Source: Akkermansiaceae bacterium (GTDB taxonomy: Bacteria > Verrucomicrobiota > Verrucomicrobiia > Verrucomicrobiales > Akkermansiaceae). Taken from it: a stretch of 64,000 nt of DNA. Of this stretch, positions 1 to 64,000 are shown one piece after another (within the stretch, counting starts at the first letter, position 1; every line of letters begins with the position of its first letter). Made by a program: the position numbers and the translations under genes. The notes below the pieces were generated by a model, which had not been told where the DNA came from, made no database searches, and saw nothing but the letters and a program-made list of their open reading frames with translations. The stretch covers positions 1,597,226 through 1,661,225 of the forward strand of contig CP059069.1 in assembly GCA_017798145.1 (NCBI GenBank), read 5' to 3'.

Positions 1-226
1 AGGAACTCCATCCAATGGCGATTTTCAGAACAACAAGTCCAACAGAACGAAAACCGCTATCTTAGCCCCTCCAGAAAACGTATCCAATGAATCGCTCGGT
101 CAAGATTCTTCTTTCCGCCCGCAAATCCCAGGTTCATGACCACCGCCTTGGTTCACCAGGGATGTAAGTAATGGCAATTTCAAACCGTATTCCGTCCCTG
201 TTTCGCTGGGGAATCGATTCATCAAA

Positions 227-2632
227 ATGGGAGAACAACCACACGCAATCATGAGATTACCAGGCAGATGGATTCTGATTGTGTGGCTGGTTGCCATGTT
301 TTTTCTTCCGTCGCCGTTGCCAGCTCAGGAGGAACTTCCGGTCATGGAGATGGAGGAAAACCTCTCGCGCGAGGGAAGCATCCCGGTCAGAATTGTCGGT
401 GGCCGTCTGGTGGCCGCGGTGGAGTTGTCCACCGTTCACAGCCGGATTCCGGTGAACCTCTTCATCGACTATGAGAGCCCCAGCGGGCTTCAACTGCATG
501 ATAGTGCGGCCAAGGCTCTCAGGACTGAGGACGAATTCGGACAGACCATCCCCATCACCATCCATTTCCCGGATTTTGACATCACGGTGGATCGGCGTGA
601 GAAGGGGCCGGAGGATGAGTATGGGGAGTTCACCCGCCTCCATTCCGAGGAACTCAATGAAGACGCCTTGGTCGGCTCGATCGGTTCGAGAATTCTCAGC
701 AAGTATCGCGTCACTTTTGATCTGCACGAAGGACGCATGGAACTCGCACTCCCTGGCGGGGAGGAGGCCGACGGCGAAGAAGCCGCTGCGGATGACGAAG
801 AACCCGGCGATGAGAAACTGAAAGTGGGCATCACGGTCACCGACGGCGTCGTCTGGCTGCCCATTCAACTGGCCAGCGGCAGGATCCATGCCATGGCCGT
901 GTCCACCACGAGCTACGACAGCCTCATCGATCGGGAATGGTGCGATATCCAAGGCTTTCCCGCCGGTGAGATCGATCCGCTGAAGCTGGGCGAACTCAAC
1001 CTCGCAAAGTGTGTCGCCTTCCGCCCGCAGGAGGTGATCTACACGGATCCGCCTGAGTCGATCGGGGTGCTGGGTCTCAATTTGCTCAAGCACCTGCACC
1101 TGACCATCGACCCAAGCACCAAAACGGCAGTCTGCTTTATCTCTTCTCCACCGATCTTTCCGGTGGCGGATCGCGAATACTTCGAGGCCGAGGCCTCCGG
1201 CGATGCCGACCGGCTTGAGGCTTGGTTGGAGAAATATCCCAAGGAACGGCTTAGCGCCGAAGGGGCGGAGAAACTCCTCAACGACCGACTCGTTGAAAAG
1301 GCCACCCCCGGGCAAATCGAATCGGCGATACGCCGCCTGAGGGTCACCTGGCCGGATGACATGATCAGCACCAAGGCGCTTGATCTGGTGAAGGAGCTTT
1401 TGAAAACCGGCTATCCCGAGCAAGCGGTGCTCGCCGGCGAACTCGGTATCGAGGGCGGCCGCACCGACCGCTACCCGGATTCCGTTCACCAACTGCACGC
1501 CACGCTGGGAGAACTCTTTCTTGGGCAGGATGAAAACAAGCGTGCCTGGCGCCATCTTCTCTCCGCCGCCTTCGGGGTTCCGGACGATGGACGGGTCAAT
1601 CTGAACCTGGGTCGTTTTTATGAGAAAGAGAAACGCTACAACCGTGCTCTTTCGCGATACGTTCAGGCGGTCACCAAGGTCGAGACCGGTGAGCAGGCGC
1701 TGGAAGGTCTCGCCCGCGTCCAGCGGTTGATGGGGGATACCACGCCACTCTCCGTGGATACCATCGCCCCGCTCATCGCCGGCAAGACCTACAACTACGC
1801 CGCCGCCACCCGCTATCGCCCCACACCCGAGGAAGAAACAAACCGCGTCGCCCTGGTCGAGTTTTTCACCAACGCCAACTACAAGAAGCCCGGCAAAGAG
1901 GAAGGCGCCATCGGCGGTGCGCTGGGCAACGAGGGAGTGATGACCTACTTCCCGCGGGAGAAGGTCGCCATGCTGACCTACCACTTGCTGAATCCACAGC
2001 TGCCACCCGATTCGCTCTCCAACAAGTTCGCGGAGGAGACCGCCAGATTCTATCAAGCCTCCCTTGCCATGCAACTCGTCAACGGCAACCGGTTATTCCC
2101 CGGAGAAGGTCGCCCGGAAGATGCGGAGAAGATCTTTCTTGAAGGCCGCAAGCTCATCCGCCCGAGCCTCGCCGAGAAAAGCCGCTACAAGCTTGAACTC
2201 ACCGGCTCGGTTCGGGATGGCGACCTAACCGGTTCCTTGAAAGTGACCGACCTCTCGCCCACCGACGGCTCGCCAACGGCTCCCACCATCCAGATCGTAT
2301 TGGCCGAGCGGCGGGTGCTCTATCCGAGCCTGAGCAAGGTCATCATCCAGAACATGGTCGCGCGCGCCGCCTTGACGGAGCAGATGAAAGGAATCGAATT
2401 CAAACCCTCCGACGGTCAGATGGTCATTCCCTTCTCTCGCTCCTTGGAAGAAATCGTTTTGGAGAACACCGGGTATCTTAAATCGCGTGCCGGAGGCGCA
2501 CAGCTCTTCGCCGCCAAGATGGATCCCCGCCAACTGACCATCGTCGCCTACGTCAGGGATGGCGCTTCCAAGAAAATCCTGCAGGCCATCCAGATCGATC
2601 CCACCGTGCCGGAAGAGCCCGCCGCCGAATGA
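227..2632 (+). CDS. Secreted retropepsin-like / TPR protein, first gene of the MoxR operon
   Basis: The protein has 801 aa. It starts with a hydrophobic signal peptide (about residues 9-34) ending near PAQEE. Residues 40-185 and 200-305 look like two degenerate aspartyl-protease (retropepsin-like) folds: each closes with the pattern G.IG...L..Y/L.V/L.FDL/IDP, but the catalytic DTG is missing, so proteolysis is unlikely. An acidic low-complexity stretch (Glu/Asp/Ala) separates the folds. The rest is helical with TPR-like hairpins, for example around nt 1500-1720. It is probably periplasmic. The next gene starts inside its stop codon (ATGA), which ties it to the MoxR operon, perhaps as an accessory binding protein. 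A second ATG at 251 would give a shorter, equally good signal peptide. The family is not recognised with certainty. Confidence 0.8.
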   Translation: MGEQPHAIMRLPGRWILIVWLVAMFFLPSPLPAQEELPVMEMEENLSREGSIPVRIVGGRLVAAVELSTVHSRIPVNLFIDYESPSGLQLHDSAAKALRTEDEFGQTIPITIHFPDFDITVDRREKGPEDEYGEFTRLHSEELNEDALVGSIGSRILSKYRVTFDLHEGRMELALPGGEEADGEEAAADDEEPGDEKLKVGITVTDGVVWLPIQLASGRIHAMAVSTTSYDSLIDREWCDIQGFPAGEIDPLKLGELNLAKCVAFRPQEVIYTDPPESIGVLGLNLLKHLHLTIDPSTKTAVCFISSPPIFPVADREYFEAEASGDADRLEAWLEKYPKERLSAEGAEKLLNDRLVEKATPGQIESAIRRLRVTWPDDMISTKALDLVKELLKTGYPEQAVLAGELGIEGGRTDRYPDSVHQLHATLGELFLGQDENKRAWRHLLSAAFGVPDDGRVNLNLGRFYEKEKRYNRALSRYVQAVTKVETGEQALEGLARVQRLMGDTTPLSVDTIAPLIAGKTYNYAAATRYRPTPEEETNRVALVEFFTNANYKKPGKEEGAIGGALGNEGVMTYFPREKVAMLTYHLLNPQLPPDSLSNKFAEETARFYQASLAMQLVNGNRLFPGEGRPEDAEKIFLEGRKLIRPSLAEKSRYKLELTGSVRDGDLTGSLKVTDLSPTDGSPTAPTIQIVLAERRVLYPSLSKVIIQNMVARAALTEQMKGIEFKPSDGQMVIPFSRSLEEIVLENTGYLKSRAGGAQLFAAKMDPRQLTIVAYVRDGASKKILQAIQIDPTVPEEPAAE

Positions 2633-4176
2633 ACACGAATTTTCCAGAGACCGATGCGAAGTCCTCGCTGGAAAAGCTGTCGTGGACAGGTTGCTCATGG
2701 CTGTGGAAATGCCGCCTGCGCGATGGCTTTCGAGCCCGGATCCCACGGGCCGCGACTCTTCTCATAGTGATCCCCGTTCTGGCCATCGTCATCATCATGT
2801 TCGGCTGGATCCTCGGAAAACCATGGAAGCCGTCCATGGGTCTCATGGCTTTCCTTTGTCCCCTGCCACCTCTTCTCTACCTCGGGTATCACGCCATTCG
2901 ACTGTGTCGGAAACGCCCGGAGCGACGCGAAGGGCTGGCAGTGTTTGATGAAGCGCTGGACCTGAAAGACCGCCTGCAGACGGCCGATGAATTTCTCGCG
3001 GCACCCAAGCGAACTCCGTTCATGGAGGCCGCGATTGCCGATGCCGGATCTGCCATGGAAGAGGCGAGCCGAACCTCGCTGGAATGGAACTGGGGCAAGC
3101 CACTGAGTGAACTGAAACGCCTCGCCGCAATGTTCGGCCTCGCATTGGTTCTGCTCCTGATAGGGGGTTTCCTTCCCACCATCCTGCGGAGCGGAAGTGA
3201 ACCACAACCACCGGGAGGCGGAATCGCGGACGCTACCGCTCACCTACCAGCACCACTCGAAAACACGCCGACCGATCCGGAACAGTCACCGATCAAGACC
3301 TCCGAACCCAAGCCGGAGAATCCGGAAAAACTGGCGCGCAAGGCTACGAAAGGAGCACCCGCTCTCACCCAGATCAGCGAGGAGCCGTCCGGTCAACTGG
3401 ACGGGCGCGATAAGATTTCCGTCGGCACCTCGGAAGGTGGCCAGACCTCACAAGCCGCATCCTCCGGGCGCGCCAGCCAATCGAGCGGCATGCCCGGAAG
3501 CCAGGCGCCGTCCAGCGAGCCGGAAGAGCAACAACTCGCGAAAAAGAAGGAACCGAAACCCCAGAAGGACAAGGAGTCGGACGCGGATGACAAGAAGGCC
3601 GAGGATGAATCGGGAGCCACCGCGGGTCGCGGCAGCTCCGGCGGATCGAGCCGCAACCCGGCATCCTCCGACTGGGCCAGCAAGGACCGCACCGAAACCG
3701 CGGACAATGAAGAGTTCGATCAGCAGGAGGAAGTGGATGACGAAGACTCGGAATCCGAGGCTCGCGGAGGCTTGCAACCGAATCTCCGCGACCGCCGCCC
3801 ACCGGTGAACCGGGACCTGGGCATCGGCTTCGGCAATCAAGCCAGCCCGGATGCGAACGGACGGAGCGGACCGGGCGAGCGCAAGAAATCCCGTGGCGTG
3901 GCCGGGCTCGTTCTGGGAGTCCCCATCCCCGATCACGTCAAGGGCCAGTCGAATCCCGGCCGGGTCAAGGTCAACCAGGAGCGGGTCCAGCCCCAGGGCG
4001 AACAGATGCCCGGAGACACCGCCAAGGATCGCGGCCGGCGCAGCTCACCGGCAGGTCACCTTTCCGAGCGCACCCTCGATACCCCGATGCGTCAGATCGT
4101 CCGCGACTACTTTCTCAAAAACCGAGCCTCGGAGACTTCCCCCTCTAACAACGAACCATCAATTACAGAACCATGA
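2629..4176 (+). CDS. Membrane protein with long charged low-complexity region (MoxR operon)
   Basis: The protein has 515 aa. Two transmembrane helices lie near residues 43-62 and 68-85, followed by a conserved-looking helical piece containing LDLKDRLQTADEFL (about residues 105-125), which recalls the DUF4175-type membrane proteins seen in MoxR/vWA operons. A third transmembrane segment lies at about residues 167-187. From about residue 195 onward the chain is Pro/Ser/Glu/Lys-rich and probably disordered, and likely periplasmic. It overlaps both neighbours by 4 bp. I infer a structural or adaptor role in the membrane complex built around the vWA proteins; no enzymatic motif is visible. Confidence 0.8.
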   Translation: MNTNFPETDAKSSLEKLSWTGCSWLWKCRLRDGFRARIPRAATLLIVIPVLAIVIIMFGWILGKPWKPSMGLMAFLCPLPPLLYLGYHAIRLCRKRPERREGLAVFDEALDLKDRLQTADEFLAAPKRTPFMEAAIADAGSAMEEASRTSLEWNWGKPLSELKRLAAMFGLALVLLLIGGFLPTILRSGSEPQPPGGGIADATAHLPAPLENTPTDPEQSPIKTSEPKPENPEKLARKATKGAPALTQISEEPSGQLDGRDKISVGTSEGGQTSQAASSGRASQSSGMPGSQAPSSEPEEQQLAKKKEPKPQKDKESDADDKKAEDESGATAGRGSSGGSSRNPASSDWASKDRTETADNEEFDQQEEVDDEDSESEARGGLQPNLRDRRPPVNRDLGIGFGNQASPDANGRSGPGERKKSRGVAGLVLGVPIPDHVKGQSNPGRVKVNQERVQPQGEQMPGDTAKDRGRRSSPAGHLSERTLDTPMRQIVRDYFLKNRASETSPSNNEPSITEP

Positions 4177-5192
4177 GCGAAAACACATCCAGCAGCGCGG
4201 CCAAGGAGGCCGAGGAGTTCCGAACCGCCTTCAAAAGGGTCAAGACCGAGGTCGGTCGAATGATGGTCGGCCAGAAAGACGTCATCGACGGCGTGCTCAC
4301 CGCCCTCATGGCCGGCGGCCACGTCCTGCTTGAAGGCGTTCCGGGCTTGGGAAAAACCATGTTGGTCCGCTCCCTTGGCGAAGCGCTCGACCTGAAGTTT
4401 TCGCGCATCCAGTTCACCCCGGACATGATGCCCGCCGACATCCAAGGCACCTCGGTTCTCGTGGAGAAATCCGGAGGCGGTCAGGAAGTCCAGTTCCGCG
4501 AGGGACCGCTGGTTTCCAGTCTCGTCCTCGCCGACGAGATCAACCGCGCCACACCCAAGACCCAGAGCGCCCTGCTAGAGGCGATGCAGGAGAAGCAACT
4601 GACCGTCGGCAACCGCACCATCAAATTGCAGGAGCCCTATTGCGTCATGGCCACCCAGAATCCGGTCGAGCAGGAAGGCACCTACCCCTTGCCCGAAGCG
4701 CAGCTCGACCGGTTCCTTTTCAAACTGGTCGTCGGCTACCCGACCGAAGGGGAATACCACGACATCCTCAATCGCACGACCAGCAGCGATGACGTTGTCG
4801 TGAAGAAAGTCTCCACCGGCGAGGAGATCAACCGCTTGCGCGGTGTCGTCCGTGGCGTTCCCGTGCCCGAGCACGTGCAAGGCTATGCGATCCGGCTGGT
4901 CATGGCGACACAGCCCGGCAGCCAGTATGCGCCGCCCATGGTCAACGAGTTTGTCTCGCTCGGCTCCAGCCCGCGCGGCGCGCAAAGCCTCCTTCTCGCC
5001 GGTAAAGTCCGCGCCCTTCTCGGAGAGCGCTTCGCGGTGAGCTGCGACGACGTCCGCGACATTGCCATGGCGGCCTTGCGTCACCGCGTCATGGTGAATT
5101 TCCACGGCATCTCCGAAGGCATCACCGCCGACCGGATCATCGAGGAAGTCCTCTCCACAGTGAAACAGCCCAACGCCCCGGCGCTGGCTTGA
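4173..5192 (+). CDS. MoxR-family AAA+ ATPase
   Basis: A cytoplasmic AAA+ ATPase of the MoxR/RavA clade, 339 aa, the usual length. The Walker A motif is GVPGLGKT (about residues 51-58), Walker B is LVLADEINRA (about 115-124), sensor-1 is in VMATQNPVEQEGTYPLPEAQLDR, and a C-terminal lid follows. MoxR ATPases act as chaperones that remodel vWA-domain partners; here such partners are encoded downstream in the same operon. The start is the ATG that overlaps the previous stop as ATGA. The family call is very secure; the substrate is inferred from context. Confidence 0.97.
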   Translation: MSENTSSSAAKEAEEFRTAFKRVKTEVGRMMVGQKDVIDGVLTALMAGGHVLLEGVPGLGKTMLVRSLGEALDLKFSRIQFTPDMMPADIQGTSVLVEKSGGGQEVQFREGPLVSSLVLADEINRATPKTQSALLEAMQEKQLTVGNRTIKLQEPYCVMATQNPVEQEGTYPLPEAQLDRFLFKLVVGYPTEGEYHDILNRTTSSDDVVVKKVSTGEEINRLRGVVRGVPVPEHVQGYAIRLVMATQPGSQYAPPMVNEFVSLGSSPRGAQSLLLAGKVRALLGERFAVSCDDVRDIAMAALRHRVMVNFHGISEGITADRIIEEVLSTVKQPNAPALA

Positions 5193-6097
5193 GCGAACAG
5201 ATCATGCCCCCGCTGAACAAAGAGGAAATATTCGATCCGGCTTTTCTCGCATCGCTGTCGCACCTGCGCGTCGTGGCACGACGGGTTCCTCGGGACGGGC
5301 GCTTTGCCGAGCAACGATCCCACGACCTGGGGCACGGCACGGACTTCCGGGATTTCCGCCCTTACGCGGCAGGGGATGACTTTCGATCCATCGACTGGAA
5401 TATCTATCAACGCCTGGGCCGGGTCTTCCTCCGCCTCTACGAAGAGCTCGAGGATCTCCCGCTCTACCTGATGCCGGACATCTCGCGGAGCCTTTTTCTG
5501 GAGTCCCCTCCGCGCGCGCTTGCCAGCCTTCGCACGACCCTTGCCCTTGCCTCGATCAGCCTCAACCATCACGACTCGACCGGCCTGTTTCCGTTCAGCG
5601 ACGATTGCAAAGTCCTGGCCCGGCCGCAGACCGGACGGGGCAAGGTGATGCATTTCGCGGACCGGCTCGCCCAACTGGAACCGGGCGGAGCCACCGACAT
5701 CCGCGCTGCCATCAAGCGCTTCAACAGCTTCGGCTTGCGGCGCGGGCTTCTGGTGGTGGTCTCGGACTTTTTTGATCCGGGTGGCATCGGGGCGGTGGTC
5801 TCGGCACTCAAACAGGTGCGGCACAATCTCCTCCTCGTGCAATTGCATCGCCGGAGCGACGCCCAGCCCGATCTGCGCGGTGATGTGCGTTTGATCGACT
5901 GCGAGTCACGGGAAGCCGAGGATCTGTCGATCACGCCGGCCCTCATCAAGCGTTACCGCGAGGTCTACGATCAGTTCCAAGCCGATCTCGCCGGCTTCGC
6001 CAAGAGCCGGAACGCGGGACTGCTCCGCATTGATGTGGATGAGGAAATCGTGCCTCAGCTGGCTGGGATTTTCGAAGGAGGAAGGTACGTCGTATGA
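5189..6097 (+). CDS. DUF58 domain protein
   Basis: A protein of 302 aa with the hallmark DUF58 block: GTDFRDFRPYAAGDDFRSIDWN followed by VFLRLYEEL (about residues 48-90), then a vWA-like Rossmann fold without a complete MIDAS (VVVSDFFDP around residue 190). DUF58 proteins are almost always encoded next to MoxR and BatA-type genes and are thought to be vWA-related clients of MoxR. The start shown is TTG within TTGA, copying the 4-bp overlaps of the other junctions; an ATG at 5204 is the alternative. Its 3' end carries an AAGGAGG ribosome-binding site (6076-6082) for the next gene. Confidence 0.93.
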   Translation: MSEQIMPPLNKEEIFDPAFLASLSHLRVVARRVPRDGRFAEQRSHDLGHGTDFRDFRPYAAGDDFRSIDWNIYQRLGRVFLRLYEELEDLPLYLMPDISRSLFLESPPRALASLRTTLALASISLNHHDSTGLFPFSDDCKVLARPQTGRGKVMHFADRLAQLEPGGATDIRAAIKRFNSFGLRRGLLVVVSDFFDPGGIGAVVSALKQVRHNLLLVQLHRRSDAQPDLRGDVRLIDCESREAEDLSITPALIKRYREVYDQFQADLAGFAKSRNAGLLRIDVDEEIVPQLAGIFEGGRYVV

Positions 6098-7743
6098 ATT
6101 TTGCGAACCTGGATCCTTTGTCGTTTCTCGCGGGTCTGGCCGTCATTGCCGGTCTTCTGTTTGTCCTGCAACGCCTGCGTGTCCGCTTCCGCGAACGGGA
6201 AGTGGTCACCACCTTGTTCTGGAAACAGGCACTGGAAGAAACCCGGGCGCGCATGATGACACGCCGGTTTCGCCATCCATGGTCCTACCTGCTGGCGCTG
6301 GTGATCGGTGGGCTGATCTGGCTGGCCTTCGCGCAGCCGAGCTGGAAACGGGAAGCCGATGAGAACCATGTGTTTCTCTTGGACGCATCCGCCGGGATGA
6401 GTGAGGGAAGCCGTTTTGAAGAGGCCAAGGCCTTGCTGATCGAAGAGGTGGGGCGTGTGTCAGATGATCGGCGGCGGGTCTATCTCTGCGGTGCGGAAGC
6501 CCGTTTGATTCTGGATCACGGTGAGGAAGCAAGCCTGCTAGAAACGCGTCTCGCCAAACACCAACCCGAGGCCAGTCCATCGGGTTTGGAAATCGAACTG
6601 CTGGCGATCGCCGCGGAAAACATGGGGTCTGGGAAATTGCGGATTCTGGTCGTTGGCGACGCCCCTGTCCGCGAAAGCATCCTCGATCAACTTCCCGAGT
6701 CCGTTACCGCCGAACGCCTTCGGTCGGGTGATTTCAAGCCACCCGGAAGCAATGTCGGCATCACCGCCCTTGGCGTCGCCGAAGCGGCAAGTGGTTCCTT
6801 TGAGCGGGTGGATGCCTTGATCGAGATCGTCGGCACTGAAAATCCCAGCCTCTCCGTTTCCCTCGGAGGTCAGCCCTTCCAAGCGACGCCCACCAAGGAG
6901 GCCGGTGCCTATTATCTGCGTGATCTCCCGGCCCGAGGCGAGATCCTGGAAGTGAGCTTGGCATCGGACGACGCCATGACGCTCGACAACAAAGCCCGCC
7001 TCAGGTTGCCCGACCGGCAACGCATCAAGGTGTCCGTGGACGGGAATCTCGACGACCGTTTCCGTGACGTGATCGATGCCGACCCGGCTCTCGTTTCAGA
7101 TGCGGCAGGTGCGCAGGTCGTGGTTGGCGGGGCGGCGGATGGATCGCTGCCAGCCATCGAGCTGGTCACGGGCAAGGACATCGCCATCATTCATGAAGCC
7201 GACCTTGACGCCAACGGACTCGAAGAACTCAAAGCCCGGTTTGCGGGAACTGGTCTGGATCGGGTCGGTTGGAAACTGGGTTCTGACTCCGCACCCATCG
7301 CCGGGTTCACGCTGTCGCCCCGCTTTGTTCCGGGACCGCAGCGCCGGGTCCAGATCGGAGTCGAACTGATCGGCGAAAACTCCGATTTCATGGACACCAG
7401 CGCTTTCCCTCTTTTCATGTCGACCGCGATCCACTGGCTGGCGGACGTCGGGTCAATCGAGCCCTTCGCGATCGCCGGCCAACGCTCGGTGCATCGGGGG
7501 CAGTTCTCCCTCGCGGGCAGCGACTACGCTCCACCCCGGGCCGGTCTCTACACGAGCCGAAATGGGGAAGAGATCGAAGTCTCGCTCGCCGCCATCGGGT
7601 CGCCCCAAGCCGATGCCCTTTCCCAAATCACCCGGTCAACCGCCTCCAGCCGCTGGCCCAACCTCTTCGCCTGGTGCGTCCTGATCGCCCTCCTGATGAT
7701 CGTCGGTGAGTGGTGGCTCTTTCAGAAAAGTTACATCCCATGA
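6094..7743 (+). CDS. BatA-like membrane protein with vWA-like domain
   Basis: The protein has 549 aa. The N-terminus is a BatA/aerotolerance-type module: a transmembrane helix at about residues 9-26, a loop with LFWKQALEE, and a second helix at about 68-85. A vWA-like domain follows (HVFLLDASAGM, with a DxSxG MIDAS-like start at about residue 94). The middle region is beta-rich, and a C-terminal helix (about 525-545) returns to the membrane. It is probably a MoxR-operated periplasmic/membrane complex subunit. It is one of the few genes here with a strong SD (AAGGAGG, 11 bases before ATG). It overlaps the upstream and downstream genes by 4 bp. Confidence 0.88.
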   Translation: MNFANLDPLSFLAGLAVIAGLLFVLQRLRVRFREREVVTTLFWKQALEETRARMMTRRFRHPWSYLLALVIGGLIWLAFAQPSWKREADENHVFLLDASAGMSEGSRFEEAKALLIEEVGRVSDDRRRVYLCGAEARLILDHGEEASLLETRLAKHQPEASPSGLEIELLAIAAENMGSGKLRILVVGDAPVRESILDQLPESVTAERLRSGDFKPPGSNVGITALGVAEAASGSFERVDALIEIVGTENPSLSVSLGGQPFQATPTKEAGAYYLRDLPARGEILEVSLASDDAMTLDNKARLRLPDRQRIKVSVDGNLDDRFRDVIDADPALVSDAAGAQVVVGGAADGSLPAIELVTGKDIAIIHEADLDANGLEELKARFAGTGLDRVGWKLGSDSAPIAGFTLSPRFVPGPQRRVQIGVELIGENSDFMDTSAFPLFMSTAIHWLADVGSIEPFAIAGQRSVHRGQFSLAGSDYAPPRAGLYTSRNGEEIEVSLAAIGSPQADALSQITRSTASSRWPNLFAWCVLIALLMIVGEWWLFQKSYIP

Positions 7744-10700
7744 CCCTTGTTTTTGTCGAATCCTCATGGCTCTGGCTTCTGCTGCTGGTGCCTTTGTTCT
7801 GGTTCCTGCCTCGGCGGGCAACCAACCGATGGCATGCCGCGATCCGCTCCGCCGTCGCCATCTTGCTCATCCTTGCGCTGGCACGCCCTGCTGTTCCCAC
7901 TGATCTCGATGATTCCTATCAGGTGCTGATCTGGGATCGCTCGGAAAGCGTCGATGCGACGACCACCGCAGCCGCCGAATCATGGGCGAAAAGTCTCCCT
8001 GACTCGTCCCGCATGCGGGTCGTGACTCTCGGTGGGGACGAGAAAACGGTGCCGCAGATTTTCGAAGGAGAAACGGTTCGGCTAGAAGGTTCATCGGTGG
8101 GCCGCGCCCTGAATACCGGTGCTCGCTTGATTCCGGAAGGAGCCAGAGGTGCGGTCACCGTCATCAGCGACGGCATGGCGACCGACCTTCATTGGGGTCA
8201 TGCCGTTCGCCAGCTCGTCGAGCGTGGGATCCCTGTCCACGCCGTCGCGGTCGCAAATACCAAAAACGACATTTATCCTTCCGCCATTGATTCCCAATCG
8301 CCGCTCCGGATGGGACAAACGGGCATCGTCTCGGTGGATGTCGTAGGAACCGCGGAGGAAGTGGTCGTGACGCTGACGGCCGGGGAGGAAGTCCTCGCCC
8401 GGAGCACTCCGTTCGCCGCCACCGGCAGCTCCATGGTCGAGCTGGAATTCGAACCCTCCCGGGCGGGTCTGTTAGATGTCTCCGCCAGAGTGGAGGTGCG
8501 TTCCGGAACGGATTCCAATCCGGACAACAATCAGTTCGCTTCCACCCTCGCGGTGCAGGAGCCGATCCGGGCGCTCTACCTTTCCGAGCGTCTGGCCGAC
8601 AGCCGGGAAAAGATAAGCACCCTCGTGGGACCCGGCGTGGAATTTTCAGAGCCCTCCCAAGACATGGTCGATTCGCTGGCAAAAGATCCCGGCGGTATCG
8701 CCGCCTACGATCTCGTGGTGATCGACGACCGCCCGGCGGACAGCATTCCACTTCCTCTGCAGGAGGCCATCGTGAAGGCCGTGCAGGAAGACGGAGTGGG
8801 ATTGTTCTATGCGGGAGGGAAGGGTGCCTACGGGACCGGCGGCTACTTTGACACCCCTGTGGCCTCGATCCTTCCTGTGGAAATGATCCAGAAGGAAGAG
8901 AAGCGCGATCCCAGCACCACGCTCGTGGTCATCATCGACACCTCCGGATCGATGACCGGCGAACGGGTCCAGCTGGCCAAGGAATGCGCCCGCCTCGCGA
9001 TCCGCAGGCTCCTGCCGCATGACAAGGTCGGCATCGTCGAATTCTACGGCACCAAGCAATGGGCCGCCCCGATCCAGTCGGCGGCCAATGCCATCGAAAT
9101 CCAGCGCGCGATCAACCGTATGGATGCAGGTGGCGGAACCGTGATCCTGCCCGCCATCGAGGAGGCATTCTACGCGATGCAAAACGTCCAGACGCGTTAC
9201 AAGCATGTCCTTATCCTGACCGACGGCGGCGTGGAAAGCGGCGACTTCGAAAGCCTGATGCGGCGCATGGCGGCGAAAGGAATCAACGTTTCCACCGTCC
9301 TCGTAGGAGGCGCGTCGCATAGCGAATTCCTCGTCAACATCGCCAATTGGGGCAAGGGACATTTCTATTCCGCCTCGGACCGTTTCAATATCCCGGAGGT
9401 TCTTTTCAAACAACCCTCCACCTCGAAGATCCCTCCGTATCGGCCGGGGTCTCATTTTGTCAGCATGGGCGGCCCGAGCGGATGGTGGGGAGAGATCCCC
9501 CGACCCGAAAAACCGCAGCTCTCCGGATACGTGGAGACCCAACTGCGCCCCGGCGCCCAGGTTGCCGTGGAGACGGAAACCGAGTGCCATCCCATCCTTG
9601 CCAGTTGGCGCCACGGCCTCGGACGGGTGAGCGCTTTGACCACCGAACCCGTCGGCGAAGGCACCGCCCCGTGGCGCGAATGGGACGGCTACGGAGCCTG
9701 GCTGATGCGGGTCTTGTCCCGCACCTCCCGCGAACATCCCCAGCCCTTTGCCTATACCATCGAACGCTCGCCGACCGAAGCCCGCATCATCGCGCGACGC
9801 CTGACACCTGAACTCAACCTCCCCGTGGTGGAGCAAATCAATGAAGATGGTTTGGCCGAACGTGTTGTTCTGCAGCAACGTTCGCCGGATTGTTTCACTG
9901 CGACGATTTCAGCGAGCGCGGAGGAAACCCTTCATTTTCGTGGTGGTGCGGAAGGCTGGCCCGGAAGCCTTGCTCATCTGGTGTCGCCCGCTTCGCAGGC
10001 AGTGGCTCCGGAAGGGAATGTCGATCCGGCAAGAGCACTCGATCTCGCCCTTCTCGCCACCACCACAGGTGGGAAGAGCCTCTCGCTTGAATCGGTTTCC
10101 CGACTTGATCCGAATGTGGGTGGTGCCGGAACCGCATCCGACCTTCTCCGCCTGTGGCCGTGGTGCCTTCTTTTTGCCTTGTTGACCTACCTTGGCGATA
10201 TCCTCTATCGCCGTTGGCCTGCCGCCGGTTCAGCAGGAACAAGAAGCTTCGGCTTGTTCTGGATCATCATCGGGCTGGGAATCGCATCAAACCCGCAAGC
10301 CCGTGCCGATATTTCTCCAAAACTCGAAGCGGAGCTGCAGCGCACCTTGCAGGGGGAGGCTTTCCAGGTTGACGATGAGGCGCTCTATCAGTCAGCCCTC
10401 ATCGAGGACGAGGCTTTGGAGCCGCTAATTACTCGGCTTGAAAGTCTCATCCAGGCGAACGAAAAATCCTTCGAAACCATCTGGCTGACCGCCTCGCTCC
10501 AATGGCGATATGGTAAGCTCGACGAAGCCCTCGAACTGTTTGGCAAGGCCGCCGGGTTGCGAGCCGAGCCGCTGGTCTTTTTCCGAATCGCGCAAATTCT
10601 CGATTCCCAGGGCAAGACCGCGGAAGCCGCAACGCAGTATCAAAAAGCGCTGGATGCCAAACCTGACGAAACATTGGGCAAGCGGATTCAACTGCGCCTG

Positions 10701-13700
10701 GCCCTCTTGAAATCCACCGAATCCGGGATCGAAGCGGGGGGAGAGGATCTGCCCGCCTTTGCAAAGACCCAGGATCAGGCTTTCCGGAATCGCGCCGGGG
10801 TCGTGCTTGCTCTGACGGGGAAGCCAAAGGAAGCGCTCGAACTCTACAAGGCGGCGGAAGAGGGCGATGAGGCCTTCAAACAACTCATACGTATCGCCGA
10901 GTGGTCGATGGCCGCCAATGACATGGCCAAGGCACAGGATTCGGCGTGGGAAGCCCTGCGTTCCGCCAAGCTCACGCGCGACCGCCGCTACGCATTGACC
11001 TTGCTCGCCGAGGCGTATCGGAATGATGGAAAAATCGACCGGTTGATCGCGCGTTTCGCGGCCACTCCGGACCTGTCGGAAGAGGCACGCATGAGCTGGA
11101 TCGAACTCCTGCGCGAGCAAGGGAACTCGGATCAGGCATTGGCTCTTTTTGAATCGGCCAAGGAAAAGGCCGGTGATGGATTCACCGCCGACATGCGCCG
11201 CGAGTTGCTCGACATCTGCCGCGAGGCAGGACGGAACGATTTACTCGTCCAGAATTTTGAGGAAATGATCAGCAAGGAACCCCGCCTCCTCGAATGGCGG
11301 ATCGGATTATCCCGCTTCTACCTCGAACGCGGCGAACGTGACAAGGGCATCGCGGTTTGGGACGACTACCGCAAGGTGGCGGAGCGGCGCGACTGGTTGG
11401 CTGCGGCCGATGCCACCATGGCCTTGGGGCTCGATCAACTGGCCACGTCGTTTGCCGAGCAGTTGGTTGAAGACGGCGAAGGCAGGGAGCCGCTTGCGGC
11501 GCTCCAATTCATCTTCGACCAACACAAGGCCCGGGGACGGGAGGACGAGATGAAGGTCGTGCTGACGCGCATGGACAAACTCGCCGCCCCTGATGCCTCG
11601 GACCGGGTTCGCCTGGCGGAGTCGTGGGAACAGCTCGGCCGGCAGGACAAGGCCGTCGAGGTTTTGGAGAACCTCCGCAAGGCCCGCGATCCCGAGGACT
11701 TTTCATCCGACCTGGAAACGCGGCTGGCCTGGCTCTACTCGGAGACGGGCGAGGAGGAGAAGGCCTTTGATGCGTGGAAACGCGTCTGGCTGCGGATCGA
11801 TTCCCCGGGGCGCCGCCGCTACATCGAGGATCGGCTGATGGCCACCGCCTCCCGGCTGGGCAAGCTCGCCGACATCGCCATCGAGTTGGAAGAGAAACTC
11901 GCCGATGGCACCGCCGACAAGCGTGACAGCGCCCTCCTTGTGCGGCTCTACACCAAGGTCGGCGATCCGGTTTCCGCCTCGGAAATCATCCACGACTTCA
12001 TGAAGCTGTCGGGTGGCACCGAGATCAAGATGCTCGAGGAGCAGGCACGCGTTTATGTGATCTGCAACGATTACTATCACTTCGAGAAGACGCTGCGCAA
12101 ACTGATGGAACTCGATCCCGAAGGCGCTTCGGAATACCTCACCCAGCTTGCGATGAGCGCGCTCGAGCGGGGCCGCAACGATGAGGCGCAGGCCATCCTG
12201 TTAGAAATGCGGGGCCTGGAGACCAATCCGGCGAGCGCCGAATTTGAAGCGGGGGTTCTCAAGATCGCCGGCATGCACGAGGAGGCCAACGCCGCCTACT
12301 TGCGCGGAATCGGCCAGCACCCGGACCGCATCGACGCCTATCTCCTTTTGGGGGAATCCCTGCAGAAACTCGGCAAAGGAAAACAGGCCATGGGGATTTT
12401 CCAATACCTCGTCGAGAATGCCGAAAAGGACGACCTGTTCACCATCGCGGTCGACGGGTTGCTGAACATGAACAACCCCCGCTCGGGGGCCCGGATGACT
12501 CCTCAAACCCTGCGCTGGACGAGGCGGGCGATTCTCGAGCGACTCGCCGGAAAGGAGGACAAGCTCTACCTTTACCAGTTGCTCAGCGACATCTCGGAGG
12601 AATTGAAGGATCAGGACATGATGATCCTTGCCCAGTCCGAAACCCTCCCGATCGCGGGCGAACGCCGGACCCCGCAATTGCGTGAGCTCATGGAGTTGGC
12701 GCGGCTCGGAACCAAGAACAAGGACGACGTGCTTCGGTTCGGACGTCGCCTGGTCGGGATGGGAGAAATCATCCCGCCGCAAGTCTATCTCGACCTCGGC
12801 TCCATCTTCCTGGAAAGCGGTGATATCCGCAGCGCCGTCAAGACCTTCGACAATGCCGATGACGGTCTCGACCAAGGTGGCTACCGGCGCAAGGTGGCTT
12901 CCACCTTCGAGGAGAAGCGCTACATGCTCAGTGCACTGCGGAGCTACGAAAAGCTGCTTCTCACCGCCCCTGACGACGTGGCGACACTGACCAAGGTCGG
13001 TGAAATCAGGGAGTCCCTGGGCCGTGATGAAGAGGCCGCGCTCGCCTACCGCCGCGCGCTCGACGTGGTCATGGCCGCGCAGCCTCTCTTCAGCTTCAAG
13101 GAGGAAAGCGCCACCCGCTCTTCGGACCAGAACTACTACTTTCGCCGTAACAGCGACGACTTCGATAAATATTCCGTGCGGATTCTCACCGGATTGCTGG
13201 CGACTTCCGATCCCGGCGGGAAGGAATACCTGGCGATCTTTGACGATTTGCTCTCCGAACTGCGGGCAGATGTGGCGAGGGTGGAGAAGGAACGCGGCGC
13301 CGGTTCGGAGATCCTCAACCTGCCCAACGCACCTCGCATCATGAGGCGGAGTGAGTTGATGAGGAGGCTGGCGCTCGCGGCCGGGCAAATCGAAAGGGCC
13401 GAATCTCTCGAGAAAGTCCTTCTCAAGGCCTTCCCGGGCGACAAAGGCCTGCTTCCCAGCATCGCGGCATCCTGGTCAAGTTGGGGCTACGAAAACGGAG
13501 CCCGCGACCTGGTCGATGCCAATCCAAGCAACCCCGGTGGCAAAGAAGCCGGGCAGATTGTCGCATCCGGATCCGGGAGTCTTTCCCGGCAGATCTTTCA
13601 GATGTCCATCCACGGTGATCAGGCCGGAGCCCGTGCCTTCCTGCGGGATATCGAAACCATCCTCGGCAAGAAATGGTCATGGGACAATTACAATGCCCTG

Positions 13701-16700
13701 TTCGGTGTCGCGCGCGCAACCGGCGATTCGGCGGCCATGGAGCGGTTGGTCCGTCTCGCCATCAACCAGGCACCGAAGACGCAGCGACTCAGCCTGAGTT
13801 TCTCCCTGTTTCCACGAGCCTTTCCCTACCTCGGGCAGGACCAGCGCGACCGCCTGATCGCCTATCTCGGGGATACTTTGAAAGGCCAGGGCAATGAAGC
13901 CACAGCAAACCTCCGGCCGTACAGCTTCGCACAATTCCGTATGGTGACCGGTGGCGATCTCAAATTACCCATCGACCTCCTTCGTCCCGAAACGGAGAAC
14001 ATCCTGGGCCAAGGGTGGCGCTATTTTTTCTATCTCGGCCCTATCTTCTCATTCCTCGAAAAGGACGACTATCAGACACTTCTTCGCGAAACCTATGGCA
14101 AGGTGAAGGCCGAAGATCGCCTCGGACTGCTCCTCGGTCTCGCCTTCCAGTATCCGGTTGAAATGGATGCCGCGACCGAAACCCTCTTCAGCGGATTGAT
14201 CGGGGAAGCGGTGCTGGACGCCACCGGTGACTCGCTGAATGTTTACCGAACCGCCATACGCAGCAGCTACTATCGTGGGCAACCCGTTCTGAACAACCTC
14301 GGCTTCCAAGCACGTCTTCTGGGTGATTTCGCCAAACGGGCAAAGGAGAAGGACGAGCAGTTCGGCTTCACCCTTGAAGAGGTGCGGGTGTGGCTGCAGG
14401 GCGACGACGACGAACAGGGTGCGGCGGCAACTGCCAGGCTGATCCCACTGGCCTGGCAGGACGACAAGAGGTTTGCCGAGGTCCTGGCTCTGCTCGCCAA
14501 TGCACCGGCCGCCTATGTGAGTGCCTCGCTCGCCAGCTTCGAGAGCATCGAGAAGACCGAAGGAAGCAGCGTCCTGCTCGAGGAAAGACGGCTGCTGCTG
14601 CTGGACCGAATCGGCGGCTCCGACCGGGTTTTCGAGAGCCTCGACGCGGCCATCCGCAAGTTTCCCAAGGAAACCGGATTCCGTCAGGAGCTGCGTGAAA
14701 AGCTGCTGGCACAAGGCCGCTACTACGAAGCGATCGGTGTCCTGAAGGAACTCATGGAACTGGAGCCGGACAAGCAGTCTTATCGTGATGAACTGCGGCA
14801 GGCATGGACCGAACTGGCGCACCCCATCAATGCCTTTTCCGTGGCTGGCGCATCATCCTCGCCGAAACCGGTTGCCCGTGAAACTACCGCGCGCCCTCCA
14901 ACTTCTTTCCCCAGCAAGCCGACCGTAAAGGCGCTTCCGCCGAAAGCGGGAAACCAGGAAACACCTCTTCCCCTGCCATCCACCGATACGATCAAGGCGC
15001 TTTACGAGTCAGGGGAGTTCGACAAGGCACAACTCGAAGTCCGCCGCTTGTGGCGCCGCTTTTCGGCCATGGATCAGGCCAGCATGAGTCCGGTGTTCCG
15101 GTTGCCCGGCCCGGCCCACAGTCGCTACTTTGATTGGTCGGCTCCAACCGCGCCTCGAAGGAATCAGCCGGCTGACCCCAAAACCCCTGCGCCTGAGCCG
15201 GGTGGACTCAAGGCCTTCCTTTTGATGACACCGACTGGCCCGCCCCCTGCCATCCCGCCGGTGATGCGGTCGGACGAAACGCTGTTCAGTGCCATCGGCT
15301 CGGAAAAGTTCCTGGCGAAGGAAATGGCGACATGGCTAGGCACCTTTCAGCCGGAGGATTACCAAGGGCCGCATTTCGAAGAGCTTCTCCAGGCGGTCGT
15401 GAAAGGTGATATCGCCGGTCAAGGTGCCGAGCCCTTCGTGCGAAAGGCTCTGGCTCATTATCAAAGCGGAGAAGCGAGCACCCTCGACGAACTCGCTCTT
15501 CTAACCGCCTTGGAGAATCATCCTGAAGTGGGCGGAGAGGAAGCCGATCGTTTCCTTGCCGACCAGTTGACCTCAGTGGCGCCGGAAGATCTCTGGCAGC
15601 AAGTCCGTCTCGCCCGCTGCCTGGCGAAACGCGGTGAAGTGCAAAAAGCGCTCTCCCTTTACCGCTGGTGTGGAGCCAATGTCGTTACGGGGACTTCCTA
15701 CTACCGGCCTTCGGTAAACGCCAACCTTCTGATCGAGGAGATACGCAGGAACCTCACCGGAACCGCCCGCATCGAGGCCATCGGATCCGTTCTTTCGGTC
15801 GCCGCCGACGATGCCCGCTCGATCAACGCCCGAAACAGCAGCCTCAACTTTGCGCTCTCCATCTGGTCGGAGGAACTCGCCGCCCATGAGGTTTACCAAC
15901 GCTGCCCGGACATGTGCCGGAAAGTCATCGCGACCTTCGGATCAACTTCCGATTCCAAGACCCCGGCCGTGGATAGGGCCACCCTTTTCCTCGCTGCTGC
16001 CGGCGAAACCGAGGAGGCTCTGAAAGGGTTGCCGCTTCTCTTGGATAACCCCATGGCATCGGGGAAATTCACGCCGATCGGCCAGCGCAGGCATGACCAG
16101 CTCCTGCACTACTGGCTGCCACAAGACATGGGATCATGGACCCATGCCGACCGTTGGCTTGCGGGAGTCGCCGACCAGGCGATCCGATGGGAGTCCGGAA
16201 AAAAACTTCCGACGGCGGAAATCGTCAAACTCCTGTCTCTCGTGGCGGTGCGCCAGCATCAGAACCACTTCGAGGACGCGGCGCGGAAAACCCTCGCCGC
16301 CATCGGGCGCCTGTCGCTTACGGACATGACTGCAGCGAATTGGTTCATCGATGCGGCGGAGATCACCGGCAGTGACGAACTCGCCATCGAAACGGCAACC
16401 CGCTTGCTGAATGAGAAGCGCCTGCCCATCTCGCGGGTTGCGCCGCTGATGAGGGCGGTTGCCGCGAAACAGGGAGTTTCCGCCGCCCTCGAACTCGCCG
16501 AATCCGCCTTGGCATTCACCTGGGAGCGCGGGTTTCTCGAAACCATGGCAAAGGTCTCTGCGGATGCAGGGGATAAGGAAAAGGCACGGCTCTGGAACGA
16601 GCGGATCCAGCAAGCATGGAGTGCGGATTCCATCCAAAAAATGCAGCTTGCCAGCGAGAATGACGATCAGGTTGTTTCGCCCGCCGGTGATCCGTTTGAC

Positions 16701-19700
16701 CGGTTGGCGGAGGCGACCACGGAGACGCTGCGGGCCAATCCGCTGCTCAAAGCCTTCGACCACGAAATCTTCGTCGCCCGCCCGTTTGTGGTGGTCATGA
16801 CCCGCTCTCCGGAAGAGACGCCCGAAGCCCACGATGCGCGAAAGCGCCGCATCGAAGACCTGGCCCGCGGCATCTGGCGCAACTGGCGGCCCATCCGGGC
16901 GGATTGGGAACTCCGCTCGACCCGCGACGACACCCCGGAGAATCCCGAACCGTTTGTCTGGCTCGCCTTTCACGACAGCAAGGCCTACGGGCAATACATG
17001 GAGAAGGCCAGGAGCGGAAAGAAGACGCTGGGTTCCAAGGCTTTCTACAGCACCAAGACGCAGTTCGTATCCTTCTACGAAGATCCGACCCGCGACCCAT
17101 CGATCATCACCATTCACGAGACGTTCCATCAGTTGATGGATCGTTACTCGGAGATTCCTTCGACGAAATATCGGAACTACTGCTTCACGGAAGGGCTTCC
17201 GGAATACTTCGCCGGCCATCGCGGCGATGGCGAAACGCTGGTGCTCGGGGAGTTGAACCGCCCGCGCCGGGCCAGCGAAATCCGCAGGATTCACACCCAC
17301 TTCGACGATGGGAAGAACATCTCCTACCCACAGCAGGACCGCCACCTGCAGATCACCCCGGACGACTGGATTTTCTACGATGTCCCCATGCTCCTGACGC
17401 TGCGCGACCCGATGTGGTTCAAGGGCATCTCGGCCGCCCTCAGGGAACAGTTCAGGCGCTCGGACTACGCCGAAAAGGACTTCTGCAAGGACTTCATCCG
17501 CGATGGCGAAACGCAATTCCACTCGGCCTTCTACGCCTACGCGTGGGCATTCACCTATTGGCTCAACGAGAACTATCCCGAGCAATACCGCCGCTATGCG
17601 ATGACCGTCCTGAACACCGATCAGGGCGGCGACGCCGAGTCGTTTCTCGCGGCGTTCAACATCCAGCCGGCTCAACCGCTTCCGGACATCGAGAGCCTCG
17701 TCGGCCCGAACAACCGCGACGTAGCAGCCAACCAGAAGGCGGCCGTGGCCTGCATCGACGCGCGCATCAATATCCTGCGCCAGACGCCGGCCATACAGGA
17801 AATGCACCACCGCTGGGTGGAGTGGATGCACATCACATTTCCCAAGCTCCCGGAGCCCGGTGATCCCACGCCGGAGGAAGCCTATCAGCAGCTTCGCTCA
17901 GCCGCCGAGGCCAAGGAAAACCTCAAAGCCCTGGAACTCGGCGAAGCCTTCCTCCGATCCCATCCCGATTCCCCCCAGATCGCAAACGCACTCCACCTCG
18001 CCGCCATGGCGGGGATGGCGAGTTCGAGCTACGAACGGGCCGCGTCATTGCTGCGGCAGATCCTCGATGACCACCCGGACTTCGATGCCATCGATGAGGT
18101 GCGTTTCAAACTCACCGAATGCCTCTCGGGAATGCGCGCCCTCGAAGAGTGCATCGCCCAGTGCCGCGAGAACCTCAAGGTCGCACCGGATAGCCCCGGT
18201 GCCGACTACTGGCGTTTTCTCATCCCGCACAGCCAGTTCCGCCTCTGGCGCTTCAAGGAAGCGGAAACAGGACTCAAAGCCTTCCTCAAGGATCATCCCA
18301 ACTCCACCTATGCCGTGAACGCCAGAAAGTATCTGGGCATGATCAACCCGCCATGGACGGTGGACGCCAACGGCATCGCGCCCTACTCCGGGAAGTATGA
18401 GGGCGACTACCGCTTCGAGGCCGCCGTGGCGGCGCTCCCCGCCCACATCCGCCAGGGCCGTGAGATGATCCGCGAATGCCTCGGCTTGGACGTCGATCTC
18501 ACGGGCAAGATCAACTTCACCTTCCGCGACACGGAGCCCGGCAATAACAGCGGCCTCATGGCGGAGGTCTTCACCATCTGCCGCGACTACCAGCCGGTGA
18601 CCGTGATGCAGTTCTACTCCGAGCACGTCGTCAGCGACCCGGAGGACTACCGGATGACCGCGATTCACGAGATGAAGCACGCCGGGTTCAAGAACGTGAT
18701 GGATCAGTCCTACGACGATCTGCCCGAATGGATCATCGAGGGGCTGGCCCAGTGGGCGGCCGATCAGTTAGAGTGGCGCCTCGGTTCGGAGCTGAATAGC
18801 GAGACCTTCGCGGGGAAGAACCCGCTCGACGCATTGAACGGAGTCGCCAATCCCGACCACGACCTGGGGGACTACCTCGAGGACGTCCTCGCCTTCGAGT
18901 GGATGGAACAGCACCGGCCGGGCAGCGTGAAGGCCTTCGCCGCCGGCCTGGCCGCGGGCGGAGGCTGGAAGGAACTCCTTTCCACCACCACCGGCCTCGA
19001 CCCGGACGAGGCGCTCCGCCAGATAGACCGCCACTGCCGTGAGCGGGTCAGCGCCGCACTCGGAGACGCCGGGGCGGAGGCCCTGGCGTTGCGCGACACC
19101 CAGATCGCCAAGGGCAAGATCAGTGCCGAGGCCATGAACACCTGGCTGCGTGAGGAGGGCACCCGCCGCTTCGCGGAGTGGCTCGCCGCCAACCCGGGAC
19201 ATGTGCTCGAACCGGTGATGCGTTTCTATCACGGCCGCGGATTGATCCTCGCTGGCCGCCACGCCGAAGGCCGCAGGATTCTCCGCGACCTCATCGAATC
19301 GCCCTCGGCCGGTTCGCTCTGCGACGATGCCCTCTTCTGGGAAGGATACGCCTTCCAGCAGGAAAAGCGCATGGACGACGGAGCCCGCGTTTTCCGTATC
19401 CTCCTGCGCGACCATCCCGGGTCCACCAACGCCGCCAAGGTGCGCGGCGCCTTCGAGCCCGCCGGCCCGGAACTCAAGCCACAAGAAGCCGATCAGACCC
19501 GGCAAACCACCGACTCGAATTTCCGTGCCGTGGTCGAGGATCCCGCCTTCGCGCCTGGCGAGGGGCCCATGGTCGGGATCGATGCCGCGCATCACAATTT
19601 CCACACCGCCGAAGGGCGCTACCGTCCTTTCGCCGACGTCTTGCGAGCCGATGGTTATCGGGTTGAATCGATCAAAGTGCCGTTCACCGCAGAGGCCTTG

Positions 19701-20360
19701 AAGCCCTTTCGTATCGTGGTCATCGCCAATGCGCTGCATGAGCGGAACGTGAGCGACTGGGCGCTGCCCACGCCTTCCGCATTTACCCCGGCGGAGATCG
19801 AGGCGGTGCGGAATTGGGTGAAGCAGGGCGGATCCTTGCTGCTGCTTGCCGATCACATGCCTTTCCCCGGCGCTGCCGGAGACTTGGCCAAAGCCTTCGA
19901 TTTCCGCTTTTCCAATGGTTTCGCCTTTGATTCGGAGAAGTCCAATCCGCTCGTTTTCGCCAAGGCAACCGGCACCTTGCGGGAGCATGCGATCCTGAAA
20001 GGAAGAAATGCCAAGGAACAGGTGGAAAAGGTCGCCACCTTCACCGGACAGGCCTTTGAAATCGGCAAAGACGCCACACCGCTTCTGGTTTTTCCGGAGG
20101 GTTCCTATTCCTTGAATCCCTCAATCGCCTGGAAATTCGATAACGAGACTCCGCGGCAGGCGATCGACGCTTGGTGCCAGGGAGCCGTGCTGGAATTTGG
20201 AAAGGGGAAGGTGGCCGTGTTCGGCGAGGCCGCCATGTTCACCGCCCAGGAGATCGGGGAGAAAAAAGAGGCCATGGGACTGAACTCCCCCGCCGCCCCG
20301 GACAACCAGCAGTTTCTCCTCAACCTGACCCATTGGCTTTCCGGCCTGATCGCCCAGTGA
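7740..20360 (+). CDS. Giant fusion protein: vWA membrane module, TPR array, two HExxH peptidase-like domains, GATase-like C-terminus
   Basis: One uninterrupted frame of about 4206 aa. The N-terminus has two transmembrane helices (about 10-24 and 34-53). A first vWA-like fold lies at about 60-180 (degenerate WDRSES, D66). A canonical vWA follows with MIDAS D400-x-S402-x-S404 and LTDGG. A helix lies at 806-822, then a signal-peptide-like stretch at 837-857 that probably puts the remainder in the periplasm. A very long TPR array runs from about 860 to 2350, with a Pro-rich linker at about 2360-2415 and more helical repeats. The first metallopeptidase-like site is HETFH (3126-3130) with downstream EGLPEYF; the second is HEMKH (3643-3647) with EGLAQW. 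TPRs separate and follow these sites. Residues 3943-4206 form a DUF4350/GATase-like fold (LLLLADHMPF). The start is the ATG in ATGA; an upstream in-frame GTG at 7710 is less likely. Confidence 0.9.
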   Translation: MTLVFVESSWLWLLLLVPLFWFLPRRATNRWHAAIRSAVAILLILALARPAVPTDLDDSYQVLIWDRSESVDATTTAAAESWAKSLPDSSRMRVVTLGGDEKTVPQIFEGETVRLEGSSVGRALNTGARLIPEGARGAVTVISDGMATDLHWGHAVRQLVERGIPVHAVAVANTKNDIYPSAIDSQSPLRMGQTGIVSVDVVGTAEEVVVTLTAGEEVLARSTPFAATGSSMVELEFEPSRAGLLDVSARVEVRSGTDSNPDNNQFASTLAVQEPIRALYLSERLADSREKISTLVGPGVEFSEPSQDMVDSLAKDPGGIAAYDLVVIDDRPADSIPLPLQEAIVKAVQEDGVGLFYAGGKGAYGTGGYFDTPVASILPVEMIQKEEKRDPSTTLVVIIDTSGSMTGERVQLAKECARLAIRRLLPHDKVGIVEFYGTKQWAAPIQSAANAIEIQRAINRMDAGGGTVILPAIEEAFYAMQNVQTRYKHVLILTDGGVESGDFESLMRRMAAKGINVSTVLVGGASHSEFLVNIANWGKGHFYSASDRFNIPEVLFKQPSTSKIPPYRPGSHFVSMGGPSGWWGEIPRPEKPQLSGYVETQLRPGAQVAVETETECHPILASWRHGLGRVSALTTEPVGEGTAPWREWDGYGAWLMRVLSRTSREHPQPFAYTIERSPTEARIIARRLTPELNLPVVEQINEDGLAERVVLQQRSPDCFTATISASAEETLHFRGGAEGWPGSLAHLVSPASQAVAPEGNVDPARALDLALLATTTGGKSLSLESVSRLDPNVGGAGTASDLLRLWPWCLLFALLTYLGDILYRRWPAAGSAGTRSFGLFWIIIGLGIASNPQARADISPKLEAELQRTLQGEAFQVDDEALYQSALIEDEALEPLITRLESLIQANEKSFETIWLTASLQWRYGKLDEALELFGKAAGLRAEPLVFFRIAQILDSQGKTAEAATQYQKALDAKPDETLGKRIQLRLALLKSTESGIEAGGEDLPAFAKTQDQAFRNRAGVVLALTGKPKEALELYKAAEEGDEAFKQLIRIAEWSMAANDMAKAQDSAWEALRSAKLTRDRRYALTLLAEAYRNDGKIDRLIARFAATPDLSEEARMSWIELLREQGNSDQALALFESAKEKAGDGFTADMRRELLDICREAGRNDLLVQNFEEMISKEPRLLEWRIGLSRFYLERGERDKGIAVWDDYRKVAERRDWLAAADATMALGLDQLATSFAEQLVEDGEGREPLAALQFIFDQHKARGREDEMKVVLTRMDKLAAPDASDRVRLAESWEQLGRQDKAVEVLENLRKARDPEDFSSDLETRLAWLYSETGEEEKAFDAWKRVWLRIDSPGRRRYIEDRLMATASRLGKLADIAIELEEKLADGTADKRDSALLVRLYTKVGDPVSASEIIHDFMKLSGGTEIKMLEEQARVYVICNDYYHFEKTLRKLMELDPEGASEYLTQLAMSALERGRNDEAQAILLEMRGLETNPASAEFEAGVLKIAGMHEEANAAYLRGIGQHPDRIDAYLLLGESLQKLGKGKQAMGIFQYLVENAEKDDLFTIAVDGLLNMNNPRSGARMTPQTLRWTRRAILERLAGKEDKLYLYQLLSDISEELKDQDMMILAQSETLPIAGERRTPQLRELMELARLGTKNKDDVLRFGRRLVGMGEIIPPQVYLDLGSIFLESGDIRSAVKTFDNADDGLDQGGYRRKVASTFEEKRYMLSALRSYEKLLLTAPDDVATLTKVGEIRESLGRDEEAALAYRRALDVVMAAQPLFSFKEESATRSSDQNYYFRRNSDDFDKYSVRILTGLLATSDPGGKEYLAIFDDLLSELRADVARVEKERGAGSEILNLPNAPRIMRRSELMRRLALAAGQIERAESLEKVLLKAFPGDKGLLPSIAASWSSWGYENGARDLVDANPSNPGGKEAGQIVASGSGSLSRQIFQMSIHGDQAGARAFLRDIETILGKKWSWDNYNALFGVARATGDSAAMERLVRLAINQAPKTQRLSLSFSLFPRAFPYLGQDQRDRLIAYLGDTLKGQGNEATANLRPYSFAQFRMVTGGDLKLPIDLLRPETENILGQGWRYFFYLGPIFSFLEKDDYQTLLRETYGKVKAEDRLGLLLGLAFQYPVEMDAATETLFSGLIGEAVLDATGDSLNVYRTAIRSSYYRGQPVLNNLGFQARLLGDFAKRAKEKDEQFGFTLEEVRVWLQGDDDEQGAAATARLIPLAWQDDKRFAEVLALLANAPAAYVSASLASFESIEKTEGSSVLLEERRLLLLDRIGGSDRVFESLDAAIRKFPKETGFRQELREKLLAQGRYYEAIGVLKELMELEPDKQSYRDELRQAWTELAHPINAFSVAGASSSPKPVARETTARPPTSFPSKPTVKALPPKAGNQETPLPLPSTDTIKALYESGEFDKAQLEVRRLWRRFSAMDQASMSPVFRLPGPAHSRYFDWSAPTAPRRNQPADPKTPAPEPGGLKAFLLMTPTGPPPAIPPVMRSDETLFSAIGSEKFLAKEMATWLGTFQPEDYQGPHFEELLQAVVKGDIAGQGAEPFVRKALAHYQSGEASTLDELALLTALENHPEVGGEEADRFLADQLTSVAPEDLWQQVRLARCLAKRGEVQKALSLYRWCGANVVTGTSYYRPSVNANLLIEEIRRNLTGTARIEAIGSVLSVAADDARSINARNSSLNFALSIWSEELAAHEVYQRCPDMCRKVIATFGSTSDSKTPAVDRATLFLAAAGETEEALKGLPLLLDNPMASGKFTPIGQRRHDQLLHYWLPQDMGSWTHADRWLAGVADQAIRWESGKKLPTAEIVKLLSLVAVRQHQNHFEDAARKTLAAIGRLSLTDMTAANWFIDAAEITGSDELAIETATRLLNEKRLPISRVAPLMRAVAAKQGVSAALELAESALAFTWERGFLETMAKVSADAGDKEKARLWNERIQQAWSADSIQKMQLASENDDQVVSPAGDPFDRLAEATTETLRANPLLKAFDHEIFVARPFVVVMTRSPEETPEAHDARKRRIEDLARGIWRNWRPIRADWELRSTRDDTPENPEPFVWLAFHDSKAYGQYMEKARSGKKTLGSKAFYSTKTQFVSFYEDPTRDPSIITIHETFHQLMDRYSEIPSTKYRNYCFTEGLPEYFAGHRGDGETLVLGELNRPRRASEIRRIHTHFDDGKNISYPQQDRHLQITPDDWIFYDVPMLLTLRDPMWFKGISAALREQFRRSDYAEKDFCKDFIRDGETQFHSAFYAYAWAFTYWLNENYPEQYRRYAMTVLNTDQGGDAESFLAAFNIQPAQPLPDIESLVGPNNRDVAANQKAAVACIDARINILRQTPAIQEMHHRWVEWMHITFPKLPEPGDPTPEEAYQQLRSAAEAKENLKALELGEAFLRSHPDSPQIANALHLAAMAGMASSSYERAASLLRQILDDHPDFDAIDEVRFKLTECLSGMRALEECIAQCRENLKVAPDSPGADYWRFLIPHSQFRLWRFKEAETGLKAFLKDHPNSTYAVNARKYLGMINPPWTVDANGIAPYSGKYEGDYRFEAAVAALPAHIRQGREMIRECLGLDVDLTGKINFTFRDTEPGNNSGLMAEVFTICRDYQPVTVMQFYSEHVVSDPEDYRMTAIHEMKHAGFKNVMDQSYDDLPEWIIEGLAQWAADQLEWRLGSELNSETFAGKNPLDALNGVANPDHDLGDYLEDVLAFEWMEQHRPGSVKAFAAGLAAGGGWKELLSTTTGLDPDEALRQIDRHCRERVSAALGDAGAEALALRDTQIAKGKISAEAMNTWLREEGTRRFAEWLAANPGHVLEPVMRFYHGRGLILAGRHAEGRRILRDLIESPSAGSLCDDALFWEGYAFQQEKRMDDGARVFRILLRDHPGSTNAAKVRGAFEPAGPELKPQEADQTRQTTDSNFRAVVEDPAFAPGEGPMVGIDAAHHNFHTAEGRYRPFADVLRADGYRVESIKVPFTAEALKPFRIVVIANALHERNVSDWALPTPSAFTPAEIEAVRNWVKQGGSLLLLADHMPFPGAAGDLAKAFDFRFSNGFAFDSEKSNPLVFAKATGTLREHAILKGRNAKEQVEKVATFTGQAFEIGKDATPLLVFPEGSYSLNPSIAWKFDNETPRQAIDAWCQGAVLEFGKGKVAVFGEAAMFTAQEIGEKKEAMGLNSPAAPDNQQFLLNLTHWLSGLIAQ

Positions 20361-20413
20361 TCCTATGAAAATCGCAACCTTGGGTTCCGGCATCTTTACA
20401 CGAACTCGCTTAG

Positions 20414-20566
20414 CGGTCGAAGTGGCGAACGATCGAATCCCATTCCGTCTACTACCTCTCGTTCATGCATGCGGCCGGAATGCCAGCGCCCAAGACCTTT
20501 GGTCAGCCCGCTTCCAAGCTAAAGCACCTCGACATCAGAGGCCCGCTTTCGGAGTTGATGGCCTGA
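20414..20566 (+). pseudogene. C-terminal relic of an unidentified gene
   Basis: After an in-frame TAG, about 50 codons stay open and read protein-like: a segment with YYLSFMHAAGMPAPKTFG, then a Leu-rich end PLSELMA and TGA. There is no start codon and no upstream body. The ending resembles C-termini of large secreted planctomycete/verrucomicrobial families (possibly DUF1501), but I cannot identify it. It sits directly after the giant gene and before another relic, so it looks like the surviving tail of a deleted gene. Confidence 0.4.
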
Positions 20567-20573
20567 GGATCAC

Positions 20574-20648
20574 GAGTCCATCCCCGCGATCCACGGTGAC
20601 CGCGCTTTTATCCTTTGCTCGGACGGATTTCTGTATTCATTCCAATGA
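20574..20648 (+). pseudogene. Beta-propeller (PQQ-like) C-terminal relic, copy 1
   Basis: The codons read ESIPAIHGDRAFILCSDG then FLYSFQ and a TGA stop. This is the usual last blade of a PQQ/BamB-like propeller. It matches a second copy at 21822-21896 at about 62 of 75 bases, with most changes silent or conservative. An in-frame TGA lies a few codons upstream, so only the tail is left. Its stop overlaps a possible ATG (20645) of the next gene. Confidence 0.5.
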
Positions 20649-20659
20649 CCATAAGCCCC

Positions 20660-21772
20660 ATGAACCTCCTTCAACGAACCTTCGCCGCAGCCTTATCGTT
20701 TGCCGCCTTCGCGGCATCGGCTCATGCCGAGAGCAAGACCCCGCCGGCAGGCCCCCCGTGGACCAAGGATTTCCTCGAAGCGCATCGGATGGCATTCGAA
20801 AGGAAAAAGCCGATCTTCATCTATTCTACCAAGACGCACTGTCCGCACTGCATCGTAATGGAAAAGGGATTACTCTCGGATCCCAAGCTCGCGGAGTTTT
20901 ATGATGATGTGATCTGGATGTATCTCTTCCAGGACTTCAGCGGCAGCGAAGCGGACCGCGCCGCCCAACGTGTGGCGCTTCGCTTCGGCATCAGTGCCTA
21001 CCCGCAGCACTTCCTGGTCGATCCCTACTCGCTCGAAGTCATCGCAGACACCGACCGGTCGCTCGCCAGTTTCTCGGCCGCCGTCAAGAGCGCGAAAGTT
21101 GGTGAAGCAGGCGCGTTGACCCACGAATTGCTGCGCAAGGCGGATGCCCGGGCCGTGGAAGTGGAGACGAACCTGACCGACGGGCGCGCCATCGCCGCCC
21201 TCGGGGATCCGGATGTTGTGGTGCGTCTTCTGGCCTTGCGGCACCTGAAGGACTCGAAGCCTGAGGCCATCGCCGCCAAGGCGGCAGAACTGCTTGCGAT
21301 TCCGAATGACCACATCCGTTTTCTGGTTTGCGAGGTACTCGCGGAAAGCGGCGGGGCGGAACACGAGGAAAGCCTCCTGCCACTCGTCCGCGATCCGGTG
21401 GGGAGCAAGAACCCGAACGTGATGCGGATGAAGGCGGTTCAGGCCTTGGGAAAACTGGGCGCGGGCCACGCTGTCGAAGCCATCCGCCCGCATGCCGTTA
21501 CGGGCAAGTGGTTCAATGGGCTGACCAGCGTTTCCGTGGATGCCCTGGCGGCGATTGCGGGCCGATCACCGAACCAGCGTGCCGCCGTGAAAGAGGCTCT
21601 GATCGCCGCCTACCCGGTGCCCCCGCCACCCGGTGATGAACGCCAGGACAGGGCGTGCCGAGACCTCGCGGAGCGGATTCACAGGGCTCTGTCGGATCTG
21701 ACTGGAAAATCCGTGCCTTTCCCCGAGACCTACAACGCGCCCGCCCGGACCCTGTTGCAGAAGGCTTGGTGA
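20660..21772 (+). CDS. Secreted thioredoxin-like protein with HEAT repeats
   Basis: The protein has 370 aa. A signal peptide (MNLLQRTFAAALSF..., cleavage near AHA-ES) leads into a thioredoxin-like domain: KPIFIY strand, redox-type motif CPHC at about residues 61-64, and a YPQ cis-proline region near residue 118. The C-terminal half (about 165-340) is a string of HEAT-like helical pairs. It probably acts in the periplasm in thiol chemistry or as a scaffold. I chose the ATG at 20660, which begins the signal peptide; ATG 20645 would add five residues. Propeller-tail relics lie on both sides, suggesting the gene sits at a rearrangement junction. Confidence 0.85.
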   Translation: MNLLQRTFAAALSFAAFAASAHAESKTPPAGPPWTKDFLEAHRMAFERKKPIFIYSTKTHCPHCIVMEKGLLSDPKLAEFYDDVIWMYLFQDFSGSEADRAAQRVALRFGISAYPQHFLVDPYSLEVIADTDRSLASFSAAVKSAKVGEAGALTHELLRKADARAVEVETNLTDGRAIAALGDPDVVVRLLALRHLKDSKPEAIAAKAAELLAIPNDHIRFLVCEVLAESGGAEHEESLLPLVRDPVGSKNPNVMRMKAVQALGKLGAGHAVEAIRPHAVTGKWFNGLTSVSVDALAAIAGRSPNQRAAVKEALIAAYPVPPPPGDERQDRACRDLAERIHRALSDLTGKSVPFPETYNAPARTLLQKAW

Positions 21773-21896
21773 TGCTCCCAGACTCGTGGTGTGGCGCACC
21801 CGCGTGGACGGCATCTTCCACGAATCCATCCCCGCGATCCACGGTGACCGCGCGCTCATCCTTTGCTCGGACGGCTACCTGTATGCGTTTGAGTGA
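21771..21896 (+). pseudogene. Beta-propeller (PQQ-like) C-terminal relic, copy 2
   Basis: Right after the stop of the thioredoxin-like gene the frame reads DAPRLVVWRTRVDGIF, then ESIPAIHGDRALILCSDG, YLYAFE and TGA. This is the typical last strand set of a PQQ/BamB-like propeller. No start codon or preceding blades exist. The last 75 bases repeat copy 1 at 20574-20648. Confidence 0.55.
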
Positions 21897-21954
21897 GCAT
21901 GCCCCTCACCTTCAAAGTCTTTCCAAACCCGAGAATTGCTTCTTAATCCAACCC

Positions 21955-23907
21955 ATGTATCGCCTCCTGCTCGTTTCATCAGCCCTTCTCATCTCCGCCT
22001 CCGCCGGGGTCGAGCGCCGCACCCTGAACAACGGCAATCTCATCCTTGAGGATATTCCCGAAATCCCTGCCCGGCTCGCGGACGACATGAACCAATACCA
22101 GAACGTCCGCTCCGCCGGTCACCTCGACTGGTCGCTGGACGGCAAGAGCATGTTCATCGCCACACGCTTCGGCGAAGTCAGCCAGATCCACCGTGTGGAC
22201 GCACCCGGTGGAGCCCGCCACCAGCTCACGTTTTTCAAGGAGCCGGTAAGCAGCACCTCCCGGCGCCCCAAGCACCACCAGCTCATTTTCTCAATGGATA
22301 CAGGCGGAAGCGAGTTCACCCAGCTCTACCTGTTTGATCCAAGCAACGGCACCAGCCGTATCCTCACCGACGGAAAATCCAGAAACGGGGGTGCGAGCTG
22401 GGATCGTGAAGGCCGCTTCCTCGCCTACCAAAGCACGAAGCGCAACGGTGCGTCCAACGACATCTGGATGATGCAGCCGGACGAACCGGGCACCGACCGA
22501 ATCCTTCTGGAATCCCCCGACGGCACGTTCTGGGGGCCGTCAGGATTTTCGGAAAAGAAACCGCTCCTCATCGTGCAGAACTACATCAGCGCGGTGAAGT
22601 CCCGCCTTCATCTGCTCGATACCGAAACGAGGAAGCTCACCCTCTTTGCCGGCGACAGTGACTCGCCCGGCCGCAACCTCGGCGCTTCCTTCGACCCCAC
22701 CGAAGAGGGCCTGTTTTTCCTCACCGATCTCGGCGGCGAATTTCTCCAGCTCGCCCATCGCAAGCTCGCGGACGGAAGCGAAACATCCATCATCACCAAG
22801 GACATCCCATGGGACGTGACCTCCTATGCGCTGAGCGAGGATCGCAAGCGTGCCGCCTTCGTCACCAACGAGGACGGCCTGAGCCGCCTCTACCTGCTCG
22901 ACCCCGTGACATTCCGATACAAGTGCCTTGAGAACCTCCAGGTCGGCCTGCTCGGCGGGATCAATTTCAGCCCCGACGGCAAACGCCTCGCGATGACGAT
23001 GAACAGCGCCAAGACGCCGTCCGATGCCTTCGTGCTGACACTCGGGTCCGGCCCGCTCGATGCGGGCACGCTCATACGCTGGACATACTCCGAAGTCGGC
23101 GGCCTCGACACCGAGACATTCAGCGAGCCGGAACTCATCCGCTACCCTACTTTCGATCAGGTTGACGGCAAGCCGCGCACGATCCCCGCCTTCGTTTACA
23201 AACCGAAAAGCGACGGCCCGCACCCTGTGGTCATCTCGATCCACGGCGGGCCGGAGGCCCAGTCGAGGCCAGGGTTCAGCGGCGGCACCCAGCTATGGAT
23301 CGACCAGCTCGGCACGGCGGTGATCTTTCCCAATGTCCGCGGCTCCGCCGGCTACGGAAAGGAGTTCCTCAACCTCGACAACGGCTTCAAGCGCGAGGAT
23401 TCCGTGAAAGACATCGGGGCGCTGCTCGACTGGATCGCCACCCAGCCCGACCTTGACGAAAACCGCGTCGCGGTGATCGGCGGCAGCTACGGCGGATACA
23501 TGGCCCTCGCCTGCGCCGTCCATTACAGCGACCGGCTCAAGGCCTCCATCGATGTGGTCGGGATCTCGAATTTCCTGACCTATCTCAAGAACACCGAAGG
23601 CTACCGGCGCGACCTCCGTCGCGTCGAATACGGTGACGAACGCGATCCTGCGATGCGGGCCCATCTCGAAAAGATCAGCCCCCTCACCAACGTCGATAAG
23701 ATCAAAATCCCGCTCTTCGTCGTGCAGGGTGAGAACGATCCCCGCGTCCCCGTCACGGAGGCAGAGCAGGTCGTCAAGGCCGTGCGCGCCCAAGGGCAGA
23801 AGGTCTGGTATATGAACGCCCTCAACGAAGGGCACGGATACAGGAAAAAGGAAAACGCCGACATCTTCACCCAGGCCGTCGTCCTCTTCCTGAAACAGAA
23901 CCTATGA
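21955..23907 (+). CDS. S9 family prolyl oligopeptidase
   Basis: A secreted serine peptidase of about 650 aa, typical for S9C/DPP-type enzymes. A signal peptide (MYRLLLVSSALLISASAG) precedes a WD40-like PD40 propeller (about 40-390; repeats such as DWSLDGKSMFIATRFG and NFSPDGKRLAMTM). The alpha/beta-hydrolase domain at about 410-650 carries the triad Ser511 in GGSYGGY, Asp595 in ENDPRVP and His627 in EGHGY. It probably cleaves peptides after proline or similar residues in the periplasm. The frame is open for another 300 nt upstream, but the ATG at 21955 begins the signal peptide. It stands alone, with relics on both sides. Confidence 0.95.
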   Translation: MYRLLLVSSALLISASAGVERRTLNNGNLILEDIPEIPARLADDMNQYQNVRSAGHLDWSLDGKSMFIATRFGEVSQIHRVDAPGGARHQLTFFKEPVSSTSRRPKHHQLIFSMDTGGSEFTQLYLFDPSNGTSRILTDGKSRNGGASWDREGRFLAYQSTKRNGASNDIWMMQPDEPGTDRILLESPDGTFWGPSGFSEKKPLLIVQNYISAVKSRLHLLDTETRKLTLFAGDSDSPGRNLGASFDPTEEGLFFLTDLGGEFLQLAHRKLADGSETSIITKDIPWDVTSYALSEDRKRAAFVTNEDGLSRLYLLDPVTFRYKCLENLQVGLLGGINFSPDGKRLAMTMNSAKTPSDAFVLTLGSGPLDAGTLIRWTYSEVGGLDTETFSEPELIRYPTFDQVDGKPRTIPAFVYKPKSDGPHPVVISIHGGPEAQSRPGFSGGTQLWIDQLGTAVIFPNVRGSAGYGKEFLNLDNGFKREDSVKDIGALLDWIATQPDLDENRVAVIGGSYGGYMALACAVHYSDRLKASIDVVGISNFLTYLKNTEGYRRDLRRVEYGDERDPAMRAHLEKISPLTNVDKIKIPLFVVQGENDPRVPVTEAEQVVKAVRAQGQKVWYMNALNEGHGYRKKENADIFTQAVVLFLKQNL

Positions 23908-24012
23908 TTTCTTCCGCAGCCCGGTAAGGCCGGATGGAGATGCGCCAGCCGGGGCAAGCGACGGCCTTGGGTTGGCTCTTCCCTACATCCCGGTTGTCAG
24001 GGCTGGCGAGTT

Positions 24013-24300
24013 TCAAAAGTAGTTCCGGCATCGGATCGAGGACACCTCGGAAAACCGCCCCATCATTTGGTGGTAAGTTTCATGAATGATGATGATGGCG
24101 GGGTCGTGCTTCGGATCATCGCAGAAACTCACGTGGCGCGCGCCAGCACATCGATGCGGGCCTTCCGCTCGCCGGTCTTGCCGGGATCCGCGCCCGCTTC
24201 ATGGGGTCATCAGGATCACGAACGGCTTGGCGACTGAGAACTCGAAATCCATTCCTTCGAACAGAGCCCGGCAAACGGCCGATGATTCCGGAGAAATGGA
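24013..24300 (-). pseudogene. Decayed paralogue of the giant protein's first metallopeptidase domain
   Basis: On the minus strand one frame reads LFEGMDFEFSVAKPFVILMTP, the counterpart of KAFDHEIFVARPFVVVMTR in the giant protein. A shifted frame continues with ERKARIDVLARAT (giant: RKRRIEDLARGI). After an internal deletion of roughly 80 codons the next piece reads VSFCDDPKHDPAIIIIHETY, then HQMMGRFSEV and RNYF-stop (giant: VSFYEDPTRDPSIITIHETF, RNYCF). The HETYH motif is kept, but the frameshift, deletion and stop make it a pseudogene. Confidence 0.75.
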
Positions 24301-24332
24301 TTCTCGTTTTTTCTTTCATGACGAGATCGGAG

Positions 24333-25478
24333 CTATTTCTGTTTCTGATACCATTGCTTGTTTCCCGCGAACCGGCCTTCGGGGTGGAACTTGTAGATCA
24401 CGCGGAGATCCCTCTGCATGTAGTAGGTCTCCTTGGTTTTTCCGAAATCCACGAGGATCGTGTTTCCGGAAATTTTGTAGGTGAAAGGGCGGCTGGTGTT
24501 CTTCGGATCGGTTCGTGTGCCCGCTCCGCCCGCCTGGAATGCCAGCGTGTCGGTCTCGCCCTTCCATTGCCCTGCTATGGCGGCCGGCTTGATTTCATCC
24601 ACCGGGAAAAAGGGGCTCAGGATCCTGTCAAGCTTGGCGGGCAGGGCATCGACCTTCGATTTTTCGAGCTTGAGATTCTCCGCATACAGCCCGGCGATTT
24701 TCAGTGTGGTCGCCTTGTATTCCGCGGGATAGCGGGGGTTGAAATACCCGTGGTTCATCTCCGGAAAGATGACGGCCTCGGCTTGCCCGCCTTGCCCGCG
24801 GAGCTTTTCCGCGAAGCGGATGCTCTGGGAGGAATGGGTCAGGATGTCCTTGCCGCCGTGGAAGAGCAGGGTCGCGGGCGGGTTTTTCCGGATGTGATGG
24901 AACGCGGAGGACGCGAGCTTCTGCTCCGGTGACGAGAGGCCGAAGAGAGAGCACGCCTTTTCATCCGGGAAGAGGGACTCCTTGTTGTTGGTGAAATCAT
25001 AGACCCCGAAAAGCCCGACATAGGCCGCGCACGAGGGCATTTCCTGGGCGAGCATGGCGGACAATGGGGTTCCCGCCGAGCCGCCGGTGAAGGCGATGAG
25101 CGAGGTATCCGCCTTGTAGGTGGCAGCCCGTGCCTCGAACCATTGGATCGACGCGCGCAGGTCTTCCATGGCGAGCTTGAATGTCCCCTTCTGCACCTTG
25201 CAGCGGTAGGCGAGGCCGACATAGACGATGCCCAGTTCGTCGCTGAGGAACTTCGCTTCGGGCGGGACGCTTGCGGGAGGAACCACCGTTTCCGTGCCGC
25301 CGTTCCAGCCTCCGCCGTGCACGTTGTAAACGACGGGGAAGGGCCCCTTGCCTGACGAAGGGGTGATGATGAGGATGGGGATCTCGATGCCATTGACGCT
25401 CATCACAATGTCCCGGGTTTCCTGCGCGGCGCCGAGCGGCATCAGCAGGCAGGCGAGCAGGGCAAATGTCAGTTTCAT
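24333..25478 (-). CDS. Secreted alpha/beta-hydrolase (BD-FAE-like esterase) with extra C-terminal domain
   Basis: The protein has 381 aa. After a signal peptide (MKLTFALLACLLMPLGAAQ) comes an alpha/beta-hydrolase with oxyanion loop HGGGW (54-58), nucleophile Ser134 in GGSAGT, Asp211 in HGGKD and His243 in MNHGYF. This fits carbohydrate-esterase / BD-FAE-type acyl esterases. Residues about 295-381 form a small beta-rich domain (GQWKGETDTLAF...FHPEGRFAGNKQWYQ) resembling lipocalin-like domains. It is the last gene of the sulfatase operon, so deacylation of a sulfated glycan is a reasonable inference. The substrate is unknown. Confidence 0.88.
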   Translation of the reverse strand: MKLTFALLACLLMPLGAAQETRDIVMSVNGIEIPILIITPSSGKGPFPVVYNVHGGGWNGGTETVVPPASVPPEAKFLSDELGIVYVGLAYRCKVQKGTFKLAMEDLRASIQWFEARAATYKADTSLIAFTGGSAGTPLSAMLAQEMPSCAAYVGLFGVYDFTNNKESLFPDEKACSLFGLSSPEQKLASSAFHHIRKNPPATLLFHGGKDILTHSSQSIRFAEKLRGQGGQAEAVIFPEMNHGYFNPRYPAEYKATTLKIAGLYAENLKLEKSKVDALPAKLDRILSPFFPVDEIKPAAIAGQWKGETDTLAFQAGGAGTRTDPKNTSRPFTYKISGNTILVDFGKTKETYYMQRDLRVIYKFHPEGRFAGNKQWYQKQK

Positions 25479-25486
25479 GGATGATC

Positions 25487-25575
25487 GTTCGTTGGGTTCA
25501 CCGGCAAGGCTGCCGGGCTTTCCCCGGTTGGGCGGGCCGTCGGCGAGAAGGATTTTTTCACGGGATGGGATCGTG
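25487..25575 (-). pseudogene. Possible sulfatase C-terminal relic
   Basis: Between the first sulfatase stop and the esterase start one frame reads ILLADGPPNRGKPGSLAGEP. This matches the true C-terminus of the second sulfatase (FVDRPPDWGKPGSLAGDL) at both protein and DNA level. It suggests a fourth sulfatase once lay here, or that the tail was copied. It is short, so the call is tentative. Confidence 0.4.
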
Positions 25576-25576
25576 A

Positions 25577-26941
25577 TTACTCCTCGGCATTGATGAAGGG
25601 GACGGGCGGTCGCGGGCCATCGGGGCGGATGGTTTTGAAAACGGCTTGCAGCGTCGCCTTGGCGGCGGCGGCTTGGGGATCGGATGGGTCGGCGGGTTTC
25701 TCAAAAGGGAGGGCGCGGGCGTCGATCAATTTGCCGTTGTCGCGGAAGAGGCGGAAGCTGCCATCGAAGAGGGTTTCGCCGCCGAGTCTCCGGCTGAGCG
25801 CGTTGTGCGTCCATGGGCGGGGGATGCCGCTTTTGCCGTGGATCTGCGGCACGAGGCTGCGGCCATCGATGGCGATGGACGAGGGGATTTCCGTGCCGGT
25901 GAGTTCGCAGAAGGTGGGGAAAAGATCGACGACATCGACGAGGTCGTCGCAGACCTTGCCGGAGGGTAAGGAAGACGGCCCCCACACGAGGAGGGGGACG
26001 TGGCTGCCGCCGTCGTTGAGCTGGTTTTTGCCGCCGTTGACCTTGCCGGCGGTGGTGTGGCGGGTGTGTTCGCCCTCGCCCGGTTGCCCGGCTTTCGGGT
26101 TCTGGAAATCGGGTTCCCAGGTGCCGTTGTCGCCCATGAAAAAGACGTAGGTGTTGTCCCGGATGCCGAGGGCATCGACCTCGTCCAGAAGGCGCCCCAC
26201 CAGCTTGTCCATGTAGTGGATGAAGTGCGGGAGGCTGGGCTTGCGCTTGAGTTTGCGATCGTCGGGGGTTTCCACGATGGGCCAGTGGGGGAGCAGCTCG
26301 TTGTGGACGATGAGGAACGGTTTTCCTTCCGCCTTGGCCGTGCGCATCTGAGCAATGACATAATCCGCGAGGACGTCCGGGCCGAAGCGGTCGGCGATGT
26401 CCTCTCGGATTTTGCCGTCCTGGTTGAAGGTCGGATTCCAGTGGCGGTCGGTTTTCTCACCGTCGCGCCAGATTTGCCAGGCGCACCAGGAGTCGAAACC
26501 GGCGTCGCGGATGTGGTTCGGGTGCCGCTGGAGGGTGGCGAGCTGCCATTTTCCGGTGAGGCTGGTCTCGTAGCCATTGGCGCGGATCTGTTGGGCGAAA
26601 GTCGGCATTTTCCGAAAATCCACCGCCTTGTCCGTGCCCAGGTGAACCGATAACACCGTGTCGTGCCCGTGCCGGTTGACATACAGCCCGGTGTGGAGGC
26701 TGACGCGCGAAGGCGTACAGACGGGGCTGGTGTAGGCGCGGCTGAAACGGAGGCCTTGTCCGGCCATGCGGTTGAGGTTGGGCGTTTCAAAATCCTGCCC
26801 GCCGTAGCAGTTGAGAGCCTCGTAACCGATGTCGTCGGCGAAGATCAGGAGGATATTCGGCGCTGCCGAGAGAGGAGTTGGTGTCAGGCAGAAGATGGCC
26901 GTGCACCAACCCGCCAGTTTCAGGTTCGATAGGGTTTTCAT
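25577..26941 (-). CDS. Secreted sulfatase (type I, CxPSR)
   Basis: A formylglycine-type sulfatase of 454 aa. A signal peptide ends near LSAAPN; the metal-binding start is LLIFADDIG; the maturation motif is CTPSR (Cys75-Arg79), where Cys is converted to formylglycine by an FGE/maturase encoded elsewhere. GKW, HNELLPHWP and FFMGDNG supply further active-site residues. It hydrolyses a sulfate ester of an unknown substrate, probably an exported polysaccharide. It lies 17 bp after the second sulfatase in a three-sulfatase operon. Confidence 0.95.
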   Translation of the reverse strand: MKTLSNLKLAGWCTAIFCLTPTPLSAAPNILLIFADDIGYEALNCYGGQDFETPNLNRMAGQGLRFSRAYTSPVCTPSRVSLHTGLYVNRHGHDTVLSVHLGTDKAVDFRKMPTFAQQIRANGYETSLTGKWQLATLQRHPNHIRDAGFDSWCAWQIWRDGEKTDRHWNPTFNQDGKIREDIADRFGPDVLADYVIAQMRTAKAEGKPFLIVHNELLPHWPIVETPDDRKLKRKPSLPHFIHYMDKLVGRLLDEVDALGIRDNTYVFFMGDNGTWEPDFQNPKAGQPGEGEHTRHTTAGKVNGGKNQLNDGGSHVPLLVWGPSSLPSGKVCDDLVDVVDLFPTFCELTGTEIPSSIAIDGRSLVPQIHGKSGIPRPWTHNALSRRLGGETLFDGSFRLFRDNGKLIDARALPFEKPADPSDPQAAAAKATLQAVFKTIRPDGPRPPVPFINAEE

Positions 26942-26958
26942 GAAAGAGTAGCCGCTGT

Positions 26959-28422
26959 TTATGGGTTGGAGAGATCGCCGGCAAGGCTGCCGGGTTTGCC
27001 CCAGTCCGGCGGGCGGTCCACGAAGGCCGGCACATGATAGCCGACCTCCTTGGCGAGGCGGTCATGCTCGGCGAGCAGCTTCGCCTTGAGGGGTGCGGCG
27101 GCGGGATCGTTGATGAGGTTGCGGGTTTCGTAGGGATCCGCCTTGAGATCGAAGAGTTCCGTCCACTGCCTGAACCCGCGGTATTTGATCAGCTTGGCGT
27201 CCTTGGTGCGCACGGCGGTGATGTCCGGCACGCGGGTGCCCTTCTGGTTTTCGGTGAAATATTCATAGAACCAGCTTTTCCTCCATGCGGGATCCTCCCC
27301 GGTGAGCAAAGGGCGCCAGCTGCGGCCCTGCATTTCCGGATGTGGGGAAACGCCTGCGAAATCCAGGAGCGATTTCGCCAGATCAAGGTTGAGCACCATT
27401 TCGTCAACGGTGCGTCCACGAGCTTTTTCGCCCAGGGCCGGGTAGCGAACGATGAACGGGACGCGGAGGCTTTCCTCGTAGGCGCTGCGCTTGTCGCCGG
27501 TGGCGTGCGCGCCGAGGTAGAAGCCGTTGTCGGAGGTGAAGACGACGATCGTGTCCGATGCGGAACCGGACTCATCGAGCGCCTTGAGCAAGCGGCCGAT
27601 GCAGTCGTCCATCGCGGTGACGCAGCGGAAATAATTGAGGTTTGTGGGCTCTTTTTTCGGAACGGGTTTCGCCGCGCGCACAGGGTTCGGAGCGTAGATC
27701 GGCGGGGTGTTGACGTTCGGCACAGTCCGGGACAATTCGCCTGTGTAGAGATCCTTTGCGCGATCCGGCGGCTCCCATGGCTGGTGGGGGGTTTTGAAAC
27801 CGAGGATGAGCGACCATGGCTTGGCGGAGGCTTTCTGCTTTTCGATGAAATCGATCGCATAGTCCGTCGCCACGTCGTCCACCCAGCCCTTGGTGGGCGT
27901 GTTCTTGCCATCGACGATGTAAGGGCAGTCCTGGTAGCGCCCATGGCCCACGTAGGTGGCGGCATAGTCGAATCCCGGGCGCTCGCGCTGACTGCCCATG
28001 TGCCACTTGCCGACGTAGGCGGTGGTGTATCCGGCGCTCCGAAGCAGCGTGGCGTGGGTGATGTTTTTGACCGGAAAGGGGCGGAAGTTCGAGGCGATGC
28101 CGTTGCCTGCGTCATGGTTGTAGCGTCCGGTCAGGTTCACCGCGCGGCTCGGGGAGCAGAGCGAGTTGTTCACGAAGGCATTGCGGAAACGAACGCCCTC
28201 GGCGGCGAGGCGGTCGAGGTTCGGGGTCTTGAGCCAAGGGAATCTCCCTTTTTCGCCCAGTTCCTTTTGCACCACCGAGAGAGCCTCGTAGGATTGGTCG
28301 TCCGTGTAGATGAAGAGGATGTTGGGTCTGGCTTGGCCCTGGGCTTCGGCTGCGCGCAGGGCGCATGGCAGCGCCGTGAGGATGATGGCAAAGAGGGTGG
28401 TGAACGGTGTGTGCATGGCCAT
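26959..28422 (-). CDS. Secreted sulfatase (type I, CxPSR)
   Basis: The protein has 487 aa. The signal peptide has a possible second start, MHTPFTTLF, at 28416. The core begins with PNILFIYTDDQSYE, the maturation motif is CSPSR (Cys89-Arg93), and GKWHMG, KTPHQPW and VFTSDNG supply metal and sulfate ligands. The C-terminal half shows the usual R-x-W-F-Y-EYFTENQKG pattern of N-acetylglucosamine-6-sulfatase-like members, but the substrate cannot be assigned. It begins 3 bp after the third sulfatase, so the two are co-transcribed. Confidence 0.95.
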   Translation of the reverse strand: MAMHTPFTTLFAIILTALPCALRAAEAQGQARPNILFIYTDDQSYEALSVVQKELGEKGRFPWLKTPNLDRLAAEGVRFRNAFVNNSLCSPSRAVNLTGRYNHDAGNGIASNFRPFPVKNITHATLLRSAGYTTAYVGKWHMGSQRERPGFDYAATYVGHGRYQDCPYIVDGKNTPTKGWVDDVATDYAIDFIEKQKASAKPWSLILGFKTPHQPWEPPDRAKDLYTGELSRTVPNVNTPPIYAPNPVRAAKPVPKKEPTNLNYFRCVTAMDDCIGRLLKALDESGSASDTIVVFTSDNGFYLGAHATGDKRSAYEESLRVPFIVRYPALGEKARGRTVDEMVLNLDLAKSLLDFAGVSPHPEMQGRSWRPLLTGEDPAWRKSWFYEYFTENQKGTRVPDITAVRTKDAKLIKYRGFRQWTELFDLKADPYETRNLINDPAAAPLKAKLLAEHDRLAKEVGYHVPAFVDRPPDWGKPGSLAGDLSNP

Positions 28423-28425
28423 GGT

Positions 28426-29823
28426 CTAGTTCGCGTTTTGAAATCCTGTTGCGAGCAGTTTGCGCAACTCCCCGGAGGTTTCCGCATACCCGGGCTTTCC
28501 GCCCAGGTTGTGGTATTCTCCCGTGTCTGCGTTGTGGTCGTAAAGCTCAATGCCGTCCTTTCCATCCTTGCCCCACTCCGTGTAGCGCCAGCGCTGGGTG
28601 CGGACGCTGCGCCCGACCGTTTTGCCTCGGTTCACCTGGGTGTAGGCCGCCTTTTTCCCCGGCAGCTTCGGGTCTTCCAGCACCGCGCGGAAGCTTTCGC
28701 CGGAAAGGGGATGCGGAGCCTTCAGGCCGGCGCAGTCGATGAGGGTCGGATAGATGTCAACGAACTCGATGAGCGCATGGGTAGGCTGCCCCATGCCCTT
28801 TGCGCCGGGCACCCATGCCATCATCGGAGCGCCGGCGCACCTTTCGTAAACGGTCACCTTGTTCCACCACTCGTGCTCGCCGAGGTGATAGCCGTGGTCG
28901 CCGATGAGGACGACGATCGTATCATCCCATAGCTTGAGGCGATCCATCGCGTCGAAGACTTTCCCAAGCTGCGCGTCGGTGAAGCTGACGCATGCCTGGT
29001 AGGCGCGCTTGAATTCGCGGCGCTCCCTGTCGGTGAACGATGCGAAGTCGGTGTGGTTCGGGATCGCATACCTGACCTGCTCGGAGCGGTCGTCGGGCTC
29101 CACCGCGAGCTTGGTTTCACCCTCCGGATAGAGATCGAAGTATTTTTTCGGCGCGATGAACGGGTCATGCGGCTTGTGGAATCCGAGTCCAAGGAAGAAC
29201 GGCTTGTCGTGGTGTTCCTCAAGGATGCGGACGGCGGCCTTCGCGTTCAGCCCGTCCGCCTGATCCTCATCCCCGCCTGCCGCAGCCAGCCATGTGCACC
29301 ATGGGATTTTTCCGTGGGTCAGGTTTCGCCCTTCACCCGTGCGTCCCAGCTTGGTGGCATCTTTCGTGCCGTCGTAGAAATGCTGCCACGAAAGCGGATC
29401 CTCGAAGAGCACCTGCTTGCCGTCCCTTGGTTCCGCGAGGTGGAAGATCTTGCCGATTCCCGCAGTGAAATATCCGTTCTGGCGGAACAGCTGCGGCAGG
29501 CTGACCAAATCCGCCATGGCCTTCCGGAAAGGAAGGGTGTTCGTCACGATGCCGGTCTCATCGGGCCGCTTGCCCGAAAGGAAAGACGACCGGCTCGGAT
29601 TGCAGACGGGATACTGCGCATAGCCATTGTGGAACAGGACGCCCTTCTTCGCCAATCTGTCGATGTTCGGTGAGATGACCTCTTCAACGCCGTAACAGCC
29701 GAGCTCGGTGCGCAGGTCATCGACCACGATGAAAATGACGTTTCTCGGCTTCGCAGCCTCGGCACCGGAAATCGGCATTGAGCAGAGCGCCGATACGAGC
29801 GCAGACGTCACGAGATATTTCAT
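28426..29823 (-). CDS. Secreted sulfatase, iduronate-2-sulfatase-like
   Basis: First gene of the sulfatase operon, 465 aa from the ATG at 29823, which begins a clean signal peptide (MKYLVTSALVSALCSMPISG). The catalytic start is NVIFIVVDDLRTELGCYG, the maturation motif CNPSR (Cys74-Arg78), and it has GKIFH, FLGLGFHKPHDPF, VVLIGDHGYHLGEH and YPTLIDCAGL. This pattern is typical of iduronate-2-sulfatase-like proteins. A longer start at 29841 (MTTIVR...) is possible. An extended -10 promoter lies 56 bp upstream. Confidence 0.95.
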   Translation of the reverse strand: MKYLVTSALVSALCSMPISGAEAAKPRNVIFIVVDDLRTELGCYGVEEVISPNIDRLAKKGVLFHNGYAQYPVCNPSRSSFLSGKRPDETGIVTNTLPFRKAMADLVSLPQLFRQNGYFTAGIGKIFHLAEPRDGKQVLFEDPLSWQHFYDGTKDATKLGRTGEGRNLTHGKIPWCTWLAAAGGDEDQADGLNAKAAVRILEEHHDKPFFLGLGFHKPHDPFIAPKKYFDLYPEGETKLAVEPDDRSEQVRYAIPNHTDFASFTDRERREFKRAYQACVSFTDAQLGKVFDAMDRLKLWDDTIVVLIGDHGYHLGEHEWWNKVTVYERCAGAPMMAWVPGAKGMGQPTHALIEFVDIYPTLIDCAGLKAPHPLSGESFRAVLEDPKLPGKKAAYTQVNRGKTVGRSVRTQRWRYTEWGKDGKDGIELYDHNADTGEYHNLGGKPGYAETSGELRKLLATGFQNAN

Positions 29824-29878
29824 TCTAACGATTGTTGTCATGCGGGGAACCCCCCTTCCGACCACGCTTTGGCCTGAC

Positions 29879-29887
29879 ATTATAGCA
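29879..29887 (-). promoter_or_regulatory. Extended -10 promoter of the sulfatase operon
   Basis: On the minus strand the bases read TGCTATAAT, a textbook extended -10 (TGnTATAAT), 56 bp upstream of the first sulfatase start codon. No good -35 is visible at 17 bp, as expected for extended -10 promoters. Confidence 0.6.
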
Positions 29888-29898
29888 AACGTATTGCT
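29884..29898. promoter_or_regulatory. LacI-like palindromic operator over the sulfatase promoter
   Basis: AGCAAACGTATTGCT is an imperfect palindrome (AGCAA-5 nt-TTGCT) with a central ACGT, the style of LacI/GalR operators. It touches the -10 and fills the spacer, the right place for repression. It differs from the nine-copy dyad found elsewhere in the window, so this operon is probably under a different regulator. Confidence 0.4.
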
Positions 29899-30002
29899 CC
29901 ATCTAGTCCACAATACGACGACAAAACTAAACCTGCAGGATCGGTTGCCCTCATCGGCCAATCAGGAAACCAAATGCTGCTACAACATGCAGTGAGGAAA
30001 AC

Positions 30003-30020
30003 GGTCGGGACGGCCAGATT
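30003..30020 (-). repeat. Short second copy of the tRNA-Pro 3' end
   Basis: These 18 bases equal the acceptor and part of the T arm of the tRNA-Pro fragment at 30197-30242, in the same orientation about 195 bp away. Direct repeats of a tRNA 3' end are a typical footprint of site-specific integration. Confidence 0.55.
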
Positions 30021-30051
30021 GACTCCACTCCGTTCCGTCTAAGCTATTTCA

Positions 30052-30073
30052 AAAAATCCTCCTCCGGATTTTT
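30052..30073. terminator. Hairpin AAAAATCC/GGATTTTT, possible bidirectional terminator
   Basis: A perfect 8-bp stem with a 6-nt loop, A-rich on one side and T-rich on the other, so it could terminate in either direction. It lies between the two tRNA-Pro 3' repeats, in gene-free sequence. Confidence 0.45.
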
Positions 30074-30160
30074 ATAAGAGAAATTGCTCCGCTACGCGCG
30101 GCGGAGGCGTTCGATCGTTTCGCAGCGCGAAAGAGTTCTCACTGCCTGTCCCCGCCGAAT

Positions 30161-30188
30161 AAAAAAACCACCCGACAAGGGGTGGTTT
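30161..30188 (-). terminator. Rho-independent terminator behind the tRNA-Pro fragment
   Basis: AAACCACCC and GGGTGGTTT form a perfect 9-bp stem with a 6-nt loop. On the minus strand the stem is followed by a run of T. It lies 9 bp beyond the CCA end of the tRNA-Pro fragment, where a tRNA terminator belongs, so it was probably inherited with the original tRNA. Confidence 0.6.
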
Positions 30189-30196
30189 CTTAAAAA

Positions 30197-30242
30197 TGGT
30201 CGGGACGGCCAGATTCGAACTGACGACATCCTGCTCCCAAAA
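30197..30242 (-). tRNA. tRNA-Pro(TGG), 3' half only
   Basis: Read on the minus strand: anticodon loop TTTGGGA (anticodon TGG), the 3' anticodon-stem strand GCAGG, variable loop, a T arm GTCAG-TTCGAAT-CTGGC with full pairing, acceptor strand CGTCCCG, discriminator A and encoded CCA. The 5' half (D arm, 5' acceptor) is absent; sequence similarity stops at the anticodon loop. It is therefore non-functional. Truncation exactly there is what integration by a tyrosine recombinase leaves at the far attachment site. Confidence 0.75.
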
Positions 30243-30344
30243 GAGACCGTTTATCAACGATTGCTGGCACTGATTAGACCATTCGTTGTCATGGACACCA
30301 TGTTCGGACCATTCCTGACTTTTAGGGTTGATTCGGTGACAATT

Positions 30345-30665
30345 TTACGTGCCGGTCACTCCCGGCTTTATCATGCCGATCGCAAGTTTGTGGGCTTCCC
30401 TGACGGTGCGCACCAATCGCCTTTGTGCGTCGCTGGCCTTGCCTTCCAGATACGTTCTCGTCATGTCGCGCAAGCGCCCTGAAGTGAGGGTTTTGCCGCC
30501 GTGGATCAGATTTCAATTTCGGATTCCCGACTCGGCCAGCGTCTTGGAAACGATGCGAAAACCGGCCTCGCTGGCGCGGTTACCCGTGCGCAAGGCCTCG
30601 ACTTCCGCCGGAGTCTTGATCTGCCGCTCGGGGAAAGGCCCGTTGTCATCGGGATATCGAGAGTC
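30345..30665 (-). pseudogene. M24 peptidase (Xaa-Pro aminopeptidase-like) pseudogene
   Basis: One minus-strand frame reads FPERQIKTPAEVEALRTGNR, then ASEAGFRIVSKTLAE..., the standard N-side of M24 aminopeptidases. An in-frame TGA (30513-30515) interrupts it. The frame then goes on with LIHGGKTLTSGRLRDM and ends with AHKLAIGMIKPGVTG plus a stop, the family's helix before the catalytic core. Both ends of the catalytic pita-bread domain are missing. It lies directly next to the tRNA-Pro scar and behind the glycosidase operon. Confidence 0.7.
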
Positions 30666-30705
30666 ATACCGGCTTCACGCAAGCCGATCATCGGATCACC
30701 AGAGG

Positions 30706-32751
30706 CTAGTCTCGGTTACCGGTGACTGTCACGGCGTGTTCCGCGCCAACCGGCATGGTCTGATCGTAGAGCACATTTTCTCGAGTGTCGGTGACAACCA
30801 ACCGGATCGCATGGCCGCTGCGGCTGACATCCAGCGTATGGATGCCGCCGTAGCCGTGCAGGCGCCCGATTCTCATCGATGCCCACCCGTCGGGGAGCCG
30901 TGGTGTCGCTGCGAATGAGCGGAATCCGGTCGGCCTGAGCCCGAACATCCCTTCGATGAAAATCCTTGCGTAGAGACAGCTCTCGCCGGATAGGTGGGAC
31001 ATTCCGTGTTCGGGGAAAGCCTCGACCGCGTAAGGGACGTGACTGCCAAGCAGCCGTTGCCGGGTAAAGCTATCCAAGTATTGAATCCCCCGCTCGGTGT
31101 CTCCGGCGATGAACGTGGCGCGCAGGGCGAATAGGGTGGATCGATCCCAAAAGGTCTTGTCCTTGGCATCGGTGCGCAGCCCGTCGGAAGTCCACAACTC
31201 AGGGGAATAGACGGCATCGAGGGTGCCCTTTGCGCGATCCGTGATGCCGTAGGCCAGCGGCAGGCAGATCCAAGCCCGGAGGTTTTCCAAGCCCTCGTGG
31301 TAGCGGTAGGTTTCGAATCCGGAAACTGTCGCCCCGAAATGTTTCTCTATCGCCGCCCGCAGTTCCTCCGCCCGCTTCTGATAGATTTTGGCGCGTTCAT
31401 CGGGCAATCCGAGCTCGCGGGAAAGATGGGTGGCGGAAACAAGGGCATCATAGGCTAGCGATGAGGTCGCAAGGTTGGTCTTGCCGGCTGAGAAACGGTT
31501 CTCCAGTTCATCGGAGTCCGAGGCGATCACTCCGTCCGCTGTTTTTTTCCGATCGCAGTATTCGAGGCACCATTCAATGAGCGGCCAGACTTCGTTTGCG
31601 ATCTCCCTGTCGCCGCAGGTGAGGGCGAAACGCGTCGCTCCCTGCGCGACCATTGCGGCATCTCCGCGATCGCCGGCACCATTCCAGATCCCACGCCCTT
31701 CCGCTATGATGGACGAGGGAAGCGGATTGAAATCCGGGTTCATGTGTTTTGCAAACCAGGCAAAGGTCACGCGGGCGGATTCGATCCCGGCCGGATCGCC
31801 CAGATAGGGATGAAAGGGAGCCATATACTCCGCATTGTCGTTGCACCACATCGAGGCTAGATAGCTGTTACGGCCGCCGGGGCCTTGCATCAGTCCGCCA
31901 CGGGTGGCGTTGATCGATTCGACGGTCCGCAGCTTTGCCATGGCGAACATCCTGTTGAGCGCCGGATCCGGAGTGGTGAGCTTCATGGCGGAGTCCAACC
32001 TGTCGGCCAAGGCTTTGCGGGCTGCCCATTCCGCGCCGATGTCGGGAAACAACGCCGCGTCGGCAGGCACTGCGCCGACCGCGCCTTCGCGCCCGGAAAA
32101 TACCAGTCCCGCAGGCATGGTCGAACCCGGAGCGATGGAAAACTCCCCGGCTCCGATCCATTCGGTGCGCATCAGGTGGGGAGCCCATTTCCCATCGGCC
32201 GCAGGGATTTCCACTTCCTCGACTGTCCGTGGGATCGAGATGACCAGAGGCGAATCCCCGGTGTTCCTGAATTCCCAGCGTTCCAGAATTGCGGCCGACG
32301 CGGTCGATGCGAAAACCGTGCGCCGGATCTCAAGCGTCCCGGCAAGTGTCGTGATCGTCAGTCCTTCGCGGATGGAAACACGGACCAGCTTTTGATCCGG
32401 AAGGGGCTTGCCATCCAATGACGGCAGCGGGTCGTCCCCCGAATGGAAGGCATGTTTCACGCTGCCGTGCGTATCGTCCTTTTTCTGGCGCAACAATGGA
32501 AAGCGGACAATCCGGTTCAGCTCAGGAGCTCCGGTCGCGGAGACCTTCCACTCGATGATGGCATCCACCGTCCGCCCTCCCATCTCGATATGATCTGAAT
32601 ATTCGTCCTTTCCGGCCAACAGCGTCACGGCATCGGCGGAGATTCCGCTTTCCGCCCCGAGTGTCCAATGCTCTTCAGCGGTGAGGCTGGGTGCCGCAGC
32701 GAGGAGGATGGGGAACGCGATCGTGAGGATTCTGGGGATATTCGGAGTCAT
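30706..32751 (-). CDS. Secreted six-hairpin glycosidase-like protein
   Basis: The protein has 681 aa, with a signal peptide from the ATG at 32751 (MTPNIPRILTIAFPILLAAAP). An N-terminal beta-sandwich (about 30-255) is followed by an (alpha/alpha)6-barrel (about 270-600) with repeated Trp/Asp/Glu-rich helices: LASMWCNDNAEYMAPFHPYL, SIIAEGRGIWNGAGDRGDA, HLSGESCLYARIF. A small C-terminal beta domain follows. This is the six-hairpin layout of rhamnosidase- and GH63/GH95-like hydrolases; acidic residues in the GAGDRGD and HLSGES blocks are candidate catalysts. Last gene of the 40633-30706 operon, 19 bp after the acetylesterase homologue. The exact GH family is not assigned. Confidence 0.8.
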   Translation of the reverse strand: MTPNIPRILTIAFPILLAAAPSLTAEEHWTLGAESGISADAVTLLAGKDEYSDHIEMGGRTVDAIIEWKVSATGAPELNRIVRFPLLRQKKDDTHGSVKHAFHSGDDPLPSLDGKPLPDQKLVRVSIREGLTITTLAGTLEIRRTVFASTASAAILERWEFRNTGDSPLVISIPRTVEEVEIPAADGKWAPHLMRTEWIGAGEFSIAPGSTMPAGLVFSGREGAVGAVPADAALFPDIGAEWAARKALADRLDSAMKLTTPDPALNRMFAMAKLRTVESINATRGGLMQGPGGRNSYLASMWCNDNAEYMAPFHPYLGDPAGIESARVTFAWFAKHMNPDFNPLPSSIIAEGRGIWNGAGDRGDAAMVAQGATRFALTCGDREIANEVWPLIEWCLEYCDRKKTADGVIASDSDELENRFSAGKTNLATSSLAYDALVSATHLSRELGLPDERAKIYQKRAEELRAAIEKHFGATVSGFETYRYHEGLENLRAWICLPLAYGITDRAKGTLDAVYSPELWTSDGLRTDAKDKTFWDRSTLFALRATFIAGDTERGIQYLDSFTRQRLLGSHVPYAVEAFPEHGMSHLSGESCLYARIFIEGMFGLRPTGFRSFAATPRLPDGWASMRIGRLHGYGGIHTLDVSRSGHAIRLVVTDTRENVLYDQTMPVGAEHAVTVTGNRD

Positions 32752-32770
32752 GACAGTGGGGAGATTGGAA

Positions 32771-34342
32771 TCAATCGACATCCGTCCGGAAGGGCGAGGC
32801 GGGAAGGCCTTCTCTATTGAAGAGGTTGACGTCGGGGACGTTCGCCCAACCATAGCGGACGGCTTGCGGATCGGCCACGCCATCGGCGGATACGACTATC
32901 GTGGAACCTTCGATTTCCGCCCTGGCGGGCACGAATTCCTTGTCCTTCCCGGCAATGGTGAATCCTTTGAGCGGCCCGTCTTTTGCCATCAATCCACCGC
33001 CAACGTGCTGGAAGCTGAGAATGATTTTTCCGATTTCCACCTTCATCGAATCGTAGAGCGGACCCGAGTATTCGATGGCCTCGCCGTAGGCTAGGGCGCG
33101 GGCGGCGATAGCGAGGCGCTGGCCGACGGGTTCCTTTTGCTTGGGGTGGATGTCATCGGCGTCGCCGAAATCCGTGGTGACCGTCATCGCGGTGTTCTTG
33201 ACTTTGCCAAGGGAGAGGAACTGCGCCTCGCGGATCTCGGGCGGCATCCCACCCCAGGGTGCGACCTGGACGTAGAGGAAGGGAAAATCGCCTTGCTTCC
33301 AACGCGTCCGCCAGTCGGCGATCATCGCGGGGAAAAGTGTTAGATATTCCTTCGCGCGGCCGGAGTTCGACTCTCCCTGATACCAGAGGACACCCTTGAT
33401 GCCGTAGGGGACAAGCGGGGCGATCATACCGTTGAAGAGGACTGCGGGATCGGTGGGCTGGCCTTCGGGCGGCACGGGAGCCTTGGGCGGACGCGGGGGT
33501 CTGGGCCGGCGGGGCGCGGGCTGGCCGGCCTCCTTGGCTTTTGCCACAGCCTCATTCCATGCCTTGAGCTTTTCCTTTTGCACCTTGGCTTTGGTCTCGT
33601 TCCATTCAGCCAACCGTGTCTCATGCTCGGCGAGTTTCGCGGGATATGTGGCGGTTTCGGCTTCGTAGTTTTCCCGCCTGCGGATGACGGCATCGACGTA
33701 TTCCTGCATTACGGGATCCGTTTTCAGCCCTTCGAGGCTGGTCCATGCCTGCGCGGGTGTGGCGCCTAAGGCGGAATGGATCAAGCCGATCGGCACGCCG
33801 AGCTTGCGGTGGATGTCACGGGCGAAGAAGTAGCCGACTCCGGAGAATTCGTTGACGGTTTCGGGCGAGCAAGCGATCCAAGCTCCTTTCGCTTCCGCAA
33901 GCGGGGTTAAGGAAACGGTGACTGGCACCTTGAAGGAGCGGATTTCCGGGTAGTTCGCTTTCGGAGCCTCCTCCGCAGCGTTGTGCACCCTTGAGAAAAG
34001 CAGGTTCATGTTCGATTGCCCGGAGCAGAGCCAGACCTCGCCGACGAGCAGGTTGTTCACGGTGACGGTGTTGTCGCCGGTAAGGGTCATGGTGAAGGGG
34101 CCGCCTTCCTTGAGGGGGTCGAGATGCACACTCCACTTGCCATTGGCGGCGGTGGTGGTCGCCTTCTGCCCCTGGAACTCGACCGTGACCTTCTCGCCAT
34201 CGCGGGCGGTGCCCCAGACCGGGATCGCCTGTCCACGTTGCAACACCGCACCGTCGGAGAACAGTGTGTTAGGCTTTACCTCGGCGCACAGCGAGCTGGT
34301 TAAAGCCGCAGCTATGGCGAGGACGGAGAAGTTAGGGTGCAT
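32771..34342 (-). CDS. Sialate O-acetylesterase family protein
   Basis: A secreted SGNH/SASA esterase of 523 aa. A signal peptide (MHPNFSVLAIAAALTSSLCA) precedes a jelly-roll opening LFSDGAVLQRGQAIPVWG, nucleophile block VWLCSGQSNM (Ser110), block III GVLWYQGESNS, and a DxxH pair in ADDIHPKQK. A long charged helical insert (about 240-310, Lys/Glu/Pro-rich) is unusual for the family. It removes acetyl groups, most likely from a polysaccharide in this operon. The frame is open further upstream, but the ATG at 34342 fits the signal peptide and leaves 7 bp after the previous gene. Confidence 0.92.
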   Translation of the reverse strand: MHPNFSVLAIAAALTSSLCAEVKPNTLFSDGAVLQRGQAIPVWGTARDGEKVTVEFQGQKATTTAANGKWSVHLDPLKEGGPFTMTLTGDNTVTVNNLLVGEVWLCSGQSNMNLLFSRVHNAAEEAPKANYPEIRSFKVPVTVSLTPLAEAKGAWIACSPETVNEFSGVGYFFARDIHRKLGVPIGLIHSALGATPAQAWTSLEGLKTDPVMQEYVDAVIRRRENYEAETATYPAKLAEHETRLAEWNETKAKVQKEKLKAWNEAVAKAKEAGQPAPRRPRPPRPPKAPVPPEGQPTDPAVLFNGMIAPLVPYGIKGVLWYQGESNSGRAKEYLTLFPAMIADWRTRWKQGDFPFLYVQVAPWGGMPPEIREAQFLSLGKVKNTAMTVTTDFGDADDIHPKQKEPVGQRLAIAARALAYGEAIEYSGPLYDSMKVEIGKIILSFQHVGGGLMAKDGPLKGFTIAGKDKEFVPARAEIEGSTIVVSADGVADPQAVRYGWANVPDVNLFNREGLPASPFRTDVD

Positions 34343-34349
34343 GTCTTGA

Positions 34350-36200
34350 CTACTTGGGCTGACCCAGGGTTTTGAGACGTTCGAGAATTTCCACGGCGCG
34401 TTTCGCTTCTTCGGTGCGGCGGTATTCAAGGCGCGCCTTCGCATCGTCTTTTCTCTCTTTATCAATCTCACGCGAGATGGGTTTCACGGCCGGGTCCTCT
34501 TCTTCGGGCAAGTCCCAGTCATCGGTGCGGAAGCTCGCCAGCGGGATATCCTGATCCCCGTTGCACTTGAGGTTGCCGATCGGGCAGTTCCCCCAGGCGT
34601 AGCGGACGGCGACGGGCTTTTCCACCAGCGGGCTCCAGACCTGGATCGTCCGGTTGGCTTGCTGGCGGGCGTCTTTCTTTTCCCAGGCCTGAAAGCGGGC
34701 ATGGGCCATGTAGAACTTGCCGTCCTCGCCGGCGATCGAGAAACCGCGCGGAATTTTCTCCCCGTCGTCCGGCAGCACCCTCCCGTCGAAGGTAAGAACC
34801 ATCATGTCGTCCTTGGGCTCCGCCGAAACCAGATTCACCGATTTCCAATCGAATCCTTTGACCTCGTAAACCTCACTGAGCGCCCAGCGTGCCGCACGCC
34901 AGCCGTGCTCGCGTTTCTTGTTCGGATGCAGGCCGGGTGCCTGCACGTCATATCCCGGGATGAACACCGCGGGCCCCGTGCCCGCGGCCTCGGCAAGCCC
35001 AAGCCGCTGTGATTCGCGGATGTAGGGCCCGGTATCGATCGATCTCTCCTCGAAATTTTCCCCGTTCTGCATCTGCCCGCCATCGGCGCAAAAACCGATG
35101 ATCCCGACGGCCAGATTCGGATCGTTGAAGTCCTCGCGCCAGCCCTCGACCATGAGTTCCATCAGCTTGCGGTAGCGTTTGGGCCGGCAGTTGTCCCCTA
35201 TCGTGTTGTTGTAACCCTGGTGGAACAACACGCCCTTGATGTTGTAGCCCTTGAAGACGCCGAAATAGCCGTTGTGCACGCTGGCCATGTCACTCGGGCT
35301 TTTCCCCGGCACGTTCCATGAGCGCAGGTTCTTCGGATCGGGTCTTTCCGGCTCGGGTTGTTTCAATCTCTTGGCGCGTGCCTTTTCGGCCTCCCAGATG
35401 CGGTCCGCTTCGGCCTCGGGGTCGAAGGCGGCCATCCGGGCTTTCACGTGGTCCGCGTATCGCTTGGTCAGCGGATCCTCATCGAACTTGTGGAGCGGCA
35501 CCATGCTTTCGATCGAAGCCCCTCCCCGCGCGACCTTGATCAGGCCGATCGGGATGCCGACCGAGCGCTGGACGTTCGAGCCGAACACGTAGCCGATGCC
35601 GGAAAACTCGGCCGCCGTCTCCGGGCTGGAGACCACCCAACCGCCGGTGGTCACCGCATCGGGTAGGATGTCATCCTGGAGTGACGCCTGTTCGTTGGTG
35701 GAGATCGAAAATAGCCGCAGGTTGGGAATGTTCGCCTGGGCGGCCAGGGTCCGGCCATTGGTGCTTTGCAGGGGGAAAGCCATGTTGCTCTGCCCGTGCA
35801 TCACCCACACGTCGCCAACGACGATGTTCGACAGCTCCACCTTCTCGGTGCCGGAGTTGACGGTCAGGGTCTGCGGTTCGGCGCTGGCTTCCCGTTCGGG
35901 CAGGGTCACCTCCCAGCGCCCTTTGCCGGCGTAGGCCTCGCTTTGTCCGAAGACATTCACGGGTGCCGCTTTCGCCACGACGGCGGTGGCGGTGTCCGTG
36001 CCGAGTTTCACGGAAACCTCGTCACCGGGTTTTCCCCAGCCCCAGATCTTGATCGGTTTGCCGCGCTGCAGGACCATGTCGCTGGAGAAGATATTGTGAA
36101 GCTTGAGGATCTTTGCTTGGGCTGCCACTTGTGCGGAAGCAAGCGGAGTGAGGAGCACCATGCAGAGCATGGCAGCGAGCGAGCGGATGGTTGTTTTCAT
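34350..36200 (-). CDS. Sialate O-acetylesterase-like protein
   Basis: A secreted protein of 616 aa in the SASA/SGNH fold. Signal peptide MKTTIRSLAAMLCMVLLTPL; opening LHNIFSSDMVLQRGKPIKIWGWG; nucleophile block VWVMHGQSNMAF; block III GVLFHQGYNN, where family members usually have GE, so the acid partner has changed; catalytic-type His in DVQAPGLHPNKKREHG. It is a close paralogue of the gene at 48243-50129. It sits 19 bp after the DUF6288-like gene and 7 bp before the next acetylesterase homologue, inside the operon. Confidence 0.87.
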   Translation of the reverse strand: MKTTIRSLAAMLCMVLLTPLASAQVAAQAKILKLHNIFSSDMVLQRGKPIKIWGWGKPGDEVSVKLGTDTATAVVAKAAPVNVFGQSEAYAGKGRWEVTLPEREASAEPQTLTVNSGTEKVELSNIVVGDVWVMHGQSNMAFPLQSTNGRTLAAQANIPNLRLFSISTNEQASLQDDILPDAVTTGGWVVSSPETAAEFSGIGYVFGSNVQRSVGIPIGLIKVARGGASIESMVPLHKFDEDPLTKRYADHVKARMAAFDPEAEADRIWEAEKARAKRLKQPEPERPDPKNLRSWNVPGKSPSDMASVHNGYFGVFKGYNIKGVLFHQGYNNTIGDNCRPKRYRKLMELMVEGWREDFNDPNLAVGIIGFCADGGQMQNGENFEERSIDTGPYIRESQRLGLAEAAGTGPAVFIPGYDVQAPGLHPNKKREHGWRAARWALSEVYEVKGFDWKSVNLVSAEPKDDMMVLTFDGRVLPDDGEKIPRGFSIAGEDGKFYMAHARFQAWEKKDARQQANRTIQVWSPLVEKPVAVRYAWGNCPIGNLKCNGDQDIPLASFRTDDWDLPEEEDPAVKPISREIDKERKDDAKARLEYRRTEEAKRAVEILERLKTLGQPK

Positions 36201-36219
36201 GAGGTCAAATGGGGTGAGT

Positions 36220-38454
36220 TTATTTTCCTGCGGCAATCGCCTCCTGCATGGAAATCAGTTTACGCGGTGGATTCGGATCGCCCTCAACGGCTTTCACCAT
36301 CGCTTGATACAGGTTCCCCGCACGCTTGAAATTCGTATCTTTCAGGCCTGCTTGATACTTTTCCAAAGCCCCCTTCGCCGCGGAACCGTAGGCGGAGAGC
36401 GCCACCCAGGTGGCGCGGTGGCAGAACATGGCTTTCGATTTGGGGCGGAACTCGGGGATCCTCAGCGCGTAGTCGAGACCCTCCCTGATGTTCAGGCTCG
36501 CCAGCAGAGCGATGGCCGGACCGACGTCCTGCTGGGGCGCGCTGTAGCTTGTCCAGTCGGGATCCTTGCCTTCGATCACGTGGATGACACTGTCCGCCAC
36601 GAGGTGGAAGTCTTCCAGCGGCATCCCCACCAGCATATCCATGCCGTATCCCCTCGGATGTTGGTCCCGGTCACCCGCCAACCTGAGCGCGACCCGGTAA
36701 AGCAGCTCTTTGTCAGTCACCAGATCCGACTGAAAAGGATGCGCGCAAAGGGTGTTGAGGAGCTTTCCAAAGTTCACCTCTTCGGTGGTGTCAGCCAACT
36801 TGAGAAGATCCATGTAGTATTTCTGTGCGGGCGCTCCCATGTAGGCGATCGACTGGGCCGCGGCTTCCCGGAGTTCTTCGGATTCCTTCGAATCTGTCAG
36901 GACTGCACCGATCGCAGGAAGCAGCGGCAGTTTGACTTCGGGCTTGATCCACCAACCGAACTGGCTGATGGCCGTCATTTTCTGCTGATCCGTGCCGGTC
37001 TTGAGCCATTCCACGTAAGAGGGCGTCAGTTCCTCCCTGTGGGAGCCCAGTGCCCCTATCGCCATGCGCCTGATCTGGGGCATGGGATGGCTGTTGGAAA
37101 TCTCCAGAATCTCCTTCGGGCTCTTGTCCTTCAGATCGGTCTTGCTGACCATGATCGTTTCCATGACCTCATCGCCCTTCGCCCAAATGGAGGGGTCCAT
37201 CTCACGGCCGGTGACGATGAGCGCCTTGCGCCCGAGGCAGTGGTTCAGAAGCGCCACGCCATCGATGTTTCCCGCCTTGTCATCGCCGGACCATGTGCCG
37301 TCACCATGGCGACGCATGTTGTAGAACCAGAGGGTTCGCTTGAAATGCTCGCTGGTCACTTCGGGACCCGAGCGGGCGGCTCCGATCGACGTCCACAATG
37401 GGTTGAAGAAGGCGCTTGCATGCCCTTGCTCCAGCTCATCGTAACTGGTGGCCGAGCAGATGGAATAGAACCTGGTCCCGGCTTTGTCGCCCAGCAGTTC
37501 GAGACAAACGGCCGCGGATCCGCTCATGCCGTTGTTGTTGAATCCGGCACTGTTGGAACTTCCCATACCATAGGGAAACGTCCCCTTGCCCACGTATATC
37601 TGGATATGGCTGTTTGTTGTCCGAATGGCCGCATCGAGCTTCGGATCGTTGACGCCCGCCTTCCTGGCCATGAGCATTCCCATCATGCAACTGAGCGTGG
37701 TCTGGTTCATCGGGCCGTAGCCGGGAATCCTGTTGAAATTGTTAGGGTCAGCCACACGGTGTCCGTAAACCCCGCGGCTATCCTGTCCCTTGGCGAGGCT
37801 CAAGGCCAGGGAGCGCAAGGCGGGCATGACGGACTCGTCCTTGGTCAGCATGTAATACTCCGCCAAAACGATGGCCCTGTAACCCCAATACCATGTGCAG
37901 TATTGGTGGGGAGACAGAAGTTCGCCATCGCCTTTCGCCCAGTCCTTGTTGCGTATCGATTCAAAGGCGGCCTCCATGTATTTCTTCTCGCCGGTCGCCA
38001 TCAGGGCGAGTTCCTCGATGGCGAGCCGGTCTCCATGACCTTCCATCAGGCGCTCGGCCGTCATGGTGATGATCCTGTCGGTCTTGGCGCATGAGAACGG
38101 CGCGGTCTTGCTGTAGCTCCCCAGAACCGGCAGCGTGATGGTGACGGTTTTGTTGCCTTTGAGCATGAGGGTCATTTTCCCGCCGGCTTCTTCCGTTTCC
38201 GCAAGGTCAATGGCTGCCGCCATGTCACGGCTGGCGTCCTTGAAAGCGGTGTTTCCCACGCCGACAATCACTTCCCCTTTCTTGAGAAAACCTTCGGCGG
38301 GTGATTGCTCCTGAACACCTGCAACCTGGATCTGATTCTTCGAAACGGAACCGATGATCCCCGTGGGACCAACGATGGTGCCTGCCACTTCATTTTTGTC
38401 CGCCGCAAAGGAAAGGGCACCCGTGAGGAGCAGGATGCTGATGATGTTTCTCAT
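36220..38454 (-). CDS. Secreted PDZ / helical-toroid protein (DUF6288-like)
   Basis: The protein has 744 aa. A signal peptide (MRNIISILLLTGALSFA) is followed by a PDZ-like domain (about 20-105: GPTGIIG, GVQEQSPAEGFLKKGEVIVGVG). An alpha/alpha-toroid (about 115-480) carries MMGMLMARKAG and YWGYRAIVLAEYYMLTKDE, and a HEAT-like C-terminus (about 480-740) completes it. This matches the uncharacterised DUF6288 group of Verrucomicrobia and Planctomycetes. It is probably periplasmic and follows the transglutaminase-like gene by 7 bp. The role is unknown; a toroid next to a glycosidase and esterases suggests carbohydrate binding or processing. Confidence 0.82.
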   Translation of the reverse strand: MRNIISILLLTGALSFAADKNEVAGTIVGPTGIIGSVSKNQIQVAGVQEQSPAEGFLKKGEVIVGVGNTAFKDASRDMAAAIDLAETEEAGGKMTLMLKGNKTVTITLPVLGSYSKTAPFSCAKTDRIITMTAERLMEGHGDRLAIEELALMATGEKKYMEAAFESIRNKDWAKGDGELLSPHQYCTWYWGYRAIVLAEYYMLTKDESVMPALRSLALSLAKGQDSRGVYGHRVADPNNFNRIPGYGPMNQTTLSCMMGMLMARKAGVNDPKLDAAIRTTNSHIQIYVGKGTFPYGMGSSNSAGFNNNGMSGSAAVCLELLGDKAGTRFYSICSATSYDELEQGHASAFFNPLWTSIGAARSGPEVTSEHFKRTLWFYNMRRHGDGTWSGDDKAGNIDGVALLNHCLGRKALIVTGREMDPSIWAKGDEVMETIMVSKTDLKDKSPKEILEISNSHPMPQIRRMAIGALGSHREELTPSYVEWLKTGTDQQKMTAISQFGWWIKPEVKLPLLPAIGAVLTDSKESEELREAAAQSIAYMGAPAQKYYMDLLKLADTTEEVNFGKLLNTLCAHPFQSDLVTDKELLYRVALRLAGDRDQHPRGYGMDMLVGMPLEDFHLVADSVIHVIEGKDPDWTSYSAPQQDVGPAIALLASLNIREGLDYALRIPEFRPKSKAMFCHRATWVALSAYGSAAKGALEKYQAGLKDTNFKRAGNLYQAMVKAVEGDPNPPRKLISMQEAIAAGK

Positions 38455-38461
38455 ACGTTCC

Positions 38462-40633
38462 TCAGTTGACCGGCGTGAGCGTGAAATCCCTGATCGCGAT
38501 GCCTTTGCGCATGTCCTCGGGGCGGGCGAAGGTCAGGGTGTTGGAACCCGCTTTCAGATCCACGATGACGGGTGCGCTGGTTTCCCACAGACCCGCTTTG
38601 AAGGGGATCTCCATCTCCACCGGTTCCGCGCCGTTGGCGGAAACGAGCAGGCTCATGTCCCAACGGGAACTGGCCATTCTCGAAGTGAGGTCATATTTGC
38701 CAGCCTTCGGGGCTTCGAAGTTGTATTCCAGCAACTGCGAGCCGCCATAACGCGAATAGATCAGCTGCATGCCGCCGAGCTTGCTTTCCGCGAAGGAGAC
38801 GGCGTTGTGCTGACCCCATGCGGCTCGCGCCACGTTGTCCGCAGGGATTTTGGTCGCGACGGCGGGGATGGTGATCACGCCTGAGGTGCCCACGCTCACC
38901 GCGCGTTCCGCTGCCGGGGCTTCCGTGACGGGGCTCGGGACTTTGTAGGGATTGATCCGGTTCGGCCTTTTGCCATCCGCAATGCGATCCTGCTCAATGA
39001 TGGCAGCCGCATGCCAGATTTCGGGCACCACTTTGGGATCACGCATTCCGTAAACCTTGGGTTCGCCCATGACATCGCCGATCCATTGGGCGCGCTTCAC
39101 CTTCATGAATTCGGTTTCGTTTTCGCGGGCTTGGGTGGTGGCCACGAAATGCATGTCCGCACCGTAGGGGGGGACGCGGGCACGGTTGCCGAAATCACCG
39201 CCGAGGTAGGTGAGCCAGCCATCCGGTGTCCACTGGACCAGCGTCGCGTGGCCGGGTTCGGGGCGAGCCAAGGTCGGGATACCGAAAGACTTGAGCGCAA
39301 AGCGCCCGAAGAAAGCGCGGCGTCCGCAAATCCCGCCATTGGCAAGGACGTTCTGCATGAACATCAGCTCGGGACGGTCTTCTTTGACAAACGAACTGGT
39401 ATACTGGATTTCGGAATCGACGGATTGGCTGTAACGCAGGTCGTTGTAATCCCGCTGAATGAGATCCGGGCGATAGCTGCGCATCATTTCTCGGCACCAG
39501 GCATGGGCTTCGTCCGGATCCTCGCCGTCGACCACGGCGGTCAGCTCCCAAGTGGTGAGATCCTTGAATGCGGGATCGAGTTCGCCTGCGAGAAACGCTT
39601 TTTCGAAGCTCAGGTAACGCTTCAAGGGATCGATGGTTTCCGTGTAATTCTTGGGAGAATCACCATTCCGCATAAACATCGGCACGGCATGCTCCAGGCT
39701 TGTCGCAACCGCCAGTCTCTGCAGCACGCCTTCCTTGGCCTTCGGGCTGGCTTGCAGGATGGACTGGTAGATTTTCACCGCTTCGCCGTATTTGCCCCAT
39801 TTGGCTCCGTCGGCGACGAGCATCTGCAGCATCAGCGGGGTGTCGGACAAAAGCTGATCTAGCAATTTTTTGTTCGTCGGGCTTTCCTGGGCGAACTGGG
39901 CGAGGAAACGCGGATGCCCCTCCGAAAGGACAACGAATTGGGCGAGCTTGGTGTCCAGCCTGTCGCTGGCGAGGATTCCGCCGAAGCCGAGGGAATCGAG
40001 GGCTTTGCGTGTCTCCACCTTCGCGCTCATGCCCGCTTGTTCCGCCGCTTCGACCTTTTTCATCAGCTCCGCCTGGACGGCAGCCGCGTTTTCGAAGGTT
40101 TTTTTGGCTTTCTCGACATCCGAAGGGAGCTTCTCCAACTGCTTTTTGGCGCTCTCCAACTGCTTCTGTTGATCCGCAACGAGCTTGGCTTTGGCGGGAT
40201 CGCTGTCCGGCAATGCGACCAGCTCCTGCAGTTTCCTCTCGGCGGCCGTCACGCGGGAAGGAGCACTGCGCAGTTGCTCGACAAGGGCGTTGTATTTGTC
40301 CTCGCTCTGGCGCGAGATGCGCAGCGATTTGTCAACCGCAGCGAGCTCTTTCTGGGAGCCGAGCTCCGCTTTCAGCAATTCAATCAGGGCGGCCTGCTTC
40401 GCATCATCCACCGTAGGGATTTCCCTTTGGATCTCCTCGCGCAGCGAGTTGAGCATCGCGGTGTATTCCGCCTCGAGCTTGATGCCTTCCGGAGTGAGAT
40501 CCACAAGGGTTTCCTTCATGTTGCCGTCTTTGCGCAGCTTGATTTGCGGTGCCTCGGGTGATGCCGCCACGGCGAATACCGAGAGAAGGGCGAAGCCGCA
40601 AAGGGCTGCGAGGATGGACGAATGATGCTTCAT
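38462..40633 (-). CDS. Secreted transglutaminase-like protein with coiled coil and CBM-like domain
   Basis: First gene of the 40633-30706 operon, 723 aa. A signal peptide (MKHHSSILAALCGFALLSVFAVA) is followed by a long helical, probably coiled-coil part (about 40-260, Lys/Glu/Gln/Ala-rich). A transglutaminase-like core has NGGICGRRAFF (Cys), PEPGHATLVQW (His) and TYLGGDFG (Asp), at about residues 425-480. A C-terminal beta-sandwich (about 600-723; AGKYDLTSRMASSRWDMSL, WETSAPVIVDLKAGSNTLTF) looks like a carbohydrate-binding CBM35/DUF5077-type domain. Whether it acts as a peptidase or cross-linker is unknown. A dyad operator lies 117 bp upstream. Confidence 0.8.
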   Translation of the reverse strand: MKHHSSILAALCGFALLSVFAVAASPEAPQIKLRKDGNMKETLVDLTPEGIKLEAEYTAMLNSLREEIQREIPTVDDAKQAALIELLKAELGSQKELAAVDKSLRISRQSEDKYNALVEQLRSAPSRVTAAERKLQELVALPDSDPAKAKLVADQQKQLESAKKQLEKLPSDVEKAKKTFENAAAVQAELMKKVEAAEQAGMSAKVETRKALDSLGFGGILASDRLDTKLAQFVVLSEGHPRFLAQFAQESPTNKKLLDQLLSDTPLMLQMLVADGAKWGKYGEAVKIYQSILQASPKAKEGVLQRLAVATSLEHAVPMFMRNGDSPKNYTETIDPLKRYLSFEKAFLAGELDPAFKDLTTWELTAVVDGEDPDEAHAWCREMMRSYRPDLIQRDYNDLRYSQSVDSEIQYTSSFVKEDRPELMFMQNVLANGGICGRRAFFGRFALKSFGIPTLARPEPGHATLVQWTPDGWLTYLGGDFGNRARVPPYGADMHFVATTQARENETEFMKVKRAQWIGDVMGEPKVYGMRDPKVVPEIWHAAAIIEQDRIADGKRPNRINPYKVPSPVTEAPAAERAVSVGTSGVITIPAVATKIPADNVARAAWGQHNAVSFAESKLGGMQLIYSRYGGSQLLEYNFEAPKAGKYDLTSRMASSRWDMSLLVSANGAEPVEMEIPFKAGLWETSAPVIVDLKAGSNTLTFARPEDMRKGIAIRDFTLTPVN

Positions 40634-40749
40634 GGGCTGGTTTTCTGAAATGTGTTGAGACAGCGACTGTCGTCTGCGCCGAACCACTGGCTGACGATAC
40701 CATGGTTCGAGTGCATTTCTCGCGGATGAAATCCGAAATCTTCCTTGGC

Positions 40750-40776
40750 AACCGTATCTCAAAAAGTTACAGTTAT
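40750..40776. promoter_or_regulatory. Repeated dyad operator, site C
   Basis: AACCGTATCT, then 5 nt, then AGTTACAGTT. It lies 117 bp upstream of the transglutaminase-like gene (start 40633), ahead of the five-gene operon. Confidence 0.6.
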
Positions 40777-40867
40777 TGCGGGATTTCGCATCCTTGGATT
40801 CCCGGGGATGGAACGTATCAAGGCGCGCCCGGGATCATCCCCAGGCGCTGGGTGCCCCGCACCGCCT

Positions 40868-42301
40868 CTAGGCTCTCAGGAACTGCCGGATGGCCCCGAC
40901 CTGATCCAGCTTTTTGCGCGACATGTCCAAGTCAAGGTCGCCGTAGTGTTGGATCGGGTTTCCATGTGCGTTGAGAAGCGTGGTGTACCAGTTGCCGATG
41001 GTCTTGTGGCCTTCGGTCGCGTGGTAAGGCAGGCGGGTGTAGCGGCCGAGGATGTCCAGGGCGCACTTGTCCCCGGCGACGATGACAAACGGAGCCTCCC
41101 AGCCCAGGCCGTGGTGGGTTTCGCCACCTTCGGGGAAATACATGATCATGGTGTGGTCGAACATCGTGCCGTTTCCCTCGGGGATGGCTTTGAGTTTATC
41201 GGCAATGGTCTTGACCTGGTTGATGTGGGAATGGTGGATCTTTTCCCGGATTTGCGGTGCGGTAACGCCGGAGTAGCCGCCATTGTGGCCGACCTCATGG
41301 ATGGAGATGCGATCGGTCTCGTTGCCGGGCAGCCCGATGATCGGCGTGTTGAGCATGTCGATCGTGTACGTCACGACGTTGGTGAGCCCGCTGGCAAGCG
41401 CGGCCACCAGGACATCGGTCATGGCCTCTTGCTTTTGCATGTTGTTGGCCAGCGGCCCGCCGTTTGCGTGGATCGGGTCGATCTTGGGGAGGAATTGCTT
41501 GATGGTGCCGGACATGGTCGCGAGCCGCTCGTTGCGGGCTTGGATCTCTTCGATCGAGGAGATGTGGCTGGAGAGTTTTTCCTTCTCATAGCCATGCAGC
41601 AACTTGGTTTTCAGGTTTTCTTCGTTCTCCAGGAAGGCGAGCATCTTATTCCCGGAACCCGCCGACTTCGGATCGACCGCCGACCGGAACAGTTCATTGT
41701 AGGCGGTCATCGGATCGGTGTAGCAGTAGTTGCGCTGATGCGGGCCGGGCGCCGAGTATCCGGGTTGGATGCCGGTTTCGAAATTGGCGTCATTGCCACG
41801 CAGCGCGAGTTCGACGTGGCCGAAGGGCGACGGGAAGAGCTTTGCGAGCTCGAAGTCGATGGTCGCGCGCTTGATGCCGCTGAGCGAGTTCCCGCCGGAC
41901 TTGTAGGCGCCCATCACGGAAGACCAGGAGTAGTGGCCGTTTTCGCTCATCCTTGTGGAGAAGCCCTGGATGAGCGCCATGTTCGACTTGTAGCCTTCGA
42001 GCGGGCGCATCCATTCCTGCAATTCGTGATCGCGCAGATCGGTTTCGAACGGCTGTTTCTTTTTCTCGAGGTTCGCCTGGTCTGCGGTGAAAGTGGGCAA
42101 AGCGAGATCATTGGGTCGTTGTCCGTTGGCCTTGCGGATGAAGACAAAGCGCCGGGGCACGCCGCCCAGCAGGCTGGGCGTCACGCCTTTCACCCCGTCC
42201 TGGACGGTGTTGGCGAGCAGCGAGCTGAAGGTGGGGGCGAGGGCGAAGCCGCCCACGCCGAAGGCGGATGTTCTGAGGAAGGATCTGCGGGTGGTGTCCA
42301 T
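40868..42301 (-). CDS. DUF1552 protein, Tat-exported
   Basis: The protein has 477 aa. The N-terminus has a twin-arginine signal (RRSFLR) and a hydrophobic stretch to about residue 32. The body has the DUF1552 marks: FVFIRKANGQRPNDL, HSYSWSSVMGA-like YSWSSVMGAYKSGG, SAPGPHQRNYCYTDP, PEGGETHHGLGWEAPFVI and the C-terminal GNWYTTLLNAHGNPIQHYGD. DUF1552 proteins are sulfatase-fold relatives that are nearly always encoded next to DUF1592 genes, as here (4 bp after the stop of the 1033-aa gene). Their biochemical job is unknown. Confidence 0.93.
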   Translation of the reverse strand: MDTTRRSFLRTSAFGVGGFALAPTFSSLLANTVQDGVKGVTPSLLGGVPRRFVFIRKANGQRPNDLALPTFTADQANLEKKKQPFETDLRDHELQEWMRPLEGYKSNMALIQGFSTRMSENGHYSWSSVMGAYKSGGNSLSGIKRATIDFELAKLFPSPFGHVELALRGNDANFETGIQPGYSAPGPHQRNYCYTDPMTAYNELFRSAVDPKSAGSGNKMLAFLENEENLKTKLLHGYEKEKLSSHISSIEEIQARNERLATMSGTIKQFLPKIDPIHANGGPLANNMQKQEAMTDVLVAALASGLTNVVTYTIDMLNTPIIGLPGNETDRISIHEVGHNGGYSGVTAPQIREKIHHSHINQVKTIADKLKAIPEGNGTMFDHTMIMYFPEGGETHHGLGWEAPFVIVAGDKCALDILGRYTRLPYHATEGHKTIGNWYTTLLNAHGNPIQHYGDLDLDMSRKKLDQVGAIRQFLRA

Positions 42302-42305
42302 GGTG

Positions 42306-45407
<3,102 letters not shown>

Positions 45408-45496
45408 TTCGGGTTTGCAGATTCAGGATCGGATTGAGCTTCAAATACAACGGCTCCCACGAAATCTCTCGGAAAAATTTCGAAATCCATCGGACT

Positions 45497-45523
45497 AACT
45501 GTATCTAATAAAGGAGTAGTTAT
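45497..45523. promoter_or_regulatory. Repeated dyad operator, site B
   Basis: AACTGTATCT, AATAA, then AGGAGTAGTT; the second arm is weaker. It lies 90 bp upstream of the 1033-aa DUF1592 gene (start 45407). Confidence 0.55.
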
Positions 45524-45554
45524 GGGAACCTTGGAACCGGAACCCATCCAGCAA

Positions 45555-45589
45555 AAAAGCCCGCCAAAGGGTTCCTTCGGCGGGCTTTT
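45555..45589 (-). terminator. Rho-independent terminator after the PEP-CTERM gene
   Basis: AAAAGCCCGCC and GGCGGGCTTTT pair over 11 bp, extended by AAGG/CCTT, with a T run on the minus strand. It is 16 bp beyond the stop of the 508-aa PEP-CTERM gene. A degenerate copy lies at 47844-47876. Confidence 0.8.
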
Positions 45590-45604
45590 GGATAAGTCGG
45601 GCAT

Positions 45605-47131
45605 CTAGCGCCTGCGGCGGAGCAGGGCGAGAAAGCCGAGACCGCCGAGGAGGGCGGCGGAGGGCTCGGGGATGACCGCCAAATTCAGATCACCGGTGCT
45701 TTGGGTGAACGTCCAAACCTCATTGCCTGCGTTGGTGGTGGTTGTCCAGACCCCCAGGTTGTTGGTGAACGATTGGGTTCCATAGAGACCCGTGAGGGAC
45801 ACCGCCGAGAAGTCGCCTGATGTGGCGCCCGTCACGTCAAACAAGTTGAAGGTGGTGCTGGATAGGATCGCCCCGATATCGAAGACCAATGCACCTCCCA
45901 GACCCAGGGTGGTTCCGACATTCACACCGTCGTAATCGGTGCCGCGGGTTACGCCATCGATCTCGAAGGTGGTGGTGGATGTGCTGGCTAGTGCCAGCGA
46001 ATTGGAGAAGGAAAGCACACCGGGGCTGGTGCCGGGGCGCAGGTTGCCGTTGATGGTGGTGGCACCGCCCACCGTGCCGCTACCGCCGAGCGTTCCTGCG
46101 GCCGCGACGGACACGAGACCTGTGGCGGTGGATGAATTGCCGTTGATGATGAGGCTGCCCGCGTTGACGTTGGTCGCTCCGGTGTAGCTGTTGTTGCCGG
46201 AGAGGGTGATGGTGCCGTTGCCTGTCTTGGTGAGGGCGGTGGTACTGCCAGTTGTGCCGTTCTCAATCACGCCCTGGAAGTTGCCGCCGCCAGCGTTACC
46301 GCTGCCGATGGTCAGGGTGCGGGTACCGGATGTGTGCGTGCTGGTGATCACACCGCCCGTGCCGGTGAGGTTGCCGACAGTCAGGCTCTGATTGCTCATG
46401 TCCAAAGTGCCGCCGGTGTTGACGGTGAGCTGGTTGTTAACGTTTCCAAGAGCCGTAGCGCTGCCCATGGCGAGAATGCCATTTTTGACGGTGGTGCTGC
46501 CAGTGTAAGTGTTATCTCCCGTTCCTGACGAGAGGGTAACGCGTCCGGTCCCATCCTTGACGATGTCGCCCGTGCCGGTGATCGATCCATGGTTCAGCAA
46601 ACTGCCGTTGGTAGGGGTATTGCTAGAGTTATAGGTCAGCTGATGGCCATTGAGATTCGTGCCTCCTAGAATTCTTTTTGCTGTGGTGTTGTTGCCACCG
46701 TGGCTCCAGATCTGATCGCCGCCCAGTTTGATCGGGGCGTTCCAAGTGAGGCCGGCGAGACTACCCAAGCTGAGGCCGCTGTTGATGGTGATTTCCGACC
46801 CATTAATAGTGCGGGTGCCTGAAGTGTAGCTGAGCGTGAGCGCACCGACCGTGACGGGCACGTCGACCGTGAGGGTTCCGCTGCCGGCTATGACCGCATT
46901 GTCACCGTTGGCATTGTTCCATGCGACGTAGGGGACGGCACCCGCGTCCCAGTTTTTTGTGGTGGTATTCCAGGTGCCGGCGCCGCCTGCGCTGGAGCCG
47001 TTGCCGTTGCCGGCGATGTCGGTTGTGCCTCCGTCAAAGTAGAGGGTGGATTGTGCGGAAGCGGAGGATATCGCGAGCAGCGAGCTGCCGGCGAGTGCGA
47101 GGAAGTGGCGGAGCGTGGTTTTCGGTTTCAT
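45605..47131 (-). CDS. PEP-CTERM protein with autotransporter-type beta-strand repeats
   Basis: A secreted protein of 508 aa. A signal peptide (ASAQS cleavage) is followed by a Thr/Gly/Asn-rich beta-solenoid with passenger-associated repeats such as LTKTGNGTITLSGNNSYTGA and GSLIINGNSSTATGLV. The C-terminus has the PEP-CTERM sorting signal IPEPSAALLG, a short hydrophobic stretch (GLGFLALL) and RRRR. Such proteins are processed by an exosortase, not encoded here, and displayed at the surface or released into exopolysaccharide. Dyad site D lies 201 bp upstream, inside a 90-bp stretch shared with the other intact PEP-CTERM gene. Confidence 0.92.
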   Translation of the reverse strand: MKPKTTLRHFLALAGSSLLAISSASAQSTLYFDGGTTDIAGNGNGSSAGGAGTWNTTTKNWDAGAVPYVAWNNANGDNAVIAGSGTLTVDVPVTVGALTLSYTSGTRTINGSEITINSGLSLGSLAGLTWNAPIKLGGDQIWSHGGNNTTAKRILGGTNLNGHQLTYNSSNTPTNGSLLNHGSITGTGDIVKDGTGRVTLSSGTGDNTYTGSTTVKNGILAMGSATALGNVNNQLTVNTGGTLDMSNQSLTVGNLTGTGGVITSTHTSGTRTLTIGSGNAGGGNFQGVIENGTTGSTTALTKTGNGTITLSGNNSYTGATNVNAGSLIINGNSSTATGLVSVAAAGTLGGSGTVGGATTINGNLRPGTSPGVLSFSNSLALASTSTTTFEIDGVTRGTDYDGVNVGTTLGLGGALVFDIGAILSSTTFNLFDVTGATSGDFSAVSLTGLYGTQSFTNNLGVWTTTTNAGNEVWTFTQSTGDLNLAVIPEPSAALLGGLGFLALLRRRR

Positions 47132-47269
47132 GGGATTGAATGATTCGGGTTGGTTGATGGCCGGTGGGGAGGATTACGGATGCGAAGTTGGCCGCGATTC
47201 GATTTTTTCGGAATTGGGGGATTGATTTGCCGGCATTTCAGCCGCATCCGGTCGCCGGATGGGGCATGG

Positions 47270-47362
47270 CAGGCCGACGGATCGAAGAAAACTACGGAGG
47301 CTGCGCGGCGTGAAGAAAAATTTATCTGAGTAAGTGTATCCCGGAAAGTAACAGTTTCAGCC
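47270..47362. repeat. Shared upstream region of the PEP-CTERM genes, copy 1
   Basis: About 90 bp that recur at 51267-51356: both contain CCGACGGATCGAAGAAAA, GCGCGGCGTGAAGAAAAAT, then the dyad operator in the same frame and spacing. The conservation reaches well past the dyad, so a promoter or leader is probably included. Confidence 0.7.
47332..47357. promoter_or_regulatory. Repeated dyad operator, site D
   Basis: AAGTGTATCC, CGGAA, then AGTAACAGTTT. It lies upstream of the 508-aa PEP-CTERM gene. Confidence 0.6.
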
Positions 47363-47559
47363 GGAAAGCGGCCTGGCGTTTTCGGGTGCCCATTTGTTGG
47401 CGTCGCGCTCGCGCTTGACCTTCTAGGCGGCTTTCCTGCTTTCGATAGGTTCTTCGGGGAGGCGGTCGAGAGGCCAGTGGGGTCGGGGTGATGGGATGCC
47501 GTGAAAACTTTCTCCGCCCGCGCCACGAGATCCGGGCGGTCTGCGGAGAGATCCTTGGA

Positions 47560-47700
47560 TTCGAGGGTCTGCTGGGCTCGCGCGGCCTTGGCGGCGATCA
47601 GATCGTTTCCAGCCGCCGGGCGCGCGGAGACGAGAACACACCCGGCAAGCAAAACGCCCGGGCTGATATCCTTCGGCAGGTTGTGAAGGTTTTTCCGTTT
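47560..47700 (-). pseudogene. DUF1592 gene, N-terminal remnant
   Basis: The minus frame reads GVLLAGCVLVSARPAAGNDL, then AAKAARAQQTLESKDLS, matching GVLLTGCVLVSARPADGNEV and AANAAPGQQTLESKAMN of the intact 1033-aa protein. After that, similarity ends before the heme motif. The initiating ATG is not present. It is part of the duplication 47552-47941. Confidence 0.65.
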
Positions 47701-47786
47701 GTCTGCGCAGATTCCGAATCGGATTCAGTTTCCCATACAACGGCACCCGCGAAATTTCTCGGAAAAACTTCGGGATCCATCGGAGT

Positions 47787-47812
47787 GACTATATCTCCAA
47801 AGGGATCGTTAT
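47787..47812. promoter_or_regulatory. Repeated dyad operator, site H (decayed)
   Basis: GACTATATCT, CCAAA, then GGGATCGTTAT. It matches site B position by position in the duplicated segment but both arms have drifted; it stands before a dead DUF1592 copy. Confidence 0.4.
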
Positions 47813-48180
47813 GGGAAACTTGGAACCGGAACCCAGTCCGCGAAAAAGCCCGCCGAAGGAAACCTCCGGGGGCTTCTGGATAAGCAGTATTTCCAGCGCC
47901 TACGGCGGAGCGAGCCGAGGAGGGCGGCGGAGGGCTCGGGAATCGGCGCTACATCCGCGAAAGTCGCTCCAAAGCGGATTTCGTCATCGATCCGGGTGCC
48001 GGTAGGGTTGCGTTGCGCGAAAGTGATGGTGTCCAACTGTTCTTGGAGGATAACCGAGCTTATCGTGGCGCCTCCCGCGGTGGTTGCGGCGTCGGAGGCT
48101 GGGATCGCGGGTATTCCACCCGCATGCCCATGAGCAGCGAAGCGGGCAATCCCGGAAAGTCCGTTTCTTTCTCCCATCAT
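47809..48180 (-). pseudogene. Broken PEP-CTERM gene
   Basis: The minus frame from ATG 48180 reads GGATISSVILQEQLDTITFA and QRNPTGTRIDDEIRFGATFA, then IPEPSAALLGSL-RRRR. Compared with intact relatives, the hydrophobic part of the sorting signal (about 8 residues) is deleted and the TAG after the Arg cluster has become TGG, so translation would run on through the old terminator. Upstream coding for a signal peptide is missing. It is unlikely to be sorted by an exosortase. Confidence 0.65.
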
Positions 48181-48242
48181 GAGCTTGCGGGTTACAAAAT
48201 CGCGTTCCCAGCGATTAACTTGAGGGGTACGCCGTGGCTCTC

Positions 48243-50129
48243 CTACTTTCCTTTCTGTGCCGCCTTTTCCAGGGGCACGATCGGCACCGAAAGCTGGTCG
48301 AGCCTTTCGAGAAACGCTTCTCCCATGGCGGATTCCTTGAGCTGGCGTTCGCGCACCCGGGCAGTGGCGTCGGCCGACGCTTTCTTCCAATCGAAGTCCG
48401 GCTTCTCGTCAGGGATCTCGCTCTCAGGGTAGTCCCAGTCGTCGGTGCGGAAGCTCGGGAAGGGCTGGTCCTGTTCGCCGGCGACGTAAAGGTTGCCCAC
48501 CGGAGCCACGCCCCAGCCGTAGCGGACGGCGACCGGTTTCTCGACCATCGGGCTCCAGACCTGGATCGACCGGTGACCATGGGTCCAGTAGGTTCCCTTC
48601 CCATATTCCGCATAGCGGGCGTGAGCCATGTAGAAGATCCCGTCCTCACCGGCGATCGAGAAACCCCGCGGGATTTTACTTCCGTCCTTGGTTTGGACCC
48701 GCATGTCGAAGCCCAGGACCATCACATCCCCGTGGGCTTCCGCCGACACGAGCTTGATCGGTTCCAGCCAGCGGGCGCCCTGCACGCCATACACTTTGCT
48801 GAGCGCCCATTTGGCCGCACGCCAGCCGTGATCACGTTTCCTTCCCGGATGCAGGCCGGGAGCCTGCACATCATAGCCGGGGATGAAAATCGTGTTCTCC
48901 GGGTCGCCGACATCGGCGAGGCCCAGCCGCTGGGATTCACGGATGAACGGGGCGATGGCAATGGACTGAACCTCGAAGTTCTCGGGCCCCTGCGCCGCGC
49001 TGCCGTCCGCACAGAAACCGATCACGGCCACCGGGAGCTGCGGGTCATTGAAGTCCTCGCGGATCCCCTCGACCATGAGCTTCAACAGCACGCGGTAGCG
49101 CTTGGGGCGGGCATTGTCCCCGAGCGTGTTGTTGAAGCCTTGGTGAAAGGCGAGGCCCTTGATGTTGAGGCCCTTGAAGACCCCGAGGAAGCCGTTGTGC
49201 ACGCTGGCCATGTCGCTGGGGCTTTTGCCGGGCACATTCCATGATCTCAGATTTTTCGGGTCGGGCCGTTCCGGCTCGGGTTTGTTATTCTTCTTGGCAC
49301 GGCCTTTTTCAATTCCCCAGATCCGGTCGGCCTCGGCCTCGGGGTCGAATGCCGCCATCCGCGCCCGGACATGATCCGCGTAGCGCTTGGTCAGCGGATG
49401 CTCGTCGAACTTGTGGGCGGGCACCATGCTTTCGATCGAGGCGCCGCCGCGGGCCGTCTTGATCAGGCCGATCGGGATTCCGAGGGTGCGCTGCACATTC
49501 AACCCGAAGACATACCCGATGGCGGCAAACTCTCGCGCCGTCTCCGGGGAGGAGACATCCCAACTGCCGCTGACCGTGTCGATCGCCTCGGGCCGGATGT
49601 CGTCCTGCAGGGTGGCCTGCTCGTTGGTCGTGATCGAGAAGAGGCGCAAAAGTGGCAAATCCGCCTGGGGAAGCAGGTCCGCGGCGTCGGTCTTGGCGGC
49701 GGGAAAGGCCATGTTGCTCTGGCCGTGCATGACCCAAACGTCGCCGAGAAGGATGTTGTCGAGCGTGATGGTTTCCCCACCGTGGGTCGCAGTAAGGGTG
49801 ATCGGCTCGGTGCTGGCCTCGCGTGGCGGGAAGCTGACTTCCCATTTGCCGAGCCCCTTGTAGGCTTCCTCGTAGCCGAACACCTCGACCGGCGCGGCGG
49901 CCGCCGTGGTGGGTTCTGCGGACTCCTTGCCCAAGGCCACCGTCACTTTTGCCCCGGGCTTCGCCCAGCCCCAGACCTTGATCGGCTTGTCCCGCTGGAG
50001 AACCATGCCGCTGCCGAAGATGTTGTGTAGCTTGAAGGGCTGCGACTGGCGGTCCGATTGCGCGGGGCAGAGAGTGGCGAGGGACGCCATGAGGAGCAAG
50101 GCGGCGAGGGAGTGGATTCTTGATTGCAT
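48243..50129 (-). CDS. Sialate O-acetylesterase-like protein (paralogue)
   Basis: A secreted protein of 628 aa, closely related to the gene at 34350-36200. Signal peptide MQSRIHSLAALLLMASLATL; opening LHNIFGSGMVLQRDKPIKVWGWA; nucleophile block VWVMHGQSNMAF; GLAFHQGFNN at block III (again without the usual Glu); DVQAPGLHPGRKRDHG with the histidine. The ATG at 50129 is preferred because it begins the signal peptide. It is a single-gene unit with dyad site G 122 bp upstream, so it seems to share control with the DUF1592 and PEP-CTERM genes. Confidence 0.87.
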   Translation of the reverse strand: MQSRIHSLAALLLMASLATLCPAQSDRQSQPFKLHNIFGSGMVLQRDKPIKVWGWAKPGAKVTVALGKESAEPTTAAAAPVEVFGYEEAYKGLGKWEVSFPPREASTEPITLTATHGGETITLDNILLGDVWVMHGQSNMAFPAAKTDAADLLPQADLPLLRLFSITTNEQATLQDDIRPEAIDTVSGSWDVSSPETAREFAAIGYVFGLNVQRTLGIPIGLIKTARGGASIESMVPAHKFDEHPLTKRYADHVRARMAAFDPEAEADRIWGIEKGRAKKNNKPEPERPDPKNLRSWNVPGKSPSDMASVHNGFLGVFKGLNIKGLAFHQGFNNTLGDNARPKRYRVLLKLMVEGIREDFNDPQLPVAVIGFCADGSAAQGPENFEVQSIAIAPFIRESQRLGLADVGDPENTIFIPGYDVQAPGLHPGRKRDHGWRAAKWALSKVYGVQGARWLEPIKLVSAEAHGDVMVLGFDMRVQTKDGSKIPRGFSIAGEDGIFYMAHARYAEYGKGTYWTHGHRSIQVWSPMVEKPVAVRYGWGVAPVGNLYVAGEQDQPFPSFRTDDWDYPESEIPDEKPDFDWKKASADATARVRERQLKESAMGEAFLERLDQLSVPIVPLEKAAQKGK

Positions 50130-50250
50130 GCTTCTTGTAGCTTGGGTTTCGGTTTGGAAGGGCTTGGTTTGTCCGCAGCGGTGGCAGCTCGGTATCTTAC
50201 ATCGCCGGATGGAAAAAACTCTCGGATGAAAATCGGATTTCTCACGCAGC

Positions 50251-50276
50251 AACTGTATCTGAAAAGATGGCGCTTT
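50251..50276. promoter_or_regulatory. Repeated dyad operator, site G
   Basis: AACTGTATCT, GAAAA, then a weak second arm GATGGCGCTTT. It lies 122 bp upstream of the acetylesterase paralogue (start 50129). Confidence 0.5.
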
Positions 50277-50332
50277 GGATCATACCCGGTGCACACAGGT
50301 GCCATAACCGTCCGTTACCCACAAATCACAAA

Positions 50333-50371
50333 AATGTGGCGCTGCGATCACAAGGATCACAGCGCCACATT
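50333..50371 (-). terminator. Rho-independent terminator after the 253-aa PEP-CTERM gene
   Basis: AATGTGGCGCTG and CAGCGCCACATT form a perfect 12-bp stem. On the minus strand it is followed by TTTTT. It lies 34 bp beyond the stop of the PEP-CTERM gene. Confidence 0.8.
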
Positions 50372-50404
50372 GGGATAAGGTTACCTTTCGCGCCGAGGCC
50401 GAGA

Positions 50405-51166
50405 TCAGCGCCTGCGGCGAAGCAAGGCGAGGAGGCCGAAGGAGCCGAGAAGAGCGGTGCTTGGCTCGGGGATCGGGATGACGTCGCCCTGGAGCCTGAA
50501 GCCTTGGAAGATGCTCGTCTTGTTGTTTTGGCTGCTGTTGTCACCCACCGCGATCCTGAATGTGTAGGACGCTGAATTTGCCAGCGATGTCAGGCCAATC
50601 ACTTGCGTCGCGGGAACACCCATGGTTCCACTGCTCACGTTGAGAGTGTAGCTGCCGGATCCCGCGCTGGAGAAGTTGGTTCCATCCGTCGAGGCAAATA
50701 CAACATAGGAAAGCGTGTAGTTGGTGCCACCGGAGCTGGCCGCTGACAAATCAAAGGATAGTTCGCTTGGATCGATCAGGTTTCCACCTGAGCCCGAGAC
50801 GTTGAACTGGAAGTAGTCGCCATCGAAGGCCGGTGATGCAGCAACGGTGCCTGCGGTGGGGTTAATCCATTGGGAGCCAGCGGCGCTCCCCGCGTTCGGC
50901 CCGGCTGGCGTGGTGAACCCCTGCGCGGCTGTGGCGGTGGTGGATACCAGTCCGTTCTGGCTCAGGGCGGATGCGGTGTAGCCCGAAGGAGTGGTCAGGT
51001 TCGTGAAGGCAGCCGCATTGGCAGCAGTCCCGTCAGCGTAGGATGCGAGCAGGGTGGCTGCATCGGCGGTTCCCGTGGCAAGGGCAAGGGCAAGGATGGG
51101 AGCCGCCACGAGAACGGCCAAGGGCCTTGAACAGGTTTTCAAGTGGTCTGTGTATTTCGATTTCAT
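50405..51166 (-). CDS. PEP-CTERM protein
   Basis: A secreted protein of about 253 aa. A signal peptide (MKSKYTDHLKTC...APILALALATGTADA) is followed by a beta-sandwich-like body (DGDYFQFNVSGSGGNLIDPS, TNYTLSYVVFASTDGTNFSS) of the type seen in verrucomicrobial PEP-CTERM surface proteins. It ends in IPEPSTALLGSFGLLALLRRRR-type sorting signal: PEP, hydrophobic helix, Arg cluster. Possible starts at 51211 and 51166 share the frame; the second fits the signal peptide better. The upstream 90-bp stretch with dyad site E is shared with the 508-aa PEP-CTERM gene. Confidence 0.9.
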   Translation of the reverse strand: MKSKYTDHLKTCSRPLAVLVAAPILALALATGTADAATLLASYADGTAANAAAFTNLTTPSGYTASALSQNGLVSTTATAAQGFTTPAGPNAGSAAGSQWINPTAGTVAASPAFDGDYFQFNVSGSGGNLIDPSELSFDLSAASSGGTNYTLSYVVFASTDGTNFSSAGSGSYTLNVSSGTMGVPATQVIGLTSLANSASYTFRIAVGDNSSQNNKTSIFQGFRLQGDVIPIPEPSTALLGSFGLLALLRRRR

Positions 51167-51266
51167 TGTTTTTGGGGGTCGGGGGTTGTGTCCTGTGTGT
51201 TTAGGCTTCATGGCTTGGTTGTCTTGTTTGGATTCTAGGCGTCCGCTGGCCGGAGGAAGGTCAGAA

Positions 51267-51356
51267 ATTGCCGACGGATCGAAGAAAATCACGAGGGCCG
51301 CGCGGCGTGAAGAAAAATGTATCCGAGCAAGTGTATCTCGGAAAGTGACAGTTTTG
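51267..51356. repeat. Shared upstream region of the PEP-CTERM genes, copy 2
   Basis: It matches 47270-47362, including the dyad operator, with the same internal spacing. Each copy lies upstream of an intact PEP-CTERM gene on the minus strand. Confidence 0.7.
51329..51354. promoter_or_regulatory. Repeated dyad operator, site E
   Basis: AAGTGTATCT, CGGAA, then AGTGACAGTTT. It lies 118-163 bp upstream of the possible starts of the 253-aa PEP-CTERM gene; on the other side an antitoxin gene starts at 51440. Confidence 0.6.
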
Positions 51357-51439
51357 GGTCAGGGGCAGGGGGCAGGAACGACTGCGGTGTTGATGTCTCC
51401 GTGATTGACAGCATTGCTTTCGATGCTAGCAATTGTTTC

Positions 51440-51703
51440 ATGAGCACGACGCTGACGATTCGGAACCTTGATGAAGCGGTGAAGCAGAAGCTGCGCATGC
51501 GTGCGGCGCGGAACCAAAGTTCGATGGAGGCGGAAGCCCGGGCGATTCTGGCGCGGATGGTCAACGAGGAGGAGACGCCGAGGCCGCCGCAGACTGTCGG
51601 GGAAATGAGAGAGCGGCTGGCGGCGGTGCGGGGCACATGGAAAAACCGGGCGAACGGGCGCGATACGGACGGGATCATGAAAGAGCTGCGTGGGGATGAC
51701 TGA
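51440..51703 (+). CDS. FitA-like ribbon-helix-helix antitoxin
   Basis: The protein has 87 aa. The N-terminus TLTIRNLDEAVKQKLRMRAA then NQSSMEAEARAILARMV is the standard FitA/RHH pattern: a DNA-binding beta strand and two helices; the charged C-terminus (RGTWKNRANGRDTDGIMKEL) should wrap the toxin. The next gene, a PIN-domain nuclease, overlaps its end by 8 bp. The pair should be autoregulated by the antitoxin-toxin complex. The ATG at 51440 is chosen because the RHH strand begins two residues later. Confidence 0.9.
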   Translation: MSTTLTIRNLDEAVKQKLRMRAARNQSSMEAEARAILARMVNEEETPRPPQTVGEMRERLAAVRGTWKNRANGRDTDGIMKELRGDD

Positions 51704-52103
51704 TTGCGATCTCATTTTGGTCGATACGAACGTCATCCTCGACGTTTTGGAAGACGATCCCCGCTGGGCCGCGTGGTCGGCGGACCAAATGAGCCGGGTG
51801 GTGGGCCGGATGGCGATCAACCCGCTGATCTACACAGAACTGGGCTATGAGGCGGGTGAGATCGAGGATGTTGAGCGGATTCTCGTCACTCTCGGCCTGA
51901 TCTACCTGGAGATGCCGAGAGAGGCGCTCTTTCTGGCCTCGAAAGCCTACCGGACTTATCGCCTTCGCGGTGGCATCAAGACTGCTCCTCCGGCGGACTT
52001 TTTTATCGGAGCGCATGCCGCCGTGCTCGGCATCCCCATCCTCACGCGCGATGTGAGCCGATACCAAAGCTACTTTCCCGATGTCGAATTGATCGCGCCA
52101 TGA
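51696..52103 (+). CDS. PIN-domain toxin (VapC/FitB-like ribonuclease)
   Basis: The protein has about 135 aa. The PIN fold has the first acidic residue in LVDTNVILDVLE, the second in INPLIYTELGYE, and the C-terminal acidic cluster in ADFFIGAHAAVLGIPILTRD. These bind Mg2+ for RNA cleavage. The whole protein is present and seems functional. A GTG two codons before the ATG is possible. It partners the FitA-like antitoxin upstream. Confidence 0.92.
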   Translation: MTDCDLILVDTNVILDVLEDDPRWAAWSADQMSRVVGRMAINPLIYTELGYEAGEIEDVERILVTLGLIYLEMPREALFLASKAYRTYRLRGGIKTAPPADFFIGAHAAVLGIPILTRDVSRYQSYFPDVELIAP

Positions 52104-52178
52104 CCCGCAGACCGGGGGCGGCAGGGCATTTGCATGTGGAACCAAACCGCTTGGATAAGATCGAATTTCTCTCGCGCC

Positions 52179-52205
52179 AACTGTGCCTGGGAAGGTGACA
52201 GTTTT
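52179..52205. promoter_or_regulatory. Repeated dyad operator, site F
   Basis: AACTGTGCCT, GGGAA, then GGTGACAGTTTTT. No intact minus-strand gene begins near it; on the minus strand the PIN toxin gene's end follows. It may be an orphan from a lost gene, like site H. Confidence 0.45.
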
Positions 52206-52206
52206 T

Positions 52207-52240
52207 AACCACGGATTTCACGGATTATCACGGATGAAGA
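52207..52240. repeat. Inverted repeat, left copy, near GxxExxY gene
   Basis: AACCACGGATTTCACGGATT followed by ATCACGGATGAAGA. It is inverted relative to 52318-52350 and related to 52786-52822. Such ACGGATTTCACGGAT repeats commonly accompany GxxExxY genes in environmental bacteria. Confidence 0.65.
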
Positions 52241-52317
52241 TCTGGATAATCGACTGGAAAACGGTTGTAGCGGAGGAAAGGAGCTTATCGAGATCGAAAG
52301 AATCGCCATCCGCCCGC

Positions 52318-52350
52318 TCTTATCCGTGCTCATCCGTGAAATCCGTGGTC
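52318..52350. repeat. Inverted repeat, right copy, upstream of GxxExxY gene
   Basis: TCTTATCCGTGCTCATCCGTG followed by AAATCCGTGGTC (complement of the left copy with few changes). About 75 bp of unassigned sequence lie between the two arms, so a large stem-loop could form. Confidence 0.6.
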
Positions 52351-52405
52351 AATATATTCGGCACGGATGCTTGAGCATGAATGACGGCTTCTGTATCGGT
52401 ATCCC

Positions 52406-52771
52406 ATGCTCACCAACGACGAACAACTCACTGAAATCATCATCGGCGCGGCCATGAATGTGCTCAACAAGCTCAAGCCCGGCCTGGATGAAAAGCTCTA
52501 CGAGCGAGCCCTCGTCATCGAACTCGCAAAGCAAGGCCTTGTCTGCGATCAGCAAAAGCAACACCCCGTCCATTACGACGGGCATCTCATCGGCACCCTC
52601 ATCCCCGATCTCATTGTCAACGACACCGTCATCGTTGATCCCAAGGTGGTCAATTCCTTCAACGATAACCACATCGCCCAAATGCTTGGCTAACTCAACA
52701 TCACCGGCCTGAAAACTGCCCTTCTCCTCAATTTCAAACTTGCCAGCCTTCAGATCAAACGCGTCTCCAAC
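52406..52771 (+). pseudogene. GxxExxY family gene, interrupted by an in-frame stop
   Basis: The first 95 codons read MLTNDEQLTEIIIGAAMNVL, the hallmark GLDEKLY (GxxExxY), ERALVIELAKQGL and DLIVNDTVIVDPKVV, then IAQMLG and TAA (52691-52693). In the same frame the normal family C-terminus continues with LNITGLKTALLLNFKLASLQ and IKRVSN-stop, so the TAA stands where a Tyr codon is expected. The family is of unknown function and often repeat-associated. A 95-aa product may still be made. Confidence 0.75.
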
Positions 52772-52785
52772 TGAAACCTCCTATC

Positions 52786-52822
52786 CTCTTCATCCGTGTC
52801 CATCCGCGCCATTCGTGGTTTA
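52786..52822. repeat. Diverged third copy of the GxxExxY-associated repeat
   Basis: CTCTTCATCCGTGTCCATCCG and ATTCGTGGTTT, related to 52318-52350 in the same orientation, 15 bp after the GxxExxY reading frame. Together with 52207-52240 it brackets the gene. Confidence 0.55.
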
Positions 52823-52889
52823 AAACTCTTAAAAACTGTCAGCCTCTCCCTAGTGTTGGAACCCTGCCTGGTGGTGGGTTGACGGGAGA

Positions 52890-52918
52890 TTGACAACCCC
52901 AGCATGTAAGAGTAAACT
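52890..52918 (+). promoter_or_regulatory. Sigma-70 promoter of the antitoxin/toxin operon
   Basis: TTGACA (52890-52895), 17-bp spacer, TAAACT (52913-52918). The -35 is perfect. The start codon of the antitoxin is 23 bp after the -10. Confidence 0.7.
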
Positions 52919-52933
52919 TTCTTACGTAAGAAA
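52918..52933. promoter_or_regulatory. Palindromic operator of the antitoxin/toxin operon
   Basis: TTTCTTACGTAAGAAA is a perfect 16-bp palindrome touching the -10 and covering the predicted transcription start, 7 bp before the antitoxin start codon. An additional GTAAGAG half-site lies at 52906. This is the position for autorepression by the RHH antitoxin. Confidence 0.7.
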
Positions 52934-52940
52934 AACAACG

Positions 52941-53198
52941 ATGGACAAAGTATTCTCAACCCGGCTCGACGAATCCGTGGCGGCGCGCATCAGCGGCTTG
53001 GCCCGGCGGCTTAAAACGAGCAAGAAGCGGGTCATCGAGGAGGCGGTGATGCTGCTGGAGTCCACCCTCGGTGAGAGCCGATCCGGAGGGTTTCTGGATC
53101 AGTCGTTCGGAGCCTGGCAGCGCGACGAAAGCGCGCAGGAAACGGTCGAGGCCGCACGTGCGGCCTTCCGGGAATCCTTCGAAAGGCGCCGCCGATGA
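52941..53198 (+). CDS. Ribbon-helix-helix antitoxin
   Basis: The protein has 85 aa. VFSTRLDESVAARISGLARR and LKTSKKRVIEEAVMLLE form an RHH DNA-binding domain (about residues 3-45); the basic/acidic C-terminus (AAFRESFERRRR) probably binds the toxin. It overlaps the following PIN gene by 4 bp (ATGA). A palindrome and a good promoter sit directly upstream. It is not closely similar to the FitA-like antitoxin 1.5 kb upstream. Confidence 0.88.
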   Translation: MDKVFSTRLDESVAARISGLARRLKTSKKRVIEEAVMLLESTLGESRSGGFLDQSFGAWQRDESAQETVEAARAAFRESFERRRR

Positions 53199-53578
53199 AG
53201 GCGTTGATCGATGCGGATATCCTGATTTGGCACTTGCGTGGGGAGCGCAAGGCGGCGGACTACCTACGCGGGCTGGCGGAAGACCCCGACATCGAGCTGT
53301 GGACCGGCGCGATGCAGCGCGCGGAGGTGCTGTTCTTCATGCGGACGCACGAGGAGGAGGCCACGATGACGCTGCTCTCCCGGATCCGGACGGCAGCGGT
53401 TGACCAGGCCGTAGTCGATGAGGCCGGGCGGATTTTCCGGAAATGGAATCCGAGCCACGGGATCGATCCGAACGATGCAATCCTCGCCGCCACCGCCCTG
53501 ACGGGAGGCGGCCAGATCCATACGCTGAACAGCAAGCACTACCCGATGAAGGACGTGGTGGTGATCAAGGCGTGGTGA
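53195..53578 (+). CDS. PIN-domain toxin (VapC-like ribonuclease)
   Basis: The protein has 127 aa. The PIN acidic residues are in ALIDADILIWHLRG (first Asp), MQRAEVLFF (Glu) and GIDPNDAILAATAL (Asp pair); the C-terminus HTLNSKHYPMKDVVVI is the usual final strand. It is complete. Translation is coupled to the antitoxin by the ATGA overlap. Expected activity is Mg2+-dependent cleavage of tRNA or rRNA; the target is unknown. Confidence 0.93.
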   Translation: MKALIDADILIWHLRGERKAADYLRGLAEDPDIELWTGAMQRAEVLFFMRTHEEEATMTLLSRIRTAAVDQAVVDEAGRIFRKWNPSHGIDPNDAILAATALTGGGQIHTLNSKHYPMKDVVVIKAW

Positions 53579-53591
53579 CCGCTCCCGCATA

Positions 53592-54980
53592 TCACGCCAT
53601 GAACTCGCGTATGTAGCCGGTCTGCGGGAGCTTCTTGCGCGCCATTTCCAGGTCGAGGTCGCCGTAATGCTCGATGGGGTTGCCGTGGGCGTTGAGAAGG
53701 GTGGTGTACCAGTTGCCGAGGGTTTTGTGGCCCGGGTTGCCGAGGTAGGGCAGGCGGATGTAGCGGCCGGCGATGTCCAGGGCGCAGTTGCGGCCGGACA
53801 TGATGATGAAGGGGGATTCCGTGCCGATGCCGTGGTGGGTTTCGCCGTTTTCGGGGAAATACATGACCATGGTGTTGTCGAACATCGTGCCGTTGCCCTC
53901 GGGGGTGGCCTTGAGTTTCTCGACGATCGTTTTCACCTGGTTCATGTGGCTGATGCGGATCTGCTCGCGGGTCATCCAGGCGGGCACTCCGCCGAATGCT
54001 TCGTCGTGACCCAGCGGGTGGATGCCGACGCGGTCGGTCTCGTTCCCCGGCAGGCCGGTGATGGGGGTGCCGAGGTCGTCGATGGTGTAGGTGACGACAT
54101 TGGTCAGGCCGGCCTTCATGGCGGCGATAAGAACGTCGGTCATGGCCGCCTGTTTCTCGGGTGTGCTGGCGTTTTCGCCGCCGTTGGCATGGACGGGGTC
54201 GAGTGTGGGCAGGAACTTGGCGAGGGTTCCGGAAATGCCGATGAGCTTCTTGTTACGCTCGCGGATCTTGTCGATGGATTCCACCTGCGCCTCCTGGCGT
54301 TTCACCTCGTGGCCCTTGAACCCGCTCTCCTTCAGGCCTTCCTTGCCCTGGAGGAAGGCGAGCATGTCGTTGTCGGAATTGACGGCGTCCGGGTTGAGGA
54401 CGGATTTGAAAAGCTCGCTGCGTGCGGTGTCGGGATCCGCGTAGCAGTAGTTGCGGGTCTGCGGCGCGGGGGCGGAGAAGCCCGAGACGATGCCGGTGCG
54501 CCCACCGGCGAAGGAAAGCTCGACGTGGCCGAAGGGGGACGGGAAAAGTTTCGCGAGCTCGAAATCGACCGTCGTCCGCTTGATCGCGCTGAGGGTGTTG
54601 TTGTTCGATTTGAAACAACCCATCACGGAGGAGTAGGAGTAGTGGACGTTCTCGCTCATCTTCGCGGAGAGGCCCTGGAGAATGGTCATGTTCTCCTTGT
54701 GGTTGTCGAGGCCGCGCAGCCACTTGGGCAGCTCGTGCTTGTCCAGATCGGCCACCAAGGGCTGCTTCTGCTCGTCGAGCGCCTTGTCCTTGGCGGAGAA
54801 GTTGAGGAGCGCGCTTTCAAGCGGGCGGAGGCCGCTGGATTTCCGGATGAAGATGAAGCGCTTGGGGTATCCAGTCGCAGCGCTCGCAGGAGCCGCAAAC
54901 AACTGGTTGAAGGATGGCGCGAGCGACATGGCACCGGCACCGAGCGCGGAGGTTTTGAGGAAATTTCTTCTGCTGAACAT
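53592..54980 (-). CDS. DUF1552 protein, Tat-exported (second module)
   Basis: The protein has 462 aa. Twin-arginine-type start SRRNFLK followed by a hydrophobic stretch; body blocks RFIFIRKSSGLRPLES, HYSYSSVMGCFKSNNN, GFSAPAPQTRNYCYADPD, PENGETHHGIGTESPFIIMS and GNWYTTLLNAHGNPIEHYGD. It clearly parallels the DUF1552 gene at 40868-42301 but has diverged throughout. It begins 4 bp after the stop of its DUF1592 partner. Confidence 0.93.
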   Translation of the reverse strand: MFSRRNFLKTSALGAGAMSLAPSFNQLFAAPASAATGYPKRFIFIRKSSGLRPLESALLNFSAKDKALDEQKQPLVADLDKHELPKWLRGLDNHKENMTILQGLSAKMSENVHYSYSSVMGCFKSNNNTLSAIKRTTVDFELAKLFPSPFGHVELSFAGGRTGIVSGFSAPAPQTRNYCYADPDTARSELFKSVLNPDAVNSDNDMLAFLQGKEGLKESGFKGHEVKRQEAQVESIDKIRERNKKLIGISGTLAKFLPTLDPVHANGGENASTPEKQAAMTDVLIAAMKAGLTNVVTYTIDDLGTPITGLPGNETDRVGIHPLGHDEAFGGVPAWMTREQIRISHMNQVKTIVEKLKATPEGNGTMFDNTMVMYFPENGETHHGIGTESPFIIMSGRNCALDIAGRYIRLPYLGNPGHKTLGNWYTTLLNAHGNPIEHYGDLDLEMARKKLPQTGYIREFMA

Positions 54981-54984
54981 AGGT

Positions 54985-57900
54985 CTAGTTTTCTGTTGGT
55001 TTGCGGTAGATGAAGGAGTCGGAGGTCAGGAGCGAAACGATCACGGCATCGAAGCTGCCCCCGTTGTTTACGTAAGCATGTTCGGCATCGATCAGGGTTT
55101 TCGAATCGGAAAGGAATTCGTTGCGACCCATGAAGTAGCGGAAAGCGTGGCGGATGAAGGACTGGCGGACCCTGGGGGATTTCTCCAGGCGTCCGGCCAG
55201 ATCGACCGCATCCTTGAGTTCCCCGTCGAGAGATTCACTGCCGGCGCCGTCAAGGTAGCCGGTCGCATCGACAGGCAGCGTCTTGAAGATGTCGCGGATG
55301 TCCATCATGTGATCCCCGTCCGGCAATTTGTCCGGGCGCTTTTCAAGCAGATGCTCGGGATACTCGAGAAATTCCTCGATACGGTAGCGGCCGAAGTCGT
55401 CGTACATTTCAAAGGTGTTTCCCAAGGGGTTCATCTTCTCGTGGCAGTGCCAGCAGCTCTTGGTCTCGGTGGCCATGGCCAGGCGCTGGCGCAAGGTCTT
55501 GTTGTGGTCTTCCGGAATCCGGGCATCGACGGTGATGGGCACATCGGGGATGGTGTCGGCCAGCAGCTTCTCGCGCACGAACTTGCCGCGGTGGACCGGG
55601 TCGGTTTCCGTGTTGAAGGCGTGCGCCACCAGCCAGGCCGGATGGGTCAGCATGCCTTTGCGGTTCTCAATCTTCATCGGCTGCTCGGGCGACCAATGCC
55701 AATCGCCTTTGGGAATGCCCCAGAAGCGGGCCACGTTGCCGCCCCACATGAAATCGGTGCCGTAGCCGCGATACATGTCGAAGGGCGCGGCGTGTTCCTG
55801 CCCGTTGTCCAGGCGGTCCGTGATCGAGGCCATGGACTTTTTGAAGAGCGTGAGCCCATCGCCCTGGCGGTTGCCCTTACTCAGGTCTTTCGGATTGAAA
55901 CTCCGCGTCGGATACTGGGTGAGGAACTCCTTGTGCTCCTCGAGATCCTTATAGGTGAAGTTCTTCCAATCCTTGTCCTTGAAATAGGCGTAGATTTTCT
56001 TGATGTGCTCCGAGCGCTCCCTCAGGCGGTCGCTGTCACCATTGTGGTAGATGTAGAACTTCTCGGTGCCGACCAATTCCTCGAACACGTTCCGGTCCTG
56101 CTTGAGGATATGCTCGACCAGACGGTCCGCTTCGCTCACCAGGCGGTTGGTGGACTCGCTCAGACGGTCGCTGCCGAAGCGCTTCTCGTCCTTGAAAATT
56201 TCCAATGCTCCCTGATAGCCGAAAAACTCACGCACGAAGCGCAGTTTGCGGATCGGCAGGCTGGTGTAGTTCTCGTCCCAGTTCCTGTCCTCGAGGATGG
56301 GGTCGATGACGTAGTTGATGTCGCGGCGGGCGAGAATGCGCTTCACTTCACGCTCGTAGTCCGCGCGGGTGCCGAGGCGGCCCTCTTGGGCGGCTTTCAC
56401 CAGTTCCACGTCAGGACTTTGATCGGTCAGGGCGTAAGCGATGGCGTAGCTGGCATCGCGCGGTGACATCATGCGGCGCCCGTGTTCATCCGGTTCTCCG
56501 GCCCCGAACTCGTTGCGGTATGCGAACTCGGTGGTGAGCAGGAAGGTCTGGATCAGTTTCTGCACCGCCTTGCGGCGGCCGAGTTTGCCCATGTAGCTGC
56601 TGGTGAGCTGCACATACTCCGCAATCTCCTGGGAGGTCGGCTCGCGTTCGAGGATCAACACGGAAAGCTGCTGCACCAGTTGTGACAGCAATTCCCCGGA
56701 GGGTGGACCGGCATCGATGCGCTCCTGCCCGAACTCCTGCTCCCAGCCGGCCACACACTTCTCGATCAAGCCGGAATAGAAATCCCCTTTCTTGCGATGC
56801 TTCAGGATGGCGGCATGGATGACCTCCATTTCCTCTTCGGCGAGCGGCTTGTATTCGACGGGCTTGCTGTTCTTGGTCCGCTCCGCCGCCAATTCACGGA
56901 ACTCGGGGACATACTCCCTCAAGATGCCCATCCGACCCTGGATCGTGCGTTCGTAGTCGCCGCGGTAGAACCAGATGCGCTCGCAATACTCGCGAAACTG
57001 ATCGTCACTCATCCGGGAGAGTTCGGGATCCGCAAGCGTCCCGAAGACGAGGCTGGAACCCCCAAGGCCGTTCAAGACATTGGCGGATATCCCTGGGGGG
57101 GCTTTTTTGTATACCTCCCCTTCCTTGAGTTCGGGAAGCGGTTCGAGCTTCACCGGCACGAACTCGGGAAGCATGGCCTCATGCTTGTCGCCATGCACCT
57201 CGGTGCAGATTCGCTCGATGTGTTCTTCGAGAAACTTCACCCGGGCGGCCAGGGTCTTGTTGTGCTGATCTTCCATCGCCAGCACTTCGACCAACGCAGG
57301 CAGGTATCGGCCACCGCGCCTGGGCGCATGCACATCCGTGATGTATTCCGCCACGTTCTGCGAGTTGGTGAGCATGCTGGAAAGATGACCGCCGGTCAGA
57401 TCCTCGTTGGCGTAGTAACGGATCGCGGCCTTTTTGGGCAGGAGGAAGGGATTGGCCAAAGACACCTCCCGGTTCCTGTAGTTGCCCACCACCGGAATTT
57501 TCGAACCGTCAGGTTTCCTCAGGCTCGCGTTGTTCTCAAGAATGCGCTGGAACTTGGCGTTAAAGATGAACTCGCTGATGAGCCAGCGGCGGTCGGTGGT
57601 GAAGGCGGGGACATCCTTGTATTCCCCGGAGAAGAGCTTTTCGTGATCGATGTAGTTGCCGTATTCGGGCTTCTGCAGTTTCCCCTCCAGCGTGGATGCC
57701 TCATACTTGGCCAGTTCGCCCGAGATGAAAGCCAGGAGTTCTTTCCGGTCTTCCTCCGAAGGCTGATCCTCCTTCTTCGGCGGCATGTGCTTGAAATAGA
57801 CCTGCTCCTGGATCCGGTTGAGCAGATCCAGGCGTTTCGGGTTCTCCATTCCCGCGAGGTCATCGAGGCGGATTTCCCCCTTCTGCGTTCCGTAGTCGTG

Positions 57901-58083
57901 GCATTTCCAGCAATGGTCCTCGAGCAGGTACTCGATCTTTTCCGGAACCTGGAAGGCAGATTCAGGATTGCCCTTTTCGTCCGAGGCTGCCGCCGGATGA
58001 ACGGCGCAGGCGCAGAGGATGGCGCAGAATACCGATAGGGATCCGCTTCTTGGGGAATGGTTGCTGGGAAATGTCATTTGCAA
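54985..58083 (-). CDS. DUF1592 family c-type cytochrome-like protein (second module)
   Basis: The protein has 1032 aa. Signal peptide, PSCyt1-type heme motif CWKCH (58-62), MPPKKEDQPSEEDR, then the DUF1587/1595/1592/1588/1585 series: RWLISEFIFNAKFQRIL, HLSSMLTNSQNVAEYIT, SPRDASYAIAYALTDQSPD, a second heme-type motif CWHCHEKMNPLGNTFEMYD, and HAFRYFMGRNEFLSDSKTLI. It follows the same plan as the 1033-aa protein but is strongly diverged, so the module duplication is old. Dyad site I lies 112 bp upstream. Confidence 0.95.
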   Translation of the reverse strand: MQMTFPSNHSPRSGSLSVFCAILCACAVHPAAASDEKGNPESAFQVPEKIEYLLEDHCWKCHDYGTQKGEIRLDDLAGMENPKRLDLLNRIQEQVYFKHMPPKKEDQPSEEDRKELLAFISGELAKYEASTLEGKLQKPEYGNYIDHEKLFSGEYKDVPAFTTDRRWLISEFIFNAKFQRILENNASLRKPDGSKIPVVGNYRNREVSLANPFLLPKKAAIRYYANEDLTGGHLSSMLTNSQNVAEYITDVHAPRRGGRYLPALVEVLAMEDQHNKTLAARVKFLEEHIERICTEVHGDKHEAMLPEFVPVKLEPLPELKEGEVYKKAPPGISANVLNGLGGSSLVFGTLADPELSRMSDDQFREYCERIWFYRGDYERTIQGRMGILREYVPEFRELAAERTKNSKPVEYKPLAEEEMEVIHAAILKHRKKGDFYSGLIEKCVAGWEQEFGQERIDAGPPSGELLSQLVQQLSVLILEREPTSQEIAEYVQLTSSYMGKLGRRKAVQKLIQTFLLTTEFAYRNEFGAGEPDEHGRRMMSPRDASYAIAYALTDQSPDVELVKAAQEGRLGTRADYEREVKRILARRDINYVIDPILEDRNWDENYTSLPIRKLRFVREFFGYQGALEIFKDEKRFGSDRLSESTNRLVSEADRLVEHILKQDRNVFEELVGTEKFYIYHNGDSDRLRERSEHIKKIYAYFKDKDWKNFTYKDLEEHKEFLTQYPTRSFNPKDLSKGNRQGDGLTLFKKSMASITDRLDNGQEHAAPFDMYRGYGTDFMWGGNVARFWGIPKGDWHWSPEQPMKIENRKGMLTHPAWLVAHAFNTETDPVHRGKFVREKLLADTIPDVPITVDARIPEDHNKTLRQRLAMATETKSCWHCHEKMNPLGNTFEMYDDFGRYRIEEFLEYPEHLLEKRPDKLPDGDHMMDIRDIFKTLPVDATGYLDGAGSESLDGELKDAVDLAGRLEKSPRVRQSFIRHAFRYFMGRNEFLSDSKTLIDAEHAYVNNGGSFDAVIVSLLTSDSFIYRKPTEN

Positions 58084-58194
58084 TCCGGATGGCGGGAGTG
58101 GTGCTTTGAGCCCTTCGGGGCTTGGATCATTTACTGTCGGAGACGCGCAAAACTAGCAGATGGCTTGCACATGCCCGGAAAAATCCGCTTTAGC

Positions 58195-58221
58195 AACTGT
58201 CTCCCATAAAGGGCTAGTTTT
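58195..58221. promoter_or_regulatory. Repeated dyad operator, site I
   Basis: AACTGTCTCC, CATAA, then AGGGCTAGTTTTT. It lies 112 bp upstream of the second DUF1592 gene (start 58083), just behind the small secreted-protein gene. Confidence 0.5.
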
Positions 58222-58259
58222 TGGCAATCCGTCCCTTTTTGCGAATGGTTTACCTTTCT

Positions 58260-58952
58260 TCAGGGAATATAGTCGCGGATCGTGTGCATGCGGAGGCGCT
58301 CGTTGTGGGGATCGTGGTAGAAGAAGACCATGCTGCGCGCCTTGTCGTTGGCGGGCCAGGTGCTGGAGAAGAAGGGGCGTGCTTCCTCTTCCTTGCGGAA
58401 GAAGAATTCGGTGAAGAACTGGTTCGCTCCCGTGCTTTCGCGCTTTTTCGTTTCCTTCGGGGCGATGATGGTGCGTTGTCCCGGTTTCAGGGCGAACTTG
58501 GTGCCGCCGAGATCCCCGGCTATGTCCACCTTCGAGGCGTTCATGAAAAAGAACTGGCCGCCGCCGAAGCTGCGGGTGTTGTTGTCCATGGGGATGACCC
58601 TCATGCCGTCGGAGTTCTCCTTTCCATTGCGGATGAGGAGGATGAGCTGGTCGGGCGAGGCGAGGGACGGGGCCGAGCCGTAGCTGGTGAAAGAGGGCGG
58701 CTTGTCCGCCTCTCCGGCGGGTTCCATTTTGCCCACCGCCCATGCCGAAAGCCGCTTGACCTTGTAGGGCTGGGACAGGGCGTTGGTGGGGATTTTCACC
58801 TCCATGGTCTCACCTTCGCCAAGCAGGAGTTCGACGGGCTGCGGGCTCGCGTTTTTGGGAAAGGAGAGGAAACGCAGGGTCACCTCGGGCTCCTGCGCGA
58901 TGAGGGGCGAGGCGAAGGCGAGCAGGACAAGCGCGGGGACGGGAAATTTCAT
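58260..58952 (-). CDS. Small secreted protein of unknown function next to the Verru_Chthon gene
   Basis: The protein has 230 aa. A signal peptide (MKFPVPALVLLAFASPLIAQ) is followed by a beta-rich domain without any motif I recognise: VTLRFLSFPKNASPQPVELL, FFFMNASKVDIAGDLGG, FFTEFFFRKEEEARPFFSST. It starts 4 bp after the stop of the 1346-aa Verru_Chthon protein, so both share a transcript and probably a function. It may be the cassette's extracytoplasmic partner; this is inference from position only. Confidence 0.75.
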   Translation of the reverse strand: MKFPVPALVLLAFASPLIAQEPEVTLRFLSFPKNASPQPVELLLGEGETMEVKIPTNALSQPYKVKRLSAWAVGKMEPAGEADKPPSFTSYGSAPSLASPDQLILLIRNGKENSDGMRVIPMDNNTRSFGGGQFFFMNASKVDIAGDLGGTKFALKPGQRTIIAPKETKKRESTGANQFFTEFFFRKEEEARPFFSSTWPANDKARSMVFFYHDPHNERLRMHTIRDYIP

Positions 58953-58956
58953 GGGT

Positions 58957-61900
58957 TCAGATTTCCGAGGAGTTGAGCCAGCGGAAGGAGACGATCTGGA
59001 AGGAGCGCCCGAAGCGCAGGTTGGCGGCGGATTTCAGGTCGGAGGATTTGACATGGTTCCCGTCGGCCTCGTCCACATAATCCGGGGTGCGCTGGACGAC
59101 GGCCTCGCACCAGGCGCGGGCCATGACGTTGCCTGCGGCGTCCAGGGAGTCGCCGTAGGTGCGGATCACGAAGGTGTCGCCGCGCGGGGTCAGCTGCTCC
59201 GCGAACTGGCGGAGGACATCCGCCTGATCGACATAGGCGGAGCTGCCGTAGGCGGCCGGGCCTTTGGCCGCGTCCTTGAACGCGAAGTCGATGCCGCCCA
59301 CCTCGCTGTCGAGCTTGCGGCTGGCGTCACGGAAGTTCCTGTTGATCGTGACTTCGGGGCCGGCGTTGTCGGAGCCGTCGTAGTCGAGGGCGGCTTGGAG
59401 CGCGCCCTTGAGGGCGGTGCCGTCGGTGTTGTTGGCATCGAGCCTGCGGTTGACGAATTCCGAAAGCGATAGAAACGGACCACGCTTTTTCACCTCGCAC
59501 ACCATGGCCTGGGCGAGGGCGTCGATTTCCGCATCGGTGATGCCGCGCAGGCCTTTCCACTGGGCGGGATCGCGCGGATCCTCGGTATCCGCCGTGACGG
59601 CAACTTCGCCGTTGGGCAGCGTGCCCATGCCGACGGGCGCGTTCTCGCCGGTGTCCGCTTCCATGGGGGTCTTGCCGCCGTCCAGGTAGGCGACGGGTTT
59701 GCCCTTGAGGCTGGAGAAGAAAACCTTCCATGCGTCCACCGAGGTGGAGTTGATGTTGAATCCGCCCTCGACCATGAGGTGGGCGGCGATCTTGTCGGCA
59801 AGGCCGTCGGTGAAGACGTCCTTTTCCGCAAAGAGCGAGTTCAGGGCGGCGGCGTCCGGCCCGTTGGAATAAGGCACGATGCGCCGGTTGGGCAAAGGCC
59901 TGGCACCGGAGAAAAAGTCCGAGGCCACCTGTTTCGCATCGCGGCCTGAGCCACCGAAAATTTCCACCGTGTCGGGTTGCGGGGTGATGGAAGAGAAGAA
60001 GAACTCATCCCAGAGTGCCTTGTTGGCGAGGTAGGAATGATCGGCGAAGGTCACCTCGCGCTCCCCATCGTCCTGGCTATAGAAACGTTTCCACGCGGGA
60101 TTGAACGCCACACCGGCGGCGAGGTTGGGATTCGCGTAGGAGTTGCCGATCGCCTGGAGAACGTGCGGGTAAAGCCCGCCCTGGCCGGTGGCGGTGACAC
60201 GCTGGAATCCGAGGGTGGCTTTGGCATCATCAATACGCCCCAAGGTTCCACCGGAACTTTCCATCTGCTGACCCGACATTCCGGTGAATCCATGTCCGGC
60301 GGGAGCTTCATTGGCCAGGGTGAAGCCGCCGATGCGGGCATGGCTGAGGGCGGCGATCGAGATGGGTGGCGTGACCGGGATTTCCTGTTGTACGACGTGA
60401 GTCGTTCCGGATTCCGCCGTGTAGCCGCCGCCGTGAAACCCATTGCCGCTCTGCGACTCCTGAACCATCGCTTCGAGGATCGAATTCATTTCGTCGATCC
60501 ACCAGTTCCAGCCGTGATTGTAGGGCGCGGTCGGGTCGGACTGGTCGATGAAACCGAGTTGCAGCGGACTGGAGTGGAGGAAAGGACGGCTCGGGAATTT
60601 CCTGCCTGCGAAGATCCCCCCGTTGGCAAGTTCGCTGGTTTCACAGCCCGCCATGAGCCCGAATTGGATCAGCGGCACGCTTTCCCCCGCAGCGGTCGCG
60701 GCCGCGATCACGCTGGCCCTGATCGGCTCCATGGCAGTTCCCAACTCGATGGTGGCGGCTCCCTGTTCGAAGATCTCGCCATTGAAGGCAATCGGCCTTT
60801 CGGGCGATCCGTAGCGTGAATTCAATCCCATGTTCCGCAGGTTGAGGAAGCCGTGGCCGCCTTGGCCACCCCCGGAAGAGAAAAGGCGTTGGGACAGATG
60901 AAAGCTGAAGGCGGATCCGACCGGTGAGGTACCTGTGCTTGCCACTCTCGCTTTATTGTCTGTGTTTTGGGCTGATTCACTGTAGATGGTGAACTCGAAC
61001 TCATCCGAGCCATTCATCGTGTAGTTCAGGCGCCTGAGGTAGGGGTTCCCGTTAGGAGCAAGCTCCACCAGGACGTTGGTATTGTAGGCATCTTTTTTCA
61101 ATCGCCAAGACCCGGGATACCCGCCATGAGCGGAAAACCGGAGTGGCAGGACACTGGTGGAATCCCAGCCCCGTTTGGCATCCACCAGATTTTTTTCCGA
61201 GTTCAGGTTTTGCGGAGCATGATATTCGCTTTTCCCGAGAAAGAGAAAGTAGTCTCCGGTGACGGGGGCGGAGAAGACCTGCACCTCGCCCGGTTGGAGG
61301 ACGATGGGTTCGTTTCTGGCAAAATTCAGGCGCAACATGTCCGCGCGCCTCTCACCCAAACCGGTCACCATGCGTGAAAAAGTCAAGGCCGTGTTCGCCT
61401 GGTAGACCGTGCCGTCGGAGCGTTTTTTGCGCACGACGATCGCGAGCGGCGGCGGCTTCACGACAATCTGTTGAGCCAGCGTTTGGCCTCCTTCCATGAC
61501 GATCGGCACGTTGAAAGGATTCCAAAGGGTGACGGCGGGAATCACCGCGAAACGCATCTTATGGGTATCCGTCGGAGGGATATGCATGTTTTGAGGGTCG
61601 CCAGCGTGCACCGCATCGCGATCCGCTTGCGTGATCGGGACGGCCTGGACCGAGATCGCGAACTGGATCTTGATGGGCACCGGATTGCGGTAGAGCGTGG
61701 TGTATTCCCGCTGATACCCCGTGGTGTATGTGGTGTAGGTGCCCTGATCCGGCGTGCTGACCTGGATGCTATCGGAAAGCGGGGATGAGTCGTATTTGAT
61801 GCCCGCCTTCTTGCTCTGATCGTAGAGCTGATAGAACGCGGCGAGATCCTGGATCGGCACGCATTCCTGCGGGGTGTCCGGCAAGGTGGGGTATTTCGAA

Positions 61901-62985
61901 GGATCGTTCGCCCATGCGTCCTTGGTGTTGAACCTGTAGAGCATGAAGTCATCCGTGCGCTCGGCGGGATCGATGGCGCGTTCGAGCAGGGTGCTGAGGT
62001 CGCGTTTCAGCCCGCCCTCGCGGACATCGGCCAGGACGGCGCGGGAAAAGGGGGTGACGGAATGGAAGTTTTTCTGGGAGGCGCGGTAGGTGCCGCCGTC
62101 GTTGATTTCCGTGACGCCAGGGACGAGATCGAGCGTGTCGAGGGAAGGTAAGCCCTTGAGCTTCGACTGCTGTGTGGGGTCGAGGTTGGTGAGTCCGGGT
62201 ATGCTGTTGGTGCCGGTGGAGGCGGGGGCTTGGGCGCGGAAGATCCTGTCTGCGGAGGCAAGGGTTTCGCCCTGATAGGAGTCGTTCATGACGCGCGCCT
62301 TCTGGCTTTCGTCGCCCACCCACCATGCGTAGCGGCCGCGGCGCAGGCCTCGGGGAACGGACGGCTTGATACCGATGAGGCGCGCGCTGACAAAATCCGT
62401 GGCAGGTGCGGATTCCCCGAGGGAGCCCTTGCCGACGAGTCGGATCGCCGTTTCATCTTGGTCGGGCATGGGTTGTCCGGCGAGGGCAAGTGAGGCAGGC
62501 GTCGCGGGGTCAATGGCTTCGTCGGGATTCAGCGAGAGCAGCCAGCGGCGGAAGTGCTTGTCCTTGTTCCCATAGTCGGGGTGCATGGACTCGGCGGGCT
62601 GGTTTCCGAGGGTCTGGTGATGGCTTTCGGCGCTGGGGTAGCCGGGATTCACAGGTGCGGCGGAAGTTGGGCCTGCGATCCAGGAATCCCAGACACCGGT
62701 CCAGTGGGGATGGGGGACGGAAGTTTCCGCCAAGATGGCTCCGCTGGCGGAGATGCGCTGATCGGGGCCGAGTTCCTTCTGTAGCTCGCCGATTGCGACC
62801 ATCAGTGCGAGGCGCGCGTTGGAGCGAGCTTCCATCAGGGCGACGTTCTGAGAGCTGCTGCGGAGCGTGACGGCCGATAGGCTCAGCAGTCCGAGTGCGA
62901 GCACAGTCAGCAAGACGAGCAGGGTTAGGGTGACCACGAGGGCGAACCCTCGGGCTTGGGGAGCGGTGCGAATCGGTGGGTTCAT
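58957..62985 (-). CDS. Verru_Chthon cassette protein A
   Basis: The protein has about 1342 aa. The N-terminus is prepilin-like: RGFALVVTLTLLVLLTVLAL is a G-F-type leader with a hydrophobic helix, followed by ARSNARLALMVAIGELQKEL. Both are typical for the TIGR02600 family, named after Verrucomicrobium and Chthoniobacter. The large remainder is exported and beta-rich, with many conserved Trp/Gly/Pro. The four-gene cassette usually has smaller prepilin-like proteins B-D next to it; none are seen here, only the 230-aa gene. The ATG at 62985 is chosen over 62997. The dyad site A lies 107 bp upstream. Confidence 0.88.
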   Translation of the reverse strand: MNPPIRTAPQARGFALVVTLTLLVLLTVLALGLLSLSAVTLRSSSQNVALMEARSNARLALMVAIGELQKELGPDQRISASGAILAETSVPHPHWTGVWDSWIAGPTSAAPVNPGYPSAESHHQTLGNQPAESMHPDYGNKDKHFRRWLLSLNPDEAIDPATPASLALAGQPMPDQDETAIRLVGKGSLGESAPATDFVSARLIGIKPSVPRGLRRGRYAWWVGDESQKARVMNDSYQGETLASADRIFRAQAPASTGTNSIPGLTNLDPTQQSKLKGLPSLDTLDLVPGVTEINDGGTYRASQKNFHSVTPFSRAVLADVREGGLKRDLSTLLERAIDPAERTDDFMLYRFNTKDAWANDPSKYPTLPDTPQECVPIQDLAAFYQLYDQSKKAGIKYDSSPLSDSIQVSTPDQGTYTTYTTGYQREYTTLYRNPVPIKIQFAISVQAVPITQADRDAVHAGDPQNMHIPPTDTHKMRFAVIPAVTLWNPFNVPIVMEGGQTLAQQIVVKPPPLAIVVRKKRSDGTVYQANTALTFSRMVTGLGERRADMLRLNFARNEPIVLQPGEVQVFSAPVTGDYFLFLGKSEYHAPQNLNSEKNLVDAKRGWDSTSVLPLRFSAHGGYPGSWRLKKDAYNTNVLVELAPNGNPYLRRLNYTMNGSDEFEFTIYSESAQNTDNKARVASTGTSPVGSAFSFHLSQRLFSSGGGQGGHGFLNLRNMGLNSRYGSPERPIAFNGEIFEQGAATIELGTAMEPIRASVIAAATAAGESVPLIQFGLMAGCETSELANGGIFAGRKFPSRPFLHSSPLQLGFIDQSDPTAPYNHGWNWWIDEMNSILEAMVQESQSGNGFHGGGYTAESGTTHVVQQEIPVTPPISIAALSHARIGGFTLANEAPAGHGFTGMSGQQMESSGGTLGRIDDAKATLGFQRVTATGQGGLYPHVLQAIGNSYANPNLAAGVAFNPAWKRFYSQDDGEREVTFADHSYLANKALWDEFFFSSITPQPDTVEIFGGSGRDAKQVASDFFSGARPLPNRRIVPYSNGPDAAALNSLFAEKDVFTDGLADKIAAHLMVEGGFNINSTSVDAWKVFFSSLKGKPVAYLDGGKTPMEADTGENAPVGMGTLPNGEVAVTADTEDPRDPAQWKGLRGITDAEIDALAQAMVCEVKKRGPFLSLSEFVNRRLDANNTDGTALKGALQAALDYDGSDNAGPEVTINRNFRDASRKLDSEVGGIDFAFKDAAKGPAAYGSSAYVDQADVLRQFAEQLTPRGDTFVIRTYGDSLDAAGNVMARAWCEAVVQRTPDYVDEADGNHVKSSDLKSAANLRFGRSFQIVSFRWLNSSEI

Positions 62986-63091
62986 GGGACAGCGCATTGC
63001 TGCAGGTTTGGATGATGAGAGGGCTGTATGCGAAGGCTGTCATTACTCTGTAAACGAGTCAGTCCGCCTGTCGAACAACAATCATCTTGAC

Positions 63092-63117
63092 AACTGTATC
63101 TGATAAAGTATCAGTTT
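63092..63117. promoter_or_regulatory. Repeated dyad operator, site A (best match)
   Basis: AACTGTATCT, GATAA, then AGTATCAGTTT. It has the cleanest symmetry, with an additional inner palindrome CTGATA-AAG-TATCAG. It lies between the divergent Verru_Chthon gene and the GntR/LacI-type regulator, ending 4 bp before the regulator's ATG, where a ribosome-binding site would be. Confidence 0.65.
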
Positions 63118-63121
63118 CGGC

Positions 63122-64000
63122 ATGGAACCCTTCAAGGCGCTAACCGCATCGGAGCAGCTTGCCGCGCATTTGCGCACGAGCATATCGAAGGGCGAGTTGT
63201 CGGGCAATATGCCGGGGATCAGGAGTCTGGCCGACAGTCTCGGAGTGAGTTCAAACACCGTCACCGCCGCCGTCGAGCAGTTGGAACACGAAGGCTTCCT
63301 CCTGCCCCAGGGTCACGGCAAGAGATCCCGGATCGTCCTGCCTGACGGGGCTCCCACCCCCCGGTTCCGGATCACCCTCCTGCCATACGAGCGTGCCGAC
63401 ATCCAGCTCGACTATGTGGTGGAAATCCGGCGACGCCTGAGGGAAGAGGGCTATGAAGTGACCATCGCGAAGCACAGTCTGATGGAGCTGGGTATGAAGA
63501 CGAACCGGATCGCAAGATTGGTGAAACAGACCAGAACCGACGCATGGGTGGTCTTCTCGGCCCCACAGGAAGTGCTCGAATGGTTCGTGGCGGAATCGGT
63601 GCCGACCTTTGCCCTCTTCGGACGTTTCCGGAGGCTGCCGCTGGCGGGAACCGGTCTCTCCAAGATCCCGGCCTTCCGTGCCACAATCCGTCGGCTGGTG
63701 GAGTTGGGGCACCGGCGCATCGTTCTCCTTCAGCCAAGGAGCAATAGGAAGCCGTTTCCCGCGCTTCTTTTGCGAGAAGCTCTCGAGGAAATGGAACTCC
63801 ACGGGATCAGAACCGGCGCGTACAACATTCCGGACTGGGAACAAACCCCGGCCGGACTGAGGAAGTGCCTTGATTCCCTTTTCGCCACGACCGCCCCGAC
63901 TGCCCTCATCTTCGACCGGCCCAACGAGCTGATTGGTGCCCAGATCTATCTTGCCCACAGGAACATCCTCGCACCCCGGGACGTTTCCCTTGTCTGCGAC
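63122..64000 (+). CDS. GntR-headed transcription regulator with LacI-type effector domain (3' end beyond window)
   Basis: The frame is open for 293 codons to the end of the window. Residues 1-75 are a GntR-type winged helix: LTASEQLAAHLRTSISKGEL, then MPGIRSLADSLGVSSNTVTA and VEQLEHEGFLLPQGHGK. From about residue 85 a LacI/periplasmic-binding-like domain follows (FRITLLPYERADIQLDYVVE, TDAWVVFSAPQE, ELGHRRIVLLQP, TALIFDRPNE), so the effector is probably a sugar. The start MEPFKALT lies right behind the dyad operator. I infer autoregulation and control of the sites found through 40-63 kb. No stop codon is visible. Confidence 0.88.
   Translation, partial: MEPFKALTASEQLAAHLRTSISKGELSGNMPGIRSLADSLGVSSNTVTAAVEQLEHEGFLLPQGHGKRSRIVLPDGAPTPRFRITLLPYERADIQLDYVVEIRRRLREEGYEVTIAKHSLMELGMKTNRIARLVKQTRTDAWVVFSAPQEVLEWFVAESVPTFALFGRFRRLPLAGTGLSKIPAFRATIRRLVELGHRRIVLLQPRSNRKPFPALLLREALEEMELHGIRTGAYNIPDWEQTPAGLRKCLDSLFATTAPTALIFDRPNELIGAQIYLAHRNILAPRDVSLVCD

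Follow-up and report, generated by a model that had tools for sequence, protein, structure and literature searches.

What does an apparently transglutaminase-like protein with a carbohydrate-binding tail do in the company of carbohydrate esterases? The question is raised by five genes, B1 to B5, that occupy positions 30706-40633 on the minus strand of a 64,000-nucleotide stretch of DNA from an Akkermansiaceae bacterium (contig CP059069.1), hereafter the window. Read from position 40633 downward, these open reading frames follow one another in the order B1, B2, B3, B4, B5 at intervals of 7, 19, 7, and 19 bp, and all five products begin with a hydrophobic, signal-like N-terminus (11-residue maxima of 2.25-2.73), as judged by Kyte-Doolittle hydropathy and not by a signal-peptide program. 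To this extent the preliminary description of the DNA, which listed five genes, gaps of 7-19 bp, and a signal peptide on every protein, is upheld, and the gene spacing suggests that B1-B5 constitute one operon. As had also been noted, neither a transporter nor a SusC/D gene is present among the five; furthermore, a Pfam search of 15 proteins (the cluster together with the tested neighbours) reveals no SusC/SusD pair of the kind that marks a Bacteroidota-type PUL. This absence is not odd, because the Verrucomicrobiota MAGs of PMC8857213 were likewise found to have no SusC/D, at least in the part of that paper that was available; one A. muciniphila mucin locus is said to resemble Sus in the accessible portion of a 2026 study of glycan use in Akkermansiaceae (PMC13174399).

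Two of the proteins can be assigned with ease. B3 (34350..36200; 616 aa) and B4 (32771..34342; 523 aa) are carbohydrate esterases of the SASA family (PF03629), scoring 52.5 and 66.9 bits, respectively, against a Pfam cut-off of 24.8, which is far enough above it to bear out the earlier claim of two acetylesterase homologues. SASA esterases carry a GQSN motif and an Asp three residues before a His; the translation of B4 contains both, and that of B3 contains GQSN together with a candidate His that has no Asp at the three-residue spacing. A paralogue of B3 (66% identical) lies at 48243-50132, and relatives of B3 are found in 136 of 141 order-level genomes, SASA genes being common. B2 (36220..38454; 744 aa) is a DUF6288 protein (PF19805; 372 bits versus a cut-off of 26.3), one of 13 in its genome that score above the cut-off (15 match rows, with one gene split and one row below it); no papers describing DUF6288 were found in the literature searched. 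B2 had been called a PDZ-toroid protein, and its N-terminus does give a PDZ-like match, at the sub-threshold score of 17.8 bits versus 23.2. Similarly, the assignment of B5 (30706..32751; 681 aa) as a glycosidase goes as far as "putative six-hairpin, GH78-like": no family model matches B5 above threshold, and the one match it has, to the six-hairpin rhamnosidase (GH78) model, reaches 20.1-20.3 bits, below the cut-off of 24.5. Of five members of the B5 family, B5 itself is the one that yields this sub-threshold match. Its relatives are sparse, occurring in 5 of 141 order-level genomes (its own included) and in 32 of 387 phylum-level genomes, with weak matches alone in eight.

Are the five genes a conserved unit? 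The preliminary description had named conservation of gene order in relatives as a check on its operon. This check was run by searching with B5 at the order and phylum levels and by scanning 24 B5 loci in other genomes; the order of the five genes did not turn up elsewhere, and the idea of a conserved five-gene operon was rejected. Beside B5 in one of the 24 loci (L140, in genome G009) lie DUF6288 and SASA genes, and another (L268) has one weak sulfatase match near the B5 relative; the remaining 22 contain no partner family, several of the contigs being short. G009, an assembly of about 150 contigs, possesses relatives of B1, B2, B3, and B5. Contig C108 carries its nearest B2 and, six kb further along, a partial B1 relative; C115 carries its nearest B3 and several B1 relatives; and C126 carries its B5 relative along with other DUF6288 and SASA genes. 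Given that the B2 relative begins 204-273 bp from a contig end, a B1-type gene may lie directly before it; one of the B1 relatives in G009 runs off another contig. The five-gene set is a local mixture.

At least one member of this mixture appears to have traveled by itself. B2 is 88.6% identical to the gene in G009, a genome from a different family, and the similarity at the DNA level (86.2%) spans positions 36219-38455, that is, the gene alone; 271 bp of the G009 contig precede the B2 relative. Furthermore, agreement at four-fold degenerate sites between the two genomes is 65% for B2 (319 sites), compared with 38% for RecA, 48% for B3, and 43% for B1. This pattern fits a recent transfer of B2 as a single gene, and either direction is possible.

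The cluster is located at one end of a segment of 34.2 kb that looks like an old mobile island. The left boundary of this segment is a 145-bp direct repeat (30197..30341, minus strand), which is 97% identical to genome positions 1661650-1661794; the right copy has the same orientation and corresponds to window coordinate 64425-64569, beyond the window end. The first 45 nt of the repeat (30197..30241, minus strand) are the 3' 45 nt of tRNA-Pro(TGG), and this piece is identical in three places: here, at window coordinate 64425-64469, and in the intact tRNA gene about 62 kb away (genome 1689162-1689238). A second segment, of 27.5 kb, lies between the first and the tRNA gene and likewise has this tRNA piece at its end. 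Repeats of tRNA ends of this kind are what integration into tRNA genes leaves behind. Within the 34-kb segment there are PIN-domain and FitA-like antitoxin genes and a GntR-type regulator. However, none of the 10 tyrosine integrase match rows in the genome falls between 1.627 and 1.689 Mb, and consequently the segment would be a remnant or would have been moved by other means. Rfam reports nothing above gathering scores in the window, and ARAGORN reports no tRNA there because the tRNA copy is partial.

The presence of this boundary alters how the flanking genes are viewed. The cluster had been described as sitting head-to-tail with a sulfatase operon, and three sulfatase genes (25577..29841) are indeed on the same strand. 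However, they lie outside the repeat-bounded segment, about 865-880 bp from B5 (the start codon of the first sulfatase being uncertain), and the interval contains the tRNA-Pro 3' fragment, a second short copy of a tRNA piece at 30002-30021, and, between the cluster and the tRNA fragment, a broken M24-aminopeptidase-like remnant (30348..30674, minus strand). One of the two pieces of this remnant matches aminopeptidase profiles weakly (best E 4.4e-4), and the other is 67% identical to a copy elsewhere in the genome that is open (genome position 343360). Because of the boundary between them, a functional tie of the cluster to the sulfatase operon was set aside. On the other side of the cluster, two minus-strand genes had been missing from the earlier account: A2 (40868..42301), a DUF1552 (HXXSHH) protein gene 234 bp upstream of B1, and A1 (42306..45407), a PSCyt1/DUF1592/DUF1588/DUF1585 protein gene 4 bp upstream of A2. 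A terminator scan of the 234-bp gap yields no minus-strand site, a result that is little informative given that the number of sites called by the scan is about that expected by chance (24 versus 20.2). A1 and A2, a PSCyt1/DUF1592 and DUF1552 pair with sulfatases nearby, resemble the neighbourhoods of planctomycete-type cytochrome (PSCyt) proteins with sulfatases described in the available part of PMC5615132, and they may be part of the same unit as B1-B5, to which they are tied by position only.

What does recur is a pairing of two of the gene types. In B1 (38462..40633; 723 aa), the signal-like start is followed by a stretch of long helices (about residues 48-214), a transglutaminase-like core (residues 353-560; 38954..39577), and a C-terminal CBM6/35-like domain (residues 585-721; 38471..38881). 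A scan of genome contigs with the single B1 sequence found no relative; a profile scan of the contigs gave 226 confirmed relatives, and 52 of 141 order-level genomes (its own included) have matches at E <= 0.001, many of them weak. Neighbours were counted for the best-scoring 80 of the 226, which make up 79 loci, many on short contigs, from Verrucomicrobiota, Planctomycetota, and single records labelled Lentisphaerae and Spirochaetaceae, mostly metagenome-derived. One B1 relative (L193) is in the genome of Haloferula rosea, a relative that can be cultivated. Among co-directional neighbours no more than 400 bp away (150 aa or longer and not themselves of the B1 type; one duplicate removed from 90 rows), 33 of 89 are SASA by Pfam, and the next family accounts for 3 of 89. 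By gene position, SASA genes are found at 44 of 148 adjacent positions (38 on the strand of the B1-type gene), 7 of 116 second positions, 5 of 104 third positions, and 6 of 320 positions further out; adjacent versus third and beyond (11 of 424) gives an enrichment of about elevenfold and a Fisher p of 7e-19. By locus, a SASA match is present in 43 of the 79, within 700 bp in 34, and absent from 36; short-type SASA genes predominate as partners (38 loci), and the longer B3/B4 type occurs in 11. In the order-level loci, 13 of 44 B1-type matches have SASA within 700 bp, 10 of them on the same strand.

Some care is needed in reading these numbers. Loci that share a genome or contig do not count as independent; the two sets of loci have genomes in common (G009 is also L155), and L055 and L056 overlap. 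The positional and locus counts come from HMM scans of stop-to-stop frames, in which the gene calls around the matches are mechanical, and these same loci supplied part of the material for the SASA models, whereas the count of 33 of 89 uses Pfam instead. Nevertheless, the pairing of the B1 type with a SASA esterase recurs in Planctomycetota and Verrucomicrobiota far above chance, and the combination of a transglutaminase-like domain with carbohydrate enzymes, to which the preliminary description had drawn attention, is thus seen across two phyla. The closest B1 relative among the 79 loci (48% identical) belongs to a Phycisphaera MAG (L154), where the gene for a B3-like esterase lies 68 bp upstream of it. 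In the window itself, the immediate neighbours of B1 are A2 and B2, and the SASA genes begin one gene further downstream. The same genome gives 6 match rows for the B1 type, which come down to five genes because one is split; of the four other than B1, three (L051, L052, and L054) have no modelled partner family in the 19-kb stretch around them.

DUF6288, by comparison, does not hold up statistically as a specific partner of the B1 type. It is present in 8 of the 79 loci and is adjacent to the B1-type gene in 3 of 148 cases versus 6 of 424 further off (p 0.70). Its strand agrees with that of the B1-type gene in 10 of 10 cases in one scan and in 9 of 10 in another, the two having different match and gene lists. 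The B1 type, SASA, and DUF6288 do occur together on the same strand in four loci (L167, L228, L063, and L088); in the first of these, from a planctomycete, a B1-type gene is followed by DUF6288 at 52 bp, and SASA genes lie on either side.

Given these findings, it could be postulated that B1-B5 form no functional unit at all, that is, that five unrelated exported genes were gathered on the island by chance and have at most a promoter in common. The gene order found nowhere else, the movement of B2 alone, and the lack of enrichment of DUF6288 beside the B1 type would all be expected if this were so. However, such a chance pile-up does not explain why the B1 type and SASA are paired in two phyla, why the genes are spaced as tightly as 7-19 bp, or why the B1 type, SASA, and DUF6288 are found together in the four loci above, and we consider it unlikely. 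The neighbours also bear on what the substrate could be. Genes near relatives of B1 or of DUF6288 include SASA, GH95, GH29, GH28, GH2, GDSL esterases, and sulfatases, and the families beside B1 relatives fit decorated polysaccharides as a target. The earlier suggestion had been a glycoprotein or a peptidoglycan-like polymer; peptidoglycan was dropped when no supporting family was seen among the neighbours of B1 relatives, whereas a glycoprotein may still be the target.

The central question is then what kind of protein B1 is. It has no Pfam match at E <= 0.01 and hence no Pfam catalytic family, and a transglutaminase model is absent from the 20 Pfam families matched at E <= 1 by B1 and 14 relatives; CBM_6 is matched in 6 of these 15 sequences, B1 not being among the 6. 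The AlphaFold model of the whole protein is good (mean pLDDT 86.6, pTM 0.85); that of the core alone has a mean pLDDT of 83.8 and a pTM of 0.88. Structure comparison of the model identifies the C-terminus as a CBM6/35 beta-sandwich (Z 14.7, 122 residues aligned, rmsd 2.1), and so, as regards fold, the CBM half of the earlier label, "transglutaminase-like/CBM protein", stands. The other half leans on weaker matches. With the core, Foldseek gives no match at E <= 0.001, and a viral structure search gives nothing at that threshold. In a second structural comparison, which covered the 436 chains ranked highest by Foldseek, rows 1-16 are all transglutaminase-superfamily folds, with a best Z of 6.8 and none of 8 or more. 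The best is 3isr, a putative cysteine protease (127 residues, rmsd 3.6); also present are TglA (Z 6.0), TG2 (5.8), TgpA (4.5), and arylamine N-acetyltransferase (4.3), and TG3 and CPR-C4 are within the top 16. We take 3isr, the N-acetyltransferase, and CPR-C4 to be members of the superfamily. The models thus lean toward a transglutaminase-like fold for the core, short of proof. Matches of the core to CBM48/AMPK-like domains (best E 0.0016) were discarded as chance, because an alignment-based search does not repeat them.

Transglutaminases use a Cys-His-Asp triad. In an alignment of 38 sequences, B1 included, whose members are 37-47% identical to B1, Q427, C436, and H462 are invariant. The Cys and the His are likewise invariant in 44 of 44 sequences of a wider set with distant relatives (some rows of which come from overlapping loci), and Q427 drops below the 85% listing there. 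At the position of the usual catalytic Asp, which was matched by eye to the known motif, there is Leu in 37 of 38 sequences and Phe in one. In the B1 model, C436 is predicted to start a helix and H462 to lead into the next strand. B1 thus resembles TgpA, TglA, TG2, and arylamine N-acetyltransferase in having a Cys at a helix start and a His on the following strand, although the structural match is weak, and it differs from them in lacking a Pfam match, in the replacement of Asp by Leu, in its CBM tail, in being exported, and in its long helical N-terminus. Distant relatives of the core, whose similarity to B1 is weak, have ricin-type or F5/8 C domains in place of the CBM, which suggests that sugar-binding-type tails recur on this core; in one of them the core is joined to a protein kinase domain. 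The relatives that bear F5/8 C domains come from small genomes, which belong to a different genus within the family.

The loss of the canonical Asp might indicate that B1 is catalytically dead, with the fold retained as a scaffold or binding module and the esterases and glycosidases doing all of the work; the weaker structural matches of the core include menin, which is not known to be an enzyme. However, a discarded active site would not be expected to keep both its Cys and its His unchanged in 38 of 38 and 44 of 44 sequences, and so we regard an inactive B1 as improbable. Still less probable is that B1 is a cross-linking transglutaminase that fixes secreted enzymes or surface proteins together or to a substrate particle while the CBM anchors the complex on the glycan: the transglutaminase-like fold rows, long helical N-terminus, and CBM would suit such a role, but B1 lacks the usual Asp, what recurs beside its type is esterases rather than surface or matrix proteins, and bacterial members of the transglutaminase superfamily are mostly hydrolases.

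Taken together, these results favor another model, to which we assign a probability of roughly 0.55. In this model, the cluster is a Sus-less locus for the degradation of glycans by secreted proteins, assembled from separately moving genes at the end of a 34-kb island remnant at tRNA-Pro(TGG), in which B1 is a CBM-targeted Cys-His enzyme that works with de-O-acetylating esterases. B3 and B4 would remove O-acetyl groups from the glycan, and B5 would probably cleave glycosidic bonds. B1 would dock on the glycan through its CBM6/35 domain, which is predicted to bind sugar, and its Cys-His centre would act on an amide- or ester-linked decoration, by hydrolysis or acyl transfer, such that this decoration comes off along with the acetyl groups. 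B2 would be an exported accessory protein. Among the Cys-centred members of the superfamily are both amide hydrolases and enzymes that transfer acetyl groups, and the pairing with esterases fits a job for B1 on acyl decorations.

A more ambitious proposal can be offered tentatively, and we hold it to be possible but distinctly less probable than the model itself: that B1 founds a class of Cys-His enzymes, guided by their CBMs and present in Planctomycetota and Verrucomicrobiota, which together with SASA esterases remove or transfer an amide- or acyl-linked glycan decoration. If so, this would be an activity absent from the predictions of current carbohydrate-enzyme lists, and the same chemistry could concern mucin, given the F5/8 C-bearing relatives within the same family.

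Parts of this picture have precedents. Sus-less clusters and PSCyt-sulfatase neighbourhoods are already described in the portions of PMC8857213 and PMC5615132 that were available. B1-B5 are like the PUL-like clusters of Verrucomicrobiota in the first of these in that exported hydrolases, esterases, and sulfatases are clustered without SusC/D, but they lack GH29, GH95, and a sugar transporter and include a transglutaminase-like/CBM protein and DUF6288. The word transglutaminase is absent from the main text of PMC8857213, and both transglutaminase and acetylesterase are absent from the main texts of PMC5615132 and PMC13174399, insofar as these texts were available. B3 and B4 are members of a known esterase family by the Pfam cut-off; what is added to that family here is the pairing of its genes, mostly shorter than B3 and B4, with the B1 type in two phyla, for which no description was found in the literature searched.

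The breakdown of complex glycans in Verrucomicrobiota and Planctomycetota uses many exported proteins that have no assigned role. The B1 type has an invariant Cys and His, bears a sugar-binding tail, and is accompanied by acetyl esterases in two phyla; these features make it a candidate for an enzymatic step that is so far missing, and its pairing with SASA hints at an unrecognised step in the breakdown of complex sugars. Furthermore, the island setting suggests that loci such as this one are built gene by gene on tRNA-linked segments rather than as fixed operons.

Two island-like segments lie in tandem, one of 34.2 kb and the other of 27.5 kb. Each terminates in the last 45 nt at the 3' end of tRNA-Pro(TGG), and no tyrosine integrase was found near either segment. 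One repeat copy carrying this 3' piece lies at 30197-30341 and the other at genome positions (contig CP059069.1) 1661650-1661794; the intact tRNA-Pro(TGG) is located at genome 1689162-1689238. Extra short copies of the tRNA 3' end, which have 1-2 mismatches in 20 and are spaced by 136-195 bp, sit downstream of the tRNA fragment (30002-30021) and of the intact tRNA (genome 1688653, 1688789 and 1688975). The fragment is also adjoined by a broken M24-aminopeptidase-like remnant (30348-30674), of which an open copy is present at another site of the genome.

Within the 34.2-kb segment, a gene of the PATR-repeat type that carries a weak PEP-CTERM tail occupies 45605-47131 on the minus strand, and its 3' end is included in a 411-bp repeat (77.6%; 45263-45673 and 47553-47943). 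At 51317-52100 and 52406-53578 lie a PDDEXK_3 gene and two PIN-domain genes, one of the latter accompanied by a FitA-like antitoxin. The second DUF1552/DUF1592 pair of this segment (53592-58083) has 79.7% DNA identity with a pair at another site of its own genome (L101) and about 70% with locus L151.

On the plus strand, a 4216-aa open frame (7710-20360) adjoins genes that, as judged by eye, resemble a MoxR/DUF58-type cluster. At another compared locus (L044:163-3741), a distant relative of the core of B1, the transglutaminase-like gene, is part of a fusion with two further domains, protein kinase and F5/8 C. Translation, together with Pfam analysis of a part, indicates that glycan-degradation-type genes are numerous in both tandem segments.
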